DNA from: Salegentibacter echinorum
GTDB taxonomy: Bacteria > Bacteroidota > Bacteroidia > Flavobacteriales > Flavobacteriaceae
DNA: 64,000 bases
NCBI RefSeq assembly: GCF_900129445.1
Contig: NZ_FQVT01000001.1
Coordinates: 62,001-126,000 of the forward strand
Direction: 5' to 3'
Shown here: piece by piece, positions 1 through 64,000 of the stretch
How the letters are laid out: the number at the start of each line of letters is the position of its first letter
How positions within the stretch are numbered: the first letter of the stretch is position 1
The notes under the pieces: model-generated
Seen by the model: the letters and a program-made list of their open reading frames with translations, nothing else
What the model was told of the DNA's origin: nothing
Databases searched by the model: none
Made by a program: the position numbers and the translations under genes

Positions 1-2
1 AT

Positions 3-1934
3 TCCCATACGATGCTGCAGGAACAGAGCGGGGTTTTTGGCTCTTTGGTAATTCATCCCAAGGAAAAAACATTGGAATATGACAAAGAACTGGTACTTGT
101 ACTTTCAGACTGGACCAATGAAAAACCAAAAGATGTACTAAGATTTCTTAAAAGGGGTACCGAATGGTATAATATTAAAAAAGGTACTGCCACCCCACTT
201 AATCAGGTAATAAAGCGTGGTGCTTTAGGCGCACAATTAGATTTTTGGAGACAGCGAATGGAAGGTGCCGATATTGCAGACATTTACTATCCCGCATTTC
301 TAATTAATGGCGAAGAAAAAATTGAATATCCCGAATTCGAACCCGGGGAAAAAGTTAGAATGAGAATTATTAATGGAGCTGCCTCTACTTCTTTCTGGAT
401 GACCTTTGGAGGTAATATGCCTACGCTGGTTTCTGCTGATGGTGTAGATGTAGTGCCGGTGGAAAAGAATAAAACTTTTATTGCGGTAGCAGAAACCTAT
501 GACTTTATCGTCACTATTCCCGAAGACGGAAAAATGGAATTCAAATCTATGGCCCAGGATGGCTCTGGTACGGCTTCGGCCTATCTTGGTACCGGCAGGG
601 TTCTTCCTGCACCTAATGTGCCGAAGCCAGATAAAATTGCTATGATGCAACGAATGGCAAAAATGGATATGAGAATGGGTGCACCCGCCCTAAAATTCAA
701 TCCAAGCAACGTAGATCCTTATGAAATGATGGATAAGTGGGGAATGCAAATGGATGATATGAAAATGAAACCGAACAATGAAATGCAGGGGATGGATCAT
801 AGTGGTATGAAAATGGCGGATTCTACATCAATGGATATGAAGCAAGAAGGACAGATGTCTGATGCGAATTCTTCGGACAGTCAGATGAAAATGGATGGTA
901 AAGAAAATATGGAAGGGATGGATATGTTTTCTGAATTTAATTATGATTTCCTGGAAGCCAAAAACCCCACTACCCATCCTGAAGATGCGCCTGTAAAAGA
1001 AATCCTGTTGAATTTAACTGGAAATATGAATCGCTATGTATGGAGTTTAAATGGGGTGCCGCTTGCTGAAACCGATAAGATAAAAATTGAAGGGGATGGC
1101 GTTACCAGGATCACCTTTAACAATCTTACCATGATGCACCACCCTATGCACCTGCATGGCCATTTTTTTAGGGTAATCAATAAAAACGGCGAGCATTCCC
1201 CTTTAAAACATACCGTGAATGTCGCTCCCATGCAAAAAGTAACCATAGAGTTCTATGGTAATGAATATGGCGATTGGTTCCTGCATTGTCACATCCTTTA
1301 TCATTTAGATTCCGGGATGGCAAGAGTGGTAAGTTATGATACCAAAAGGGATGAGCGTTTAGAGCCTTTCCCATTGAGAAACCTTATTAGGGAAACCAAT
1401 AAATTTTATACCTGGGGAATGCTGGATGCTGCCTCACATATGACGACATTAAATGTAGTAAGTTCTAATATAAGAAATCAATTTAACATCCTGGCAGAAT
1501 ATGGCTGGAATCAAAATATTGAAGCTGAATTCTCCTATGAATATTATCTATATGATTGGGTAAGCTTGTTTGCCGGGGTTAATGTAGAGAATGAAATGAA
1601 GAATAGTATGGAAGAACTCAATACCACGGCTATTGGAGGTGTCCGGTATTTTACCCCCTATATGTTTGCACTCGACCTACGTGTGGACAATAAATTAAGG
1701 CCACAAATAAGCCTTGCCCGGGAAATTATGATTTTTCCGCGACTCGCAGTATTCGGGAAATACGAATTTCAGGCCGATTTTGGCTGGGTAGATGACCTGC
1801 CCGAAGGTGATAATTTTAAGAAAGAAGAAACCTGGAGTGCCGGGCTGGAATATTTTGTAGATAAAAACTTTTCATTAATGGGTAGTTACGACAACCGCTT
1901 CGGTGCCGGAGGTGGATTGTCAATAAGGTTTTAA
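3..1934 (+). CDS. Multicopper oxidase (CopA-type) fused to a C-terminal CopB-like beta-barrel domain, 5' end cut by window
   Basis: The reading frame is open from base 3, so the start lies outside the window; the first visible residues (SHT, then LQEQSG) are the end of the first HxH copper motif of CopA-type oxidases. Visible residues 1-450 form the later cupredoxin domains, with HHPMHLHGHFF and HCHILYHLDSGM as type 1/2/3 copper ligands. A methionine/aspartate-rich stretch (about residues 235-305) resembles the Met-rich copper-binding insert of periplasmic copper oxidases. After the oxidase ends, about 180 further residues rich in alternating aromatic strands and ending in IRF look like the outer-membrane copper protein CopB. 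The family normally ends at the HCH motif, so this is a fusion. Likely periplasmic Cu(I) oxidation and sequestration. It is 3 bases from the permease gene, so probably cotranscribed. Confidence 0.85.
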   Translation, partial: SHTMLQEQSGVFGSLVIHPKEKTLEYDKELVLVLSDWTNEKPKDVLRFLKRGTEWYNIKKGTATPLNQVIKRGALGAQLDFWRQRMEGADIADIYYPAFLINGEEKIEYPEFEPGEKVRMRIINGAASTSFWMTFGGNMPTLVSADGVDVVPVEKNKTFIAVAETYDFIVTIPEDGKMEFKSMAQDGSGTASAYLGTGRVLPAPNVPKPDKIAMMQRMAKMDMRMGAPALKFNPSNVDPYEMMDKWGMQMDDMKMKPNNEMQGMDHSGMKMADSTSMDMKQEGQMSDANSSDSQMKMDGKENMEGMDMFSEFNYDFLEAKNPTTHPEDAPVKEILLNLTGNMNRYVWSLNGVPLAETDKIKIEGDGVTRITFNNLTMMHHPMHLHGHFFRVINKNGEHSPLKHTVNVAPMQKVTIEFYGNEYGDWFLHCHILYHLDSGMARVVSYDTKRDERLEPFPLRNLIRETNKFYTWGMLDAASHMTTLNVVSSNIRNQFNILAEYGWNQNIEAEFSYEYYLYDWVSLFAGVNVENEMKNSMEELNTTAIGGVRYFTPYMFALDLRVDNKLRPQISLAREIMIFPRLAVFGKYEFQADFGWVDDLPEGDNFKKEETWSAGLEYFVDKNFSLMGSYDNRFGAGGGLSIRF

Positions 1935-1937
1935 GCG

Positions 1938-3248
1938 ATGCAAAACTATAAAAAAAACAGTCTTAGTTTAGTTGGAGCGATTTCCATGGGTACCAATGTA
2001 ATGATTGGTGCAGGGATTTTCGCCCTATTGGGTCAGGTGGCAGAACTTTCGGGAAAATATTTTCCCATAGCTTTTATAGTTGGAGGTATTATTTCGGGTT
2101 TTAGTGCCTATTCTTATATAAAAATGTCCAATGCCTTTCCATCGGCGGGAGGTATAGCCATGTATTTAGAAAAGGCCTATGGGAAGGGAATTATAACGGC
2201 TTTTGCGGCTTTACTAATGACGTTTTCCATGATCATTAACGAAAGTCTGGTTGCCCGTACTTTTGGCACCTATACTTTACAGCTATTTGATGCACAGGAT
2301 AATAAATTTCTTGTTCCGGCGCTCGGTGTCGGCTTATTGATTATAGCTTTTCTTATTAATATTTTAGGGAATAAAGTCATAGGGAAATCCTCTCTTATTA
2401 TGGCGATTTTAAAGACCGGCGGCTTATTGATTTTTGCGGGTGGGGCAATTTATGCTTCCGGTTTTGTGGCTACCGATTTGGTTCCCTCTGGCCCGCCGCA
2501 AAATGGTATTATGGAATATATGGGGGCTTTGGCATTGTCTATTCTTGCTTATAAGGGTTTTACAACCATTACCAATAGCGGTGGGGAAATAGTTAATCCG
2601 CATAAAAATGTAAGTAGGACCATAGTTATTTCCTTATTGATTTGTGCAGTGACCTATTTACTGGTTTCCTGGGGAGTAATTTCTAATTTGAGTATTCCTG
2701 AAATTATTGAAGCCAAAGATTATAGTCTTGCAGAAGCATCAAGGCCCCTTTTTGGCAAGTTTGGTCTGTGGTTTACGGTGGCAATTGCTATTGTGGCAAC
2801 AGTGTCTGGTGTGATAGCCAGTATCTTTGCAGTGTCCAGAATGACAACTATGTTAACAGATATGAAATTGATCCCCCATAGCCATTTTGGAATGAGCGGC
2901 AGTATTCAAAAACATATGTTGGTGTACATCGTGGTAATAGCCATTGTGCTTACCATCTTTTTTGACCTAACGAGGATTGCATCGCTGGGGGCAATTTATT
3001 ATCTCGTAATGGATATAATTGTGCATTGGGGCGTATTAAGAAATTTAAAAAATAAAATCGACTTTAAACCGGGAATCGTTATAGCCGCCCTGGTGCTGGA
3101 TGCTGTAGTACTTTTCTCTTTTATATGGATAAAGATTGAAAAAGATCCTTTATTAATAGCTATTGCTGCAGGATCTATCCTAATCATCTTTTTTGCTGAA
3201 AAATGGTTCCTTAATAAGAAATCTGATGAAAAAAGTATGACAGATTAA
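1938..3248 (+). CDS. APC-superfamily amino acid/cation permease
   Basis: A 436-residue, highly hydrophobic protein with about 12 membrane segments. The N-terminal GAISMGTNVMIGAGIFALLG matches the first-helix substrate motif of APC permeases (G-x-G-I-F), followed by the FPSAGG motif of helix 3. Family members exchange amino acids, polyamines or related cations across the inner membrane. It starts 3 bases after the oxidase fusion and lies between two multicopper oxidase genes, so it is probably part of the copper operon. Its substrate cannot be told from the sequence. A role in supplying or removing a copper-binding amino acid such as histidine or cysteine is possible but is inference only. Confidence 0.8.
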   Translation: MQNYKKNSLSLVGAISMGTNVMIGAGIFALLGQVAELSGKYFPIAFIVGGIISGFSAYSYIKMSNAFPSAGGIAMYLEKAYGKGIITAFAALLMTFSMIINESLVARTFGTYTLQLFDAQDNKFLVPALGVGLLIIAFLINILGNKVIGKSSLIMAILKTGGLLIFAGGAIYASGFVATDLVPSGPPQNGIMEYMGALALSILAYKGFTTITNSGGEIVNPHKNVSRTIVISLLICAVTYLLVSWGVISNLSIPEIIEAKDYSLAEASRPLFGKFGLWFTVAIAIVATVSGVIASIFAVSRMTTMLTDMKLIPHSHFGMSGSIQKHMLVYIVVIAIVLTIFFDLTRIASLGAIYYLVMDIIVHWGVLRNLKNKIDFKPGIVIAALVLDAVVLFSFIWIKIEKDPLLIAIAAGSILIIFFAEKWFLNKKSDEKSMTD

Positions 3249-3332
3249 AGGAAGAAAAGATAATAGTTTTAAATTCTTAAAATAAGGAGGTCAAAAGTAT
3301 TATATAACATTTAATTTGAAACAAACATTGTG

Positions 3333-5000
3333 ATGAAAACCAAGATAAACAGAAGAAATTTTATAGAAACTACAAGTCTCGCAACTGCGGGTTTTTATGT
3401 GATGCCTTTATTTACTTCCTGTAAATCTGAAACATCACCGGAACACACACAGGCGGGCAAAAAAATAAACAAGGATTTTATTCCAGATGTAGATTTACAA
3501 CTAACAGCATCATCTTCCCAGACCAATATTTTTTCAGATGAAAAAACCAATACCTATTCCTATAAGGCATCTATTATAAAAGGTAGCCAGGACAGTTTAC
3601 AGCAAATAGAGGGTAGTTATTTGGGACCCATCATTCGGGTCAAAAAAGGAGATAAAATAAGGGTGAGGTATGAAAATCAAATTCCTGCGGAATCTATTGT
3701 GCACTGGCATGGGTTGCATATATCGCACGAAAATGATGGCCACCCGGAACATGTGATAGGTCGGGGGGAAACCTATTATTACGAATTTGAAGTGATGAAC
3801 AAGGCGGGCACCTATTGGTTTCATCCACATCCTCATGGGCAGACAGGGGAACAGGTATATAACGGACTTGCCGGATTGTTTATAGTTTCAGATAAGGATG
3901 AAGAAAACTTAAACCTACCTCAGGGTAAATATGATATTCCCGTTGTGATCCAGGACAGGACTTTTGATGATAACCACCAATTAAGTTATTCGGGCAATAG
4001 CCGAATGGGGCAGATGACGGGCTTCTTGGGTGACCGGATAATGATTAACGGAAAAATTGACAATACCCTAAGCTTAAGTGCAAATGGGAAATATCGTTTA
4101 AGGTTCTTAAATGGTTCCAATTCCAGAGCCTATAAGCTGTCCTGGAACAACGGCAGTTCAATTACGGTGTTTGGGGTAGACGGTGGACTGTTGCCAACCC
4201 CTAAAACCTTGCCCTATTTAATTTTGGGGCCAGCGCAGCGTGTAGATGTTTGGTTGGATTTATCTGAACACGAAGAAAACAGCAACTTTAAGATGGTTCA
4301 TTTACCCTTGCCCATGGACAATGCAATGGGCGGTGGGATGATGAACGGCGGCATGATGGGAAATAGCAACAGTTCTGCTTTGCCTTATAACAGCCAGTTC
4401 GATATTTTAAATATTAAGGTAGGCCCTGTGAAAGAGAATGAGGCTGCTTTACCCGGGGAGCTGGTTTCTGCAAATTATTTGCAAAGTTCAGAAGCCATTA
4501 ATAAAAAGAACCCGAGAAACTTCACTTTCGCTATGGGGGGCATGATGGAATGGACAATAAATGGGCGCACCTATAATGGAACTGAAGTAGCAGAGGAAGA
4601 AACCGTAAAATTAAATACTACCGAAGTATGGCGCATCAATAACGGTAACCAGTTTTCTTCAAATGATGACGATGACGGCGGCGGAATGCATGGTAATGGC
4701 GGCATGATGAGCGGCGAAAGTGGTATGGGCAATATGATGCAAATGCCGCATCCTGTGCATATTCATCAATTACAATTCAACATCCTAAATAGAAATGCCG
4801 AAAAGGTAGATAATAAACTATGGGAGGCTACCAAAGATGGTTTTATCAATGAAGGCTGGCAGGACAGCATCTATCTTTTACCTGGTATGCAAATAGATCT
4901 AATTATGCGATTTGAACACTTTAAAGGGCTATTTCTATACCATTGCCACAATCTTGAACACGAAGATATGGGGATGATGCGGAACTTTAAAATTGTGTGA
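3333..5000 (+). CDS. Multicopper oxidase (CueO-like), exported
   Basis: A 555-residue protein with three cupredoxin domains. The ATG at 3333 is preferred to the GTG just before it. The N-terminus has KINRRNF followed by a hydrophobic stretch ending in FTSC, which could be a Tat-type signal and/or a lipobox. Copper ligands are visible as HWHG and HPHPHG in domain 1, HPVHIHQL and HCHNLEHEDMGM in the last domain. Met/Gly-rich loops (about residues 333-347 and 448-470, GGMMNGGMMGN type) are like the Met-rich gates of CueO that bind Cu(I). Likely oxidises Cu(I) in the periplasm at the cost of O2. An AAGGAGG-like sequence at 3283-3289 is too far upstream to be its ribosome site. It lies 84 bases after the permease and 87 before the Met-rich lipoprotein. 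Confidence 0.9.
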   Translation: MKTKINRRNFIETTSLATAGFYVMPLFTSCKSETSPEHTQAGKKINKDFIPDVDLQLTASSSQTNIFSDEKTNTYSYKASIIKGSQDSLQQIEGSYLGPIIRVKKGDKIRVRYENQIPAESIVHWHGLHISHENDGHPEHVIGRGETYYYEFEVMNKAGTYWFHPHPHGQTGEQVYNGLAGLFIVSDKDEENLNLPQGKYDIPVVIQDRTFDDNHQLSYSGNSRMGQMTGFLGDRIMINGKIDNTLSLSANGKYRLRFLNGSNSRAYKLSWNNGSSITVFGVDGGLLPTPKTLPYLILGPAQRVDVWLDLSEHEENSNFKMVHLPLPMDNAMGGGMMNGGMMGNSNSSALPYNSQFDILNIKVGPVKENEAALPGELVSANYLQSSEAINKKNPRNFTFAMGGMMEWTINGRTYNGTEVAEEETVKLNTTEVWRINNGNQFSSNDDDDGGGMHGNGGMMSGESGMGNMMQMPHPVHIHQLQFNILNRNAEKVDNKLWEATKDGFINEGWQDSIYLLPGMQIDLIMRFEHFKGLFLYHCHNLEHEDMGMMRNFKIV

Positions 5001-5087
5001 AAAGAATGGGATAAATGAACAAAACGATAGATTATTTATAAATTAAACTGAATATTAAAATTTTTATTAACTCTAAAATTATATAAG

Positions 5088-5699
5088 ATGAAAACGATTG
5101 CAAAAACATTACTGATTGTTGGTATTATGGGCTCTTTGGTGGGCTGTGTATCGACTTTTAATGCACCTGAAGTCCTTGAAGACGATGAAAACAGGAATGA
5201 AATCTATAGAAATATAGTATCAGATCAGGATAAATTTGAAGATCTTTTAGATATGGCTGCTAACAATGAGATGGCCAAAAAGACATTGATGCAAAACCAT
5301 ATGCAAATGATGGAATCAGGAAAAATGGAAGCCATGATGAAGAAAAATCCTGAAATGAAGGAGAAAATGAAAAAAATGATGCAGGAAAAAATGGAAAAAG
5401 ATCCTGAAATGAAAAAAATGATGATGAAGAGAATGGAGGAAAATCCTGAAATGAAAGAAAAAATGATGCACGAAATGATGCATTCCATGGAAAATAATCC
5501 TGAAATGAGAAAGAAAATGATGCAGGGGATGATGAAAAAAATGAAGGAGAATCCAAGAATGATGCAGGACATGATGGAAAAAATGCATGATGATCCGGAA
5601 ATGATGGAGAGAATGAAAGAGCATATGGATAAAAAGAAAGAGGATATGCAAGGTCACAAAAAAGGAACCGGCAAGCATCAGCATAACCCACAACCATAA
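5088..5699 (+). CDS. Methionine-rich repeat lipoprotein, probable copper-binding
   Basis: A 203-residue protein. Residues 1-20 are a lipoprotein signal (GSLVGC lipobox). Residues 87-182 consist of six tandem units, each opening with N/D-P-E-M (one is N-P-R-M), with lengths 18, 14, 18, 18, 14 and 14 residues. The units are filled with K, E and M, including many MM and MMxxM groups. The tail is His/Lys-rich. Methionine clusters bind Cu(I), and neighbours are copper oxidases, so periplasmic copper buffering is the likely role (inference). The repeats should form amphipathic helices. The long antisense open frames over this gene come from its low-complexity codons and are not genes. No close named family is recognised. 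Confidence 0.85.
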   Translation: MKTIAKTLLIVGIMGSLVGCVSTFNAPEVLEDDENRNEIYRNIVSDQDKFEDLLDMAANNEMAKKTLMQNHMQMMESGKMEAMMKKNPEMKEKMKKMMQEKMEKDPEMKKMMMKRMEENPEMKEKMMHEMMHSMENNPEMRKKMMQGMMKKMKENPRMMQDMMEKMHDDPEMMERMKEHMDKKKEDMQGHKKGTGKHQHNPQP

Positions 5700-5710
5700 A
5701 TTAGGGAAAA

Positions 5711-5902
5711 ATGATGATGTTCTGGTGGATTGTAATAGGGGTTATTGTCGTAGCAGCAGTCTTTCTACCCTTAAGTAGTTGGTTAGGTAAAAACCAGAAA
5801 ATAGACGATAGCCCTATACAAATACTTGAGAAAAGATACGCAAAGGGAGAAATAAGTAAAGAAGAATTTGAGGAGCAAAAAAATAATCTCAAAAGAAGAT
5901 GA
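5711..5902 (+). CDS. Small membrane protein with SHOCT domain
   Basis: A 63-residue protein: one N-terminal membrane helix (about residues 3-24) followed by a C-terminal SHOCT motif, LEKRYAKGEISKEEFEEQKN, the usual short helical oligomerisation motif found at C-termini. It starts 11 bases after the Met-rich lipoprotein and ends 3 bases before the DUF302 gene, so it is in the same operon. In many bacteria such SHOCT membrane peptides accompany copper-resistance genes, but no biochemical role is established. The start has three ATG codons in a row; the first is assumed. Confidence 0.8.
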   Translation: MMMFWWIVIGVIVVAAVFLPLSSWLGKNQKIDDSPIQILEKRYAKGEISKEEFEEQKNNLKRR

Positions 5903-5905
5903 CTT

Positions 5906-6292
5906 ATGAAATACTATTTTAATAAAACGATAAAAGGAGATTTTGAGCAGGTAATCGATCAGGTAACCCGGGAGCTGGAAAAAGAAGGCTTCGGGATTTT
6001 AACTGAAATTGATGTTACTGAAACTTTAAAGAAAAAACTGGAAGTGGATTTCAGGAATTATCGCATCCTGGGAGCATGTAATGCCCCTTACGCCCATAAG
6101 GCATTAGAGGCCGAAGATAAGATTGGCACCATGCTGCCTTGTAATGTTATAGTTCAGGAGAAAGAATCGGGCCAAATTGAAATTGCAGCTGTGAACCCTA
6201 TAGCCTCTATGCAGGCGGTAGATAATAGAGCTTTGGGAAAAGTTGCCCAGGAAATAAAAGGGAAACTCGAAAAAATTATTTCAAAATTATAA
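5906..6292 (+). CDS. DUF302-domain protein
   Basis: A 128-residue soluble protein matching the DUF302 fold: an N-terminal strand-helix (residues 1-35, ending KEGFGILTEIDV), the central YRILGACNAPYAHKAL motif, and GTMLPCNVIVQE with a C-terminal AVNP motif. The two cysteines (in GACN and LPCN) are typical of the family and could bind a metal, although no function is proven. It follows the SHOCT gene by 3 bases, and DUF302 proteins recur in copper-oxidase gene clusters. There is no signal peptide, so it is likely cytoplasmic. Confidence 0.85.
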   Translation: MKYYFNKTIKGDFEQVIDQVTRELEKEGFGILTEIDVTETLKKKLEVDFRNYRILGACNAPYAHKALEAEDKIGTMLPCNVIVQEKESGQIEIAAVNPIASMQAVDNRALGKVAQEIKGKLEKIISKL

Positions 6293-6318
6293 TCAGACGT
6301 TTTTAAAACTATAACCAG

Positions 6319-6486
6319 ATGAAAAATATGAAATTTATAATGTTGCTCGTTTTTATTGTAGGAACTAATTTTTCTTTAATGTCCTGTAGGGAAACCACAG
6401 AGACAGAGCATGAGGACATGGACGATATGGAAATGCAGGATGAAGGGATGATGGAAGAAGATGATATGCAAATGGATCACGACTAG
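6319..6486 (+). CDS. Small acidic Met/Asp-rich lipoprotein
   Basis: A 55-residue frame: a lipoprotein signal ending in LMSC (Cys 23), then an acidic tail rich in Asp, Glu, Met and His (EHEDMDDMEMQDEGMMEED type) that could bind copper. It lies 26 bases after the DUF302 gene in the same direction. After its TAG stop the frame stays open for another ten codons (DMNLGGDHDH) before TAA at 6517-6519. The stop may therefore be a recent nonsense change that removed a His-containing end. No named family is recognised. Confidence 0.65.
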   Translation: MKNMKFIMLLVFIVGTNFSLMSCRETTETEHEDMDDMEMQDEGMMEEDDMQMDHD

Positions 6487-6532
6487 GATATGAATCTTGG
6501 AGGAGATCACGATCATTAAACAACATATTTGA

Positions 6533-6826
6533 TCAAAGTTTTTTGAAGGTGAACGGTTTTTGCATTCAACATTTCCGTCAAAGGCATTTCAGGGTAATTT
6601 TTGTATTAATATTGGAGGATCAAATTGTATTAAGCCCTACAGTTCAAGTATTTTGAATTTAGGAGCAATGAGTTATGGCTCTATAAGTAAAGATGCAACT
6701 TTGGCATTAAATGCTGGGGCTAAAATTGCGAGTTTTGCACAAAATACAGGAGAGGGAGGTTTAACCCCATATCACAGGAAATACAAAGCTGACCTTTTTA
6801 AATATTTTAATTATAGACAGAGATAG
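6533..6826 (+). pseudogene. Fragment of an FMN-binding glutamate synthase-like gene
   Basis: The translated stretch contains FPSKAFQGNF, GGSNCIKPYSSSI, LGAMSYGSISKDA, LNAGAKIASFAQNTGEGG and LTPYHRKYKADL. These match the start of the FMN-binding domain of the glutamate synthase large chain and its stand-alone relatives of about 500 residues. Only about 95 residues remain: the frame is closed by a TGA at 6530 upstream, and the match is lost after KADL, where the real family continues with the FMN-site loop. No start codon or ribosome site is convincing (the only upstream start is TTG at 6560). It is best read as a leftover from an insertion or deletion event. Confidence 0.75.
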
Positions 6827-6910
6827 AATGGACATAAAAATGATAGTGAATTTCTCTCATAATTAGTTCACTAATTGGATTCTGTTTTTTGTTCATTCTT
6901 AAAGTCCTGA

Positions 6911-6955
6911 AAAGGAAGGGTATATTTAGTTTAATTAGTTAAAGGCCCTTCCTTT
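6911..6955. terminator. Long inverted repeat after the copper cluster
   Basis: AAAGGAAGGG (6911-6920) is perfectly complementary to CCCTTCCTTT (6946-6955), with a 25-base A/T-rich loop. It lies between the glutamate synthase remnant and the channel gene. It can act as a transcript-ending hairpin in either direction, but no long T run follows, so the role is uncertain. Confidence 0.45.
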
Positions 6956-7028
6956 GTCAGGCACTAAAACAGTAATACAGGAAAGATATTGGTCATTTCT
7001 AAAAAATTTTAAAACTATTATTTAGTTT

Positions 7029-8042
7029 ATGAATTATTTAGTTTTATTTATTGGAATTACACTTTACATTATGATAGTTACTGATATGGTTATGACCACA
7101 GTGACAGTTAAAGGAGGTGGATGGATTACAAATAAAATCTCCTCTATGTCTTGGAAATTCTTTCTTAAGCTTTGTGATCACAACGGGAAATCTAGGCTTC
7201 TAAGTCATATTGGATATTTGCAATTACTGTTTATAGTTCTCTTCTGGGTAGTTATGCTGAATGTAAGTTTTACTTTGGTGTTGTGGTCTGATACAGCTTC
7301 AGTTATAAATAGCACATCTAAATTGCCAGTTAACTTATGGGGTAAAATATATTATTCTGGTTTTAGTTTATCTACTTTGGGAGTAGGTGATTACATAGCA
7401 AAAAATGATCTATGGCGTCTTGTAACGACTTTATATTCTTTTACGGGATTAATTCTTATTACGATGTCAATAACATATTTCATCCCAGTTCTTAATGCTG
7501 TAATTAAAAAACGCAAATTAGGCATACTTATAAGTAGCTTGGGTAAAGAGCCGCAAGATATGGTTCTAAACTCCTATAATAAGGAAAAGTGGGATGTGCT
7601 CAATTATCGAGTTGTTTCCCTTGCTGAAGAACTCATTGAACATAGTCAGAATCATCGAGCTTATCCGGTAATCCATTATTTTCATAATAACAAAAAAGAA
7701 AAAGCTATTATAATACAAATAGCAAGGTTAAATGAAGCCATATTTATATTAAAAAATTTTATAAAAATTGATGTTTCTTCTGAATCCAACCCGTTGGATA
7801 ATATTGATATAGCTTTAAGTGATTATATTGAGGTTATTCAGGAAGTGAAAGGTGTCAAATTTACCGAAGTTTTCCCTTCCAATCCTGGACTTAACAAGTT
7901 AGAAGATGCAGGTTTAATACAAAAGAATACAAAAAGCACTAATAAGTTGACAAAAGAGATGCAAAAAAGAAGAAAGGTATTATGTCGTTTGGTTAAAGAA
8001 GATGGTTGGGAGTGGAAGGATATAATTAAGCCTTCTATTTAA
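7029..8042 (+). CDS. Two-TM potassium channel-like protein with cytoplasmic domain
   Basis: A 337-residue protein. Hydrophobic segments near residues 1-20 and 70-95 precede a pore loop (FSLSTLGVGDY), in which TLGVGDY matches the T-x-G-x-G-D potassium selectivity filter. A second pore-flanking helix follows, ending ITYFIPVLNAVIKKRK. Residues 165-337 are a soluble tail of unknown fold, ending with KRRKVLCRLVKEDGWEWKDI. It lacks the TrkA-N domain common in Kch-type channels. It stands alone, 79 bases before the complex I-like operon, so it may share an ion-homeostasis role with it (inference). Confidence 0.75.
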   Translation: MNYLVLFIGITLYIMIVTDMVMTTVTVKGGGWITNKISSMSWKFFLKLCDHNGKSRLLSHIGYLQLLFIVLFWVVMLNVSFTLVLWSDTASVINSTSKLPVNLWGKIYYSGFSLSTLGVGDYIAKNDLWRLVTTLYSFTGLILITMSITYFIPVLNAVIKKRKLGILISSLGKEPQDMVLNSYNKEKWDVLNYRVVSLAEELIEHSQNHRAYPVIHYFHNNKKEKAIIIQIARLNEAIFILKNFIKIDVSSESNPLDNIDIALSDYIEVIQEVKGVKFTEVFPSNPGLNKLEDAGLIQKNTKSTNKLTKEMQKRRKVLCRLVKEDGWEWKDIIKPSI

Positions 8043-8121
8043 GGTCCTTACGTCTTTATTTAGATATTCGTTGGATTAAATTTTTTTTTGAAGTCAAAAT
8101 TAAAAACTAAAACTATAAAAT

Positions 8122-8484
8122 ATGTCCGCGCTACAACAATACACCATTTTATTCGGGATGATAGTGGGTACTTTGGGATTTGTAATAGTCCTTTACCTGC
8201 TCCATAGAAAAATGGTCAAAATGAGAAAGGAACCCGCAAAAGATATTCCTGCAGAAAGTGGTCGTTTACAACCAAAGCCGGCCTGGGGAAGATATCACGT
8301 ACATTATTATGGATATGCCCTGCTTTTTTTAGCCTTCGATATGGAGATGGCCTATATGTACCCCTGGGCCGTGATTTATAAAGAAGTAGGAATAACCGCC
8401 CTTTTGGATATGGGTGTTTTTCTGCTCATACTTTTTCTGGGACTGCTTTACACATGGAATCAGGGAGGACTCAAAAGACAATGA
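8122..8484 (+). CDS. nuoA: Complex I-like subunit A (NuoA family)
   Basis: A 120-residue protein with three membrane helices. The conserved YYGYALLFLAFDMEMAYMYP corresponds to the NuoA signature (FY..aL.FliFDvE....PWa), and PWAV follows it. In complex I this subunit lies at the junction between the membrane arm and the quinone cavity. It is the first gene of the operon; its stop overlaps the next start as ATGA at 8481-8484. The usual NuoA cytoplasmic loop is present (residues 33-50, Lys/Glu-rich). Confidence 0.9.
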   Translation: MSALQQYTILFGMIVGTLGFVIVLYLLHRKMVKMRKEPAKDIPAESGRLQPKPAWGRYHVHYYGYALLFLAFDMEMAYMYPWAVIYKEVGITALLDMGVFLLILFLGLLYTWNQGGLKRQ

Positions 8485-10028
8485 AAACCGGCATAAACAA
8501 ATATGGCACATTACCCCATGGGACTAAGGTTCCGGGCTTTCTTTTAGATTTGGCTAAAAAGTCTTTAAGGGTTTACCCCGTGCCCGGAATAGAAGCTTTT
8601 TTAGCCTGGGGTTTTAATCCTTATACCCGGCAATTGAAAATTACAGAGAGTCCGCGGCACGCCAATGTGCTATTAATTGGTTTTCCTATCTCTAAAAACC
8701 TGAAAAAAGCCGCCGCAGTAATCTTTGCTCAAATGCCCCGGCCGCGGATGCTGGTTTTTGTAGGAAATCAGGAAGGGCAACCTCTGCCAGAACCCGATTT
8801 AAGTATTGAATGGGATAAAATTAATTCTCTTTCTTCCCTCTTAAAAAACACAAAGCTAATTAACGGTGATTTTGAAGCATTTGAACCTGCTTTTTTGCAG
8901 GAAGCCTTAACCGATGAAAACGAAAACAGCCATGATCACGACCATCATCATCACGAAGAGCATAAAGATGATCAAGAGCATGATGGTTCGGAAAAAGAGG
9001 AAGAAAACGAAGATGAATCTGACGAAAACAACGAAGACAGCGAAGACCACGAGGATCACGGAGGTGGGGGAATGGACTTTATGTCCATGGTAGCAATGAC
9101 GAAGGGAAAGCCAAAGAGCAAAGATGGATTGATCATGGACAGGAATGAGACCTATTTTGGACCTTTCCATTCCGGACTCCCAGATGGGCTTTGTGTTAAG
9201 ATGACACTCGATGGGGATACCGTCATTCAGGCAGAAGTAGATCAGAATCTTTCTAACACTCCTGACCTTGAAAATTTTCCAAAAGACCCATTGGAATTGC
9301 CAAGTTACATGGCTAACGCATTTCCGCGGGAACCGGAAACTCTACGGAAACTCACAACATTGGCATTAACAGCTTCTTCGGAAGAAAAAGAAACCGAGCA
9401 ACCTTCTATGGTCTTGGAAAATGAGCGGCTTTTGAACCATTTGCTTTGGCTCAGAACCCTTTTACAGGCTTGCGGAGATACCGGACTGGTTTACCTTGTC
9501 ACCCAAAGCATTCAGGATTTTCACGGTAACAATTTATCGGAAGCGAAAATTAAAAAACTCACTAAAAAAATTAGCAGCCGGTGGTATTTAAAAAACAGGC
9601 TTCTAAAGCTGGCCATTATCCCAAAGAACTTATTGCACCATATAAGCGGACCTATTGCCAGGGCAGCAGAAGCGCAGCAAAATAACGCGTGGGGGCATCT
9701 ACAAATTCGGTTGACCGAACTAACCCAAAACTTTCAAAAGATAGAAAAGTCCCAAGGTGATAATTATGAACCTTTGCCAGGCCTGAACCCTGATAAGCGC
9801 ATAGAAGATCAAATTTCTTCGGCAACCGTCGAAACCGCCAACGGGAAAATGAGCCTCCAGGTGGAAATTCAAGCCGGAAATGTAAAAAATATAAGCTTAT
9901 CTTCCACTTCTAGGGCTCTGGCGGCGCTTGTTTCCACAATTACCAAAGACCTGGAACTAAGCGATGCCATAGTATGTATCGCCTCGCTTGGCATTTCAAC
10001 TTTTGTAAACAAAAAACTAAGACGATGA
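8481..10028 (+). CDS. Degenerate NuoB-NuoD-like fusion with His/acidic linker, cluster N2 cysteines lost
   Basis: A 515-residue protein; the ATG at 8481 overlaps the nuoA stop. Residues 30-100 follow NuoB: SPRHANVLLIG aligns with the NuoB SPRQAD segment and FAQMPRPRMLVFVGN with YDQMPEPR...GSC. The positions of the four N2 iron-sulfur cysteines hold other residues, and no Cys occurs before residue 238. Residues 145-197 are a His/Asp/Glu-rich linker (HDHDHHHHEEH). Residues 220-515 follow NuoD: YFGPFHSG (for FGPQHP), NERLLNHLLWLRTLL, SGPIARA, RLTELTQNFQKIE, and a C-terminal segment with SDAIVCIASLGISTFVNKK. NuoC is absent from the fusion. It probably caps the membrane arm without electron transfer. 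The linker may bind metal (inference). Confidence 0.8.
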   Translation: MKTGINKYGTLPHGTKVPGFLLDLAKKSLRVYPVPGIEAFLAWGFNPYTRQLKITESPRHANVLLIGFPISKNLKKAAAVIFAQMPRPRMLVFVGNQEGQPLPEPDLSIEWDKINSLSSLLKNTKLINGDFEAFEPAFLQEALTDENENSHDHDHHHHEEHKDDQEHDGSEKEEENEDESDENNEDSEDHEDHGGGGMDFMSMVAMTKGKPKSKDGLIMDRNETYFGPFHSGLPDGLCVKMTLDGDTVIQAEVDQNLSNTPDLENFPKDPLELPSYMANAFPREPETLRKLTTLALTASSEEKETEQPSMVLENERLLNHLLWLRTLLQACGDTGLVYLVTQSIQDFHGNNLSEAKIKKLTKKISSRWYLKNRLLKLAIIPKNLLHHISGPIARAAEAQQNNAWGHLQIRLTELTQNFQKIEKSQGDNYEPLPGLNPDKRIEDQISSATVETANGKMSLQVEIQAGNVKNISLSSTSRALAALVSTITKDLELSDAIVCIASLGISTFVNKKLRR

Positions 10029-10915
10029 TGTGGATGATTATTGGAATCGGTTGTTTAGTAAGCATATATGCGATAGTCGTTCTCGAACGTCGGTTGGTTT
10101 ATAAAACCTGGGAATTCGGCTATCCGGTTGCGGCATTCGCTTCCTACTTTATTCAGGAAAATGTAAAACCCCGAAAACGGGATAAAACATTTTATGAAAC
10201 CGCTCCCATATTGTTCATCACAGTGGCTGTGCTTGCCATCGGCATTTTCCCCTGGGCAGAATCAAGCGTCATTGCAAATATGGCTACGGGAGCCTTATTT
10301 TTTAATGCAGCCTTAGCCTATATTATGGTCGCCCTTGTGATGGCGGGATGGGCGCCAAATGCTGTTTATCCAATGATTGGGGGGTGGCGGTTTATGGGAC
10401 AACTTATCGCATATTCCATGCCTATTGTCATGGCCATTACGGCCACAGTAATGCGTGCAGAATCTATGAATATGATGGCTGTTGTAGAATCGCAAACCGG
10501 GTTATGGAACATTGTTTATCAACCTGTAGGATTTTTATTGTTTTACGCCGCTTCCCTGGCTTTGACTTTTTTGCCCCCGTTTGATTTACCAAACGCCCCG
10601 GGAGAATTAGAAGGAGGGGTTTTTGCCGAATTTACCGGGACACGCCTACTCATTTTTAGATTGGGCAGGATTATTTTAATTTTTAGCCTCTCCCTGGGGA
10701 TTACTCATTTTTTTCTGGGGGGTTGGGCCGGTCCTTTTCTCCCGGGTTATGTATGGGTGTTTTTAAAAACCATTCTTGTCGCATGTTCCTTCTTCGTTGT
10801 TGGAAACCTACTGCCCCGATTTCGGCATGACCATACCCTGGAATGGAGTTGGAAGTTGGCAACGCCCCTGGCATTGTTTAATATCCTATGGGTGGGAATT
10901 TTATTATTGTTATGA
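10025..10915 (+). CDS. nuoH: Complex I-like subunit H (NuoH family)
   Basis: A 296-residue membrane protein starting at ATG 10025 within the preceding stop. Recognisable NuoH segments: ETAPILFITVAVLAIGIFPW, AGWAPNAVYPMIGGWRFMGQ (NuoH: AGWASNSKY..LGGLR..AQ), YQPVGFLLFYAASLA, and PPFDLPNAPGELEGGVFAEF. In ordinary NuoH the last motif reads PFDLPEAExELVAGYxTEYS, so two acidic residues lining the quinone chamber are changed here (E to N and E to P). The first loop also lacks the usual GPNRVGP motif; the ERR after helix 1 remains. It forms the quinone-end membrane subunit and proton entry in complex I. These changes fit loss of normal quinone chemistry. Confidence 0.85.
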   Translation: MMWMIIGIGCLVSIYAIVVLERRLVYKTWEFGYPVAAFASYFIQENVKPRKRDKTFYETAPILFITVAVLAIGIFPWAESSVIANMATGALFFNAALAYIMVALVMAGWAPNAVYPMIGGWRFMGQLIAYSMPIVMAITATVMRAESMNMMAVVESQTGLWNIVYQPVGFLLFYAASLALTFLPPFDLPNAPGELEGGVFAEFTGTRLLIFRLGRIILIFSLSLGITHFFLGGWAGPFLPGYVWVFLKTILVACSFFVVGNLLPRFRHDHTLEWSWKLATPLALFNILWVGILLLL

Positions 10916-11430
10916 ATATAATTAGACTTAGCATATTAATTATTTTGGGTCTTGGCGCCATTTGGTTCGCCTGGAGGGTTTTTATGACCAGTAGCATGGT
11001 GCGATCGGCACTTTCACTTTTAGCTTCTATGGCTATTTTGGGAATGATGTTCCTGGTAATGGAAGCCGAATTCCTGGGCGTGTTGCAAATCATGATGATG
11101 GCTACGGAAATGAGCATCATGGCTATTTTTATGATGATGTATATGATGGATCCAGGGGGAATGGGAAATATGGATATGAGCCATCAAAAAAAACTGTCTA
11201 TTGGTACAAGCCTGGTGGCCGGTGCCATGGTTATTGTAGCCGTAAGCTTTTCCAATTGGGAAACCATTGCTACAGAAGTGCCAACACCAGCGAAACAAAA
11301 TTACGATTTGGGAATGGAATTGATGAAACGGTCCATGATGATTTTTGAAACTGCGGGAACCTCCATTCTCGTAGCCATGATCGTGTCCACTGCAACAGCG
11401 CTTCCTTTTAAAAACAAAAAAGATGATTGA
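10912..11430 (+). CDS. nuoJ: Complex I-like subunit J (NuoJ family), methionine-rich
   Basis: A 172-residue membrane protein; ATG 10912 overlaps the nuoH stop. The family segment (S)LLASMAILGMMFLVMEAEFLG corresponds to NuoJ ALSFLAVAGLYLLLGAEFLG. The following helix is unusual: where NuoJ has VQVLVYVGAVMVLFLFVVML, this protein has QIMMMATEMSIMAIFMMMYM, with nine Met in about 20 residues. This is the pi-bulge helix that gates complex I. A loop with GGMGNMDMSH follows. Met enrichment may reflect copper exposure or simple drift. The C-terminal helix contains a further short Met-rich stretch. Confidence 0.85.
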   Translation: MNIIRLSILIILGLGAIWFAWRVFMTSSMVRSALSLLASMAILGMMFLVMEAEFLGVLQIMMMATEMSIMAIFMMMYMMDPGGMGNMDMSHQKKLSIGTSLVAGAMVIVAVSFSNWETIATEVPTPAKQNYDLGMELMKRSMMIFETAGTSILVAMIVSTATALPFKNKKDD

Positions 11431-11731
11431 ACTGATAGTTGTATTAAGCGTTGGCGCCGTCTTGTTTGGTATTGGTATTTACGGTGCCTTGAGCCAAACG
11501 AACCTCGTGATGATTATGATGGGAATCGAGCTTATGCTCGGTGCTGCCATGTTGAACCTGGTCGCCTTTTGGCGGTATTTGCACCCCGAAGAATATTCCA
11601 TCCAAATGTTCGTCCTGGTGGGAATGACCGTTATGGCCCTGGAAGCAGCCGTAGGTTTTGCAATTGCCACCCAACGTTTCCGAACCAAAGGATCGGTAGA
11701 AATGGAAGAGGCAAGCGATTTAAAAGAATAA
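11423..11731 (+). CDS. nuoK: Complex I-like subunit K (NuoK family)
   Basis: A 102-residue protein with three membrane helices, overlapping nuoJ by 8 bases. MMGIELMLGAAMLNLVAFWR matches the NuoK signature, including the membrane glutamate needed for proton relay. The second conserved glutamate is in MALEAAVGFAIA. NuoK is related to MrpC antiporter subunits. Key acidic residues are intact, so ion conduction is likely preserved. Confidence 0.92.
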   Translation: MIELIVVLSVGAVLFGIGIYGALSQTNLVMIMMGIELMLGAAMLNLVAFWRYLHPEEYSIQMFVLVGMTVMALEAAVGFAIATQRFRTKGSVEMEEASDLKE

Positions 11732-11735
11732 AACA

Positions 11736-13625
11736 ATGAGTGAATTATTTCTATGGATATTGATCCTGGCACCTATAGGAGCCGCTCTTTTCGGTTATAT
11801 CTTCCGAAACGGCTCTTCTTTGCCTCATCTTATAGGGGTGTCGGCTTCGTTGTTGGGCAGCTTATTTTTGTTTTTGAATATATCTCAATCTTTTTCCCAA
11901 AAAATTGAATTTGGCGGCCTGGCCGATTTTCCATTTGTAGTGGTTGCCAATTATCAAAATGCACTTTTGGCCCTGGTTGTTTCGGTGGTGGCTTTGGCTA
12001 TTTTTATTTATGCCAAAGGCTATATGGAAGCTGAAAAAGGTAAAAGATGGTTCTGGCCCGCGATGAGCCTGTTTCTCGCCGCCATGCAAGTCCTGGTCAT
12101 GGCGGGAGATTGGTTCCTGTTTATTACGGGATGGGAATTGATGGGGCTGGCATCCTTTCTTCTGATCGGCACGTGGCACGAAAAAAAGAATGCCCGCCTC
12201 GGAAGCGTCAAGGCCTTTATGCTTACCCGTTTCGCAGATATGGGATTATATGCAGGTGCTTTTTTAACCATTATCACCTATAATCAACTGGCGGTTCCTT
12301 TTTCGGTTACCCAGGAAATTTCGGTGTTGGCAGCTTCCTGTTTTTTATTGGCGGTTATGGGGAAATCTGCGCAGCTTCCTTTCCAAAGTTGGCTTTCAGG
12401 TGCTATGGCGGGACCCACGCCAGTTTCCGCTTTATTGCACTCGGCCACGATGGTTGGTGCGGGAGCTTTGTTATTGTTTAAAATATACCCGATACTTCCC
12501 GAAGAAGCCTTGCTTTATATCGGAATCATTGGCTGTCTAACGATTATCCTTACCGGTCTAACGGCCATAACTTCCAAAGACTTAAAACAAATGTTGGCTG
12601 CTTCTACCTCAAGCCAATTAGGATTTATGCTTCTGGCTATCGGAGCGGGTTTTCCGGGAGCAGCCTTTGCACATTGGCTGGCACACGCTTTTATGAAAAG
12701 CACCCTCTTTTTAGGAGCCGGTGTTTTTCAACAGGGATATGAAAGCACCCAATACAAGAAAATTGCAGGTTCGGGTAAACAACTAAAGGTAACGCATTAC
12801 ACCTTTATTATTGCGGCGCTTGCCTTGACCGGAATTCCTCCATTAATTGGGTATTGGTCAAAAGATGGTATTCTTGAAGCTTCTCTGATATCGGGTAACT
12901 GGTTCTTCGTGGTCAGTGGGGTGTTGGGCGCATTTTTTACAGCGAGTTATGTTTCCATAGCCGTCCGTTGGCTCTGGAAAGGCAAGGCCGAAAAACCTTC
13001 TATTTCTAAAAAAAACCTGATGCTTACCGGGATTTTTATTCTGATTATCCTTGTCATTGCTGGAGGTTTTGGGCTGGAGCCCATCGTCAAAAAAATTGGC
13101 TATTCTATTCCAAAAGGCAAGTGGAGTATGGTGTTGGGATTGGTTGCGGCATTATTTGGACTGCTTACAGGATGGTTTTATAGAGAAAATTGGTTACCTG
13201 GAACTTTTACGAAATTCAGTCGGGAAAATTATACGCTTGCCGGGGGCTACCAAAACTTAGTGGTCAACCCCACGCTTAAAACAGCCAATTTTTTTCAGCA
13301 TATTGATGCATTTATTTTAGAATATATTGAAAAAATAGGGTACTTCGGACTTAATCTTAGTCAAACAATATTTAAAGCAGACCGGAATGTAAAAACTGCT
13401 GTTTGGGAAATCGGAAACTCCGGAATCTGGTTAAGTAGTTTCTCACAAATTTTCGATTTAAAAATTTTAATTAGTATTAAAACTATTGCTTCCAGTATTA
13501 AAGAAAGCGGGTATTATGGAAAAAAATGGCAATCGGGTTTGGTACATAAAGAACTGGCCATTACGATAATCTCCTTGCTTATTCTCATTTTTATATTAAT
13601 CATTAGCTTAATCGAATTGTTATGA
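11736..13625 (+). CDS. nuoL: Complex I-like subunit L (NuoL family antiporter subunit)
   Basis: A 629-residue protein with about 15 membrane helices. The conserved helix-5 glutamate is present in GWELMGLASFLLIG. The helix-7 lysine segment is KSAQLPFQSWLSGAMAGPTP followed by VSALLHSATMVGAG, the hallmark of Mrp/NuoL antiporter-type subunits. The C-terminal lateral-helix region (about residues 500-629) is present. Proton-channel residues are therefore kept. It starts 4 bases after nuoK and its stop overlaps the nuoM start. Length is normal for NuoL (about 610-650). Confidence 0.93.
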   Translation: MSELFLWILILAPIGAALFGYIFRNGSSLPHLIGVSASLLGSLFLFLNISQSFSQKIEFGGLADFPFVVVANYQNALLALVVSVVALAIFIYAKGYMEAEKGKRWFWPAMSLFLAAMQVLVMAGDWFLFITGWELMGLASFLLIGTWHEKKNARLGSVKAFMLTRFADMGLYAGAFLTIITYNQLAVPFSVTQEISVLAASCFLLAVMGKSAQLPFQSWLSGAMAGPTPVSALLHSATMVGAGALLLFKIYPILPEEALLYIGIIGCLTIILTGLTAITSKDLKQMLAASTSSQLGFMLLAIGAGFPGAAFAHWLAHAFMKSTLFLGAGVFQQGYESTQYKKIAGSGKQLKVTHYTFIIAALALTGIPPLIGYWSKDGILEASLISGNWFFVVSGVLGAFFTASYVSIAVRWLWKGKAEKPSISKKNLMLTGIFILIILVIAGGFGLEPIVKKIGYSIPKGKWSMVLGLVAALFGLLTGWFYRENWLPGTFTKFSRENYTLAGGYQNLVVNPTLKTANFFQHIDAFILEYIEKIGYFGLNLSQTIFKADRNVKTAVWEIGNSGIWLSSFSQIFDLKILISIKTIASSIKESGYYGKKWQSGLVHKELAITIISLLILIFILIISLIELL

Positions 13626-15106
13626 ATACGAGCCTACCTTTACTTAGTCTAACCCTTTTTCTACCCCTGGTGGGAGCTTTTATAATTTTGTTGTTACGGC
13701 ATTCCACCTCAAAAGTTGTCAATACCGTGGCAATTGTTTCTGCCACTCTTAGTCTTCTTGGTGCAATTGGTATTGGGTTTGGGCTGGATAGTGGTTTTAG
13801 CCATGTGGAAGAGTTGCAATGGATACCTGCCCTGGATGCAGCCTACCGTTTAGGAGTTGACGGAATTAGCTATACTGCGGTGTTGCTGTCAACTATTCTT
13901 TTTTTCTGCACCATAATATATTCCACAAAGAAGAAAGAAAAGTTGGGAGCCAAAATGGCCTTGTTCCTTCTTCTGGAAACTGCTTGTTTAGGGGTGTTTA
14001 TGTCGCTGGATTTACTGTTATTTTATATTTTTTTCGAAATCACCCTGGTAGGGATGTATTTTGTAATTGCAGGCTGGGGCCACGAGAACCGTAAAAAAGC
14101 GGCAATAATGTTCTTTATATATACTTTAATAGGTAGTCTTTTTTTATTGTTGGCGTTTTTATCCCTTTATATCTTTTCTGAGCCCCGTACTTTTGATATG
14201 CGCGAACTAATCGCAAACCCACCGCTTAGTGGTATGGTCGCCACCTTAACTTTTTGGGCGCTTTTTCTAGCCTTTGCCATAAAAACACCATTATTCCCAT
14301 TTCATTCCTGGCTACCCCTGGCACATACGGAAGCGCCGGCATCGGGAAGTGCCATTTTAGCCGGGATTTTGTTGAAACTCGGGGCCTATGGTTTTATTCG
14401 TTTTGCACTGCAGATGACGCCCGATGCATTTAAGGAATATGCCTGGATCGTGATGATTGTTGCGGTATTTTCGGTCGTTTATGGTGCCCTGGTAGCCATG
14501 GCACAGACAGACATAAAGCGCATGGTAGCCTACACCAGTATTAACCATATGGGGTACCTGGTTTTTGGTGTCGCCGTTGCAGCCATGATTCCTTCAACAT
14601 CTGGAATCCACGCCTTAGATGGTGCTACTTTACAAATGTTTAGCCACGGTATTGTTACCGGTCTCTTATTTTTACTGATTGGGGCGATACAAGAAAGGGC
14701 TACCACCAGGGAAATACCCGCTTTAAGAGGTTTGCTGAAAGCCTATCCTATCTTGGGCGGTTTCTTTGTGTTGGCGGCATTTGCTTCTTTGGGCTTGCCC
14801 GGATTGGCTCATTTTCCTGCAGAATTCCAAATATTTTTAGGCGGATTTGAAATCTACCCCTGGGCGGTTGCTATAATGCTGTTAGGTCTTGTGCTTACCT
14901 CAGCGCTCTATATACGAGCTATTCAACGTTCTTTTATGGGGACGCCCGATAAAAGCTTTCTTGTTAAGTTAAAAGACTTGGACGCCCGTGAATTATGTGC
15001 TTTTATCCCTTTGGTAATCCTGATTATAGCAATTGGTGTTTTCCCGAATTTAATATTAGATAGTATCCACCAAAGCGTTAAATACCTTTCAATATGGGAA
15101 AAATGA
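13622..15106 (+). CDS. nuoM: Complex I-like subunit M (NuoM family antiporter subunit)
   Basis: A 494-residue protein with about 14 membrane helices. The helix-5 glutamate lies in FFEITLVGMYFVIAGWG, and the helix-7 lysine segment is KTPLFPFHSWLPLAHTEAPA, then SGSAILAGILLKLGAYG, both textbook NuoM. The end contains the normal FPNLILD-like C-terminus. It overlaps nuoL by 4 bases (ATGA) and the following gene by 4. All conduction residues seen are intact. Confidence 0.93.
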   Translation: MNTSLPLLSLTLFLPLVGAFIILLLRHSTSKVVNTVAIVSATLSLLGAIGIGFGLDSGFSHVEELQWIPALDAAYRLGVDGISYTAVLLSTILFFCTIIYSTKKKEKLGAKMALFLLLETACLGVFMSLDLLLFYIFFEITLVGMYFVIAGWGHENRKKAAIMFFIYTLIGSLFLLLAFLSLYIFSEPRTFDMRELIANPPLSGMVATLTFWALFLAFAIKTPLFPFHSWLPLAHTEAPASGSAILAGILLKLGAYGFIRFALQMTPDAFKEYAWIVMIVAVFSVVYGALVAMAQTDIKRMVAYTSINHMGYLVFGVAVAAMIPSTSGIHALDGATLQMFSHGIVTGLLFLLIGAIQERATTREIPALRGLLKAYPILGGFFVLAAFASLGLPGLAHFPAEFQIFLGGFEIYPWAVAIMLLGLVLTSALYIRAIQRSFMGTPDKSFLVKLKDLDARELCAFIPLVILIIAIGVFPNLILDSIHQSVKYLSIWEK

Positions 15107-16458
15107 GTGAAGATTTATTGACTATTCTTCCACAGATTATTTTGTTGCTTACTGCCATGAGTGCGCTGGTATTTGAAATGCTACGCAAGCCTTTAGGTAG
15201 TTTATACACGCTAATAATAGGAATGCTGGGTGCCCTGGGTTTAAGTATCTATCGTTTAGGAACTGTAAAGACCGCCTTTTCTGGGACTTTCCGAAGTGAT
15301 GAATTGAGCCAATGGGCTGTAATTATTCTTTCCGGTGCGGCTATTTTTATTGGTTTGCTCGTTCGGCAGGAATTAAAGGGAACCGATAGGGAAGGAACTG
15401 TGTATAGTCTGCTTGCTTTTTCCACTTTAGGTTCCACCTTGTTAGCGGGGAGTGGTGATATGATGTTTTTGGTTTTGGGCGTGCTTATTAGTAGTCTTAC
15501 CGGTTTTGCATTAGCTGCTTATCCTAAAACAGATAGTGCTACGGAAGGAGCAGTAAAATATTTTGTGTACGGCTCGGTTACCGGAGCGATTATGCTTTTT
15601 GGTTTAACTTACTGGGCGGGTATTTCTGGAAGTACTTTACTTTCTGCATCGGAAAATACCAATCAGCCTTTTTTAATGCTGTTTGGTTTTGGAGCGCTTA
15701 TAGCCGGTTTAGGTTATGCTGCCTCTCTTTTTCCGTTTCATTTCTGGACTCCCGATACTTTTGAAGGTGCACCAGTATCTATTGCTGCGTTTTTATCGGT
15801 CACACCAAAAATAGGAGCCTTTTTTGCGTTGGCGCAGGTTATGAAAATTTTGCCACAGCATATTGTGGATTATAACTTGATCTTGGCGATTTTGGCAGCT
15901 TTTTCAATGACCTATGGGAACGTGGTTGCCTTATGGCAAAACAGTTTAATACGACTTTTGGCTTATTCTACGATAGCCCAGGCTGGCTTTTTTCTACTGG
16001 GTATAATTGGGATAAATCATAGCGATTTAGGAATTTCCTCCCTTATAATGTTCGGGTTTGCGTATGCTGCTATGAATATTGGCGCATTTGCTATTGTACA
16101 ACAAGTAGGGAAAAAAATATCCCATATCAGTGGATTGGCTTATAAAAAGCCTTTTATGGCTGTTGCGATGACCGTTTTTTTACTGTCTTTGGTAGGAATT
16201 CCACCTTTGGCAGGCTTTGCCGGGAAATTCCTGCTTTTTTCTTCTGCTATAGATTCAGGTTATACCTGGCTTGCGGTAGTAGGAATTTTAAATAGTGCAA
16301 TTTCCTTAGCGGTATATCTACGAATCATTTCACCGATGTTCTTCAAGAAACAATTCGAAAATGAAAGCTCGAATCAGTATTTAATTCAAATGGTTTATAT
16401 AAGCTGTTTTATTTTAACTATTGGCGCGGGTATAGCTGTACAGGTTATTATCGTTTAA
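15103..16458 (+). CDS. nuoN: Complex I-like subunit N (NuoN family antiporter subunit)
   Basis: A 451-residue membrane protein. The ATG at 15103 gives the same ATGA overlap used elsewhere in the operon; an ATG at 15094 is the alternative. EGAVKYFVYGSVTGAIMLFG and FPFHFWTPDTFEGAPVSIAA are NuoN signatures, followed by FLSVTPKIGAFFAL. It is the last membrane-arm gene; no nuoE, F, G or I follows. A hairpin at 16563-16587 probably ends the transcript. Confidence 0.92.
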   Translation: MSEDLLTILPQIILLLTAMSALVFEMLRKPLGSLYTLIIGMLGALGLSIYRLGTVKTAFSGTFRSDELSQWAVIILSGAAIFIGLLVRQELKGTDREGTVYSLLAFSTLGSTLLAGSGDMMFLVLGVLISSLTGFALAAYPKTDSATEGAVKYFVYGSVTGAIMLFGLTYWAGISGSTLLSASENTNQPFLMLFGFGALIAGLGYAASLFPFHFWTPDTFEGAPVSIAAFLSVTPKIGAFFALAQVMKILPQHIVDYNLILAILAAFSMTYGNVVALWQNSLIRLLAYSTIAQAGFFLLGIIGINHSDLGISSLIMFGFAYAAMNIGAFAIVQQVGKKISHISGLAYKKPFMAVAMTVFLLSLVGIPPLAGFAGKFLLFSSAIDSGYTWLAVVGILNSAISLAVYLRIISPMFFKKQFENESSNQYLIQMVYISCFILTIGAGIAVQVIIV

Positions 16459-16492
16459 ATAATTTAAAAACAAAAAAAGATATAGAAAATTT

Positions 16493-16618
16493 ATGGAAAA
16501 ACGTAAATTCTTCAATACCTTATTATTGCAGGATGGCTGGAAATGGAAACAATTAGAAGAAAAAAAGCCTTAAAATTTTAAGGGCTTTGTTAAATACCTT
16601 TAAAATTGAAAGATCTTA
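16493..16618 (+). pseudogene. Short copy of the channel protein C-terminus
   Basis: A 41-codon frame whose first 24 codons read MEKRKFFNTLLLQDGWKWKQ. This resembles the end of the channel gene at 7029-8042, MQKRRKVLCRLVKEDGWEWK: shared residues include M, K, R, K, L, L, D, G, W, W and K in register. The remaining codons run through the terminator hairpin, so the whole frame is unlikely to be a true gene. It may be a remnant of a second channel copy or a small C-terminal-domain peptide. Its position just after the nuo-like operon mirrors the full channel gene just before it. Confidence 0.45.
16563..16587 (+). terminator. Hairpin ending the complex I-like operon
   Basis: AAAGCC (16563-16568) pairs with GGCTTT (16582-16587) around the palindrome CTTAAAATTTTAAG, giving a nearly unbroken stem. 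It lies 105 bases after the nuoN stop. The downstream T run is short (TTTG then TTAAA), so termination strength is uncertain. Confidence 0.6.
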
Positions 16619-16686
16619 GCATAATTTTAAAACCCATTTTGGTTTTTAGTTTATAATTTCGACATAAACCATTAAAAATCAATATT

Positions 16687-17007
16687 ATGAGAAATGAGAA
16701 ATTAATTAATGCACTTGGAAATTGTATTAACCACTGCAATTATTGTGCTGATGCCTGTCTTGATGAAGATAATGTAAAGATGATGAAAGATTGCATTAGA
16801 ATTGACAGGGTATGTGCTGAAGCCTGTGCTGCTTTAAATCAAATTTTAGCCACGAGTTATAGCGATGTGAATGCCCTGGTTGAATATTGTAAAAAGGTAT
16901 GTCAGGATTGTGCAGATGAGTGCGATAAGCATGATCATCAGCACTGTAAGGATTGTGCGCAGGCTTGTAGAGAATGTGTAGAAGCTTGTGAAGTTTATCT
17001 GGCTTAA
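16687..17007 (+). CDS. Four-helix-bundle copper-storage protein (Csp/DUF326 family)
   Basis: A 106-residue protein with 15 cysteines arranged in CxxC/CxxxC pairs along predicted helices: CINHCNYCADACLDE, CIRIDRVCAEACAAL, CKKVCQDCADECDKH and CKDCAQACRECVEACEVYL. This is the pattern of Csp proteins, in which Cys residues point into a four-helix bundle and store many Cu(I) ions. No signal peptide is seen, so it resembles the cytosolic Csp3 class. A clear terminator follows. It sits alone between the complex I-like operon and the regulator genes, consistent with a copper-resistance island. Confidence 0.9.
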   Translation: MRNEKLINALGNCINHCNYCADACLDEDNVKMMKDCIRIDRVCAEACAALNQILATSYSDVNALVEYCKKVCQDCADECDKHDHQHCKDCAQACRECVEACEVYLA

Positions 17008-17030
17008 TTGTAGGTTATTTAAATAACTGG

Positions 17031-17056
17031 AACCCGGTTTAGGCCGGGTTTTTATT
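17031..17056 (+). terminator. Rho-independent terminator of the copper-storage gene
   Basis: AACCCGG (17031-17037) and CCGGGTT (17044-17050) form a 7-bp GC-rich stem with a 6-base loop, followed by TTTATTT. It begins 23 bases after the stop codon of the Csp gene. Confidence 0.88.
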
Positions 17057-17353
17057 TACGATTTAGCAGGCTATTTTAGTTTTTGAACCTATTTGAAAAC
17101 TACCTCCCTGTTTTTGAGGTCGAAACTGGTCAATTGCCAGCTTGATGCTCTTAATCTATAATATTTTGTGCTTTCGCAGTCCTTAAAAACTACTCTTTCC
17201 GTTCGCTTATATATGTGCTTAAAGTAATTTCAGGACGGTTTTTCGCCTGAGACTACTTAATAAAACTAGGATGATCATATCTTTTGATTTTTAGCTAATT
17301 ATAAGAAATAACTCTTAACTGGGCAATTTTACCAATCATATAAATATAAGATA
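17057..17353. other. Intergenic stretch without a recognisable gene
   Basis: About 300 A/T-rich bases between the Csp terminator and the first small membrane-protein gene. Stops are frequent in all frames. No tRNA, clear hairpin or exact TAnnTTTG element was seen. The promoter for the downstream genes presumably lies here. Confidence 0.5.
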
Positions 17354-17518
17354 ATGAGTGCAAATAGAAGAGATAGAAGAAAAAATAAAAACAGGAAAAA
17401 GACAAAATCCAAGAAAGACACTATTTCCAAAAAAGATAAAATTTATGGTATTCTTGCTTTGGTTATTTTATTTTTAGCAGCCTTATTTGCTGCCATTCTT
17501 GTTGCTTTTATGGCTTAA
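17354..17518 (+). CDS. Small basic single-TM protein (copy 1 of a three-member family)
   Basis: A 54-residue frame: residues 1-27 are Arg/Lys/Asn-rich (MSANRRDRRKNKNRKK...), then SKKDKI and one membrane helix (about residues 31-54) ending at MA. It resembles the frames at 31343-31510 and 31697-31822 in the order basic head, S/T-KKDK, hydrophobic helix. With an N-terminal basic head the protein should have its N-terminus in the cytoplasm. It lies 24 bases before the AraC-type regulator. No named family is recognised and function is unknown. Confidence 0.7.
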   Translation: MSANRRDRRKNKNRKKTKSKKDTISKKDKIYGILALVILFLAALFAAILVAFMA

Positions 17519-17542
17519 GAGTATATATTTAAAACCTAAATT

Positions 17543-18109
17543 ATGACCAATATTATTTATATTAAAAATATGGTGTGTCCACGCTGTGTAAACTCAGTCG
17601 CGTTTATCTTAGATAAGTTGAAAATTTCTTATGGTATCATCAAACTGGGTGAAGTATATTTGGAAGAAGAACTAGATGAATATACAAAAAAACTTTTGAA
17701 AGAAGAACTTCGGAATTCTGGTTTTAGTCTAATAAACGATCGAAAAAGTCAACTTATTGAACAGATGAAAACATTGGTTGTAGATAAAATCCATCATTCC
17801 AATGAGGTACTCGATATAAAATGGCCAGAATTTATAAGTGAAAAATTACATCTTGACTATAAGTACCTTAGCTCTTTATTTTCTGCTGTAGAGAGTATTA
17901 CTTTTGAGCAGTATATCATCAATCAAAAAATAGAACGCATTAAAGAACTTATCATTTACAATGAATTGAATTTAAGCGAAATTGCATTTCAAATGAACTA
18001 TAGCAGTGTTGCCTATTTAAGTAACCAATTCAAAAAGATTACTGGAATGACGCCGTCGGAATTTAAAAAAAGTACCAATAAAAACCGTAGATCATTAGAT
18101 GAGATTTGA
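17543..18109 (+). CDS. AraC-type regulator with N-terminal metal-binding-like domain
   Basis: A 188-residue protein. Residues 1-70 resemble a heavy-metal-associated domain in miniature (YIKNMVCPRCVNSVAFILDK), where CPRC could hold a metal. Residues 80-188 are an AraC/XylS DNA-binding region with two helix-turn-helix units: NLSEIAFQMNYSSVAYLSNQ followed by FKKITGMTPSEFKKS is the family signature. Such proteins regulate metal-efflux operons in Bacteroidota and may sense the metal directly. It stands upstream of the RND efflux genes, and the neighbouring promoters carry a shared TGCACA motif (18326-18340 and 18830-18853), its possible site (inference). Confidence 0.85.
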   Translation: MTNIIYIKNMVCPRCVNSVAFILDKLKISYGIIKLGEVYLEEELDEYTKKLLKEELRNSGFSLINDRKSQLIEQMKTLVVDKIHHSNEVLDIKWPEFISEKLHLDYKYLSSLFSAVESITFEQYIINQKIERIKELIIYNELNLSEIAFQMNYSSVAYLSNQFKKITGMTPSEFKKSTNKNRRSLDEI

Positions 18110-18291
18110 TGATAATGCAACTAAGGTCAAAAATTACTTGTCCAGACTGCGGATATAAAAAAGTACAAGATATGCCAACAAACGCTTGCCAATTCTTTTA
18201 CAGGTGTGAAAATTGCAAAACGGTTTTTGAAACCAAGCGAAGACGATTGTGTTTATTATTCATTGGAAACGATGCCCAGTCCACCTATTAG
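18106..18291 (+). pseudogene. GDCCVxCC-like zinc-ribbon protein, apparently frameshifted
   Basis: A 61-codon frame overlapping the regulator stop. Residues 9-44 (ITCPDCGYKK, MPTNACQFFYRCENCKT) match small GDCCVxCC-type proteins found beside metal-efflux genes. The expected C-terminus, GDCCVxC...PCPP, is absent in this frame but a decayed version appears in the next frame from 18242 (DDCVYYS...MPSPPI). A small indel near 18235-18242 therefore seems to have broken the gene. It could still encode a truncated two-CxxC protein. Confidence 0.6.
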
Positions 18292-18325
18292 GAAAATAAG
18301 AGCTGTTGCTAATAACCATAGCTTT

Positions 18326-18360
18326 TGCACAACCTGTGCATTCATTAATTTGTATCTTTG
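18326..18360 (+). promoter_or_regulatory. Promoter with palindromic TGCACA operator
   Basis: TATCTTTG (18353-18360) fits the Bacteroidota -7 element TAnnTTTG and lies 10 bases before the next start codon. A perfect palindrome, TGCACA-ACC-TGTGCA (18326-18340), sits just upstream where a regulator could bind. The short leader means the start at 18370 may have a very short or leaderless transcript. Confidence 0.6.
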
Positions 18361-18369
18361 TGAAGCTTT

Positions 18370-18762
18370 ATGAAAATATTCTTTTCCATATCAATGTCCT
18401 TTTTATTCTTTTTCCAAGGAATTAGCTTAGATATGGACTTCTGTGGATCAATTAAAGAAATTTCAAGTGTTATTAGTCATTATCAAGATCATAAAGTTTA
18501 TGGTGACTCGTTTCTAGAATATGTAGTTGAAGATTACATTGAGAGTGATTCAAAAAATGAAGGACATCATAAGAATCAAGATAAAGAGAATATGCCAGTC
18601 CATTCTCACCATCAATGTTGTCATCCTATAGTATTAATTGCTAACAACAATATACCTCTATTCAATCGATTAAAGATTGAAAATGGAAAACAGTACAACT
18701 TCTATAAAATTAACTTTAATTCCAGATATCTGGAAGCGCTTTTCCAACCCCCTCAAGTATAA
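18370..18762 (+). CDS. Exported small protein upstream of RND efflux genes (HYC_CC_PP-like)
   Basis: A 130-residue protein: N-terminal hydrophobic signal (residues 1-20), a short FCG motif at about residue 24, a His-rich centre (HHKNQDK, HSHHQCCHP) and a C-terminal ALFQPPQ. This order of one Cys, then a CC pair, then a PP near the end is like the small HYC_CC_PP family that precedes metal RND genes in Bacteroidota. The match is only at motif level. Periplasmic metal binding is plausible through the His/Cys group. It lies 117 bases upstream of the pump gene, with operator-like repeats in between. Confidence 0.6.
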   Translation: MKIFFSISMSFLFFFQGISLDMDFCGSIKEISSVISHYQDHKVYGDSFLEYVVEDYIESDSKNEGHHKNQDKENMPVHSHHQCCHPIVLIANNNIPLFNRLKIENGKQYNFYKINFNSRYLEALFQPPQV

Positions 18763-18797
18763 TTCGGTTTTTTTAAGGATAGCTATGTCCTAACGTC

Positions 18798-18853
18798 ATG
18801 CTTTTCAAAATAAGCATTACAACAAAAACGCATTGCACAATTTGCATTGCACA
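18798..18853 (+). promoter_or_regulatory. Operator-like repeats before the RND efflux gene
   Basis: Two structures are seen. ATGCTT (18798-18803) and AAGCAT (18812-18817) form an inverted repeat with an 8-base spacer. GCATTGCACA occurs twice in direct orientation (18830-18839 and 18844-18853), 14 bases apart. The TGCACA core also forms the palindrome at 18326-18340. Together they suggest binding sites for the AraC-type or Fur-family regulator encoded nearby. Confidence 0.5.
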
Positions 18854-18879
18854 GTTTAAACTGAATTAATACTTTTTTT

Positions 18880-21800
18880 ATGATTAATAAAATCATCGCG
18901 TTTTCCATTAATAATAAATTTATTATTGGCCTGCTTACCTTGGCTTTAATTGGCACAGGTATTTGGTCTATGTCTACCGTAAATCTGGGATCGGTACCAG
19001 ATATCACTAATAATCAAGTCCAGGTTATTACCCAGTCTCCTAACCTTGCTACAGAAGATATTGAGCAGTTTGTCACCTATCCTGTAGAACTTTCGATGGG
19101 TAACTTACCCGGGGTTACAGAAATACGGTCTATTTCCCGGTTTGGTCTTTCTGTTGTCACCATTGTTTTTAAGGATGATATGGGCACCTATCTTCCCCGT
19201 CAACTGGTTCAAGAAAAGCTTAATGAACTAAGTGAAACAATCCCCGATAAATTTGGAAGTCCTGCGATGGGACCTATATCAACGGGATTAGGACAAATTT
19301 ATGAATACACCATTAAACCAGAGGAAGGATATAATACCGAGTATTCTCCTATGGAACTCAGAACAATACAAGATTGGATTGTCAAACGGCAGTTAACACT
19401 TCTGGAAGGAGTTGTAGAAGTGAATTCTTTTGGAGGTTCCATAAAACAATATGAAGTTGCAGTAAACCCAGAAAAATTAAACAGTATGGGGATAAGCATA
19501 TCTGAAGTATATGAAGCTTTGGCTCGAAATAACGTCAATACCGGAGGTGCTTATATAGAAAAGAATAAAATGTCAAATTTTATCAGGGGGGAAGGTTTGA
19601 TTCGCTCTTTAGATGATATCAGGGAGATTGCTATTACCACGGAAAATGGAGTTCCCATTACCATTGGGGATGTAGCTAAAAATGTTCAATTTGGCAATCA
19701 AGTACGCTACGGGGCTTTTACCCAAGACGGAGAAGAGGCTGTAGGAGGAATTATCATGATGCTAAAAGGAGCTAATCCCAATGCGGTGATTCAAGATGTA
19801 AAAGATAGAATGGCCGAAGTGGAGAGATCTCTACCTGAAGGTCTAAAAATAGAACCTATAATTGACAGAAGTGAATTAATAGCTAGGACTACCGATACCG
19901 TAAAAACTAACTTACTAGAAGGTGCATTAATAGTAATATTTGCGCTGGTTATATTATTAGGAAGTTTAAGAGGTGGGCTTATTACAGCTACTACCATTCC
20001 CTTGTCCTTACTCTTTGCCTTTATATTGATGAAACAATTCAATGTTTGGGCAAATTTAATGAGCCTTGGAGCCATTGACTTCGGTATTATTATAGACGGG
20101 GCAGTTATCATCATTGAAGGTACTGTTTATGAAATCCAAAAACGTATTCGATCTGGCAAGGTGAAATTTAAGCAGGGAGTCATGGATGAAGTAGCCTATG
20201 ATGCAGGAAGTACGATGATGGGGTCTGCCTTTTTTGGACAAATCATTATACTTATTGTTTTCACACCTATTCTTTTTCTCACCGGTGTTGAAGGAAAAAT
20301 GTTTAAACCAATGGCCTATACCTTTGGTTTTGCGATGATAGGCGCCATTTTCTTATGCCTTACATACGTACCAATGATGTCAGCTCTTTTGATGAAACCT
20401 ATTCAAAATAAAAAGAACTGGTTTGGGAAGTTTGAGCGCTGGTTGGAAAAAGTAAGCGACAAAATAATCGGCGGTATTCAAAAAGTATATACGCCTTTAC
20501 TTAAAGGCGCTTTAAAATTAAAACTGATAGTAATAGGCTCAGCCGTAGTATTACTTATTATTGCTGGTTTTCTTTTTTCCAGAATGGGAGGTGAATTTGT
20601 CCCACAACTGGATGAGGGTGATATTGCCATGCAGGCATTAATTAGACCAGGGAGCTCCTTAACGGAGTCTATCGAGGTTTCTAAAAAAATAGAGAATTTA
20701 CTTTTAGAAAACTTTCCTGAAATTAAAACTGCTACAGCAAGAATAGGAGTAGCTGATATTCCTACTGATCCTATGCCAATGGATATTGCTGATATGTATC
20801 TAATCTTGGAAAAAGATAAAGATAAATGGACTACTGCTGACACCAAGGAAGGCCTTATAGAACAAATTAAGGAAAAACTTAACAAGGAACTTACCGGGGT
20901 TAATTTGGTGTTTACGCAACCAGTAGAGTTACGTTTTAACGAATTACTGGAAGGTGTACGGGAAGATATTGCTGTTAAGCTCTATGGAGAAGATCTGAAT
21001 ATTCTCTCAGATAAAGTTCAGAAAATGGCTGATATTATACAGACAGTACCAGGAGCAGGTGATGTGAATCCAGAAAGAACTTCTGGTTTACCTCAAATGA
21101 CGGTTCAGTTTAATCGCAAAAAAATTGCGCAGTATGGACTTGACATACAAAAAGTTAATGATTATATAAGTACGGCGTTTGCCGGAGGTACCGCCGGGGT
21201 GATTTTTGAAGGAGAAAAGCGATTCGATTTAGTAGTACGCTTTGATGAAAACCATCGAACGAATATTGATGATCTACGCGGCATGTATATAGACCTTCCT
21301 GATGGAACTCAGGTGCCGATCAAGGAAATAGCTAATATTGAATATGTGCCAGGACCGATGCAGATTTCCAGGGATGATACTTATAGAAGGACATACGTGG
21401 GCGTCAATGCACGTGGAAGAGATGTAGAATCTGTGGTTAAAGATATTCAGCAAAAGCTGAATGAGGAATTAGACTTACCACCGGGTTATTATATTTCTTA
21501 TGGAGGAGAATTTGAAAATCTCCAAAGCGCTAAAGATCGATTGACCATTGTAGTTCCTATTGCGCTGTTTTTAATTTTCGTACTGCTATACTTTGCACTA
21601 CAATCCTTTTCCCAATCAATAATGATTTATATAGCCATTCCATTGGCTGCCATAGGAGGCGTATTTGCACTATGGTTAAGGGATATGCCCTTTAGCATTT
21701 CTGCCGGCGTCGGGTTTATTGTTTTATTTGGTGTGGCCGTATTAAATGGATTGGTACTCATCAACAGGTTTAACTCCTTAAAAGAAGAAGGGGTAACCAG

Positions 21801-23313
21801 TATTAAAGACAGGATTTTTACAGGAACCAAAGAACGAATAAGACCTATTATGTTAACAGCAACAACAGATATCTTTGGTTTCTTGCCTATGGCTTTTTCA
21901 GCATCGGCAGGAGCTGAAGTTCAACGACCTTTGGCCACGGTAGTGATTGGAGGTATGCTTACAGCAACCTTACTTACCCTGGTTGTTCTTCCCGTACTTT
22001 ACACATTTGTAGAAAAGAGACGGGAAAAGAAAGAACAAAACAAGTTAAACTCTTCAGGTTCACCATCCTTAGCCACTATTCTGGTTATAGGATTGGTTTT
22101 AGGAGGAACGATGTCGGCTTCTGCCCAATCCAATACTAGGGAAGACAGCGAATTGTTACAGGACAGTTTGCAAACAATTAGCTTGGAAAAAGCTCAACAA
22201 ATAGCTATTAAAAACTACCCCAAAATGCAAGCCGCACAACTGGAAATAGAAAGTGAGGAAGTATTGCGAAAAACCGCCTACGATTTTGGAAACACCCAAA
22301 TCTTTACAGGAAAGGAAGAGGTTGGAAATGGCTCCGACGGGATTTATACCCAAATTGGCGTCCAACAAGGAGGAATTGACATTTTTGGAATAGTACCACG
22401 GTTAAAATTACAAAAAGAAAGAATAGCTCTTGCTGAAAATGCCTTAGATCTAAATACCATTGAAATTGAACGGGAAGTAAGCAGGGCTTGGGCTGCTGTT
22501 TATGCCCAAAAAAAGACCTTTCAGGTCTATAAAAAAATGGACTCTATTTTTGAAGATATTGAAAGGGCTGCCCAGATTAGATATGAGACCGAAGCTACTT
22601 CAAAACTGGAATACCTGGCCACGTCCAATCAGGCAAATGAAGTTAAGATCCAGTTGGAACAGGCCTTTCGAGATTACTTGACCTCCCTGCAACGGTTAAA
22701 TTTATGGCTTGTGTCTGATACGTTGTACGATGTACCCGATTTGCCAACCGAAGCATTGGACGAACCATTGAATTTCTTGGTGGAATCACTTGAAAACCAT
22801 CCCCTATTGGAAGTTTCCAAACAAAGGGTAGATGTTGCCAAGGCGGTCACGAGGGAACGAAAATCTGAGTTCTTGCCAAAATTCCAGGGACAATACGCCA
22901 GGCAGGAAATCAACGGACAATCCGGTTTTTATCAATATCAGTTAGGGATTCAGATCCCGATATTCTTTGGACCTGAATTAGGCCGCACACAGGAAGCAAA
23001 AGTAAACCGAAAGATTGCAGAGCAGAATTTTTATCAGGATCAACTTGAATTGGAAACTGCGTATAAAAATATGCGGGAAGAATTCATCAAATGGAGGAAT
23101 TCCTGGAACTATTACAAAAATGAGGCCTTGCCTTTAGCAAAGGAACAGCAAGATGGCAGCGTGTTGGCTTTTAAGGAAGGAGCTATAGATTATGTGACCT
23201 TCTTACAAAATATCAGGGATGCCATTCGTATTGAGATAAATGCGTGGAGTGCCTTTAATGACTACCTCGACAGCCGATATCAACTCGAATACTACCTTGA
23301 AAATGCAAATTAA
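18880..23313 (+). CDS. Heavy-metal RND efflux pump (CzcA/CusA family) fused to a TolC-like outer-membrane factor
   Basis: A 1477-residue protein. Residues 1-1045 are a complete RND pump of 12 membrane helices with two periplasmic loops. The helix-4 motif IDFGIIIDGAVIIIEG matches the DFG...DGA form of CzcA/CnrA-type pumps (Co, Zn, Cd, Ni) rather than the CusA form. The periplasmic part contains GGEFVPQLDEGDIAMQ. Residues about 1064-1086 look like an internal signal peptide (basic residues, hydrophobic core, SASAQ). Residues 1090-1477 are an outer-membrane efflux (TolC-like) domain. Such fusions are known in Bacteroidota and may be cleaved into two proteins. The periplasmic adaptor follows 23 bases later. 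Confidence 0.93.
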   Translation: MINKIIAFSINNKFIIGLLTLALIGTGIWSMSTVNLGSVPDITNNQVQVITQSPNLATEDIEQFVTYPVELSMGNLPGVTEIRSISRFGLSVVTIVFKDDMGTYLPRQLVQEKLNELSETIPDKFGSPAMGPISTGLGQIYEYTIKPEEGYNTEYSPMELRTIQDWIVKRQLTLLEGVVEVNSFGGSIKQYEVAVNPEKLNSMGISISEVYEALARNNVNTGGAYIEKNKMSNFIRGEGLIRSLDDIREIAITTENGVPITIGDVAKNVQFGNQVRYGAFTQDGEEAVGGIIMMLKGANPNAVIQDVKDRMAEVERSLPEGLKIEPIIDRSELIARTTDTVKTNLLEGALIVIFALVILLGSLRGGLITATTIPLSLLFAFILMKQFNVWANLMSLGAIDFGIIIDGAVIIIEGTVYEIQKRIRSGKVKFKQGVMDEVAYDAGSTMMGSAFFGQIIILIVFTPILFLTGVEGKMFKPMAYTFGFAMIGAIFLCLTYVPMMSALLMKPIQNKKNWFGKFERWLEKVSDKIIGGIQKVYTPLLKGALKLKLIVIGSAVVLLIIAGFLFSRMGGEFVPQLDEGDIAMQALIRPGSSLTESIEVSKKIENLLLENFPEIKTATARIGVADIPTDPMPMDIADMYLILEKDKDKWTTADTKEGLIEQIKEKLNKELTGVNLVFTQPVELRFNELLEGVREDIAVKLYGEDLNILSDKVQKMADIIQTVPGAGDVNPERTSGLPQMTVQFNRKKIAQYGLDIQKVNDYISTAFAGGTAGVIFEGEKRFDLVVRFDENHRTNIDDLRGMYIDLPDGTQVPIKEIANIEYVPGPMQISRDDTYRRTYVGVNARGRDVESVVKDIQQKLNEELDLPPGYYISYGGEFENLQSAKDRLTIVVPIALFLIFVLLYFALQSFSQSIMIYIAIPLAAIGGVFALWLRDMPFSISAGVGFIVLFGVAVLNGLVLINRFNSLKEEGVTSIKDRIFTGTKERIRPIMLTATTDIFGFLPMAFSASAGAEVQRPLATVVIGGMLTATLLTLVVLPVLYTFVEKRREKKEQNKLNSSGSPSLATILVIGLVLGGTMSASAQSNTREDSELLQDSLQTISLEKAQQIAIKNYPKMQAAQLEIESEEVLRKTAYDFGNTQIFTGKEEVGNGSDGIYTQIGVQQGGIDIFGIVPRLKLQKERIALAENALDLNTIEIEREVSRAWAAVYAQKKTFQVYKKMDSIFEDIERAAQIRYETEATSKLEYLATSNQANEVKIQLEQAFRDYLTSLQRLNLWLVSDTLYDVPDLPTEALDEPLNFLVESLENHPLLEVSKQRVDVAKAVTRERKSEFLPKFQGQYARQEINGQSGFYQYQLGIQIPIFFGPELGRTQEAKVNRKIAEQNFYQDQLELETAYKNMREEFIKWRNSWNYYKNEALPLAKEQQDGSVLAFKEGAIDYVTFLQNIRDAIRIEINAWSAFNDYLDSRYQLEYYLENAN

Positions 23314-23335
23314 AAATATAACTAAGACAAACGAT

Positions 23336-24595
23336 ATGAGAACAATAAATATTCTAACACTCGCCTTAACCCTCACCCTGTTCTTCGGATGTAAGGAAAA
23401 TTCTGATACAGCAGAAGGTCCTTCCGGGGATACTGCAACTTCAAATGTCGAAGAAAGTGAAGGACATAACGAAGAAGGACATAACGAAGAAGGAGATGAA
23501 GGCCACGGGGAAGAAGAAAGTGGGATGCGTGCCGTACATCTATCAGAAATGAAATTTAATAGCCTAAATATCAAAGTGGATACTTTGTCTACCAAAGCTC
23601 TTTCTGGCGTGATAAAAGCCAATGGACAACTGGAAGTGCCCCCGCAATACGAAGCTACCGTTACAGCTATCTTAGGAGGGAATATAACTTCTATTAAAGT
23701 TATTGAAGGAGATAAAGTAAACAAAGGCCAGGTACTGGCTTATCTTTCCCATCCAAATTTGACCAAAATGCAATCTGACTATATCAATGCCTATAGTAGA
23801 ATGCAGTTTTTAGAAAAAGAATTTGAGAGACAAAAACGTCTATACGAAGAGGAAGTTGGTTCTGGAAAGACTTTTCAACAAACCCAATCAGATTATCAGT
23901 CTGTAAAAGGGGAAGTACGTGGGTATGAATCACAATTACGCCAACTAAACTTAAATGCTTCTCAAGTTAGAAACGGGGAGCTCTATGAATATATCCCTGT
24001 GGTAAGCCCCATTACTGGTTTTATTGAGAAAGTAAAGGTACAAATGGGACAGTATGTAGATCCCCAAACTGGGATGTTTATGGTAGTAGATAATGAGCAT
24101 GTCCATGCCGATTTAATGGTTTTTGAAAAGGACATTTACAAGGTGAAGGAGGGCCAAAAAATTTCTTTTACCCTAGAGTCAGTTCCAGGCAGTGATTTAA
24201 CTGGAGAAATATACTCGGTGGGAAAACAATTTGAACAAAACCCCAAAGCAGTGCATGTTCATGCTGAAATTGACAATAAAGAAGACTATCTGATTCCCGG
24301 AATGTACATCAATGGAAGGATTCTAACTGAAGAAAATAAGGTTCCCGCCCTACCGGAAGAAGCAGTAATCGAAGAAAACGGCCAACCTTATATCTTTACG
24401 GCTCAGAAGCATCAGGAAAACGGCGAAACCGAATGGGAATTCAAGCCGGTTGAAATAAGGACCGGGAGGACTGAAAATGGCTGGGTGGAAATAAAGCTCT
24501 TGAAACCCTTGCCGGAAGGTACTCAAATAGCCTACAACGGATCTTATTATTTGATCTCTGAAATGCAAAAGAGCCAAACTTCTCATAGCCATTAG
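23336..24595 (+). CDS. RND periplasmic adaptor lipoprotein (CusB/CzcB family)
   Basis: A 419-residue protein; ATG 23336 is chosen because it gives a lipoprotein signal ending in TLFFGC. Residues 25-65 are Glu/Gly/His-rich (EGHNEEGHNEEGDEGHGEE), a likely metal-gathering segment. The biotinyl-lipoyl-like half appears as AILGGNITSIKVIEGDKVNK, a coiled-coil hairpin lies in residues 145-215, and the second lipoyl half is SPITGFIEKVKVQMGQYVDP. The C-terminal barrel and membrane-proximal domain follow, and the end is HSH. It links the inner-membrane pump to the outer-membrane factor. Confidence 0.9.
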   Translation: MRTINILTLALTLTLFFGCKENSDTAEGPSGDTATSNVEESEGHNEEGHNEEGDEGHGEEESGMRAVHLSEMKFNSLNIKVDTLSTKALSGVIKANGQLEVPPQYEATVTAILGGNITSIKVIEGDKVNKGQVLAYLSHPNLTKMQSDYINAYSRMQFLEKEFERQKRLYEEEVGSGKTFQQTQSDYQSVKGEVRGYESQLRQLNLNASQVRNGELYEYIPVVSPITGFIEKVKVQMGQYVDPQTGMFMVVDNEHVHADLMVFEKDIYKVKEGQKISFTLESVPGSDLTGEIYSVGKQFEQNPKAVHVHAEIDNKEDYLIPGMYINGRILTEENKVPALPEEAVIEENGQPYIFTAQKHQENGETEWEFKPVEIRTGRTENGWVEIKLLKPLPEGTQIAYNGSYYLISEMQKSQTSHSH

Positions 24596-24610
24596 AATAA
24601 AAAATAAGAT

Positions 24611-24665
24611 GGATGGACCTTCTGTATGATGTTTGTCTTAATTAGAAAATACAGAGGGCTCATCC
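24611..24665 (+). other. Long stem-loop between efflux adaptor and PII-like gene
   Basis: 24611-24627 pairs with 24649-24665 over 17 positions, with two G-T wobbles and one mismatch and a 21-base loop. No T run follows, so it is unlikely to be a simple terminator. It may set different mRNA levels for the efflux genes and the PII-like gene, or serve as an attenuator. Confidence 0.5.
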
Positions 24666-24690
24666 TTAATACCAAATAAAAATTAAACCG

Positions 24691-25029
24691 ATGAAAGAAA
24701 TAAAAGCATTTATAAAGCCTAAGAGGGTTCAAAAAGTAATTGAGGCATTAAATGATGCCGGATTTAAAAGCATGACGATCTCCCAAGGAGAAGGAACAGG
24801 GGCATTTAAGGGCAAAGGAGCTTCCCCATCTCTTGATTTTCATATCACCGATAGCCCAGTGGTAAAAATGGAGCTTGTTTGCCAAAACGAAGAAGCCAGG
24901 CGCGCTATCGAAACCATCCTTGAAAACGGAAAAACCCCTTCTCCGGGTGATGGAATCATCTATTTGTCTGATGTTGAGGATGCTTTTAAGATTAAAACGG
25001 GTCAATCTTTAAAAAAGCGCGACCTATAA
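24691..25029 (+). CDS. PII-like signalling protein
   Basis: A 112-residue protein related to GlnB/PII: KEIKAFIKPKRVQKVIEALN and TISQGEGTG at the front, and a C-terminal PGDGIIYLSDVEDAFKIKTG, the PII C-signature region. The T-loop is shortened and lacks the Tyr uridylylated in classical PII. This class of short PII-like proteins is often found with RND metal-efflux genes in Bacteroidota and is thought to have other ligands than nitrogen signals. It follows the efflux adaptor, separated by a stem-loop, and precedes the Fur-family gene by 13 bases. Confidence 0.85.
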   Translation: MKEIKAFIKPKRVQKVIEALNDAGFKSMTISQGEGTGAFKGKGASPSLDFHITDSPVVKMELVCQNEEARRAIETILENGKTPSPGDGIIYLSDVEDAFKIKTGQSLKKRDL

Positions 25030-25042
25030 TAACTTAATTTAA

Positions 25043-25465
25043 ATGGAAAAAATAGTCCAACTACTGGAAAGCAAAGGGATACGGCCTACGGCTATGCGTT
25101 TAATGACTTATAAACGTTTGGCGGAATTAGAAGTGGCCATCAGTCTTGGTGATTTGGAAAAAGATTTTAAGGTTAGTGAAAGAAGCACCCTCTTCAGGAC
25201 TATAAAAACCTTTGAGGAAAAAGGAATCGTGCATCATATTGAAGATGGAACAGGGGTTATTAAATACGCGCTTTGTGAAGAGAATTGTGAGTGCGAGGTC
25301 GGCAATGATCTTCATTTGCATTTTCATTGCAATAACTGTAATGAGACGGTTTGTTTAACGGACCACAAAATTCCACATATCAATTTACCCCAAAGCTATA
25401 TCACGGAAGATATCAACCTCGTGGTAAAAGGCGTTTGCGAAAAATGCAATGCTAATCTGGATTGA
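25043..25465 (+). CDS. Fur-family transcriptional regulator
   Basis: A 140-residue protein. The N-terminal winged helix (GIRPTAMRLMTYKRLAEL, then SERSTLFRTIKTFEEKGIVH) is typical of Fur-family proteins. The C-terminal part has ENCECEVGNDLHLHFHCNNC and a closing CEKCN, giving the HxHxxCxxC plus CxxC pattern of structural zinc and sensory sites. Family members repress metal-uptake or stress genes when bound to Fe, Zn, Mn or peroxide. Which metal applies here cannot be told. Its position in the efflux block suggests metal-responsive control of these genes. Confidence 0.9.
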   Translation: MEKIVQLLESKGIRPTAMRLMTYKRLAELEVAISLGDLEKDFKVSERSTLFRTIKTFEEKGIVHHIEDGTGVIKYALCEENCECEVGNDLHLHFHCNNCNETVCLTDHKIPHINLPQSYITEDINLVVKGVCEKCNANLD

Positions 25466-25510
25466 CCATAAGGTTAATGAAAAACTATTTTTTTAAATAA
25501 ATAAAAAGAA

Positions 25511-25838
25511 ATGGTAACAATTTATAAAAAGGAAGCTAAGGTATATATGGTGCCTGAACATAAGCTGGATGCCAAGGATTATGAAAACTTGATACCCGTC
25601 ATAACAGAATATATAAATATTGGGAAGTTTTCTGGTAAATTGAAATACAAAATTTTGAAGGTTGGGCGGCGAATGCCTATTGGAAGGGAATCGAAAATAA
25701 AACATTTTTAAAACGCGTTGCCTTAGTGGGAAATATCAAATGGCAGGAGCAATTTACAGAGGTGCTGCTTCCTTTTACCAGAGCACACATGAAATTTTTA
25801 AGCCTGAAGATATGGATGCCGCTAAAGAATGGATATAA
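25511..25838 (+). pseudogene. Frameshifted STAS/SpoIIAA-like gene
   Basis: Three successive frames give parts of one protein. The first frame from 25511 (KLDAKDYENLIPVITEYINI) matches the intact homologue at 30607. It is followed from about 25661 in another frame by EGWAANAYWKGIENKT, VALVGNIKWQEQFTEV and LPFTRAHMKFF, then after another shift at the T run near 25797-25801 by KPEDMDAAKEWI, ending with TAA at 25838. Compare the 30607 gene: WDLSGFWEDLK, GDKKWQDWITQFMKPF, ETAKKWIKK. At least two indels are needed, so the gene is broken. Confidence 0.8.
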
Positions 25839-25852
25839 AAAAACAGTGAAAA

Positions 25853-28387
25853 ATGAGAAAACTACAACTAAAAATCCCGATCATCCTTCCGCAAGTTCCC
25901 AACGAAAAAGATACTTGTGTAGAGAGGCTTATCAAAGAATTACAGGCCAAAGAGGGTATTGAAAAAGTGCACGTTGCCGATGCGGAAGAAGATGACACCC
26001 CGCAGCTCTGTTTCCATTACGACCCGGATATCATTTCCATCGACCGCGTTCAATCCCTCGCCGAACGAACTGGTGCCGCAATTACTGAAAAGTACGGGCA
26101 TTTGCTCGCAGAGGTTAAAGGGATTCGGCATACCCGACAGGCACGCTCCATTGAGAAAAGCCTTTTGAGAATCAATGGGGTTTTGGAGGCTACTGTTTCG
26201 GCATCGGGAATGGTTCGGCTTGAATTTGATAAGAAAGAGACAAAATTTGAAGAAATAAACAAACAAATCAAAAAGCAAGACCTTCAGATTGAACGGAGTT
26301 TTTCAAATGAAAATGACTACTCTAAAGCATCGCCAAAAAAACAGAAGGATTCAAAAAACAAAGATACTATGGAACAAATTTCCACAGAAAACCACGAACA
26401 AAAAGAGGGCGATAGCCACGCCGCAGGGGAAGAGCATTCCCACACGCATGGCGGGATCTTCGGTAAAAATACCGAGCTTATTTTTTCGATTATTTGCGGT
26501 GTACTTTTGGGAATTGGTTTCGGGCTTTCTTTTGTGGAAACAATTCCAGATTGGGTAAGCTTGTCTTTATACATAGGCGCATATTTCTTTGGAGGATATT
26601 TTACCGCTAAGGAAGCTATTGAAACGGTTGCAAAAGGAGGATTTGAAATTGACTTTCTGATGTTGGTAGCCGCCATTGGCGCCGCAATTCTGGGCGAATG
26701 GGCAGAAGGTGCTCTCTTGCTGTTCCTTTTTAGCCTTGGGCACGCCCTAGAACATTACGCAATGAACAAAGCCAGAAAATCAATTGCTGCACTTGCAAAG
26801 CTCGCGCCAAAAACAGCTTTACTTAAAAAAGATGGCAAGACCGAAGAAGTTGGGATTGCAGAATTGGGCATTGGCGATATTATCGTGGTAAAACCCAACA
26901 GTAAAATATCTGCCGATGGTGTTGTGGTTAACGGAAAAAGTAGTGTAAACCAGGCACCTATTACCGGGGAAAGTGTTCCCGTGGACAAACTTCCCGTGGA
27001 AAACACAAACAAGGACTATTCTGAAGACGATGAAATAAAAGATGAAAACCGGGTATTTGCGGGAACTATCAACGGTAATAATACCTTGGAAATTAAGGTA
27101 ATTAAAGAAGCCAAAGATTCTACCCTGTCCCGACTGGTCAAACTGGTAAACGAAGCGCAGACCCAGAAATCGCCCACACAGCTTTTGACCGATAAGTTTG
27201 AAAAATATTTTGTGCCATCCGTACTGATATTGGTTGGTATCCTACTCTTTGCTTTTCTGGTCATTGATGAACCCTTTAGTGCCAGCTTTTACCGGGCAAT
27301 GGCGGTATTGGTAGCTGCAAGTCCTTGCGCATTGGCCATTTCAACCCCCAGTGCCGTATTAAGCGGTGTAGCACGGGCAGCACGTGGCGGTGTACTTATC
27401 AAAGGGGGGCGACCACTTGAGGATCTGGGCGAGTTGACAGCCCTGGCCTTTGATAAAACGGGGACGCTAACAGAAGGAAAGCCCAAACTTACCGAAGTAG
27501 TACCTCTAGGGGATATTGAAGAAAATGAACTGTTAAAGATAGCCGTTGCCGTCGAAAACCTGAGCGACCACCCCTTGGCCAAAGCTGTCGTTAGGGACGG
27601 AAAAGAGCGTCTGGAAGTTACAGAAATTCCCGATGCGTCCGATTTGGAAGCCGTTTTAGGGAAAGGAATTAAAGCTTCCCTGGGTAAAAACAAAATCTAT
27701 ATTGGCAATTTGGACCTGTACGAAGACCTTGATGATGCAAAACCTTCCGAAGACATTTCCACAAAAGTTAAGGGACTTGAAAGTAGCGGAAACACCACGA
27801 TGCTTATAAGAAGGAACAAAGAATATATAGGTATCATCGCCCTTATGGACACCCCACGTGAAGCGGCCAGGGACACACTGAAACAATTAAAGGAAATCGG
27901 CATTAAACGAATGATTATGCTTACAGGCGATAATCAAAAAGTTGCCGATGCTGTAGCTGAAGAAATTGGCTTGACCGATGCCTGGGGGAGTCTGTTGCCG
28001 GAGGAAAAAGTAGATGCAATCAAAAAACTGAAAGAAAAGGAAAGCAAGGTCGCAATGGTAGGTGATGGTGTGAACGATGCCCCCGCAATGGCAAATAGTA
28101 CAGTTGGTATCGCTATGGGGGCAGCGGGCAGCGATGTGGCCCTGGAAACCGCAGATATAGCCTTAATGGCCGATAAACTGGAAACCCTGCCCTTTGCCAT
28201 AGGCCTGAGCAGGAAAGCGAAAGCCATTATTAAGCAGAACCTCTGGGTAAGCCTTGGTATTGTGGCCCTGCTTATCCCATCCACCATTTTTGGACTTGCC
28301 AATATCGGTATTGCCGTGGTAATACACGAAGGCTCGACCTTGCTTGTTGTTTTTAATGCGTTAAGACTTTTAGCTTATAAAAAATGA
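25853..28387 (+). CDS. P1B-4-type heavy-metal ATPase
   Basis: An 844-residue P-type ATPase. Residues 1-165 hold a degenerate metal-binding-domain-like head without CxxC, followed by a His-rich stretch (HAAGEEHSHTHG). The membrane metal site is SPCALAIS (SPC rather than CPC), and the last helix has HEGSTLLVVFNALRLL. Both are the signature of P1B-4 pumps, which export Co, Zn, Cd or Fe. Catalytic motifs: phosphorylation DKTGTLTEGKP, TGES, SDHPLA and GDGVNDAPAMA. It overlaps the next gene by 4 bases. The start ATG follows the decayed STAS-like gene by 15 bases. Confidence 0.92.
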   Translation: MRKLQLKIPIILPQVPNEKDTCVERLIKELQAKEGIEKVHVADAEEDDTPQLCFHYDPDIISIDRVQSLAERTGAAITEKYGHLLAEVKGIRHTRQARSIEKSLLRINGVLEATVSASGMVRLEFDKKETKFEEINKQIKKQDLQIERSFSNENDYSKASPKKQKDSKNKDTMEQISTENHEQKEGDSHAAGEEHSHTHGGIFGKNTELIFSIICGVLLGIGFGLSFVETIPDWVSLSLYIGAYFFGGYFTAKEAIETVAKGGFEIDFLMLVAAIGAAILGEWAEGALLLFLFSLGHALEHYAMNKARKSIAALAKLAPKTALLKKDGKTEEVGIAELGIGDIIVVKPNSKISADGVVVNGKSSVNQAPITGESVPVDKLPVENTNKDYSEDDEIKDENRVFAGTINGNNTLEIKVIKEAKDSTLSRLVKLVNEAQTQKSPTQLLTDKFEKYFVPSVLILVGILLFAFLVIDEPFSASFYRAMAVLVAASPCALAISTPSAVLSGVARAARGGVLIKGGRPLEDLGELTALAFDKTGTLTEGKPKLTEVVPLGDIEENELLKIAVAVENLSDHPLAKAVVRDGKERLEVTEIPDASDLEAVLGKGIKASLGKNKIYIGNLDLYEDLDDAKPSEDISTKVKGLESSGNTTMLIRRNKEYIGIIALMDTPREAARDTLKQLKEIGIKRMIMLTGDNQKVADAVAEEIGLTDAWGSLLPEEKVDAIKKLKEKESKVAMVGDGVNDAPAMANSTVGIAMGAAGSDVALETADIALMADKLETLPFAIGLSRKAKAIIKQNLWVSLGIVALLIPSTIFGLANIGIAVVIHEGSTLLVVFNALRLLAYKK

Positions 28388-29175
28388 ATAAAAGCACTTT
28401 TATAATAAAGCAAATGGACTGCCCTTCCGAAGAGCAGATGATCCGTATGAAGATAGAATCTTGCCAACAGGTAAAGTATTTGGACTTTGACATTCCCAAT
28501 AGAAAGCTGGAAATTTACCATCAAAACAATGTTGAAGAAATAAATAAAGCTCTCAGCGAGTTAAAACTAGGAGAAAAGCTTCAAGGAACCGAAAAATCTG
28601 AAATGCCATTGGCAGAAGATGAATCCAAACAACAAAAGATTCTTTGGTGGGTGCTGGGAATCAATTTTGGCTTTTTCGTCATCGAAGTGACCACAGGTTG
28701 GATTTCTTCTTCTATGGGCCTTATTGCCGATTCGCTGGATATGTTGGCAGATTCTATTGTGTACGCATTGAGCCTTTTTGCCGTAGGTGGTGCTATTTCA
28801 CGAAAAAAGAAAGTAGCAAAATTCAGCGGTTACTTTCAGATGGCATTGGCCACACTTGGATTTATTGAAGTATTGAGAAGGTTTTTTAGCAATAGCGAAA
28901 CACCGCTATTCCAATGGATGATTATTGTTTCCATTTTTGCCCTTATCGGGAACCTTGTTTCCCTTTGGCTGATAAACAAAGCCAAAAGTAAGGAAGTGCA
29001 TATGCAGGCGAGCGCGATTTTCACCTCCAACGATATTATAGTAAATGGTGGTGTCATATTAGCGGGGACGTTGGTTTATTTTTTAGGTAGTAAATGGCCA
29101 GATTTAGTTATTGGTGGAATTGTGTTCACTTTTGTAATGCGCGGGGCTATAAAAATATTAAAATTATCAAAGTAA
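28384..29175 (+). CDS. Cation transporter with metal-binding-like head and CDF-type membrane domain
   Basis: A 263-residue protein. Residues 1-65 form a small HMA-like domain with FIIKQMDCPSEEQMIRMKIE, where a single Cys replaces the usual CxxC. Residues 85-260 contain about six membrane helices, with the CDF motif LIADSLDMLADSIVYALSLF supplying paired Asp ligands (D-x-x-x-D). CDF proteins exchange Zn, Co, Fe or Mn for protons. It overlaps the P1B-4 ATPase stop (ATGA), so the two are translationally coupled and likely act on the same metal. Confidence 0.85.
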   Translation: MNKSTFIIKQMDCPSEEQMIRMKIESCQQVKYLDFDIPNRKLEIYHQNNVEEINKALSELKLGEKLQGTEKSEMPLAEDESKQQKILWWVLGINFGFFVIEVTTGWISSSMGLIADSLDMLADSIVYALSLFAVGGAISRKKKVAKFSGYFQMALATLGFIEVLRRFFSNSETPLFQWMIIVSIFALIGNLVSLWLINKAKSKEVHMQASAIFTSNDIIVNGGVILAGTLVYFLGSKWPDLVIGGIVFTFVMRGAIKILKLSK

Positions 29176-29225
29176 ATCCTGTCAAAAATTCGAGGATGGG
29201 AAAGTAATTAATCAAAACTTGAAAT

Positions 29226-30224
29226 ATGAATATCTGGCTTTGGATAGTAGTATTAGCAGTTGCGGCCTGGGCGGCCCACTGGGGTGCGGACCAGTTGTTG
29301 ACCCCCTTAAAAATGCTACGTAAACAATGGGGGCTTACCGCTTCTGCAGGTGCTGCCTTCCTTGCCATTGTCACGGCAAGCCCTGAAGTAGCCATCAACA
29401 TTACAAGTGCTGCGCGGGGAGTTTCCGATATTGGGCTTGGAAATTTGTTGGGATCAAATATTATTTCAATTCCCTTGATGGTAACCATTGCGTATTTCGC
29501 TTCCAGGAGATACTTCAAAAAAAATAAAAACCACCAAAAACACCTTGATAAAAACATTCTGGCATTGAACAAACGGTCTGTTTCCGTTCTTTCCCTTCCG
29601 TACCTGAGTATTATCGCCCTTGTAGCCCTTTTGACTTTGCCTAAAGCCTGGCGCGGGCTGCAACCGATAGACGGGTGGATTATGCTGGCGGCCTATGGAG
29701 CGTTTTTGACCCACGCCATAGTAAAAGGTAGAAAAAAAGGTGAAAAGGTAATCTGGAATAAAGAAAAGATAGCTCTTTCCGGTGCTGGTGCTCTGGCAAT
29801 AGCCGTAGGTGCTTTTTTTATTGTAAAGGCAACCGAGAATATTGTTGCTGCCCTAAATATTTCTGAAATCGTGGGCGGTCTTTTCATCACAGGCATAATG
29901 ACCACGGCACCAGAAATTTTCAAGACCTGGAGCGTGGTAAAAGGCGGTGAGGTAACGGCTGGAACCACCAGTGTGATCGCAGATAATGCTGTTACTATGA
30001 CTGTGGCCTTTTTTCCATTAGCATTGGTTACAACCCCTATTGAAGATTTTCAGTTATACTGGGTAAACCTGGCTTTTGTCGGGTTGATGCCTTTATTATA
30101 TTCATTATTTATCCATCAAAGCAAAGAACAACATGGATTCAGTAAATGGCAGATTTTTGTCTTTGACGGAGCATACATTGTGTATTTATTGGTAATGGCA
30201 TTTTTTGTACTAAAACTTTTTTAA
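29226..30224 (+). CDS. Sodium/calcium exchanger-family (CaCA) cation antiporter
   Basis: A 332-residue membrane protein with about 10 helices. The two inverted alpha-repeats are seen as FLAIVTASPEVAINITSAAR and GIMTTAPEIFKTWSVVKG, each with the P-E pair of the family. The first segment (LLTPLKMLRKQWGLTAS) also fits. Members move Ca or another divalent cation against Na+ or H+. It lies 50 bases after the CDF-like gene in the same direction, forming an export trio with the ATPase. The actual ion is unknown. Confidence 0.85.
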   Translation: MNIWLWIVVLAVAAWAAHWGADQLLTPLKMLRKQWGLTASAGAAFLAIVTASPEVAINITSAARGVSDIGLGNLLGSNIISIPLMVTIAYFASRRYFKKNKNHQKHLDKNILALNKRSVSVLSLPYLSIIALVALLTLPKAWRGLQPIDGWIMLAAYGAFLTHAIVKGRKKGEKVIWNKEKIALSGAGALAIAVGAFFIVKATENIVAALNISEIVGGLFITGIMTTAPEIFKTWSVVKGGEVTAGTTSVIADNAVTMTVAFFPLALVTTPIEDFQLYWVNLAFVGLMPLLYSLFIHQSKEQHGFSKWQIFVFDGAYIVYLLVMAFFVLKLF

Positions 30225-30225
30225 A

Positions 30226-30399
30226 ATGACAGAAGATTTGTTCAAAGATTACCAGGAGAGGATCGATCTACTGGATGAAAACATCCGGGAATTGGCCGTT
30301 AAATATGCCGAAGAATTCTATAGGGCAAACCAATGTTCAAAGGAGGAGGCCCTAGAACGTGGTATTGTAAGAGCAGAGATGGAAAAAAGGAAAATTTAG
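30226..30399 (+). CDS. Small charged hypothetical protein
   Basis: A 57-residue frame (starts MTEDLFKDYQERIDLLDENI), beginning 1 base after the exchanger stop. It is rich in Glu, Lys and Asp and probably all helical, with one Cys (ANQCSKEEA). There are no membrane segments. Tight spacing to the exchanger gene supports real translation. No family is recognised. Similar small acidic frames follow it, some of them broken, so it may be part of a decaying gene string. Confidence 0.55.
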   Translation: MTEDLFKDYQERIDLLDENIRELAVKYAEEFYRANQCSKEEALERGIVRAEMEKRKI

Positions 30400-30429
30400 C
30401 CGTAACAATAAAAACAATTCAACTATAAG

Positions 30430-30588
30430 ATGGACTGGATGTTCGAAGATTTCACAACCGATTTTGATTTCCTCGAACCATGGGTTAGGCAAAAGGCAAT
30501 TAGTTAAGGAGAAAAATTACACGAAAAAAAAGCTATATCTGAGGCTATTGTAAAAGCTGAGGAATGGTTTTACGATTTAGGAGGATAA
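30430..30588 (+). pseudogene. Small gene interrupted by an in-frame stop
   Basis: A 53-codon frame: 25 codons (MDWMFEDFTTDFDFLEPWVR...) end at TAA 30505-30507, and the same frame then stays open for another 26 sensible codons (GEKLHEKKAISEAIVKAEEW...) to TAA at 30588. The coherent helical, Glu/Lys-rich composition on both sides suggests a nonsense mutation in a small gene. No family is recognised. Confidence 0.5.
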
Positions 30589-30606
30589 TAATTAAAAAAC
30601 AAAAAT

Positions 30607-30993
30607 ATGTTAGAGATAATTGAATTAACAGGGGGGAATATCATAGCAACAAAAGCTTCAGGTAAATTAAAAAAAGAGGATATGGAAAAAATACGTCCGC
30701 TTATCCACGCTATACTGGACAAGGGAATGAAAGTTCATTGGTATTTTGAAATGGAAGACTTTACCGGCTGGGATCTTTCTGGATTTTGGGAAGACCTGAA
30801 AATGGATACCACACACGCCCAGGATTATGAAAAAATTGCGATGGTTGGAGATAAAAAATGGCAGGATTGGATAACTCAGTTTATGAAACCGTTCACAAAT
30901 GCAGAAGTGAAATATTATGATTTAGAGGATAGAGAAACTGCAAAAAAATGGATTAAAAAAAACCTCTTATCAAAAGGAACAAATGAAAACTGA
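30607..30993 (+). CDS. STAS/SpoIIAA-like protein
   Basis: A 128-residue soluble protein of the SpoIIAA-like family: a strand-rich front (IIELTGGNIIATKASGKLKK) leading to ILDKGMKVHWYFEMEDFTGW and GFWEDLKMDTTHAQDYEKIA, then DKKWQDWITQFMKPF and the C-terminal RETAKKWIKKNLL. These are typical of the stand-alone STAS-type proteins common in marine bacteria, of unknown role. The broken copy at 25511-25838 shows the same layout, so two copies flanked the transporter trio. Its presence in a metal island suggests a stress role (inference). Confidence 0.85.
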   Translation: MLEIIELTGGNIIATKASGKLKKEDMEKIRPLIHAILDKGMKVHWYFEMEDFTGWDLSGFWEDLKMDTTHAQDYEKIAMVGDKKWQDWITQFMKPFTNAEVKYYDLEDRETAKKWIKKNLLSKGTNEN

Positions 30994-31017
30994 ATATGTA
31001 ATTTAAATTAAAAAACC

Positions 31018-31212
31018 ATGAAAATATTTGTCCCTATCGATTTTAGTCAAAGTTCAAACATTGTAGTGGAGTACGCTACAAAGGTGACCAAAACTTTAAA
31101 ATCTAATAACATTTTTGTATAGGTCTACTCCCGGGGTTATCAATATGCCGGATATGAAACTATAACTTATCCGGTTTCCAATAATTATAGTTTTTATAGT
31201 ATTTGCTTATAG
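31018..31212 (+). pseudogene. Universal-stress-protein gene fragment
   Basis: The first 34 codons (MKIFVPIDFSQSSNIVVEYA...) match the start of UspA-family proteins, where PxDFS..S...V.YA is the beta-1/helix-1 signature. The frame stops at TAG 31120-31122 after TKTLKSNNIFV. Reading on gives VYSRGYQYAGYETITYPVS and then another stop at 31212, about one third of the family length. Nothing matching the C-terminal ATP-binding motif follows. It is a truncated, probably dead gene. Confidence 0.7.
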
Positions 31213-31342
31213 AAAAACTAAGAGTTGCTGAAATATCATGGTACAAGAATGACGAGAATGTTTGAAGTCGTAATTACTAATGTTGTTATCGTTTTTATGG
31301 TCACACTTAGCAATACGCTTAAAAATTAATTGGAAATAAAAA

Positions 31343-31510
31343 ATGTCTCAAAGCCGTAGAAATAGACGAAAGAAAAAAAATAAAAAACCAGCCAAGGATC
31401 AGGTAACAAAAAAAGATAAGTTCAAGGGTGTTATTGTACTTGTCCTTCTCATTATAGCAGCCTTCCTTCTCTACTTCTTTGTGCTAAAAGAAAATATTCA
31501 CAAACATTGA
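31343..31510 (+). CDS. Small basic single-TM protein (copy 2 of a three-member family)
   Basis: A 55-residue frame: basic head MSQSRRNRRKKKNKK, then VTKKDKFKG and a membrane helix (about residues 29-48), ending KENIHKH. It parallels the 54-residue protein at 17354-17518 (RRDRRKNKNRKK, SKKDKI, helix) and the broken copy at 31697-31822. Function is unknown. The two intact copies are both in the metal island but far apart, one near the regulator and one near the Cu+ ATPase. Confidence 0.65.
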   Translation: MSQSRRNRRKKKNKKPAKDQVTKKDKFKGVIVLVLLIIAAFLLYFFVLKENIHKH

Positions 31511-31696
31511 TTAAATACAACCATATAGTGTTCAATATGTGTTTAGTTAGTATACAATCAAAAGAAATATTTATCGACATCTTAAAAATAGAAAAAGTAA
31601 AAACATTAAATTAGACTCTCGTTACGTCGAATAGTTTAGTTGTTTAGCTCACAATATTCTAGGATTACAAATAAGAAATGAAATAATATAAATATT

Positions 31697-31822
31697 ATGT
31701 CTGAATATCGATGTAAATGACTTAATAATAGTAATAAGAGACCATCTGAAAAAAGTAGTATTACCAAAAAAGATAAAATAATTTGGATTGGTCTTCTAAT
31801 GGTTGTTTGGGTAATAATCTGA
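31697..31822 (+). pseudogene. Small TM protein, copy 3, broken by an in-frame stop
   Basis: A 42-codon frame with a TGA at codon 8 (MSEYRCK then stop). After the stop, the frame gives NNSNKRPSEKSSITKKDKI followed by a hydrophobic helix (IWIGLLMVVWVII) and TGA at 31822. The TKKDKI-helix order matches copies 1 and 2. The lost residues are the basic head, so this copy is a pseudogene. The rest of the 31511-31988 gap has no other recognisable feature. Confidence 0.6.
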
Positions 31823-31988
31823 TTTCTACTGTTCTTGCTCCTCATAAAGTACTTTATATCTATCGAGATACAACACTTTTGCAATAGATGAACCTAATTC
31901 AGCTAATTCTACAAATAGTTCAGCCTTTTACGTAACATATTACGTTCTTTTAATCCTGAAATTTGAACTATCAATAAAGAAAAGGATT

Positions 31989-34247
31989 ATGGCGATTGTA
32001 AATGTATTGGAAACAGAGTCCAAAGAAACCAAACAAGGAACAAAAAAATCATTTCCGGTTACTGGAATGACCTGTGCCGCCTGTGCCGGGAGTGTAGAAT
32101 CCATACTTTCCCATACCGACGGTGTGAACAATGCCACCGTGAATTTTGCAAGCAATTCGGTGTTGGTCGATTACGATGAAAATATTTCCGAAGAAAAATT
32201 ACAGCAAGCACTAGAAGAGGTGGGTTATGACCTTATTATCGATACGGAAGACCCAGCGGAAGCACAACAGAAACTTCAGCAAAAGCACTATCTGGATATT
32301 AAAAACCGCACCATTTGGTCGGCCATTTTAACGCTGCCCATTTTTATTCTGGGAATGTTCTTTATGGATTGGGAACCCGGAAAATGGATATCGTTGGTGT
32401 TGACCGTTCCTGTTTTATTTTGGTTCGGGCGTAGCTTCTTTATCAATGCCTTCAAACAGGCCAAGTACGGAAAGGCCAATATGGACACGTTGGTAGCGTT
32501 AAGTACGGGAATCGCCTTTCTATTTAGTGTGTTCAACACGCTATTTCCTCAATTCTGGCTGAGTCGTGGTATCGAACCTCACGTCTATTACGAAGCAGCA
32601 ACTGTTATCATTACCTTTATTTCCCTTGGGAAATTATTGGAGGAAAAAGCAAAATCGAACACTTCTTCAGCGATTAAAAAACTGATGGGGTTGCAGCCCA
32701 AAACGCTTAAAATAATTGAAAATGGGGAAGAAAAGGAAATTCCGATTTCCGAAGTCCAAGTGGGTCAGACCATCTTGGTACGTCCCGGAGAAAAAATACC
32801 GGTAGATGGCGAAGTATCAAAAGGCAGTTCGTATGTAGATGAAAGTATGATTACGGGCGAACCTGTCCCTGTCCAAAAATCCAAAGCGGAAAAAGTATTT
32901 GCCGGTACCGTCAATCAAAAAGGAAGTTTTCAATTCACGGCAGAAAAAGTAGGCGGCGAAACCCTGCTTGCCCATATTATAAAAATGGTTCAGGAAGCAC
33001 AGGGAAGCAAAGCACCCGTGCAAAAATTGGTCGATAAGATTGCGGGAATTTTTGTTCCCATCGTATTGGGGATATCCATTATTACCTTCATCGTTTGGAT
33101 GTTTGTTGGTGGCGATACTGCATTTTCACAAGCTTTATTGACTTCCGTAGCAGTATTGGTCATTGCCTGCCCTTGTGCGTTGGGGTTGGCGACACCAACA
33201 GCGATTATGGTGGGAATAGGAAAAGGCGCAGAGAACAATATTCTCATAAAAGATGCCGAAAGTCTGGAGCTTGGGCATAAAGTGAATGCCGTCATTCTTG
33301 ATAAAACAGGTACGATTACCGAAGGTAAACCCTTGGTAACGGATATTATTTGGAATGATAAAAGTAATGATGAAACGAAATACAAACAAATTATTTCAGC
33401 GATTGAGGCACAGTCCGAACATCCATTGGCCGAAGCCGTGGTCAATCATTTTAAGGAACAAGGTGTTCGACCCACCGAAATCACTTCTTTTGAAAGTATA
33501 ACGGGAATGGGTGTTGAAGCAGAATCGGAAAAGGGTATTAAATACTTTGTAGGTAACCATAAACTAATGGTCAAGAATGATATTCAAATCGATGCTGCCT
33601 TAATCAATGCATCCGAAAATCTTGAAGAACAAGCAAAAACGGTCATATTTTTTAGTAATGATGAACAAGTACTTGCAATCCTTGCCATTGCAGATAAGAT
33701 TAAGGAAACATCCAAAAAGGCCATTGCCACGCTGCAAAATAAAGGAATTGAAGTTTATATGTTGACAGGCGATAATAATAAAACCGCATCTGCTGTTGGA
33801 AAACAAGTGGGAATAACCCATTATCAAGGGGAAGTAATGCCTTCCGATAAAGCAGCCTTTGTAGAGAAATTACAAGCCGATGGAAAAACAGTGGCTATGG
33901 TGGGCGATGGCATCAACGATTCCCACGCCTTGGCACAGGCCAATGTGAGTATTGCTATGGGCAAAGGTTCCGATATTGCGATGGATGTTGCAAAAATGAC
34001 CCTTATAACCTCAGATTTGCAATCTATTCCCAAAGCGTTGGAACTATCAAAAAGAACCGTATTGGGTATCCGTCAAAATCTGTTTTGGGCGTTCATTTAC
34101 AATATTATTGGTATTCCTATTGCAGCAGGCGTGCTATATCCTGTAAACGGATTTTTACTAGATCCGATGATTGCAGGAGCAGCAATGGCTTTCAGTAGCG
34201 TATCGGTTGTTGCCAATAGTTTAAGACTTAAACGAGTAAAACTTTAA
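31989..34247 (+). CDS. copA: Cu+-exporting P1B-1 ATPase
   Basis: A 752-residue ATPase. A single N-terminal metal-binding domain has [12 protein letters not shown] (CxxC), the membrane site is [12 protein letters not shown] (CPC) and helices carry the YN plus M-S--S copper signatures near the end ([36 protein letters not shown]). Catalytic motifs: [24 protein letters not shown] and [20 protein letters not shown]. It exports Cu+ from the cytoplasm. A small copper-binding protein gene follows after 23 bases, as a likely chaperone. This is probably the main cytosolic copper pump of the island. Confidence 0.95.
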
Positions 34248-34270
34248 TATTAATTATAAATTCAAAAATT

Positions 34271-34483
34271 ATGAAAACTTTAAAATTCAAAACAAATATC
34301 AATTGTGGTGGTTGCGTATCTAAAGTTACCCCCTTTTTAAACAAGCAGGAAGGTGTTGAAAGCTGGGAAGTGGATACGAACAATCCCGATAAGATACTGA
34401 CCGTCGAAACTAATAGTGCTACCGAAGAGGAAGTGAAGGCTACTTTGCAAAAAGTAGGGTTCAAAGCGGAGTCCATAGATTAA
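34271..34483 (+). CDS. Small heavy-metal-associated protein (CopZ-like)
   Basis: A 70-residue HMA-domain protein: KTNINCGGCVSKVTPFLNKQ contains the CxxC metal site (CGGC), and the two-layer fold continues through VESWEVDTNNPDKILTV to ALQ-type C-terminal KVGFKAESID. It follows the Cu+ ATPase by 23 bases in the same direction, which supports a Cu(I) chaperone role. It lacks a signal peptide. Confidence 0.88.
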   Translation: MKTLKFKTNINCGGCVSKVTPFLNKQEGVESWEVDTNNPDKILTVETNSATEEEVKATLQKVGFKAESID

Positions 34484-34575
34484 CACTTCTGAATAAGGAT
34501 GGTTTACGTAATCCTCTTAGGTGTCGTCATTTTTTTTTGCCGTTCATTTTTATAGAAAAGCGAGGCGACGGAAGG

Positions 34576-34911
34576 TCAAGCCTTTTCTAGAACATTGGCA
34601 CGGGTCGTTGTTAGAAAATGTGCTCTATTATCGCAATCTTTCAGAAGAAAAGCAAAAGGTTTTTCAGCAGCGAATAACATCTTTTTGAAATCTCGATTTT
34701 CTATAAGCCAATTAACAGCTTGGTTTTCACTATCAAAAGTTCTGGTAACACTTACATCTGGCTTGGGATTGTTTACGAAAAATGAAATGTTGGAAGAATC
34801 ATCAAGAGGTTGTCTGTCCGAAAATACATATTCTGTAACCTCATATTCCAGTGGTGGTTCATTTCGGAAAAATTGAACTATTCTATTTTTAATGTCTGCC
34901 ATTATTCCCAT
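34576..34911 (-). CDS. Hypothetical protein, minus strand
   Basis: A 111-residue protein with no membrane segments. Start MGIMADIKNR could also be the ATG three codons in (MADIKNR). Features: RNEPPLEYEVTEYVFSDRQP, DVSVTRTFDSENQAVNWLIE and the C-terminal NRAHFLTTTRANVLEKA. It starts 3 bases after the stop of the next upstream minus-strand gene, so they form one transcript. No family recognised. These genes lie between the copper block and the integrase, a common spot for element cargo genes. Confidence 0.6.
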   Translation of the reverse strand: MGIMADIKNRIVQFFRNEPPLEYEVTEYVFSDRQPLDDSSNISFFVNNPKPDVSVTRTFDSENQAVNWLIENRDFKKMLFAAEKPFAFLLKDCDNRAHFLTTTRANVLEKA

Positions 34912-34914
34912 ATG

Positions 34915-35583
34915 TTAAAATGGGAACATTTGATCAGTAAATTGTTTAAATATGTCGCTGGCCAGAGTTTTGTCAAAGGCTTTGGCTGCGACCAAATCGC
35001 CAAGTTTTGATTTTAATAACTGACCAAACGATTTTTTGCTAAGATGCGGAATGTCTTTGCGCAGCTCATCAAACTCATCGAAGATTATTTGTTGGCCATA
35101 TCCTGATTTTTTAACTTCGGTAAGTACCTCTTTGAGAAGTGTTTTTAATTCTTCATCAGAATCGCTGATTTTTGAGTAGTCAGGTACTTGGGCTTTTCTG
35201 GCTTGTTCAATAGCATACTTTCCCTCAAGTTTTAGTTTGGCATTTACATCACGATCATTTATAGTCTCTATAAAGCCTCGGTCCTCAAGCATTCTACCAT
35301 AGTCCCAATCTTCGGTATGACCATTTAACTTTACGCCGTTACCTTCAAGAATCCACTTAATAGAATGGTATTTTCCATCATTATACAGTTCATATAGTTT
35401 AGAAAGTATAAGGTCAAGAATACCTTCGGTATCAAGGTTTTTACGCTCTTCTAAATCAATGTCATCAGCTCGCACAATAGCATCTGAAATGGATAAAATT
35501 TTTAAATAGTAATCAAGCCCATTAATTTCATCTTTGATGGTTTGAATAGTATTTTTGACCCTTTGGTCGACACCTAATTTCAT
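34915..35583 (-). CDS. Hypothetical protein, likely the main part of a frameshifted gene
   Basis: A 222-residue soluble protein, acidic and helical, with repeated Asp/Glu/Lys patches (KDEINGLDYYLKI, RADDIDLEERKNL, DSDEELKTLLKEV). The frame stays open upstream of its ATG for about 30 more codons, reading NYVRTSFEPEHTNFAYEFKA and QQGYNFG directly into MKLGVD. Those codons begin where the small gene at 35667-35819 ends, in another frame. The two may therefore be a single gene of about 300 residues with one indel near 35670-35685. No family is recognised. Confidence 0.6.
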   Translation of the reverse strand: MKLGVDQRVKNTIQTIKDEINGLDYYLKILSISDAIVRADDIDLEERKNLDTEGILDLILSKLYELYNDGKYHSIKWILEGNGVKLNGHTEDWDYGRMLEDRGFIETINDRDVNAKLKLEGKYAIEQARKAQVPDYSKISDSDEELKTLLKEVLTEVKKSGYGQQIIFDEFDELRKDIPHLSKKSFGQLLKSKLGDLVAAKAFDKTLASDIFKQFTDQMFPF

Positions 35584-35666
35584 TCCGAAATTATATCCTT
35601 GTTGAGCCTTAAACTCGTATGCAAAATTGGTGTGTTCCGGTTCAAAAGAAGTCCTTACGTAGTTAA

Positions 35667-35819
35667 TTATATTGTTTCCCAGGACTGTTTATCTTCTTTC
35701 AATTCATTTAATAAATCTTCAGTTCTTGCTGCTTTATATTTTTCAATAAGCGCATTTCCTTCGGATTGAAAACTTTCAAGACTGCTTTTAAATTCAGTCC
35801 ATTTAACCTTTAACACCAT
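35667..35819 (-). CDS. Short hypothetical protein, probably N-terminus of the downstream frameshifted gene
   Basis: A 50-residue frame starting at MVLKVKWTEFKSS (an earlier ATG at 35858 is in a poor context). It is Lys/Glu-rich and helical (ARTEDLLNELKEDKQSWETI). It ends where sensible reading moves to a different frame leading into the gene at 34915-35583. It is best read as the first part of that gene. Confidence 0.5.
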   Translation of the reverse strand: MVLKVKWTEFKSSLESFQSEGNALIEKYKAARTEDLLNELKEDKQSWETI

Positions 35820-35910
35820 AAACCTAAAATTATGCTGGCAAAGGTAAGGGAATGGCAATTGAATATGTTGAAATATGGCTTTAAAATATTTGCAAATGGC
35901 TGATAATAGT

Positions 35911-37125
35911 TCAAAAATTTACCACACTATCCAAAGCATCATCTGCTTCTTTGTGAATAAAATTAGCTTGATAGTTCAATGTGGTTTTTAAATCGCTATG
36001 ACGATACAATTTTTGCAGCATTAAGGGATGGATGGTATCACCGGCAATATTGCCGAAAGAATGTCGTGCAATGTGCATCGTTACCTTTTTTTGAATGCCT
36101 GTTCGTTTCGCGATTTTCTTTATATGGTCATTAAACTTCTTGTTTGCGACCTTTTTTTTTCTGTAAATATCTTTTGGATCGGTCAAATCTGCTTTTTTCA
36201 TTTCAGGGAAGATAAAATCATCATCGTTTTGTTTATCTGATATGTAGGACAACAAGATTTTTTCAACCTTGACAGGTATCTTGAGAGATAATAATTTTGA
36301 ATTTTTACCCATTTTGTAATGTAACCTACCATCGTAAATTTGGGACCACCTCGTGAAAAGAACGTCCGAAATACGCATTCCGGCAAAATAAAAGCTGAAT
36401 AACCATACGTTTAATGAATGCCTTTCCATATATGAAAGATTAGGGCAGCTTTCAAGAGATTTAATTTCTTTGCCTGAGAGTCCTGTTTTTGTAGTTTCTG
36501 GAAATTTAATTTTAAACTTACCAGTTCCAAAAGGATATATTTCCTTGCTCACTACTTTATCCTTGATAGCCCGATTGAAAAGAAGTCTTATCAACACCAT
36601 AATGTTCATTGCAGACGTTTCTGTAAGGGTACAAGATCCCTTTAAGAATATTTTGAATTTTTTGAGAAAACGTTCATCTATTTCCTGAAATGCAAGATGT
36701 CGAGTTTTACAATATCTTTCGATATAACTTAGCCAAGCAGAGTCCGTAGAATGCCTATTGATTTTGTTTTCAGCTTCGAGAGCCTCAAGGTGTTCATCTG
36801 CAAAATCAAAAAAGGTAAGACTGGAAGTAGGTTTATAAATTTCCTTTTTTATTTGGCGAGCTGTCGCGTCTTTATTGTTGGTTTGTAAGGCAATCAATCC
36901 TTTTCTGGCTTCAGAAAGTTTGGAAGCCAAAAGGTTATTCAAGCTTTCTGCGTTTGGATGTGATTTCTTTATTTTAAGTTCTTTCCCATCCCAATCTTCT
37001 AACTCGATATAGTGTCCTATATGTTTATATGTAGAACGGCGATCTTTGGTTATCCTAATAGCGAGTGGGTATAATCCCTTAGAATTAGGCTTTTTACGAA
37101 GTATTATCTTTGCACTTGTTGACAT
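35911..37125 (-). CDS. Tyrosine-type site-specific integrase
   Basis: A 404-residue recombinase (start MSTSAKIILRKK at 37125; an ATG at 37155 adds ten residues). The N-terminal arm domain (about residues 1-85) carries the RITKDRRSTYKHIGHYI pattern of the Bacteroidota phage-integrase family; a SAM-like core-binding domain follows at about 95-190. The catalytic domain has the Arg in YFAGMRISDVLF, HxxR in MHIARHSFGNIAG and the nucleophile Tyr in YRHSDLKTTLNYQ. It is transcribed away from the leucine tRNA remnant at 37336-37390, with repeated GTACAACA motifs between. It probably moves the whole metal island. Confidence 0.93.
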   Translation of the reverse strand: MSTSAKIILRKKPNSKGLYPLAIRITKDRRSTYKHIGHYIELEDWDGKELKIKKSHPNAESLNNLLASKLSEARKGLIALQTNNKDATARQIKKEIYKPTSSLTFFDFADEHLEALEAENKINRHSTDSAWLSYIERYCKTRHLAFQEIDERFLKKFKIFLKGSCTLTETSAMNIMVLIRLLFNRAIKDKVVSKEIYPFGTGKFKIKFPETTKTGLSGKEIKSLESCPNLSYMERHSLNVWLFSFYFAGMRISDVLFTRWSQIYDGRLHYKMGKNSKLLSLKIPVKVEKILLSYISDKQNDDDFIFPEMKKADLTDPKDIYRKKKVANKKFNDHIKKIAKRTGIQKKVTMHIARHSFGNIAGDTIHPLMLQKLYRHSDLKTTLNYQANFIHKEADDALDSVVNF

Positions 37126-37159
37126 TGTAAACCTTTTTTTGAGTACGAAAGTCAAATCA

Positions 37160-37236
37160 GGTACAACATTTGGTCTAAAAACCTTCCTAAAGATACATAT
37201 TTATTAGGAATAATGGGTACAACATAGGTACAACAA
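37160..37236. repeat. Direct repeats near the integrase (possible arm-type sites)
   Basis: GTACAACA occurs three times in the same orientation (37161, 37217 and 37228), each preceded by G, in the 200 bases between integrase and the tRNA remnant. Such short repeats are expected for the arm-type sites that tyrosine integrases bind beside attP. It may also control int transcription. Confidence 0.55.
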
Positions 37237-37335
37237 ATGTTGAAGTCAACTGATATTAAATGACTTTAAATAAAATGACGAAAGGGTTAAATCATTGAAA
37301 ATGAGATGATTTATGTTTTCTTAGTGCAATATATA

Positions 37336-37390
37336 CCAGACTTAGGATCTAGTGCCTTACGGTGTGAGAGTTCGAGTCTCTCCGCCCGCA
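37336..37390 (+). other. Displaced 3' part of a tRNA-Leu gene (attachment-site junction)
   Basis: The stretch holds a Leu anticodon loop (CTTAGGA, anticodon TAG), a variable arm, a T stem-loop GAGAG-TTCGAGT-CTCTC (37366-37382) and the acceptor 3' strand CGCCCGC (37383-37389) with discriminator A. The left side has no D-arm or acceptor 5' strand; the 5' half is replaced by unrelated A/T-rich DNA. The first anticodon-stem pair mismatch (CCAGA with TCTAG) marks where the identity starts. This is an att-type remnant, not a working tRNA. The intact tRNA-Leu would lie beyond the left end of the window. Confidence 0.8.
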
Positions 37391-37423
37391 CACTTTGGCA
37401 GGCTCAGTGCAGGCCAAAAATAT

Positions 37424-37455
37424 AAGCTCTTCAGAAATGAAGGGCTTTTTTTATT
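37424..37455 (+). terminator. Rho-independent terminator after the tRNA remnant
   Basis: AAGCTCTTCA (37424-37433) and TGAAGGGCTT (37438-37447) pair over 10 positions with one T-G wobble and a GAAA loop, followed by a T-rich run. It sits 33 bases after the tRNA 3' end and is probably the original terminator of the tRNA-Leu gene, now cut from its 5' half. The gap 37456-37811 holds nothing else recognisable. Confidence 0.8.
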
Positions 37456-37811
37456 TTTTATTATTGCTGAAAGAGAAACCTAAAAGGACACTTTTAACTA
37501 CAGTTTATTGGGATTATTCGGATCATTCTCAAAAGTTATTTCTGCTTGCAGCTTCCCGAATACCAACCTATATCATTCTTTAATCCGTAAAAAGTGATGT
37601 GTTTTATGATATTAAGCGCCATCATTTTCTAATTCCCCATTTGATATTTTCGTCTTTAAAATTTCTCTATTTAAAGCTGAGGTTTCATATTAAATAGCCC
37701 TTTGGAAGTATAAGTGGTTTTGACTTTATTCTTGACATCGTCCCTATGGTTAAACATTAGTTAAATCCTTTAAATATACTTATATTGGAAATAAACTTAA
37801 ATTAATAAACC

Positions 37812-38108
37812 ATGAAAAAAGTAACACCTCCAAAAGTTAGTGTACTCGCTACAGGAAAGAACTTAACTGCCAAGCAAATGCAGGGGAAGAGGGGGGATTT
37901 AATGCCTAAACACCTTGCCGACTTAGAATCAATCGTGTTTGTTCACGAAGGCGAATGCCTTTTCCATATGAATGGAAAAGAGACCCATCTAAAACCCGGT
38001 GATTCGCTTGTTGTTCCTCCACAAGTAAAACACCAAATTGAGGTTGTATCAGATTTTAAAGGAGTTCATTTTATGCCAAAAGAAATTGAATTTGAATTTT
38101 TTAAATAA
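37812..38108 (+). CDS. Cupin-domain protein
   Basis: A 98-residue single cupin. FVHEGECLFHMNGKETHL followed by KPGDSLVVPPQVKHQIEV gives the two cupin motifs, with His ligands in the second (VKHQI) and an incomplete metal set in the first (E/H in VHEGECLFH). The N-terminal segment (VLATGKNLTAKQMQG) is not part of the barrel. Function cannot be assigned; such proteins bind small molecules or metals. It is the first gene right of the att junction. Confidence 0.75.
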   Translation: MKKVTPPKVSVLATGKNLTAKQMQGKRGDLMPKHLADLESIVFVHEGECLFHMNGKETHLKPGDSLVVPPQVKHQIEVVSDFKGVHFMPKEIEFEFFK

Positions 38109-38237
38109 ATTATTTTGGAGCAAACCCACAATATATTCAAAAGACTATATTTCGTAATTTATGGCAAACCAGCCATATTTTTTCTTTACTCGATAATCGA
38201 GAAAAAACGAATTTCTTAGATAATTAAAAATATAAAT

Positions 38238-39182
38238 ATGAAAGCAGCTATTCTTAAAAAGACAGGAGATGTAGATCATCTTACAATGAAAAATATTCCT
38301 ATTCCCGAGATAAAGGAGAATGAAATTCTGGTTAAAACCAAGGTAGCCAGTATCAATCCAATTGAAGTGAAAACACGAAAGGGAAACCGGTTTAGCAAGG
38401 AATTGTTACAGGACGAATATCCTATTTTAGGATGGGATGCCAGTGGAGTGGTTGAAAAAGTAGGAGAAAAAATTACAGAATTTAAACCGGGCGATAAAGT
38501 TTTTGGAATCATTGGGTTCCCCGGATTTGGAAAAACCTATGCAGAATACTTTGTAGCTGAAGAAAAGCATTTGACCTATATTCCTGAAGGTGTAAGCTTT
38601 GAAGATGCAGCAGCCAGTACCATTGCGGCTATCACCGCATACCAGGCACTAAAGGATTTCGGGAAATTAGAATCGAACACAAAAGTACTGATTCACGCTG
38701 CTTCCGGCGGAGTTGGACATTATGGGGTTCAATTTGCCAAACATTTTGGCGCTGAAGTCTGGGCAACTGCCTCCGGGTCTAAAGAAGACTTTGTTAGAGA
38801 CCTGGGAGCCGATCATTTTATTGATTACAAAACCCAAAAATTTGAGGAAGAAGCACAAAACATGGATGTGGTTTTCGATTTGATTGGTGGTGATTATATC
38901 GACCACTCTTTAAAATCTCTAAAAAAAGGTGGCGTATTAATCAGTATCCCAAGTGCGACCAACGAGGAGGTTGAAGAAAAAGCGGAGAACGCAGGATGTG
39001 TTGGGGTAAGATTCAGCCTTAAAAACAATAAAAAAGATATGCAAGCCATTGCCCGGCTATTAAAAACCGGGGAATTGAAACCGTTTATATCCGAAAGCTT
39101 TCCGTTAGACGAAATTAGAGAAGCGCATAAAGAATTGGAAAAAGGACATACTAAAGGAAAGATAGTTATTACTATGGAGTAA
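38238..39182 (+). CDS. Zinc-independent quinone-oxidoreductase-type (MDR) dehydrogenase
   Basis: A 314-residue MDR-family protein. The GroES-like half contains KTKVASINPIEVKTRKGN and GWDASGVVEKVGEKITEFKP; the Rossmann half has ALKDFGKLESNTKVLIHAAS then GGVGHYGVQFAKHFGAEVWA, the NADPH-binding motif. No Cys/His catalytic zinc set (GHE) is present, so it belongs to the zinc-free quinone oxidoreductases that use NADPH to reduce quinones or enones. Start at ATG 38238. It may act in oxidative or electrophile stress, like the catalase and Dps nearby. Confidence 0.9.
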   Translation: MKAAILKKTGDVDHLTMKNIPIPEIKENEILVKTKVASINPIEVKTRKGNRFSKELLQDEYPILGWDASGVVEKVGEKITEFKPGDKVFGIIGFPGFGKTYAEYFVAEEKHLTYIPEGVSFEDAAASTIAAITAYQALKDFGKLESNTKVLIHAASGGVGHYGVQFAKHFGAEVWATASGSKEDFVRDLGADHFIDYKTQKFEEEAQNMDVVFDLIGGDYIDHSLKSLKKGGVLISIPSATNEEVEEKAENAGCVGVRFSLKNNKKDMQAIARLLKTGELKPFISESFPLDEIREAHKELEKGHTKGKIVITME

Positions 39183-39271
39183 ATATCTTTTGGTCTTTAG
39201 CCCACCATAGCTTAGTCAGGGAATAAATGTGTGAAAAATAGAATCTGTATTCTTAAAAGAAGCATAATAAG

Positions 39272-40078
39272 GTGAACAAATATAAATTAGTTATAGTAGG
39301 AAGTGGATCGCTGGGTAGCATCATTGCGAAAGTTGTTGCACAGGATATGAAGGAAAAGTATGATATACTAGGCATATTAAGCGGAAGACGAGAAAATGCA
39401 ATAAAGTTGGCAGATGAGATAGGTTGCAAGGCGTATAAATCTTTATCTGAAATGATTGACGATAGACCAGACTATGTTATCGAAGCTGCTTCTCCGGGCG
39501 TGTTTAAAGAAATTGGAGTTGAAATCCTGGCAAGTAGAATAAGCTTAATTCCATTATCTGTAGGTGCTCTTGCCGATAAAGAATTTTATAAGAATATTAA
39601 ACGAACGGCATTAGAAAATAATTGCCGGGTTCATATACCACCTGGAGCGGTAGGTGGTTTTGATGTGCTGGGAGCATCTATGTTGATGGAAGATGGAGAT
39701 GTAAGTATCACTACAGAAAAATCACCCGAATCATTAGAAGGAGCTCCCTTTTTAAAGAACAAAGAATTTTCTAAAGAAAAAACAGAAGAAATATTCAGTG
39801 GCTATGCGAAGGAGGCCATCGAGCACTTTCCAAAAAATGTTAACGTTGCAGTAGCTACCGCTCTGGCAACAACGGGTGTGGAGAATACTAAGGTTTTGAT
39901 CAAAAGTATTCCCGGGACGAAAAGTAACAGGCATACCATAAAGTTAAAGGCAGAAACAGTAAATGTCACCATAGCCATTGAGACTATGCCGTCTAAGAAT
40001 AATCCTAAATCCAGTGCTTTAGCTGCATATAGTGTGATTGGTTTACTTAAAAACTTAGTTGCACCCATTGCTTTTTGA
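39272..40078 (+). CDS. Aspartate dehydrogenase-like protein
   Basis: A 268-residue protein with GTG start at 39272. The N-terminal Rossmann motif is LVIVGSGSLGSIIAKVVA, and the rest fits the aspartate dehydrogenase (DUF108) family, with VIEAASPGVFKEIGVEILAS, SVGALADKEFY and RVHIPPGAVGGFDVLGA in the catalytic half. The family oxidises L-aspartate with NAD(P)+ and can feed NAD synthesis or amino acid breakdown. Exact substrate is not proven. Neighbours do not suggest a pathway; it lies between the MDR dehydrogenase and Dps. Confidence 0.8.
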   Translation: MNKYKLVIVGSGSLGSIIAKVVAQDMKEKYDILGILSGRRENAIKLADEIGCKAYKSLSEMIDDRPDYVIEAASPGVFKEIGVEILASRISLIPLSVGALADKEFYKNIKRTALENNCRVHIPPGAVGGFDVLGASMLMEDGDVSITTEKSPESLEGAPFLKNKEFSKEKTEEIFSGYAKEAIEHFPKNVNVAVATALATTGVENTKVLIKSIPGTKSNRHTIKLKAETVNVTIAIETMPSKNNPKSSALAAYSVIGLLKNLVAPIAF

Positions 40079-40364
40079 TAATAAGCAATGAAAGGAGCGG
40101 TTTTTTATCCAATGAACAAAGTTTAAACAAGTTCATTGTCTATAAATGCCAACATAGATCTTCGTGAAAGTTTCATTTTCAATGTTTAATCAACTTTAAA
40201 TAGATCAAAGCAAGGAATAAGGTTTCAGTGCCCTCTTTCAGTGGCTAATTGCTAAGTCGAAAAATATTATGTAAATTTAGATACTTGAGGTATAAGGGGA
40301 AACTTCCTGAGAACCGTTAACAATAAGCAATTAGAAATATTAATAAATTATAAAACACAAGAAA

Positions 40365-40838
40365 ATGGCTAAATTAAATGCTATCGGACTGGATAAAGAA
40401 AAGTCCAAAAAACTTTCAGAAAAACTCAACGAACTATTAGCAGATTATTCCATCTTTTATCAAAATATCAGAGGATATCACTGGAATATAAAAGGAGATA
40501 AATTTTTTGAGCTGCACGACAAATTTCAGGAGCTTTACGAAGATCTATTTGTGAAAATCGATGAAGTGGCAGAGCGTATTCAAACCCTGGGACACACTCC
40601 AGACCATAAATTCTCCAAGTATTTGAAAGATGCAAAAGTTGAAGAAAGCACCGAGGTAGCCGATGGTGTAAAGGACGTAAAGGACACACTTGAATCACTA
40701 CAAATAATTATCACTTTGCAACGTGAAATTCTGGATTTATCTGCAGACGCAGAGGATGAAGGAACCAACGCACTAATGAGCGATTACATACGGGAACAGG
40801 AAAAACTGGTTTGGATGTATTCTTCATATTTAAACTAA
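40365..40838 (+). CDS. dps: Dps-type ferritin-like protein
   Basis: A 157-residue four-helix protein. RGYHWNIKGDKFFELHDKFQ with ELYEDLFVKIDEVAERIQTL contains the inter-subunit ferroxidase ligands (H...H...D and D...E) of Dps. The family oxidises Fe(II) with peroxide, stores iron and protects DNA. It stands 26 bases before the catalase gene, making a stress pair. The start at 40365 follows an A-rich leader. Confidence 0.92.
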   Translation: MAKLNAIGLDKEKSKKLSEKLNELLADYSIFYQNIRGYHWNIKGDKFFELHDKFQELYEDLFVKIDEVAERIQTLGHTPDHKFSKYLKDAKVEESTEVADGVKDVKDTLESLQIIITLQREILDLSADAEDEGTNALMSDYIREQEKLVWMYSSYLN

Positions 40839-40864
40839 ACCAGTAAACAAGAAAATAACCAACC

Positions 40865-42337
40865 ATGGCAGAAAAAGACGATAAGAAAAAATTATTTTCG
40901 GTTTCAGGAAGACCGATAGCCGAAAACCAAAACGTGAAAACAGCAGGGAAAAGAGGTCCAATGCTTTTGGAAGACTTTTGGTTTCTTGAGAAAATGGCGC
41001 ATTTTGATAGAGAAGTAATCCCGGAAAGAAGAATGCACGCTAAAGGCTCGGGAGCATTTGGAACTTTTAAAGTGACCCACGATATTTCGCAATTTACCAA
41101 AGCAAAACTCTTCTCGGAAATAGGAAAAGAAACCCCTGTGTTTGTACGCTTTTCTACCGTGGCTGGAGAACGTGGCGCAGCAGATGCCGAGCGCGACATT
41201 CGAGGTTTTGCCATTAAGTTTTATACCGAAGAGGGAAATTGGGATTTAACAGGTAACAATACACCTGTTTTCTTTTTACGCGATCCTTACCGTTTCCCCG
41301 ATCTTAATAAAGCAGTAAAAAGAGACCCAAAAACCAATCTTCGGGATGCCAATAACAACTGGGATTTTTGGACCCTGTTGCCCGAAGCATTACACCAGGT
41401 TACCATTACCATGAGCGAGCGGGGAATTCCTAAATCATATCGGAATATGAACGGTTACGGAAGCCACACTTTTAGCTTGATTGATGCCGACAATAAAAGG
41501 GTTTGGGTGAAATTCCACTTTAAAACCGAACAGGGGATAGAAAACCTGAGTAATGAAGAAGCCGGTGCTATAATTGCCGGAGACCGGGAAAGTCACCAAA
41601 GGGATTTATTCGATGTTATTGAAGAAGGTAATTTCCCGCGGTGGAAAATGAAAATTCAGGTAATGACCGAGGAGCAGGCAAATGAATGTCCTTTTAATCC
41701 ATTTGATCTCACCAAGGTTTGGCCACACGGCGATTATCCCTTACACGAGGTGGGCGTATTGGAGTTAAACAAAAATCCGGAAAACTATTATGCAGATGTA
41801 GAGCAGGCTGCGTTTAACCCTGCCAATGTGGTTCCCGGTGTAGGATTTTCACCCGATAGGATGTTGCAAGCCAGGTTGTTTTCCTATGGTGATGCCCAGC
41901 GCTATAGACTGGGTGTGAATCATTATCAAATTCCGGTAAATAAACCCAAATGTCCTTTCCACAATCCGTCGCGAGATGGGAGGATGCGCGTAGATGGAAA
42001 CGAAGGAAGTACGCTCCATTATTACCCAAACAGCTATGATCAATGGGAAGAACAAAAAGAGTTTACCGAACCGCCTTTGCCGTTAGAAGGCGCTGCCGAT
42101 CATTACGATTTTAGAGAAGATGACGACGATTATTATACACAACCCGGCAATCTTTTCCGAATAATGAATGATGAGCAAAAGAACCTTTTATTTAAAAATA
42201 CCGCTGCTGAAGTAGGCGGTGCCGAAAAGTTTATTCAGGAAAGACATATTAAAAATTGTTATAAAGCCGATCCGGACTATGGAAAAGGTGTTGCTGAAGC
42301 TTTAAATATTGATATAAACGAAGTAGAACTGAAATGA
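40865..42337 (+). CDS. katA: Monofunctional haem catalase (clade 3)
   Basis: A 490-residue catalase. The distal His (about residue 58) is in [12 protein letters not shown], the distal Asn is in [15 protein letters not shown], and the haem-ligand Tyr (about residue 341) is in [34 protein letters not shown] is the family signature. Length is that of small-subunit catalases, which bind NADPH and convert peroxide to water and O2. It is 26 bases after dps and 73 before ureA, so it may partly share transcription with dps. Confidence 0.95.
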
Positions 42338-42370
42338 GTAACAATAACTTAGACCCTATCAAATATTCCT

Positions 42371-42378
42371 TATATTTG
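42371..42378 (+). promoter_or_regulatory. Probable -7 element of the urease operon
   Basis: TATATTTG matches TAnnTTTG, 32 bases before the ureA start, giving a leader of about 25 bases. No clear TTG-type -33 box is visible at the usual distance, so the assignment is provisional. Confidence 0.55.
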
Positions 42379-42410
42379 AGAGAAACCACCCACTTTTAAA
42401 TAAAAAGCTT

Positions 42411-42713
42411 ATGTTTTTAACACCAAGAGAAAGAGATAAACTCATGATTGTTGTTGCCGCCGATGTGGCAAGACGTAGAAGAGAAAAAGGATTAAAACTC
42501 AACCATCCCGAGGCCATGGCCCTAATTACAAATGAAATTATGGAAGGTGCCAGAGAAGGAAAGACCGTAGCAGAGTTAATGAAATATGGCACTACGATCT
42601 TAACCCGTGAAGATGTGATGGAAGGAATTCCCGAAATGATTCCGGATATTCAGGTAGAAGTTACCTTTCCAGATGGCACTAAATTGGTGACTGTGCATAA
42701 TCCTATTAATTAA
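42411..42713 (+). CDS. ureA: Urease gamma subunit
   Basis: A 100-residue protein with the UreA signatures [40 protein letters not shown] and [14 protein letters not shown]. The subunit sits on the outside of the urease heterotrimer next to the catalytic alpha subunit. It starts the operon ureA-B-C-E-F-G-D and precedes ureB by 25 bases. Confidence 0.96.
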
Positions 42714-42738
42714 ATCTATAATCTAAAAAAACACTGTT

Positions 42739-43050
42739 ATGATACCCGGTGAATACATACACAAGAAGACCGATATAGTTTGTAACGCAGACAGAAAATC
42801 AATCAAACTTCTGGTTACGAATAAAGGAGACCGCCCCATTCAGGTTGGCTCACATTATCACTTTTATGAAGTTAATGAGGCCTTTGATTTTGATCGTGAA
42901 AAAAGCTATGGAAAACGGCTGGATATTCCTGCCGGTGCCGCTGTTCGTTTTGAACCGGGAGATAAAAAAGAAATAGAATTAATTGATTATGCCGGTAAGC
43001 GGGAAGTTTACGGGTTTCATAATAAAGTTGATGGACCATTAAAAAAATAA
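42739..43050 (+). CDS. ureB: Urease beta subunit
   Basis: A 103-residue protein matching Ure[41 protein letters not shown] and [20 protein letters not shown]. It helps lock the flap of the alpha subunit and shapes the active site. It is 4 bases before ureC. Confidence 0.96.
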
Positions 43051-43054
43051 GCCT

Positions 43055-44773
43055 ATGAGTTTTAAAATGAACAGGGAACAATACTCCCAAATGTTTGGAC
43101 CTACTACTGGCGATTCAGTACGTCTGGGTGATACAGATATATTTATTAAAGTTGAAAAAGATTACACCACTTATGGAGAAGAAGTAGTCTTTGGTGGCGG
43201 AAAAGTGATTCGTGATGGCATGGGACAACACCCGTTTATTACCAGGGCAGAAGACGATCGCGTGCCAGATGTAGTCATAACCAATGCGCTTATATTAGAC
43301 TATACCGGCATTTTTAAAGCCGATGTAGGTATTAGGGATGGTAAAATATCTGGCATAGGAAAAGCAGGAAATCCATTAGTACAGGATAATGTTGATATTA
43401 TCTTAGGAACAGCTACAGAAGTCATTTCGGGTGAAGGTAAGATTCTTACTGCAGGAGCTGTAGATACACATATTCATTTTATAAACCCCGCCCAGGTTGA
43501 TGTAGCCTTGGCCGGCGGTACAACTACTCTAATTGGTGGTGGCGCAGGCCCCGGAGCAGGCTCAAGGGCAACAACGGGGACTCCAGGCCCGTGGAATATC
43601 AAAACTATGCTAAAAGCCATTGAAGGGCTTCCAATAAATATAGGACTTACAGGAAAAGGTCATGCAGCTAGTTTGGGCCCGTTAAATGAACAAATACGCG
43701 CGGGAGCTGTTGGGCTTAAAGTTCACGAAGATTGGGGTGCTACGTCTTCCGTAATTGATTATGCTTTGCAATGTGCCGATCAATTTGATGTTCAAGTAGC
43801 TTTACATGCCGACACTTTAAACGAATCGGGCTTTTTTGAAGACACTATGAAAGCTATTGATGGTAGGGTGTTGCACATGTATCACTCAGAAGGTGCCGGC
43901 GGTGGTCATGCGCCAGATCTTATCCGCTCAGCAGGTTATGAAAATATTTTACCGGCTTCTACAAATCCTACTTTACCCTATACTGTTAATACGGTTGACG
44001 AACATTTAGATATGGTAATGGTAGCACACAATCTCAATCCTTCTATTCCCGAAGATTTAGCCTTTGCCGATTCCCGTATTCGTGCCGAAACAATTGCTGC
44101 AGAAGATATTTTGCAGGATATGGGCGTATTTAGTGTGGTGAGTTCAGATTCCCAGGCAATGGGACGTATTGGGGAAACGGTACTTCGTACCTGGCAAGTA
44201 GCCGATAAAATGAAAAAACAGCGCGGAACCCTTGAAGGAGATAGCAAACATGCCGATAATAACCGAGCAAAGCGATATGTAGCAAAATATACCATTAATC
44301 CTGCACTTGCCCATGGTATTGGGGATTACGTTGGTTCTATCGAAAAAGGAAAAGTAGCCGATTTAGTGCTTTGGGATCCTGCTTTTTTTGGTGCGAAACC
44401 AGATATGGTGTTGAAAAATGGAGTGGCCGCAATGGCCTTGATGGGGGATGCAAATGCTTCTATTCCTACGCCACAGCCTATGATTCATAGACCAATGTAT
44501 GCACAGTACGGTGGGGCACTCGCCCAGAGTTCTATTACTTTTGTTTCTTCATACGCTTTTGAAAACGATATAAGAGATGAATTAAACCTGAAGAAAAAAG
44601 TCTTGCCGGTTAAGAATATTAGGAATATGACGAAAAAGAAAATGAAACTGAATTCTGAAACGCCTAATATTGAAGTAGATCCTCAGACTTATGAAGTAAG
44701 AATTGGAGGTAAAGTACTTAGCTGCGATCCGGTTAAGGAAGTACCTTTAGGTCAGCGATACTTTTTATTTTAA
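43055..44773 (+). CDS. ureC: Urease alpha (catalytic) subunit with altered flap residues
   Basis: A 572-residue alpha subunit hydrolysing urea to ammonia and carbamate at a dinickel site. Metal ligands: HIH in DTHIHFINP, the carbamylated Lys 222 in GLKVHEDWG, His in LHADTLNES and [12 protein letters not shown], and the Asp further on in [14 protein letters not shown]-adjacent DSQ. The flap normally reads MVCHHLDP; here it reads MVAHNLNP, so the flap Cys is Ala 324 and the second His is Asn 326, while the catalytic His 325 stays. Cys is not essential in other ureases. The rest of the sequence looks normal and complete. Confidence 0.97.
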
Positions 44774-44783
44774 AACGTAAAAT

Positions 44784-45245
44784 ATGATTATAGAAAAAAT
44801 CCTGGGCAACGTCCACGATATGGATAATGCTGAAATCGAGAAACGCCATATTGAGAAAGTAAATCTGGAAAGTTCCGATCTCGTGAAGCGGGTGCAACGC
44901 CTTAAAACCGATCATAATCGGGATATAGGTGTTCGCTTATCTACTCCCAAAGATCTTAAGGATGGTGATATCCTGTTTATGAATGATAGAAGCATGATTA
45001 TCATTGATGTTAAAAGTGATGATCTTCTTGTCATACAGCCTAATGATATCCAGGAAATGGGTGTCATCGCCCACGAATTGGGCAACAGGCACATGCCCGC
45101 AAAGTTTGAGGGCAACGAAATGCTGGTGCAATACGATTACCTCGTGGAAGAATTACTTAAAACCAAGGGAATTCCGTTTAAAAGGGAAGACAGAAAGGTG
45201 AAAGATGCTTTTCGGCATATAACAGGAGCGCATAGCCATGGATAG
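44784..45245 (+). CDS. ureE: Urease accessory protein UreE
   Basis: A 153-residue nickel chaperone: peptide-binding N-domain and a metal-binding C-domain ([35 protein letters not shown]). The HELGNRH segment carries the conserved nickel ligand His. The C-terminal His tail is short (GAHSHG), so it may bind fewer nickel ions than the His-rich type. It overlaps ureF by 8 bases. Confidence 0.93.
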
Positions 45246-45924
45246 CAGTTTATTGACCTTATTTCAATTATGCGATTCCAATTTTCCCAGTGGCGGGTTT
45301 AGTCATTCCTTCGGATTAGAAACTTATATCCAACAGGATAAAGTAGTTGATCCCGAAACTTTTTCACAATGGTTAACATTGTATGTGCAAGAACAAATGG
45401 TAACTGCCGATGGGTATGCGATTAAACTGGCTTACGAAGCCCTGGAAAATGATAATTTAGAAGAGATATGGCATTTAGACCGTGTGCTTACCGTGCAAAA
45501 TATGTCGCGAGAAACCCGGGAGGGTACGCGGTTTATGGGCAGATCACTGGTTAAAATAGCTGAGACTATTTATGATTCAGAAATGATTAATTTGTACAGC
45601 AAGCGTATTCAGGAAAAGAAATCTAATGCTCACCCGGCGATTTTATTTGCCATGGCAGGACATCATTTAAAAATTTCAAGAGATACTACAATACTGTATT
45701 ATATGTATTCTACGGTAATTAATCTTGTGCAAAATGCGGTGCGGGCTATTCCGATAGGTCAAACGGCAGGGCAACAAATTATTTCTAATTTTCAACCTAT
45801 ATTAAAGAAAGCTGTAGAAACCATAAATACGTTAAAAGAAAGCGACTTCGGAACAATTGCGCCCGGTATAGAAATGGCGCAATTGCAACATGAAAATGTT
45901 ACCGTTAGGATATTTATGTCTTAG
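45238..45924 (+). CDS. ureF: Urease accessory protein UreF
   Basis: A 228-residue helical protein matching Ure[21 protein letters not shown] is its strong signature (DSxLPxGxFxHSxGLE), and [20 protein letters not shown] is the second. It binds urease with UreD and acts as a checkpoint for GTP-driven nickel insertion by UreG. It overlaps ureE and is 30 bases from ureG. Confidence 0.94.
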
Positions 45925-45954
45925 ATACTTTAAAAATTTAAAAAATATATTGAT

Positions 45955-46575
45955 ATGAAACCAATAAAAATAGGAGTTGGCGGTCCGGTTGGATCAGGAA
46001 AAACCCAACTTATAGAAAAAATTACGCGTGCTTTAAATGACAAGGTGGAAACCTGTGTAATTACCAACGATATTTATACTAAAGAAGATGCTAAAATTCT
46101 TTTACGTAATGGGGTTTTGCCTGAAGACCGGATTATTGGAGTGGAAACGGGTGGTTGCCCACACGCTGCTATTCGGGAAGATATTTCGATGAACGCCGAA
46201 ACCGTTGATATTTTAATAGACAGGCATCCTAATACAGAACTTATTTTTATAGAAAGCGGAGGCGATAACCTTGCGGCTACTTTTAGCCCGGAACTTGTAG
46301 ATTTTTCCATTTATATCATCGATGTTGCCCAGGGTGAAAAAATTCCGAGAAAAGGCGGACAGGGAATGATAAAATCTGATTTATTCATTATTAATAAAAC
46401 AGATTTGGCACCTTACGTTGATGCCAATCTTGATATTATGGCTTCAGACACTAAAAAATTTAGGGGTGATAAAGCTTTCTTTTTCACCAACCTTAAAACC
46501 GATGATGGTTTGGCCGATGTGGTAAAATGGATTGAGGAAAATGTTTTATTAACAGGATTGAAAGAACATGTCTAA
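45955..46575 (+). CDS. ureG: Urease accessory GTPase UreG
   Basis: A 206-residue SIMIBI GTPase. The P-loop is [15 protein letters not shown], and nickel-related motifs are [17 protein letters not shown] and [17 protein letters not shown], whose CPH holds the Ni-bridging Cys and His. The base-recognition motif NKTDLAPYV is present. It hydrolyses GTP to deliver nickel to urease. It overlaps ureD by 8 bases. Confidence 0.96.
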
Positions 46576-47398
46576 ACCCGAATGGACCGGTATTCTTAAT
46601 CTTGATATAGAAAACCGGGCAGGAAAGTCCGTACCTAAAAATGTTTACTTTCATGATGCTTTAAAGGTACAACGTCCTATTTATCATGGAAGAACGGGAA
46701 GGCCTTGTTATTACATCCTCAATGTTGGGGGCGGTTATCTGGATGGCGATACCTACCGTACTGAAGTTCGGGTTAGGGAAAATGCAGAGTTAACACTCAC
46801 TACCCTTGGTGCCACCTTAATTTACAAAACGCCCACAAAGCCGGTTTACCAGGAAACGGAAATATTTCTTGCTGAAAATAGTTATTTGGAATACCTGTCA
46901 GATCCTATAATTGGGTATGAAAAAGCCAGGTACAGTCAGTTGGATACTATTCATATGAAAAAAGGTGCCACCTTGCTTTATTCAGATATTTTAACTCCCG
47001 GTTGGTCTGCCGAAGGGCGATCGTTTAGTTATGATATGCTCCAACTTAGGACCAATATTTATATGGAAGATGAATTGGTAGTTTATGACAATATAAAACT
47101 GGAACCGGCCGTACAGAAAATAGACGTATTGGGTTTTATGGAAGATTATACACATCTTGGAACCTTTATCGTGATAAGCGAAAAAGCTGATGGGGAATTA
47201 GTGAAGCGTCTCCAGGAAGTGATAAACGAACAAGCTGGTGATTTTAAAGCTGGAATTTCCAGCCTTATGGTTTCCGGATTTACAGTGCGGGTAATGGCAA
47301 ATATGACTCAGGATATTGAAAAAGTATTTTCGGCTTGTCAAAAGTTAATCAGCGAGACCTGGTATAACAAACAACTGTCCTCATTAAGAAAGTATTGA
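46568..47398 (+). CDS. ureD: Urease accessory protein UreD
   Basis: A 276-residue protein of the UreD/UreH family: [20 protein letters not shown] (GGxxxGD), [20 protein letters not shown] and [20 protein letters not shown]. It forms the scaffold that binds apo-urease with UreF and UreG. It is the last gene of the operon; a terminator follows at 47529. Confidence 0.93.
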
Positions 47399-47528
47399 TC
47401 TTATAGCAATTTTGATATTTTAATCTTTCAAAAATTAATGATGGAAATATTGTAGTGTAATTAAAATGGAAGATTGATATCAAATTATGAGTTCAATAAA
47501 TTCTTTACGGATGTAATGTTAGATAAAG

Positions 47529-47567
47529 AGCCGTTTCAAAATTATACGAGACGGCTTTTTTTATTTT
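47529..47567 (+). terminator. Rho-independent terminator after the urease operon
   Basis: AGCCGTTTC (47529-47537) pairs with GAGACGGCT (47548-47556) over 9 positions with one wobble, followed by TTTTTTTATTTTT. It lies 130 bases after the ureD stop. The remaining gap to 47724 holds nothing else clear. Confidence 0.87.
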
Positions 47568-47724
47568 TCCAGAATTCATAAAGAGATTTTAAACGAAGAA
47601 ACTTGAATTTTTCGCATAAATATGGGGCTAATTTGTATGTCCTTTTGGTATTAGTCCCACAGACTTAAAAATTTTTTGAATAGCTGCATCACCTATGGAT
47701 ATATGTATTTTAAAATAAAACATT

Positions 47725-48354
47725 ATGGATAGTTTATTAATTTATATCGGATTTGCAATTACCGTTTTCACAGGATTCTTTGCTATAACCAATCCCATTG
47801 CTAATTTGCCTGTTTACATGTCGATTGTAGAGAAGGCAAATGAAGAACAAAAGAAGGAAGCCAAGAGAAAAGCCGTAACCGTTGCTTTTTTCATTGTATT
47901 AGCCTTTGTAATTCTAGGAAAAATTATTTTTAGTTTATTTGGGTTAACAATTCCGGCTTTTAAAATTGCCGGAGGTATTTTAATATTCTTGGCCGGGGTA
48001 GATATGGTTCGTTCCAGAGATTCTAACGACGATATTGAAGATGAAAAAAAGAATAGGTTCGACCCAAATGTAGCAATCTCACCTCTTGCAACACCACTTA
48101 TGGCAGGTCCCGGAAGTATTGTAACGGCTATGACATTTGTATCTGGAAGGGGCTGGATAGAAATGGGAATTGTGATTGCCATGTTTGGGGTTATATGTTT
48201 ACTTCACTTTGTCATATTCCGTATGAGTGGCCTAATTATAAGGAGACTTGGTAAAAATGTGATTGGTGTGATAGGTAGGATCATGGGACTAATTATTACT
48301 GTAATTGGAGTTGGAATGGTAATCAATGGATTTGAGTTATTAATCGATTTTTAA
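47725..48354 (+). CDS. MarC-family integral membrane protein
   Basis: A 209-residue protein with six membrane helices. Motifs of the MarC/UPF0056 family: FAITNPIANLPVYMSIVEKA, KIAGGILIFLAGVDMVRS and VAISPLATPLMAGPGSIVTA. The central loop is charged (RDSNDDIEDEKKNRF). Transport function is unproven despite the old link to multiple antibiotic resistance. It stands alone between the urease operon and the nickel-type importer. Confidence 0.9.
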   Translation: MDSLLIYIGFAITVFTGFFAITNPIANLPVYMSIVEKANEEQKKEAKRKAVTVAFFIVLAFVILGKIIFSLFGLTIPAFKIAGGILIFLAGVDMVRSRDSNDDIEDEKKNRFDPNVAISPLATPLMAGPGSIVTAMTFVSGRGWIEMGIVIAMFGVICLLHFVIFRMSGLIIRRLGKNVIGVIGRIMGLIITVIGVGMVINGFELLIDF

Positions 48355-48395
48355 ACTTAGAATTTCTTCAAAACTAAGTTTATACAAGAAATTCT
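48353..48395 (+). repeat. Two overlapping, mutually exclusive hairpins
   Basis: AAACTTAG (48353-48360) is complementary to CTAAGTTT (48374-48381). AGAATTTCTT (48359-48368) is complementary to AAGAAATTCT (48386-48395). The two stems overlap and cannot both form. They lie between marC and the nickel-importer promoter. No T run follows, so it is not a standard terminator. Confidence 0.5.
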
Positions 48396-48415
48396 AACAT
48401 TCTTATTTTCAGCGA

Positions 48416-48448
48416 GTATTACGATTGCTGAAATAAATATTACCTTTG
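48416..48448 (+). promoter_or_regulatory. Promoter with direct-repeat operator for the ABC importer (candidate NikR site)
   Basis: TACCTTTG (48441-48448) fits the TAnnTTTG -7 element. GTATTACG (48416-48423) recurs as ATATTACC (48437-48444), exactly 21 bp apart, the second copy running into the -7 box. The same 21-bp spacing of GTATTACG occurs at the TonB-receptor promoter (53640-53668). A repressor bound here would block RNA polymerase. The nearby nikR gene makes nickel control likely (inference). Confidence 0.6.
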
Positions 48449-48478
48449 TTAAAAACTCAATATTTCGTGAGCATTGTG

Positions 48479-50080
48479 ATGATGAAGAACAAAATGAAGA
48501 CCATCCTATTTTTAATGGTTACAGCACTCCTAATTTCCTGTGGCGAAAATGATGAAAAGAGTAAAAACGGAAACCAGGTACAAAAGGATCACTTGATCCT
48601 GGCGATTGGTGGGGAGCCCGATAACGGTTTTGATCCCACCACCGGTTGGGGACAATATGGTTCGCCGCTTTTTCAAAGTACCTTGTTGAAGTATGATAAG
48701 GATTTTAATATTGAAAACAACGTCGCAACCGATTACAAAGTCAATGAAGACGGTTTAAAATGGACGGTCAAACTTCGCGATAGTATCAAATTTTCCGATG
48801 GTAAACCTCTTACTGCCGACGACGTAGTGTTTACCTTCAATACTGCTAAAAACAGTGCTTCGGTGGTTGATTTGACCAATTTGCAAAAAGTTGAAAAAAT
48901 TGATAGGCTTGAGGTTCAATTTACCTTAAAAAAGCGCAATTCCACCTTTATCTTTCATCTCATAAGCCTGGGTATTGTGCCCGAACACGCTTATGACGCT
49001 TCCTATAATGAAAATCCGGTGGGTTCTGGGCCGTATAAAATGGTTCAATGGGACAAAGGCCAACAGTTGATTCTTGAAGCCAATCCTTATTACTTCGGAA
49101 AAAAACCTTATTTCAAAAGATTAACCTTTTTATTTTTATCTCAGGATGCGGCTTTTGCGGCTGCGAAATCCGGACAGGCGGATGTTGTAACCGTTTCGCC
49201 CACTCTGGCCGATGAAAAAGTGAACGGGATGAAGTTGATCAACTTAAAAAGCGTTGATAATCGCGGTTTGGTACTGCCTTTTGTGCCAAACGAAGGAGAA
49301 ACAGTAAATGGCAATCCCATTGGGAATAATGTGACTTCGGATATCGCAATCCGAAAAGCTTTGAATATTGGGATTGATCGCGAAGCTTTGGTCGATGGCG
49401 TTTTAAAGGGATACGGGACCCCGGCCTATTCCATTGCCGATCATTTGCCCTGGTGGAATCCCGAGACGGAAATTACAAATGACGGGGATCTTGACAAAGC
49501 CAGAAAAATTTTAGAAGAAGCCGGCTGGAAGCTTCAAAATGGCAACATCCGTGAAAAGGATGGGGTTAAAGCCGAATTTAGCCTCTATTATCCCGCCAAC
49601 GACCAAATAAGAAAATCCCTGTCCATCGCCTTTGCCGATATGGTAAAACCTTTGGGCATTCAAATTGAGACAAAAGGCAAAAACTGGAACGCCATTGAAA
49701 TGGAGATGCATTCCAGTGCCGTTTTATTTGGATTGGGAAGTCACGATCCGCTGGAGTTGTACAACACTTTTAGCAGCAAGGCAAGGGGACGCGGACTGCA
49801 CAATGTAAATTATTATGCTAACGATTCCGTGGATGCCTATTTTGAAAAAGCCTTGCAAGCCACCTCGCAAGAACAGGCCAATAGGTATTGGAAAAAAGCA
49901 CAATGGGATGGAAAAACCGGGTTTTCGAATCTTGGGGATGCGCCCTGGGTTTGGCTGGTGAACCTCGACCATCTCTTTCTTATTAGGGAAAACCTGGTGA
50001 TTGGTCCGCAGAAGGTGCAGCCCCACGAACACAGTTGGCCCATCACCGATTTTATTGAAAACTGGCACTGGGAAGATTAA
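48479..50080 (+). CDS. ABC importer substrate-binding lipoprotein (peptide/nickel family)
   Basis: A 533-residue solute-binding protein of the SBP_bac_5 (peptide/nickel) family. ATG 48479 or 48494 gives a lipoprotein signal ending TALLISC. Family patterns: KWTVKLRDSIKFSDGKPLTA, DDVVFTFNTAKNSASVV, NPVGSGPYKMVQWDKGQQLI. It delivers substrate to the permease pair encoded next. Sequence alone does not tell nickel from peptide; the nearby urease and NikR favour nickel or a nickel chelate. A TTG at 48446 is an unlikely start since the -7 element covers it. Confidence 0.85.
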   Translation: MMKNKMKTILFLMVTALLISCGENDEKSKNGNQVQKDHLILAIGGEPDNGFDPTTGWGQYGSPLFQSTLLKYDKDFNIENNVATDYKVNEDGLKWTVKLRDSIKFSDGKPLTADDVVFTFNTAKNSASVVDLTNLQKVEKIDRLEVQFTLKKRNSTFIFHLISLGIVPEHAYDASYNENPVGSGPYKMVQWDKGQQLILEANPYYFGKKPYFKRLTFLFLSQDAAFAAAKSGQADVVTVSPTLADEKVNGMKLINLKSVDNRGLVLPFVPNEGETVNGNPIGNNVTSDIAIRKALNIGIDREALVDGVLKGYGTPAYSIADHLPWWNPETEITNDGDLDKARKILEEAGWKLQNGNIREKDGVKAEFSLYYPANDQIRKSLSIAFADMVKPLGIQIETKGKNWNAIEMEMHSSAVLFGLGSHDPLELYNTFSSKARGRGLHNVNYYANDSVDAYFEKALQATSQEQANRYWKKAQWDGKTGFSNLGDAPWVWLVNLDHLFLIRENLVIGPQKVQPHEHSWPITDFIENWHWED

Positions 50081-50103
50081 AAAGACCAAAAAAAGGACTG
50101 TAA

Positions 50104-51084
50104 ATGATAAAATTTATCCTGAAAAAAATTGGGAAATTGATTGGCCTATTGGCGGCAATCAGTATTTTATCATTTGTATTGATAAGCTATTCCCCCGTTG
50201 ACCCGGTTCGCTCTTATATCGGAGCCGAAATAGCACGTATAAGTCCGGAACAACAGAAAAACATCGAAGCTTATTGGGGATTGGATCAATCCAAACCGCA
50301 ACAATTTCTACAGTGGGCCAAAGCCGTGGCCCAGGGAAACCTGGGGAATTCCTTGATCTATCGAAAACCGGTTTCAGAAATTATCATAGAACGCTTCACC
50401 GCCTCTCTGGCCCTTATGGGTTTGGCCTGGCTGTTTTCCGGAGTTTTAGGATTTTTTCTGGGAATCCTGGGGGGAATGAATGAGGGCTCCACGCTCGACC
50501 GCTTTATAAAAACCTACTGTTTTATCCTGGCTTCCACGCCCGCTTTTTGGCTGGGTTTATTGCTTTTGATGTTTTTTGCTTCCTATTTGGGCTGGTTTCC
50601 GGTGGGACTGGCTTCCCCAGCAGGTATCTTAAGCGAGGAGGTAAGTTTCGTTGACAAGATCAACCACTTAATTTTGCCCGTCCTTACCCTCAGCATTGTG
50701 GGGGTGGCGGGCATCGCTTTGCATACCAGGGAAAAACTGGTCGAGGTCTTGAACAGTGAGTTCATCCGGTTTGCCAGGGCGAAAGGGGAAAGCGGAATGA
50801 AATTATTATGGCGCCACGGTCTGCGAAATATTTCATTACCCGCCATTTCGTTGCATTTCGCATCTTTTGGCGAACTTTTTGGCGGAGCCGTTTTGACCGA
50901 ACAGGTTTTTTCCTATCCGGGACTGGGGCAGGCCGTGGTAAAGGCCGGATTGGGCGGCGACGTACCCCTGCTTTTGGGCATTACCTTGTTTAGTGTGGTC
51001 TTTATTTTCTTCGGAAATTTTATGGCAGATTTACTTTATGTAGCGATCGATCCTCGTATGAAAATCAAAACTGTCAATGACTGA
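50104..51084 (+). CDS. ABC importer permease 1 (NikB/DppB type)
   Basis: A 326-residue inner-membrane protein with six helices, of the DppB/NikB class. Early GLLAAISILSFVLISYSPVD (S-P-x-DP), the LYYA-like loop GNLGNSLIYRKPVSEIIIER, and the EAA loop (ARAKGESGMKLLWRHGLRN) for ATPase contact. It overlaps permease 2 by 8 bases. Starts 23 bases after the binding-protein gene. Confidence 0.9.
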   Translation: MIKFILKKIGKLIGLLAAISILSFVLISYSPVDPVRSYIGAEIARISPEQQKNIEAYWGLDQSKPQQFLQWAKAVAQGNLGNSLIYRKPVSEIIIERFTASLALMGLAWLFSGVLGFFLGILGGMNEGSTLDRFIKTYCFILASTPAFWLGLLLLMFFASYLGWFPVGLASPAGILSEEVSFVDKINHLILPVLTLSIVGVAGIALHTREKLVEVLNSEFIRFARAKGESGMKLLWRHGLRNISLPAISLHFASFGELFGGAVLTEQVFSYPGLGQAVVKAGLGGDVPLLLGITLFSVVFIFFGNFMADLLYVAIDPRMKIKTVND

Positions 51085-51940
51085 GGCTATTTCTAAATAT
51101 TGGCCCTTAAAACGTTCGGGAAAAAGAAATCGGCGCAAACGTGCGTTGGTCTTTTCCGGTATTGCAGTGGCTTTGTTCCTACTTTTGATCGCGAGTGGGT
51201 TTTTGATCGGCCAAGAAGGACTAAGGGTGAATTTTGACGGGGCTTTTAGCGCGCCTTCCCTGGCACATCCATTTGGAACCGATTGGTTGGGGCGTGATAT
51301 GTTTATTCGCACCGTAAAAGGTCTGGCCTTAAGTTTTTGGGTCGGTTTGTTGGCTGCTTTTATCAGTGCCGTGATTGCCTTGCTGCTTAGCCTGTTATTG
51401 CTGGTTAACAAAACACTAGATTCCCTGGTTACCGGACTTATAGATTTGTTCCTGGCCGTACCACATATTGTCTCACTTATTTTGATTTCTTTTATGCTTG
51501 GCGGCGGACTTTACGGAGTTGTTATTGCTGTAGCTCTAACCCACTGGCCACGTTTGGCGCGATTGTTAAGAGCCGAAATTATGCAGATTAAAAACACCGA
51601 ATATATCGCGGTTTCCCGCAATTTGGGCAAATCCTGGTTTTGGATTGCCAAACATCATATTTTACCGCATTTGATACCGCAGTTGGCGATTGGCTTTATC
51701 CTGATGTTCCCGCACGCTATTCTACACGAAGCCAGTATTACCTTTTTAGGTTTTGGCCTGTCTTCAGAACAACCGGCCATTGGGATTATCCTGTCTGAAG
51801 CGATGGGCTATTTGTCTTCGGGAATGTGGTGGTTGGCTGTGTTTCCGGGTTTGATGCTGTTACTGATGGTTGCTGTTTTTGATAATCTGGGGCGTAATCT
51901 GCGGAAGGTCTTCGATCCCCTTAAAGGACAAAAACAATGA
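51077..51940 (+). CDS. ABC importer permease 2 (NikC/DppC type)
   Basis: A 287-residue DppC/NikC-class permease: APSLAHPFGTDWLGRDMFIR (the conserved HPFGTDxLGRD), then EYIAVSRNLGKSWFWIAKHH as the EAA loop and a C-terminal NLGRNLRKVFDP. It overlaps permease 1 and its stop overlaps the ATPase start. Works with permease 1 as a heterodimer. Confidence 0.92.
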   Translation: MTEAISKYWPLKRSGKRNRRKRALVFSGIAVALFLLLIASGFLIGQEGLRVNFDGAFSAPSLAHPFGTDWLGRDMFIRTVKGLALSFWVGLLAAFISAVIALLLSLLLLVNKTLDSLVTGLIDLFLAVPHIVSLILISFMLGGGLYGVVIAVALTHWPRLARLLRAEIMQIKNTEYIAVSRNLGKSWFWIAKHHILPHLIPQLAIGFILMFPHAILHEASITFLGFGLSSEQPAIGIILSEAMGYLSSGMWWLAVFPGLMLLLMVAVFDNLGRNLRKVFDPLKGQKQ

Positions 51941-52905
51941 GTTCTATGGAAAAAACACCACTTTCTGAAACAAAAGAAATGCAACCTTTATTGAAGGTCA
52001 GGGATTTTTCGCTTGCATTTCCGCAGTATGAAAATGGATTTCAGGAAACCTATATTCAGGTAATAAGGGATTTTGAGTTGAGCATTTATCCGGGGGAAAT
52101 TGTTGCCGTGGTGGGATCCAGCGGCTCGGGCAAAAGCCTGTTGGCCGATTCCATTTTGGGGATTCTACCTGAAAATGCGAAAACCGGGGGAAAGATTTAT
52201 TTTGAAGGAACAAGGCTGACGAAAAGACGACAGGAACAACTGCGCGGGAATGCCATTTCGTTAATTCCCCAATCGGTAAAGGCTTTAGATCCCTTAATGA
52301 AAACCGGAAAGCAGGTACAAAGTATAGTTCGGGATAAAAAGGCGAAAAAGAGAATTCAACGAGAAGCTTTTCAAAAACTGGGCTTGCCGGCAAATACCGA
52401 TAAAAAATATCCCTTTGAGCTTTCGGGGGGAATGGCGCGAAGGGTTTTGATAGCCACCGCAATGGCAAGCGAGGCAAGACTCATCATCGCCGATGAACCC
52501 ACTCCCGGGCTGGATAAAAAAACCTTGCGGGAAATCCTTCAAAATATAAAACAGCTCAGTGAGAATAACCGGGGCATTATGTTTATTACCCACGATATTC
52601 ACGCAGCCTTGAAAATCGCCGATAAAATCGCTGTTTTTTATGGCGGGGAAACCCTTGAAATTGCCAGGAAGGAAGATTTTTCAGGAGATGGCGAAAACCT
52701 TAGACATCCCTATACAAAAGCTTTATGGCGAGCTTTGCCAGAAAACGATTTTAAAGCCCTAAAAGGAAATCAGCCAGAGGCAGGAAGGGTTCCTAAGGGG
52801 TGTGTGTTTGAACCACGCTGCCCCATAGCGACCGATTTTTGTAAAAAAAATAAGCCGAAGTCTGAGATAATAAATAATGGAATGGTGAGGTGTTTTTATG
52901 CTTAA
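51937..52905 (+). CDS. ABC importer ATPase 1 (NikD/DppD type)
   Basis: A 322-residue ATPase. Walker A is VGSSGSGKSLLADS, the signature is LSGGMARRVLIATAMASE, and Walker B is LIIADEPTPGLDK. The C-terminal extension (GCVFEPRCPIATDFCKKN) is the oligopeptide/nickel ATPase tail with its Cys set, which may hold an Fe-S cluster in some family members. It starts 4 bases before the permease-2 stop and overlaps the next ATPase by 8 bases. Confidence 0.92.
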   Translation: MSSMEKTPLSETKEMQPLLKVRDFSLAFPQYENGFQETYIQVIRDFELSIYPGEIVAVVGSSGSGKSLLADSILGILPENAKTGGKIYFEGTRLTKRRQEQLRGNAISLIPQSVKALDPLMKTGKQVQSIVRDKKAKKRIQREAFQKLGLPANTDKKYPFELSGGMARRVLIATAMASEARLIIADEPTPGLDKKTLREILQNIKQLSENNRGIMFITHDIHAALKIADKIAVFYGGETLEIARKEDFSGDGENLRHPYTKALWRALPENDFKALKGNQPEAGRVPKGCVFEPRCPIATDFCKKNKPKSEIINNGMVRCFYA

Positions 52906-53518
52906 AGTAAACAACATAAGCTTTGGTTATCATCGAGATTATTGGATTTTCGATGAAATTAGCCTTGAGCTGAAGCCTGGGGAAGTCCTTGGCTTATACG
53001 GATCAAGTGGAATAGGAAAAACCACTTTTGCCAAAGTAGTTGCCGGCTATCTAAAGGCCGATAAAGGTTCGATTGTAGTTGATGGTAAAACACCGCTCCA
53101 AAAAGGGCGAAATCCGGTACAGTTGATCGGGCAGCATCCCGAAAAAACCATCAACCCGCGTTGGCTGATGAAACAAGTTTTAAAAGAATCTGGTGATTTC
53201 AGTGCTGAATTTTTACAGGAACTGGGAATAAGCCAGGAGTGGATGCAACGTTATCCCTCCCAACTTTCCGGCGGGGAACTGCAACGCTTTTGCCTGGCAC
53301 GTGCCCTGGTGCCGGAAACCCGATACTTGATTGCAGATGAGATGACCACGATGCTCGATGCCATTACCAAGGCACAAATTTGGGAAACCGTTCTGCAACT
53401 GGTTGAACAGCATCAACTGGGAATGCTCGTCATTAGCCACGAACTTTCTTTATTGGAAAAAACCTGTGACCGAATTCTTGATTTTCAGGAGCTTTCAGGG
53501 GGTAGTTCAGCTTTTTAA
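52898..53518 (+). CDS. ABC importer ATPase 2 (NikE/DppF type)
   Basis: A 206-residue ATPase, shorter than DppF (about 330), so the C-terminal oligopeptide extension is absent. Walker A is YGSSGIGKTTFAKVV, signature LSGGELQRFCLARAL and Walker B YLIADEMTTMLDA (E-M instead of the usual E-P after the catalytic Glu). The D-loop and H-loop (VISHELSL) are present. Last gene of the importer operon. Confidence 0.9.
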   Translation: MLKVNNISFGYHRDYWIFDEISLELKPGEVLGLYGSSGIGKTTFAKVVAGYLKADKGSIVVDGKTPLQKGRNPVQLIGQHPEKTINPRWLMKQVLKESGDFSAEFLQELGISQEWMQRYPSQLSGGELQRFCLARALVPETRYLIADEMTTMLDAITKAQIWETVLQLVEQHQLGMLVISHELSLLEKTCDRILDFQELSGGSSAF

Positions 53519-53530
53519 TTCATCTTAAAA

Positions 53531-53575
53531 ATCCATCTCGTTCGGGGGTGAGCCTGATTATACCCGAACTCGGAT
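53531..53575 (+). repeat. Stem-loop between importer genes and TonB-receptor promoter
   Basis: GTTCGGG (53540-53546) pairs with CCCGAAC (53563-53569), with an outer ATCC (53531-53534) and GGAT (53572-53575) that can extend the stem past an internal loop. It starts 13 bases after the last ATPase stop. No T run follows, so it may be a weak terminator or an mRNA-stabilising end. Confidence 0.5.
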
Positions 53576-53627
53576 TCCGTCACCAAATTTTATTCCTTGT
53601 TCAGTTTAAAATAACCCTGAAAACCGC

Positions 53628-53668
53628 TATGTTTGCAGAGTATTACGAATTACATAAAAAGTATTACG
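53628..53668 (+). promoter_or_regulatory. Promoter and direct-repeat operator of the TonB receptor (candidate NikR site)
   Basis: TATGTTTG (53628-53635) fits the -7 consensus. GTATTACG occurs at 53640-53647 and 53661-53668, 21 bp apart, so over or just after the expected start of transcription. This is the same repeat and spacing as at the ABC-importer promoter (48416-48444). The two operons probably share a repressor. Confidence 0.6.
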
Positions 53669-53697
53669 CAGTATAGTCATTTTTAATTTAGGATTTT

Positions 53698-55965
53698 ATG
53701 AAGTTACAACTACTGATTTTATTACTGGGTTTTGTGGGAATATCTGGGGTAAGCGCCCAGGAAACCTGCAGTATTGAAGGTATAGTTTTTTCCGGGGATG
53801 GGACTGGTGTAGAAGATGTACATATTAGGATTCTAAATACCGACAAAGCTGCTATTTCCAATAAAAACGGAAGCTTCACCATTGCGAATGTTCCTGTTGG
53901 CGATCATATTCTTGAAACTTCCGCCATAGGTTTTAAATCCGTAAAAAAATCCATACGTGTTCAGGCATCTAAATCTACAGTAGTGGAAATAAAACTAGAG
54001 GAAGCAACCTTCGATCTTAGTGAAATTGTGGTTAAAGGAGACGGTTTGAATAAGCGAAATAGAACAGAAACGGTTTCCACGATAAACTTAAAAACGATTA
54101 AAGAACTTCATATTACCAGTGCACTTGACATTTTAGAAAAAGTCCCTGGGGTCGAAATCGGTGCCTATAACCAGGGTGGCGTTGCCGATGCGTTTATGTT
54201 GCGTGGGTTTAGTGGCGGTGGCCACGAGGGGCAGGCCGCGATAGAGGTAGATGGGGTTTCGCTTAATGAAGGCGAGGGCAACCACGACGGATATGCCGAT
54301 ATGAATTTAATAATTCCTCTTAACATCAGTCAAGTTGAGGTGTATAAAGGCCCATCTTCTGCCTTGTTCGGTCGTTTTGGAATGGCGGGAACATTAGCCT
54401 TTGAAACCAGAAAAGGTGGTGATTATCAGGATTTGAGCCTGAAAGGTGGGTCTTTTGAAACCTTTGATGCACAAATAGCTTTAGGAAAACCTTTCAGTAT
54501 TAACGAAAAAGCCCTGAAAACCAATTTCGCAGCCCAATTGTACAGGACGGGTGGCTACAAAGAAAATTCAGAATTCTTAAAGGGAAATTTGAACGGACGG
54601 GTTGCTTATGAGCTCACAGATCGTACGGAGATTGCTTTAAATCTAAAGGCCTACAGCGGTAAATGGGATGCTACGGGCTATATTCCCACGAAGCAGTTTA
54701 ACGATTTGGACCGTCGAAACGATCAGGCCGTAAATGCTGAAAATGATGGTGGCGCTAAAAATTTTGCCTCGGAAAGGATTGATATCAACCATAATTTCAA
54801 CCAAAACCTCAGTTTGTTGGTGTTCGGTTATGCCGTTCAGCAGAATTCACAACGCTATTTAAAATTCTTTTACGAGCCGGGCGGACAAGCTGAAAATTAT
54901 GTGGAGCGGAACTTGTATGCTGCAGGCGCCAATTTAAATGGAAAAAACAGCCTTGGGGATATAGCATTGAATTGGATTGGCGGGGTAGAATATTTTAATG
55001 AGATCACAAACTATAAAAACTGGGACACCGATTTTAGGCAGCGACAAAACCTGAACGAAAATCGTGATTTTGAGCTGCGATCATTTTCAGCTTTCCTCCA
55101 GACTGAAATTGATATTCACCGGTACTTTAGACCAAGCCTCGGGCTTCGGTATGATGTTTATAATGGCCATTTGGAACTGAATGACCCGGGCAGTCCCAAT
55201 GAAACTAGGCCCTTGAACGATTTTTCGCATTTGAGTCCGAAATTGGGTTTCCGATCCACTTTGTTTGAAGGCTTTGATTTCAGGGCGAACGTTTCTAACG
55301 GCTTTTCTCTGCCAAGTGGTTCAATTCGCTACAATAAGGAAGCAAAGGTCGATCCTTCCGAAATCTGGCAATACGAGGCTGGGGTGGAGTATGCTTACGG
55401 CAATAAATTCGATTTTAGTTTAACGGGATTTATTTTGAATACGTCCAAAGAAGTAAATGAAACGGCACCGGGATCTGGGGTTTTCATCAATACGGGAAAA
55501 ACACAGCGCAGGGGATTGGAGCTGGGAATAAACGCACAACCAGTAAATCGTCTCAATTTTAACGGTTCGCTGGCTTATATTAAGACCGAAATCAAATCTA
55601 ACGTTGACGAATCCCTGGAAGGCAAAGAACTGAATAACGTTCCACGAACAGTAGCCAATCTCTCTTTGGACTATACCCTGGAATCGGGACTGGGCGCACG
55701 CATTAATGTAAGGGACGTGGGGAAATACGCGACCGGCTTGGAGAATTTTTTCTATTATCAGGGGTACACCCGGGCCGATGCGATGCTGTTTTACAACTTT
55801 GCGGGTGCTTTTTCACATAAAGGGCAAATTTTTGTTGAATTCAACAATATTTTCAATGAAAATTACGCCACGTATGTGTTTGATAATGGCGGCCCCGGAG
55901 ACGGGCAATCCTATTCGGCCTCGGCCCTTCGAAATTTTGCGATTGGGGTAAGCTATAATTTTTAA
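53698..55965 (+). CDS. TonB-dependent outer-membrane receptor
   Basis: A 755-residue receptor. Residues 1-21 are a signal peptide (ending SGVSAQ); about 25-105 is a carboxypeptidase-regulatory-like domain typical of Bacteroidota receptors (GDHILETSAIGFKSVKKSI). The plug domain carries ILEKVPGVEIGAYNQGGVAD and EVYKGPSSALFGRFGMAGTL, followed by a 22-strand barrel ending in Phe (GVSYNF). It lies after the nickel-type importer and shares its promoter repeat, so it may import nickel or a nickel complex (inference). Substrate cannot be read from the sequence. Confidence 0.93.
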   Translation: MKLQLLILLLGFVGISGVSAQETCSIEGIVFSGDGTGVEDVHIRILNTDKAAISNKNGSFTIANVPVGDHILETSAIGFKSVKKSIRVQASKSTVVEIKLEEATFDLSEIVVKGDGLNKRNRTETVSTINLKTIKELHITSALDILEKVPGVEIGAYNQGGVADAFMLRGFSGGGHEGQAAIEVDGVSLNEGEGNHDGYADMNLIIPLNISQVEVYKGPSSALFGRFGMAGTLAFETRKGGDYQDLSLKGGSFETFDAQIALGKPFSINEKALKTNFAAQLYRTGGYKENSEFLKGNLNGRVAYELTDRTEIALNLKAYSGKWDATGYIPTKQFNDLDRRNDQAVNAENDGGAKNFASERIDINHNFNQNLSLLVFGYAVQQNSQRYLKFFYEPGGQAENYVERNLYAAGANLNGKNSLGDIALNWIGGVEYFNEITNYKNWDTDFRQRQNLNENRDFELRSFSAFLQTEIDIHRYFRPSLGLRYDVYNGHLELNDPGSPNETRPLNDFSHLSPKLGFRSTLFEGFDFRANVSNGFSLPSGSIRYNKEAKVDPSEIWQYEAGVEYAYGNKFDFSLTGFILNTSKEVNETAPGSGVFINTGKTQRRGLELGINAQPVNRLNFNGSLAYIKTEIKSNVDESLEGKELNNVPRTVANLSLDYTLESGLGARINVRDVGKYATGLENFFYYQGYTRADAMLFYNFAGAFSHKGQIFVEFNNIFNENYATYVFDNGGPGDGQSYSASALRNFAIGVSYNF

Positions 55966-56358
55966 GGTTTTTCGTAACACTTTTGCATTGAAAACTTCTG
56001 TATAGTTTTAATACTCCTATTTGAGACGTTCTTTTAACTCCTGGAGAATAAATATTTCAGAATAAATAAAGCAGAAAGTGTAGATAAAATACAACATATA
56101 CTGTATTTCAAAATTCCATTTCCATCTTGCGTTTCCGCAGAAACTTTTCTTACCTCTTTAATAAATCCCAGTTGTTTAAATTAGTCCTAAAGTATTACCA
56201 ATCGATGCCCTAAATTTTTAATAATGCCAATAAGGTCGTAACTTTAAGTTTATTCAAAGCAATAGCATTTCCTGGATAAAAGTTTAACCTATTATTACCA
56301 GAAACTGGTACGCTTGATGCGGCGATATACCATAAATACTGTATTTAGAGAAAATATT
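55966..56358. other. Intergenic stretch before the short-chain dehydrogenase gene
   Basis: Nearly 400 A/T-rich bases with stops in all frames. A single GTATTACC (56192-56199) lacks the 21-bp partner seen at the nickel promoters. No hairpin with a T run and no exact TAnnTTTG element was found, so nothing can be assigned. Confidence 0.4.
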
Positions 56359-57171
56359 ATGAAAAATCAAAAAGACATTGTAGTAATTACCGGGGGAGCA
56401 GGAGGCATAGGCCAAACCTGTGCCAAAGCCTTTAAAGACCATCCCATAATTTTAACCGATTATTCGCAGGAAACCGTAGATAAGGTTGTAGATAAATTTT
56501 CAAAAGAAGGTTTTGACGTAAAGGGAATTGCCTGTGATATAACCGATAAAAAGGATATCGAGAAATTGGTGAAATTTGTGAAAAAACAGGGTTCAGTAAA
56601 AACCTTTATTCATACTGCCGGGGTAAGTGGAACGGTAAAGGACCTAAACAAAGTCTTTACTATAGATTTGGTGGCGACAGAACTGCTAATTGAAGCTTTT
56701 TATGAACTGGCCAACAAAGATTCCGTGGCAATTTTACTTTCGTCAATGATGGCCCACGCCGTACCGGCCAACGAAGAATATGACGAAGCACTTAAGTATC
56801 CGCAAGCAGCGGGGTCTTTCGATACCGTGGTTAAGTTTGTGAATGACGATTCAGATACGATGTACAATTTTGCCAAACGCGGCGTGCAGCTGTTAACCCA
56901 TAAATATGCCAACAAATGGGGAGAGAAAGGAGCGCGAATTGTTTCGGTTTCTCCCGGGGTTATTGAAACCAAAATGGCTCTAAAAGCGGCAGAAGAACAT
57001 CCAGAGCGAATGGAAATGATTAAAAAGGCAACGCCCTTAAAACGTAACGGAAAACCCGAAGATGTGGCAGATGTGGTATTCTTTTTAGCCAGTGATGCCG
57101 CAAGGTTTATTAATAGTACCGATATTTTGGTTGATGGCGGTGTTATTCACAACATAAAAAATATGCATTGA
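56359..57171 (+). CDS. Short-chain dehydrogenase/reductase
   Basis: A 270-residue SDR; ATG 56359 is preferred to one 15 codons earlier, because it directly precedes the Rossmann start (VVITGGAGGIGQTCAKAF). The catalytic Tyr and Lys are in MYNFAKRGVQLLTHKYANKW (Y-x-x-x-K), with the expected Ser in ILLSSMMAHAV. It carries the C-terminal LASDAARFINSTDILVDGG typical of the classical SDR family. NAD(P)-dependent alcohol or ketone oxidoreduction; substrate unknown. It has an insert of about 20 residues after the Ser motif. Confidence 0.85.
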   Translation: MKNQKDIVVITGGAGGIGQTCAKAFKDHPIILTDYSQETVDKVVDKFSKEGFDVKGIACDITDKKDIEKLVKFVKKQGSVKTFIHTAGVSGTVKDLNKVFTIDLVATELLIEAFYELANKDSVAILLSSMMAHAVPANEEYDEALKYPQAAGSFDTVVKFVNDDSDTMYNFAKRGVQLLTHKYANKWGEKGARIVSVSPGVIETKMALKAAEEHPERMEMIKKATPLKRNGKPEDVADVVFFLASDAARFINSTDILVDGGVIHNIKNMH

Positions 57172-57216
57172 CCAGTGGACAATGAGAAACAATACTAATT
57201 ATATACAAAAACACTT

Positions 57217-57854
57217 ATGGAAACTTCATTTTTAAAAACCATTAGAAACAGCGTTAAATATTGGTATATTCCGCTACTTGTGGGTATTTTCTTCGTAGTG
57301 GTCGCCATTGTGGTGTTTAGCTCACCGGCAGGCTCTTTAATGGCTTTGTCCTTATTGTTTGCCTTATCGTTTTATTAGGCGGACTCTCGGAAACCATTTT
57401 TGCACTGGCCAATAAAGACCGGTTGGAAAATTGGGGTTGGTCGCTTGCTTTTGGGATCATCACCTTAATTGTGGGGGTGTTCTTGTTGCTAAAACCCTCA
57501 TTGTCGCTTACTGCCCTGGCTTTTTATATAGGTTTTGTAATCTTGTTTCGTTCCATTTCAACAATAGGGTTTGCGCTGGATGTTAGAAAATATGGCAGTA
57601 AAAATTGGGGCGGACTCTTAATTTTAGGTATTATAGGTGCAATTGTATCCTTCATTTTAATTTGGAATCCGCTTTTCGCCGGACTTAGTATTGTGGTTTT
57701 GGTGGCTTTGAATTTTATGTTTGCGGGACTATTCAGTATTTTTCTTTCAATTCAATTACGAAAACTGCACAAATCCTCCAAAAAACTTTCTGCTGACCTC
57801 GTAGAGCGATATGACAAAATTATGTTAGAGATTCGTGAGGAATTGGATAAGTAA
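57217..57854 (+). pseudogene. HdeD-family membrane protein gene with a frameshift
   Basis: The first frame from ATG 57217 gives METSFLKTIRNSVKYWYIPL and hydrophobic segments, and stops at 57376-57378. From about 57368 the next frame continues as GGLSETIFALANKDR and NWGWSLAFGIITLIVGVFLL to 57854. Together they make one HdeD-like protein of about 212 residues with six membrane helices, so a one-base indel near the TTTT run at 57370-57373 splits it. A sequencing error is also possible. HdeD-like proteins are linked to acid or envelope stress. Confidence 0.75.
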
Positions 57855-57865
57855 ATTGCGATAGT

Positions 57866-57884
57866 AAAAAGGCGTGCTTTTTTT
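57866..57884. terminator. Bidirectional terminator between convergent genes
   Basis: AAAAAG (57866-57871) pairs with CTTTTT (57877-57882) around a GCGTG loop, with A and T runs on both sides. The HdeD-like gene and the minus-strand mgtE converge here with a 28-base gap. Confidence 0.5.
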
Positions 57885-59223
57885 AGAAACCAAAATATTG
57901 TGCTGCGATTGAGAAATAGATTAATACGCCACAAATATCACATAAAGAAGTTACCAATGGGGCACTTGCTGTTGCCGGATCTAATTTTAACCTCGTAAAT
58001 ATAAAAGGTAAAAAGAGCCCGATTAGACTGCCAAAGATTACTGTTAAAATCATAGACAGGGCAACAACCACAACAACTTCTGGTGCTCTAAAACTCGCTA
58101 TTGCGGCTACACCTATGGCCATCGTGATCCCCAAACTTAGAGAAACAAGAAATTCTTTACCAATAAGTTTATACCAGTCGTTTAATTTCACTCCTCCCAC
58201 GGCCAAATAACGTATCATTAAGGTTGCCGATTGGGAGCCCGCGTTTCCTCCGCTATCAATTAAAAGGGGTAAAAAGAACACCAGGGGAACTACAGATTGG
58301 ATAAGATCTTCAAAACTGGATAGTGCCGCGCCTGAAAAAACATTCATAAAAACCAGGATAAATAACCAACCCACCCTGTTCTTGTAAAGATCGAACACCC
58401 TGGCCGTAATGGGATTGGCTATGCTGCTGGTGTTCGCTCCAAATTTATGGAAATCTTCGGTGGACTCAATTTCATCCACATCCATAATATCATCAAAGGT
58501 CACAATTCCCAACAAAATGCCTTCTTTACTAATAACCGGCAAGGCAACCCTGTCGTATTTTTTAAATAGTTTTAATGCATCTTCCTGGTCATCCAACGCA
58601 TCTAAAGCTATAAATCGGTAATCAAGCAATTCTTCTACCATGAGCTGTGGCTCAGCCAAAAGCAGTTCGCCTATCCTAATATCATCAATCATTTTCCCAT
58701 CCTGATCAATAACAAAAATCACATTCAGGGTTTCTGAGTCCCTGCCATTTTTCCTAATATGCTCCAAAGCCGAATCAACCGTAAAATCGGGTTTAATAGC
58801 GAAAAATTCCGGAGTCATCAATCGGCCAACGCTATCTTTTGGATAACTAAGAAGAAGCTCTGTAAGCTCGCGTTCTTTTGGCGACAACAGTTCAATTAAA
58901 GGTGTAACGACATCCTCTGGGAGCCCTTGAAAAAATGAGGTTCTGTCATCGGGTTCAATGTCGTTTAAGAGGTTTGCTAATTTATTCGGCTTTTCTCGTA
59001 AGGCTTTTATAATGATTAGCTGGTTAGTAGGAGAGAGAAGTTTAAAAACCGTTTTGGCGCGTTCTCTTGTGAGCAGTCTAAACAGAATGATTTTCTCAAG
59101 TTTTGGCGCATTATCCAATTCTTGTGCTATTTCATTAACCTCTAATTCGTTTAATGAACGTTTTGCCGATTTCCAGTCTTTGTTCTCGATTAGCTCAAGA
59201 AAGTTTGTTTTTGTGACCATCAT
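57883..59223 (-). CDS. mgtE: Magnesium transporter MgtE
   Basis: A 446-residue protein; the ATG at 59223 (or 59220) is preferred because codons upstream look non-coding. The N-domain (residues about 5-130) is superhelical, followed by a CBS-pair (YPKDSVGRLMTPEFFAIKPD and DDQEDALKLFKKYDRVALPV), which bind Mg2+ to close the gate. The membrane domain carries PLLIDSGGNAGSQSATLMIR, the MgtE pore signature. Passive Mg2+ channel. Its upstream gap (59224-59594) holds the NikR terminator; no Mg riboswitch was recognised. Confidence 0.95.
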   Translation of the reverse strand: MMVTKTNFLELIENKDWKSAKRSLNELEVNEIAQELDNAPKLEKIILFRLLTRERAKTVFKLLSPTNQLIIIKALREKPNKLANLLNDIEPDDRTSFFQGLPEDVVTPLIELLSPKERELTELLLSYPKDSVGRLMTPEFFAIKPDFTVDSALEHIRKNGRDSETLNVIFVIDQDGKMIDDIRIGELLLAEPQLMVEELLDYRFIALDALDDQEDALKLFKKYDRVALPVISKEGILLGIVTFDDIMDVDEIESTEDFHKFGANTSSIANPITARVFDLYKNRVGWLFILVFMNVFSGAALSSFEDLIQSVVPLVFFLPLLIDSGGNAGSQSATLMIRYLAVGGVKLNDWYKLIGKEFLVSLSLGITMAIGVAAIASFRAPEVVVVVALSMILTVIFGSLIGLFLPFIFTRLKLDPATASAPLVTSLCDICGVLIYFSIAAQYFGF

Positions 59224-59449
59224 AGATACCAAATTATTTATGACTACTAATACTATAGGTTTATTTAAAGTCTGAATATCAAAAAAATACTTCAAACAAA
59301 CAGTGAAAGCTTTTAATTTTATTTGCTTTGCTCACTTTATGACAAAGTATTTTTTAATCCTTAAATATTCTAAAATATCGGAATATTAGCTTATGCTAAA
59401 ATAAATGTGAACAAACAGTAGCACCTGTACGGGTTCTTTAAGAAATGAA

Positions 59450-59479
59450 CAAAACACGTTTTCATTATTATTGAAAACG
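59450..59479 (-). terminator. Terminator of nikR (minus strand)
   Basis: On the minus strand, CGTTTTCA (59479-59472) pairs perfectly with TGAAAACG (59464-59457) across a 7-base loop, then TGTTTTGTTC follows. It lies about 115 bases after the nikR stop, ahead of mgtE. Confidence 0.6.
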
Positions 59480-59594
59480 GAATTAGAAAAAATAGTAAGT
59501 TGAATGGATATTGCGGGAATGGGTACTTTTTCTTAGCCTAAAATTATGCACCTCAACTTTCTTTAAAATTTATTGGCCGTATTTCTTAACCAAT

Positions 59595-60011
59595 TCAGGA
59601 AATTTCCTTCCCGGTTGTAGTAAGGGTTAATTTGCCGTGTTTTACGCCTTTTATGCTGATAAGAGAATCGGCCAGCTCGCGTATTTCCCTGCCCTTGCCC
59701 TTAACAGCAATAATTTCCAGACAATTGTCATAATCTAAGTGAACGTGCATCGATGAAACAATTAAAGAATGATGTTCGTGCTGTTTGTGGGTAATATCGT
59801 CTGAAAGGGAATATTGGTGGTGGTTAAAGACCAGGGTAATGGTGCCAATGGCTTCTTCTTTTTCATCCCAATCCTGGGTAACCAGCTTGTTTCGGATTAA
59901 ATCCCGCACTGCTTCAGACCGGGTTTCGTAACCCTGATTCTCAATTAACTGGTCAAAGCTGGCCAGCAAATCAATATCTAATGAAATCGCAAATCTTACC
60001 GTGTTAGCCAT
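59595..60011 (-). CDS. nikR: Nickel-responsive regulator NikR
   Basis: A 138-residue repressor. The ribbon-helix-helix DNA-binding part is [20 protein letters not shown] with [13 protein letters not shown], and the C-terminal ACT-like domain has [20 protein letters not shown] and [13 protein letters not shown], giving the conserved His, His, His and Cys nickel ligands. With nickel it binds DNA and represses nickel uptake. The importer and receptor upstream carry a shared promoter repeat, its likely target. Urease gives the need for nickel. Confidence 0.95.
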
Positions 60012-60164
60012 TGTATTTATTTTCTAAGTATGTTGCAGAACCATTATCAAAATCAAGAAATTAAAATGAATGAAAGTTCTGTGTTATTTTCTGGTTCAAT
60101 ATAGTAATAATGCCACATTCATCCCGAAAATAGCTTGTAATTATTTTTAATCGCGGAGAGATAG

Positions 60165-60232
60165 CCAAGGGTATAATCAGAGCTTACCTCGAAATAAATA
60201 ATTTTTTTCGGAAGCATACCTCGTACCCTTGG
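60165..60232. repeat. Inverted repeat in the nikR upstream region
   Basis: CCAAGGGTA (60165-60173) is perfectly complementary to TACCCTTGG (60224-60232), 50 bases apart. Between them are two related stretches, AGCTTACCTCG and AGCATACCTCG. It lies between nikR and the outer-membrane protein gene, which are both on the minus strand. Function is unknown; it may be a transcript-end structure or a binding site. Confidence 0.45.
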
Positions 60233-60273
60233 GTGGAGGTTGTTGATTCAATTTTGCTGCTACACGATAAATT

Positions 60274-60771
60274 TTAGAATCCAAAACCAATGGACAGTCC
60301 ATAATTAAGCGCTTCAGTTTTACCAAAATCAAAATTGATATCTGGACCTATAGAAAATCCCTTAAAATGAAAATCATACCCGGTGCCAAACCTAAAAGCA
60401 AATTCGGTTTCTTTTTCAACTTTATGTTCTCCAGAAGTGTGTTCCTCTAAAAATACTGCCATAGGTGCTGCAACAAATTTTAATCCTTTATATGGATGTA
60501 CAAAGAATGGAACTCCCGCCAGAAACTCGCCACTTTCTGCAGCAATATATTCTCCCAGAAGACCTAATCCGAATAGTTTTGAAATTCGGTATTCATAATC
60601 TAAACCAATGGTATAAGATGTTGATTCGTGGCTAAAATTAGTCGTGGCTCCGTTAAACAGTGCAATGTGATGCTTATGAGTGTGCGAATTATTTTCCGCA
60701 TCGTTAGTTTGTGCAAAAATGATGGTTTGGCTAAAAAAAGTAAATATTAAAGTAAAAATTATGGTTTTCAT
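60274..60771 (-). CDS. Small outer-membrane beta-barrel protein with His-rich head
   Basis: A 165-residue exported protein: signal peptide (residues 1-20, ending FAQ), then a His-rich stretch (NNSHTHKHH), then about eight strands of alternating polarity (YTIGLDYEYRISKLFGLGLL, AFRFGTGYDFHFKGFSIGPD) ending in GFGF, as for barrels folded by BamA. It may bind metal through the His stretch. Family is not named. It is near NikR, so a nickel or metal connection is possible but unproven. Confidence 0.75.
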   Translation of the reverse strand: MKTIIFTLIFTFFSQTIIFAQTNDAENNSHTHKHHIALFNGATTNFSHESTSYTIGLDYEYRISKLFGLGLLGEYIAAESGEFLAGVPFFVHPYKGLKFVAAPMAVFLEEHTSGEHKVEKETEFAFRFGTGYDFHFKGFSIGPDINFDFGKTEALNYGLSIGFGF

Positions 60772-60941
60772 TGTGATTTAGTTTTTAGAAACTCATTAAA
60801 AATACACTTAAAAATCAAAATTCTAAAATTTTTATCGAGCTTTTCAAAGCTGTATTTTCCACTTGTATCAATTGCTGAAACAAGTCTAATAATAATCAAA
60901 ATAATAATTTTAATATAGCTGTTCAAGTCCATATTCGAATG

Positions 60942-60949
60942 CAAAATTA
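60942..60949 (-). promoter_or_regulatory. Possible -7 element for the outer-membrane protein gene
   Basis: On the minus strand this reads TAATTTTG, fitting TAnnTTTG. A minus-strand TTTG at 60975-60972, 22 bases upstream, could be the -33 element. The leader would be about 165 bases long, so this is tentative. Confidence 0.35.
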
Positions 60950-61055
60950 GGTTTCAACTGCGCTAACCAGACAAACATCTTATAAATTGTATTTTTAGTG
61001 TGAAAGAGAACTACTTACCTCTAAAACATTATATTTACAATTAAAGTATTCTGCC

Positions 61056-63278
61056 TTGAGCAAAATAATTTCTTATGTTTCTGAAAGTTTTAAAGAACTG
61101 CAAGAGTTTTTAAAAAGCCTTAGTTTTTCGAGAGCTTTGCGTGTTGGTGTTGCGGTTACCTTACCTGCGGTAATTGGCATGCAGCTGGGGTATTATGAGG
61201 TGGGGCTGGCGTTGAGTTTTGGTGCCTTTTGGAGTTCACCCAGCGATGTTATTGGTAGTTTTCGGCACAAAAAAATAGGTATTCTTGTTTCTGCTGGCCT
61301 GGTTATGTTGGTTAGTCTTGTTAAGGGCTATTTAAATTTAGAACTATCCTTGCTGCTCCCTATTTTGGGACTGTTTACCTTTTGCATCGCTTTTATTTCG
61401 GTGTATGGTTTTAGGGCTTCCCTAATTAGTTTCTCGGGGCTCATGGCTTTGGTACTTAGTTCTGCTCAGGTTTCCGAAGAACTGGAAATTTATCAATATG
61501 CGCTCTTATTAGGCCTTGGTGGACTTTGGTATTTATTGCTTTCTAAAATTTGGCACCGATTAAATCCTAAAGCTGAAACCGAGGAATTTTTATCTGAAAC
61601 TTATTCGCTTACCGCGGAATTTTTAGAAATACGCGGAAAATTAGTTGATCCGAAAGAAAATCAGAAAGAGCTTCAATCTAAATTATTAAAGCTTCAAAGC
61701 GAGCTCACCAAAAATCATGAAACTCTTCGGGAAATTTTAATTCTATCCAGAAAAACTACCGGTTGGTCTAATTATCGGGATAAAAGATTATTAGTATTCG
61801 TGCAATTGGTTGAGATACTGGAAACGGCAATTGCCAACCCGGGAAATTACCATCGCATGGATTTACTCTTTAATGAGCATCCGCAATATATTAAAAGGTT
61901 TCAGAGCGTTATTTTTGAAATGGCTTTGCAGTTGCGAATGATTTCTGAAGCTGGAAATAATATAGAAAAATTACCCAAGAGCGATGCTGTGCGCCAATGT
62001 TTTGATGATATAAGACGGGATGTAACTTTATTGCGAAATACAAAGTTTTATGAAGAATACCTTATTCTTCAAAATTTGCTAGCCTACCAAGAAAAACAGT
62101 TTGAAAAAATTAAAAGAATCAAGTGGCTTTTAGGAGCATCTAAGAGCACTGAAATTGATTTTATTGATAGAACAAAAGCCAAACGCTTTATAGCAGTTCA
62201 AGATTATGACCCGCGCTTGCTGCTTAGGAATTTTAGCTTTAAATCCAGTATTTTTAGACATTCCATTAGGCTGGCGACAACAGTGATTATAGGGTTTGCT
62301 TTAGGATCCATCTTTGATTTTCAGAATCCCTATTCAATTTTATTGATTATCATCGTTATTATGCGACCCAGTTACGGACTTACCAGAAACCGGGCAAAAG
62401 ACAGGATGATAGGGACCTTAATAGGTGGGGCGATCGCTTTTGGTATGGTTTTCCTTATTCAAAATTCCTATCTATATGGAATTTTGGGAGTTACCTCCCT
62501 GGTAATTGCGCTTTCACTGGTACAAAAAAACTATAAAGCTTCGGCGACTTTTATTACCTTAAGTGTTGTTTTTATCTATGCTATTCTAAAGGAAGATGTT
62601 TTAGATTTAATAAGTTTTCGGTTGTTAGACACCTTTGTGGGGGCTATTCTTTCTTATGCAGCCATGCGCTGGCTATGGCCAACCTGGGAATATGAAGAAA
62701 TAAACGAAAGTATTGAAAAAAGCGTAAAAGCGAATAAAGATTTTCTTCATAAAATTGCCGATTATTATCGGCAGAAAGGAAAAATACCTACCTCTTACAG
62801 CATTGCACGTAAACAAGCATTTTTAGAAACATCTAATCTAAGTTCGGCTTTTCAGCGGATGGCACAGGAGCCAAAATCAAAACAAAAAGATTCAGAAAAA
62901 ATTTATGAATTGGTCGTGTTAAACCACCAGTTTCTTGCCGCGTTGGCTTCATTAAGTACCTATATTCAACACAATACCACCACCGCAGCTTCAGATAGGT
63001 TTAAGCTTGCAACGCAAGGAATTGAAAATAACCTTGAAAAAGTACTCGCCTGTTTAAAAAACCGGAAATGCGACCTGAAGCAATCTTTATCAAGCGAAAT
63101 TTTTTTAGGGGAGAATCTACCAGCCTTCAACATATCTAAAATAGATAATTTGACAATCGAGGATAAAGATGCTTTACAGGATTTACAAGAGGCTCATTTA
63201 ATATGGGAGCAGCTACAATGGCTTAACTCCATGAGCGAAACCATGCTTAAACTTGCAGTTTCGGTAAAGTTAGATTAA
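61056..63278 (+). CDS. FUSC-family (YccS-like) inner-membrane protein
   Basis: A 740-residue protein beginning at TTG 61056. Two membrane blocks (about residues 28-165 and 400-535) flank a long, soluble coiled region (170-390), and a soluble C-terminal domain follows. PAVIGMQLGYYEVGLALSFG and RPSYGLTRNRAKDRMIGTLI match the FUSC family of fusaric acid resistance-like/aromatic acid exporters, and the length matches the YccS/YhfK subfamily. Substrate is unknown. Alone and not in an operon with its neighbours. Confidence 0.85.
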   Translation: MSKIISYVSESFKELQEFLKSLSFSRALRVGVAVTLPAVIGMQLGYYEVGLALSFGAFWSSPSDVIGSFRHKKIGILVSAGLVMLVSLVKGYLNLELSLLLPILGLFTFCIAFISVYGFRASLISFSGLMALVLSSAQVSEELEIYQYALLLGLGGLWYLLLSKIWHRLNPKAETEEFLSETYSLTAEFLEIRGKLVDPKENQKELQSKLLKLQSELTKNHETLREILILSRKTTGWSNYRDKRLLVFVQLVEILETAIANPGNYHRMDLLFNEHPQYIKRFQSVIFEMALQLRMISEAGNNIEKLPKSDAVRQCFDDIRRDVTLLRNTKFYEEYLILQNLLAYQEKQFEKIKRIKWLLGASKSTEIDFIDRTKAKRFIAVQDYDPRLLLRNFSFKSSIFRHSIRLATTVIIGFALGSIFDFQNPYSILLIIIVIMRPSYGLTRNRAKDRMIGTLIGGAIAFGMVFLIQNSYLYGILGVTSLVIALSLVQKNYKASATFITLSVVFIYAILKEDVLDLISFRLLDTFVGAILSYAAMRWLWPTWEYEEINESIEKSVKANKDFLHKIADYYRQKGKIPTSYSIARKQAFLETSNLSSAFQRMAQEPKSKQKDSEKIYELVVLNHQFLAALASLSTYIQHNTTTAASDRFKLATQGIENNLEKVLACLKNRKCDLKQSLSSEIFLGENLPAFNISKIDNLTIEDKDALQDLQEAHLIWEQLQWLNSMSETMLKLAVSVKLD

Positions 63279-63466
63279 TGATAATTACTATCTGCTTATT
63301 ACTTTCTTGAATATCTTCAAATAAATTTTAATCGTGGCCATAGGTCTATTCCCCGGGGTTTGAATGCTTCAGTTAATTTGATATTAAGAGGATTTAACCA
63401 TATAAATCAATAAAAAGAATTTTGATAGGATTGATTTTTTAATATAATAAACAACGATAACAGAAC

Positions 63467-64000
63467 TCAACTTAAAGATTTCTTTGCAAAAACGGAAATG
63501 ATTATTCCCGGTACAGATAAGACGATTGCCAGGTAAACTAAGCTCATTGGTGAGTAAATCCCAAGTAGCAATCCTGCAACGGAAGAGGCGATCATAATGG
63601 AAAAGTTGAACACCGAAGATTGCACCGAAGTGGCAACATCTTTTGCAGTTTCTACCTGTCTGCTTACCGCTGCCTGCAACAAGGTTACCAATGGCCCAAA
63701 GGAAACACCCCATAAAAAGAAAGCAAAATGTCCTATACCAGTGGTGCCTCCAAACGTTAAGAAAATAAACATAGAGATAATTATTAATGCAAACATTGCT
63801 ATTGTTAGCAGCCTTAAGTGTTTATCTGTATATTTTATGGCCAACAATACAGAAATTAAAGATCCTGCCCCAAAAAACATTAAGGCGCTTTCAACACCGC
63901 CCGCCAGTTGAATTTCGTCAACTAGACTGGTAATGTACACATAAACGCCATAGTGCGCAACTACGCCAAGTAAGGTAAGTAATAAAACTATTAAAACTGC
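63467..64000 (-). CDS. MFS transporter, C-terminal half (continues past the window)
   Basis: The frame runs on the minus strand from the right window edge to a stop at 63467; 178 residues are visible. It contains about five membrane helices with GAGSLISVLLAIKYTDKHLR (the MFS loop between helices 8 and 9, normally GxLxDRxGRR) and FFLWGVSFGPLVTLLQAAVS. These fit the sugar/drug efflux (AraJ/CynX-like) MFS group. Start is beyond 64000, so only the C-terminal half is seen. Substrate cannot be told. Confidence 0.8.
   Translation of the reverse strand, partial: AVLIVLLLTLLGVVAHYGVYVYITSLVDEIQLAGGVESALMFFGAGSLISVLLAIKYTDKHLRLLTIAMFALIIISMFIFLTFGGTTGIGHFAFFLWGVSFGPLVTLLQAAVSRQVETAKDVATSVQSSVFNFSIMIASSVAGLLLGIYSPMSLVYLAIVLSVPGIIISVFAKKSLS

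Follow-up and report, generated by a model that had tools for sequence, protein, structure and literature searches.

What might the membrane arm of complex I do in a genome that shows no separate NuoB, C, D or F family to drive it? In the 64,000-nucleotide stretch of Salegentibacter echinorum DNA that we analysed (the window), subunits related to NuoA, H, J, K, L, M and N are encoded together with a NuoB-D-like fusion in a single operon of eight open frames, all on the + strand. Adjoining genes overlap, except for a 4-base gap between K and L. The genes are as follows.

8122..8484, + strand: NuoA-like subunit (Pfam Oxidored_q4, E = 3.6e-26)
8481..10025, + strand: NuoB-like/NuoD-like fusion of 515 residues, without cluster cysteines
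10025..10915, + strand: NuoH-like subunit (Pfam NADHdh, E = 6.9e-58)
10888..11430, + strand: NuoJ-like subunit (Pfam Oxidored_q3, E = 7.2e-18)
11423..11731, + strand: NuoK-like subunit, with E36 and E74 kept and Met30 and Met71 gained
11736..13625, + strand: NuoL-like antiporter subunit, channel residues kept
13622..15106, + strand: NuoM-like antiporter subunit, channel residues kept
15094..16458, + strand: NuoN-like antiporter subunit, positions of E. coli E133 and K217 changed

These coordinates and Pfam matches agree with the original prediction, which had described the same eight coupled genes. Each membrane subunit scores above its family's cut-off in Pfam, and none of the family models searched names the gene set. 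A defence system was considered and rejected, as PADLOC gave no match for the fusion or NuoH.

No peripheral-arm C, E, F, G or I was found in the window or in the family loci searched, and outside the fusion the window encodes no homologue of E. coli NuoB, CD, E, F, G or I at E ≤ 1e-4, in line with the earlier statement that NuoC, E, F, G and I are missing. Nor did a separate NuoB/C set that might join this complex turn up beyond the window: across the genome (99.98% complete), PF01058, PF00346, PF00329 and PF01512 gave 0 matches, which rules out a redox arm encoded elsewhere as far as the NuoB, C, D and F families are concerned. In other hosts the sharing of a redox arm is possible: a PF01058 protein exceeded the cut-off in 12/12 carriers checked. 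For S. echinorum, the description of a complex-I-type membrane module in a metal-resistance region, where neither an NADH arm nor a ferredoxin arm can be seen, stands.

We then examined the ancestry of the fusion. Searched alone, the window fusion reaches no Pfam family at 0.01 (one chance-level match lies at 0.062); its best values are E = 0.015 for nuoB and 0.062 for nuoD in NCBIfam, and 0.012 for MbhJ in the PDB. Its relatives match far better. Among 54 aligned fusions (53 of 69 full fusions plus the one at locus L018, those omitted being mostly near-copies), Complex1_49kDa is matched by 53, with the window's fusion as the sole exception, and Oxidored_q6 by 19. A profile built from all 54 has MbhL as its best D-half match in the PDB (2e-27) and matches a NuoB-type chain at 1.6e-8. 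Because the relatives match these families, we regard the NuoB and NuoD homology of the window fusion as settled: the proposed ancestry is confirmed by the family-wide profile and by the Pfam matches of the relatives. Both halves have lost parts.

8583..8795, + strand: NuoB-like half of the fusion (residues ~35-105), lacking both the Cys ligands and the C-terminal half
9156..10025, + strand: NuoD-like half, short of a ~35-residue stretch close to the quinone site

In the 13 fusions shown against E. coli NuoB, neither its CC pair nor its GACA...PGCPP half is present, and these 13 have no N2 cluster ligands. The earliest Cys of the 515-residue window fusion is residue 238, and none of the columns conserved in at least 90% of the 54 fusions is Cys. 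The reported loss of the N2 cysteines, with no Cys before 238, is thus borne out, and the 54 fusions hold no conserved Cys that might mark ligands displaced to another part of the chain. Two parts that its relatives retain are also gone from the window fusion, namely ~20 residues following SGPIARA and, at the C-terminus, SLDxSPWE; this counts against the metal translocator proposed below.

Between the two halves lie two further elements.

8931..9077, + strand: linker rich in His (10 among 50 residues); many relatives have HMBD domains here
9078..9101, + strand: FMSMVAMT motif, residues 200-207

The linker contains at least 10% His in 50/54 fusions, a point in favour of a metal translocator. 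Either this His content or an HMBD motif is found in 52/54; the other two have neither, a point against. Pfam HMBD (PF19335) was found in 39/54 fusions; the window's is not among them, a further point against. The fusion profile matches, at 2.9e-8, a domain of 8ovl, a P-type ATPase that translocates copper. F200, M201, S202, M203 and T207 are invariant in 54/54 fusions, although the motif itself helped to select this set. Because the original family scan had picked its loci by FMSM or FGP patterns, we searched for the family anew through NuoJ. All 33 type-1 loci found in this way have FMSM, some of their genomes being shared with the first scan, and we therefore reject the view that its conservation is a by-product of the search.

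The membrane subunits have gained methionines, most densely in NuoJ.

11086..11184, + strand: NuoJ TM3 (the gate helix) and the next loop, carrying the Met ladder (residues 67-99, with E74 and H99)
8338..8358, + strand: NuoA segment D73-M-E-M-A-Y-M79

A 40-residue core of NuoJ holds 11-13 Met in 79/79 family sequences, versus 1-3 in 30 ordinary NuoJ proteins (those of 29 Bacteroidota loci, with L118 dropped, and E. coli). Within it, a Tyr present in 30/30 controls is Met in 79/79 family sequences. Position 74 of NuoJ is Glu in 79/79 and Ala in 30/30 controls. According to the parts of PMC10212512 available to us, this helix gates the proton axis of complex I. NuoK M71 is Met in 78/78 family members and Ala in 30/30 controls; NuoA M74, M76, M79 and M97 are Met in 72/72 and are not Met in E. 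coli, the sole NuoA yardstick. NuoH gains Met106, 117, 132 and 136, and M132 and M136 are Met in 78/78 family sequences and in 0/13 controls. Together, these methionines may line one path. Some family methionines are ordinary: J M84 occurs in 30/30 controls, K M33 in 28/30, K M68 in 23/30 and H M143 in 8/13. These four argue against a metal path, and we do not count every family Met as a gain. General Met usage was also rejected as the source of this richness, since there is no enrichment in L, M or N (2.7-3.7% Met in the family, 3.9-5.1% in E. coli), while J stands at 10.9% versus 3.3% in E. coli and K at 8.8% versus 5.0%.

The gene set, the loss of redox sites, the metal-binding domains, the Met ladder and the channel residues of L and M are evident in the sequences themselves. 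The loss of iron-sulfur parts together with the gain of metal-binding parts suggests that protons power the movement of a toxic metal, such as copper, and that the complex does not serve respiration. We give about an even chance to a non-redox machine derived from complex I in which the proton gradient would move a soft metal, in all likelihood Cu(I) or else Ag(I), and probably in the outward direction. The cytoplasmic His-rich or HMBD linker between the NuoB- and NuoD-like halves would capture the metal and hand it on, both to FMSM, where the quinone pocket used to be, and to the NuoJ loop M-x-M-x-H. It would then travel along the Met ladder of NuoJ TM3, in the former place of the E-channel, aided by the methionines of NuoA, H and K. 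Inward proton flow through the antiporter subunits would pay for this movement, and the NuoJ gate helix with Glu74 would be the coupling link. We infer the identity of the metal, transport over sensing, the path and the coupling, and, from context, the direction of export. A more exact version falls a little short of even chances: a multi-proton Cu(I)/Ag(I) exporter whose pocket would bind the metal, whose NuoJ/E-channel ladder would carry it and whose antiporters would couple it, with two subtypes that differ in the position of the His-rich buffer. Type-2 loci retain the ladder and carry a His-rich tail on NuoJ (9/9).

Proton-driven transport would depend on the channels. In the window, K, L and M retain the channel residues tested. 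In NuoN, with E. coli as the sole yardstick, the position of E133 (which we take to be the TM5 Glu) is Leu or Val in 64/64 sequences, and that of K217 is Ala in the window and Lys in 55/64. The claim that the channels of K, L, M and N are all intact therefore holds for K, L and M and fails for N, where two E. coli residues are gone; with the TM5 Glu missing from N, full coupling to protons is uncertain.

The channel residues kept in L and M would also suit a module in which the fusion is a metal sensor that opens L, M and N to proton or Na+/K+ flux, resetting the pH or the membrane potential during metal stress, with an Mrp-like effect. One neighbouring gene accords with this possibility.

7029..8042, + strand: potassium-channel-like protein (Ion_trans_2), a possible accessory

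A K+-channel-like gene also lies within ~2.2 kb of the operon in five related loci (L020, L021, L023, L040 and L086). Moreover, CusA or P-type ATPases are already present in the window and several other carriers, which favours such gating and counts against a further translocator. We nevertheless consider a gated module unlikely: a sensor needs no Met along the entire NuoJ TM3 or in A, H and K, and the operon has no MrpE/F/G-type partner.

If the metal were instead a source of electrons, copper at the former quinone site could drive ion pumping. Eddie et al. (2021) proposed such a copper-redox pump for Marinobacter atlanticus from co-expression, in those sections of the paper available to us (PMC8233155), and the Met and His sites described above could hold copper. 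The quinone site itself argues otherwise. Its His is Phe in 46/54 fusions and kept in eight, the window's included; the nearby segment is missing and the Tyr region of the NuoD-like half is changed. In NuoH, the quinone-site acids E157 and E216 are both lost, E157 in 78/78 family sequences (Ser in the window) as compared with Glu in 13/13 controls, which are the only 13 control rows for NuoH. The noted replacement of PFDLPEAExEL by PFDLPNAPGEL in this subunit is real. The gene set also encodes no electron carrier, and we judge a copper-redox pump improbable.

We next considered where the family occurs. It is rare and scattered, with 79 loci in six phyla (NCBI names) kept from one scan, some of them plasmid-borne, and 24/124 Marinobacter genomes carry a NuoJ of the Met-rich kind. 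Core copper genes lie near 26/48 testable loci versus 2/20 random stretches, all of the latter from Bacteroidota; this count, which favours a translocator, omits loci with less than 6 kb of flank, the window, L002, L013, L014, L016, L018 and L046. The question of whether homologues always sit with copper genes is thus answered in the negative, and universal copper linkage is rejected. In the other 22 of the 48, no core copper gene lies within reach (13 gammaproteobacterial, 7 alphaproteobacterial and 2 other loci, by record titles), and copper genes occur in 3/8 type-2 stretches, which span 17-20 kb only; both observations weigh against a copper translocator. Among 60 of the 74 neighbour proteins of copper-free loci, no copper family appeared in the 25 listed of 93 families. 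Close to the window operon lies a possible copper-storage gene.

16687..17007, + strand: Csp-like copper storage protein of four helices, scoring above the Pfam DUF326 cut-off and below that of TIGR04401

A Csp-like (DUF326) gene stands immediately upstream of A in L020, L031 and L035. The original prediction had missed the wide distribution and the second subtype, as well as the linker and HMBD, FMSM, the Met-rich NuoJ helix and the changes in N.

A further reading of this context is a metal importer or delivery machine for cuproprotein assembly and not for resistance. Many gammaproteobacterial operons sit among ordinary genes, and azurin, cytochrome c and multicopper oxidase genes adjoin some copies. 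In other lineages, by contrast, the setting is a plasmid or island with efflux genes, and large cytoplasmic His buffers suit capture prior to export; delivery appears slightly less probable again than a copper-redox pump. Finally, a decaying, functionless remnant of complex I is scarcely credible: the window fusion lacks parts kept by its relatives and, on one related plasmid, nothing beyond A and the beginning of the fusion is seen, but the window has eight open frames, the A-N set is complete in 51/78 loci (of the remaining 27, 26 are truncated where the locus ends), and the new residues are invariant across phyla.

A proton-driven metal translocator, if this reading is true, would be a new class of copper/silver transporter, carried partly on plasmids and metal-resistance islands. 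The mechanism that links the quinone site of complex I to its remote proton channels is still debated. Here, in a natural complex, the same gate helix and channels look re-tooled for another input, with electrons not involved. If metal binding alone drives, or is driven by, the antiporters, the coupling would be electrostatic or conformational and could be studied without redox chemistry.

The statement that no described system has this gene set was nearly right, the exception being the 2021 Marinobacter paper (PMC8233155), the one paper treating such a cassette that our literature search found. In its available sections, complex-I-like genes, reported as nuoADHJKL without M and N (Eddie et al., 2021), lie inside a copper operon of M. 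atlanticus and are co-expressed with copper genes, with no worked-out mechanism; the same sections contain no mention of the Met ladder, HMBD, cluster loss or distribution. This cassette is probably a member of the present family.

Respiratory complex I (Nuo/Nqo/Ndh) is homologous in A, H, J, K, L, M, N and parts of B and D, and the family retains its channel residues in L and M. By contrast, the family lacks the N2 ligands, its operon lacks C, E, F, G and I, its quinone-site residues are changed and its E-channel region is rewritten with Met. In group 4 [NiFe] hydrogenases and Ehr complexes, a B-D-H core likewise sits on antiporter subunits, and MbhL of this group is the best PDB match of the D-half. 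Their B-type subunits keep clusters, whereas the family has no cluster ligands and joins B and D in one chain with a metal-binding linker; NiFe Cys ligands and a cluster-bearing small subunit are absent, with no conserved Cys in 54 fusions and the B-half ligands gone in the 13 aligned. Mrp and DabAB/MpsAB also use antiporter-like subunits without a redox arm. To our knowledge these have no H and no BD-type input module, and the present operon encodes neither MrpE, F or G nor a DabA-like chain. Copper P-type ATPases whose cytoplasmic N-termini carry HMBD or are His-rich are ATP-driven and the family has no ATPase domain, yet the linker profile matches the 8ovl domain. CusA, an HME-RND Cu/Ag exporter of an unrelated family, is alike in logic only: in the available text of PMC7558416, it moves Cu(I) along a Met ladder, driven by protons. 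The homology of H, J, K, the antiporter subunits and the NuoD-related chain places the family, on sequence grounds, in the complex I superfamily in the broad sense; were the translocator reading true, it would there represent a multi-proton metal exporter unlike RND, CDF and P-type pumps.

The gene set originally predicted for this stretch, comprising A, a 515-residue NuoB-like/NuoD-like fusion, H, J, K, L, M and N, was borne out; adjacent genes overlap except K and L, which lie 4 bases apart:

8122-16458, + strand: operon A-fusion-H-J-K-L-M-N

All seven membrane subunits exceed their Pfam cut-offs. The window fusion itself is too divergent for single-sequence searches; among 54 fusions, Pfam matched the NuoD family in 53 and the NuoB family in 19, and a profile of the fusion's relatives, compared with the PDB, recovered MbhL (2e-27) and a NuoB-type chain (1.6e-8). 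Of 176 pattern matches obtained by scanning 84,980 species genomes, 103 were relatives, and the best 80 of these 103 gave 79 loci.

The fusion lacks the features of a redox arm. When 13 fusions were aligned to E. coli NuoB, the CC pair was missing from the B half, as was the second half that bears the remaining ligands, and no Cys occupies a conserved column across the 54 fusions. The D half is missing ~35 residues adjoining the quinone site, its TDRIEYLGG region is altered, and the quinone-site His is replaced by Phe in 46/54 fusions (retained in 8, including the window's). The window's genome (99.98% complete) has zero matches to PF01058, PF00346, PF00329 and PF01512, and its only NuoJ-family match is the operon's own. 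Further, no homologues of NuoB, CD, E, F, G or I were found outside the fusion in 78 loci at E<=1e-4. All 12 other carriers checked do have a NuoB-family protein above cut-off, so the machine is probably a second system in those organisms.

According to a review (PMC10212512), subunits A, J and K together with part of H form the E-channel, and NuoJ TM3 is the gate joining the quinone cavity to the proton axis. Across NuoJ TM3 and the loop after it, 79/79 family sequences (38 distinct cores) have 11-13 Met, versus 1-3 in 30 ordinary sequences; one of these Met replaces a Tyr present in 30/30 ordinary sequences. By 100-degree spacing, Met 71, 75, 78, 82 and 86 share one helix face. All 79 family sequences also have Glu 74 (Ala in 30/30 ordinary), Glu 61 (0/30 ordinary) and His 99 (3/30 ordinary). 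Similarly, NuoK gained M30 and M71 (78/78 family, 0/30 ordinary) alongside a retained E74, and NuoH gained M132 and M136 (78/78 versus 0/13) and lost E157 in 78/78, a position that is Glu in 13/13 ordinary sequences. In NuoA, M74, M76 and M79 flank D73 and E75 in 72/72 family sequences and are absent from E. coli, the sole comparison. J M84, K M33, K M68 and H M143 were rejected as family gains, being common in ordinary subunits. Channel residues are retained in L and M (two L columns differ in 1-2/71), N has Leu or Val at the E. coli E133 position in 64/64, and comparison of Met content revealed no enrichment in L, M or N.

The linker between the fusion halves contains at least 10% His in 50/54 fusions, and either this or an HMBD motif in 52/54; Pfam detects HMBD in 39/54. 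The window linker has 10 His per 50 residues, without HMBD. FMSM..T follows the linker in 54/54 fusions, a set partly selected by the FMSM motif, and FMSM is present in 33/33 type-1 loci retrieved via NuoJ.

Nine further loci form a second subtype (type-2), five in the taxonomic family of L033 and four in the genus of L030, both loci from other genomes. All nine have a similar NuoJ Met ladder and a His-rich C-terminal NuoJ tail; a fusion is visible in eight of them and, judged by eye, lacks both HMBD and FMSM but has an M-x-M motif ahead of DGL and GPF. Because the His buffer moves between subtypes while the ladder persists, we consider this shift the best sign that the Met ladder is the functional core.

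The machine's occurrence is rare and patchy. By record titles, relatives occur in Bacteroidota, Fodinibius (Balneolota by one naming, within the window's phylum by another), Actinomycetota (Rubrobacter), Chloroflexota, Trueperaceae (Deinococcota) and alpha- and gammaproteobacteria, and 13 plasmid records have a match. On one plasmid, pXAUT01 of Xanthobacter autotrophicus, locus L013 (11669-12360) shows only A and a short 5' fusion piece. Counting the query genome each time, carriers number 1/299 in the window's taxonomic family, 1/385 in the class and 20/394 in the family of L033, 18/39 in the family of the Rubrobacter locus L027, and 24/124 in Marinobacter, the genus of L030. With L046 omitted as a copy, 51/78 loci have the fusion and complete A, H, J, K, L, M and N; judged from positions, the locus end cuts the operon in 26 of the 27 incomplete loci, and one incomplete locus, L087, is without M and N. 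In a tree restricted to family and ordinary NuoJ, a 100/100 branch separates 28 family rows from 30 ordinary ones.

By blast panel, a core copper gene lies near 26/48 testable loci (flank at least 6 kb), versus 2/20 random 20-kb Bacteroidota stretches, a control not lineage-matched; none was found at the other 22, 13 of them gammaproteobacterial. Copper genes accompany 3/3 type-1 Marinobacter loci fetched and 3/8 type-2 stretches. The window operon is flanked by multicopper oxidases, a DUF326/Csp-like protein, a CusA-type pump, a CusB-type protein, two P-type ATPases and a CDF. Individual features of the window include:

6560-6826, + strand: 88-residue frame matching a short stretch of glutamate synthase (PF01645)
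7029-8042, + strand: K+-channel-like gene
17543-18109, + strand: AraC-type regulator (Pfam: HTH only)
18880-23313, + strand: 1477-residue frame, AcrB/CusA-type pump (residues 5-1044) joined at its C-terminal end to an outer-membrane efflux protein domain
43210-43500, - strand: 5' ureB sRNA (Rfam RF02514; 70.8 bits, gathering 40)

The K+-channel-like gene, perhaps serving charge balance, also lies near the operons of five other loci (L020, L021, L023, L040, L086), directly 3' of N in L086 and ~2.2 kb off in L040. A DUF6629 gene recurs near the operon in L010, L011, L033 and other alphaproteobacterial loci, and is present at 8/48 testable loci. The regulator's N-terminus (IKNMVCPRCVNSV) resembles a heavy-metal-associated domain by eye, and the 88-residue frame may be a leftover at the edge of the island. 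The RF02514 match, from a family known from Helicobacter, is antisense to a urease alpha-subunit gene (43055-44773) and may reflect merely conserved urease coding sequence.

A proton-driven translocator of a soft metal, most likely Cu(I) or Ag(I), accounts jointly for the missing redox sites, the metal-buffering sequence in the cytoplasm, the Met ladder running through the gate and the retention of the proton subunits; we infer its metal, direction, path and coupling. The strongest rival is a metal-gated proton module. The ordinary-subunit control left the odds of the readings unchanged: four Met were struck from the gains, but J E74, K M71 and NuoH now have ordinary sequences for comparison.

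Eddie et al. (2021) describe a nuoADHJKL cassette within a Marinobacter atlanticus copper operon, co-expressed with copper genes, and propose that copper redox might power pumping; they give M and N as missing (PMC8233155). Both are present in 7/7 Marinobacter loci fetched, a comparison at genus level; in one of these seven, L240, the M gene is split over two frames. For the proposed translocator, CusA, described as combining a Met ladder with proton drive (passages of PMC7558416), offers a precedent in logic.
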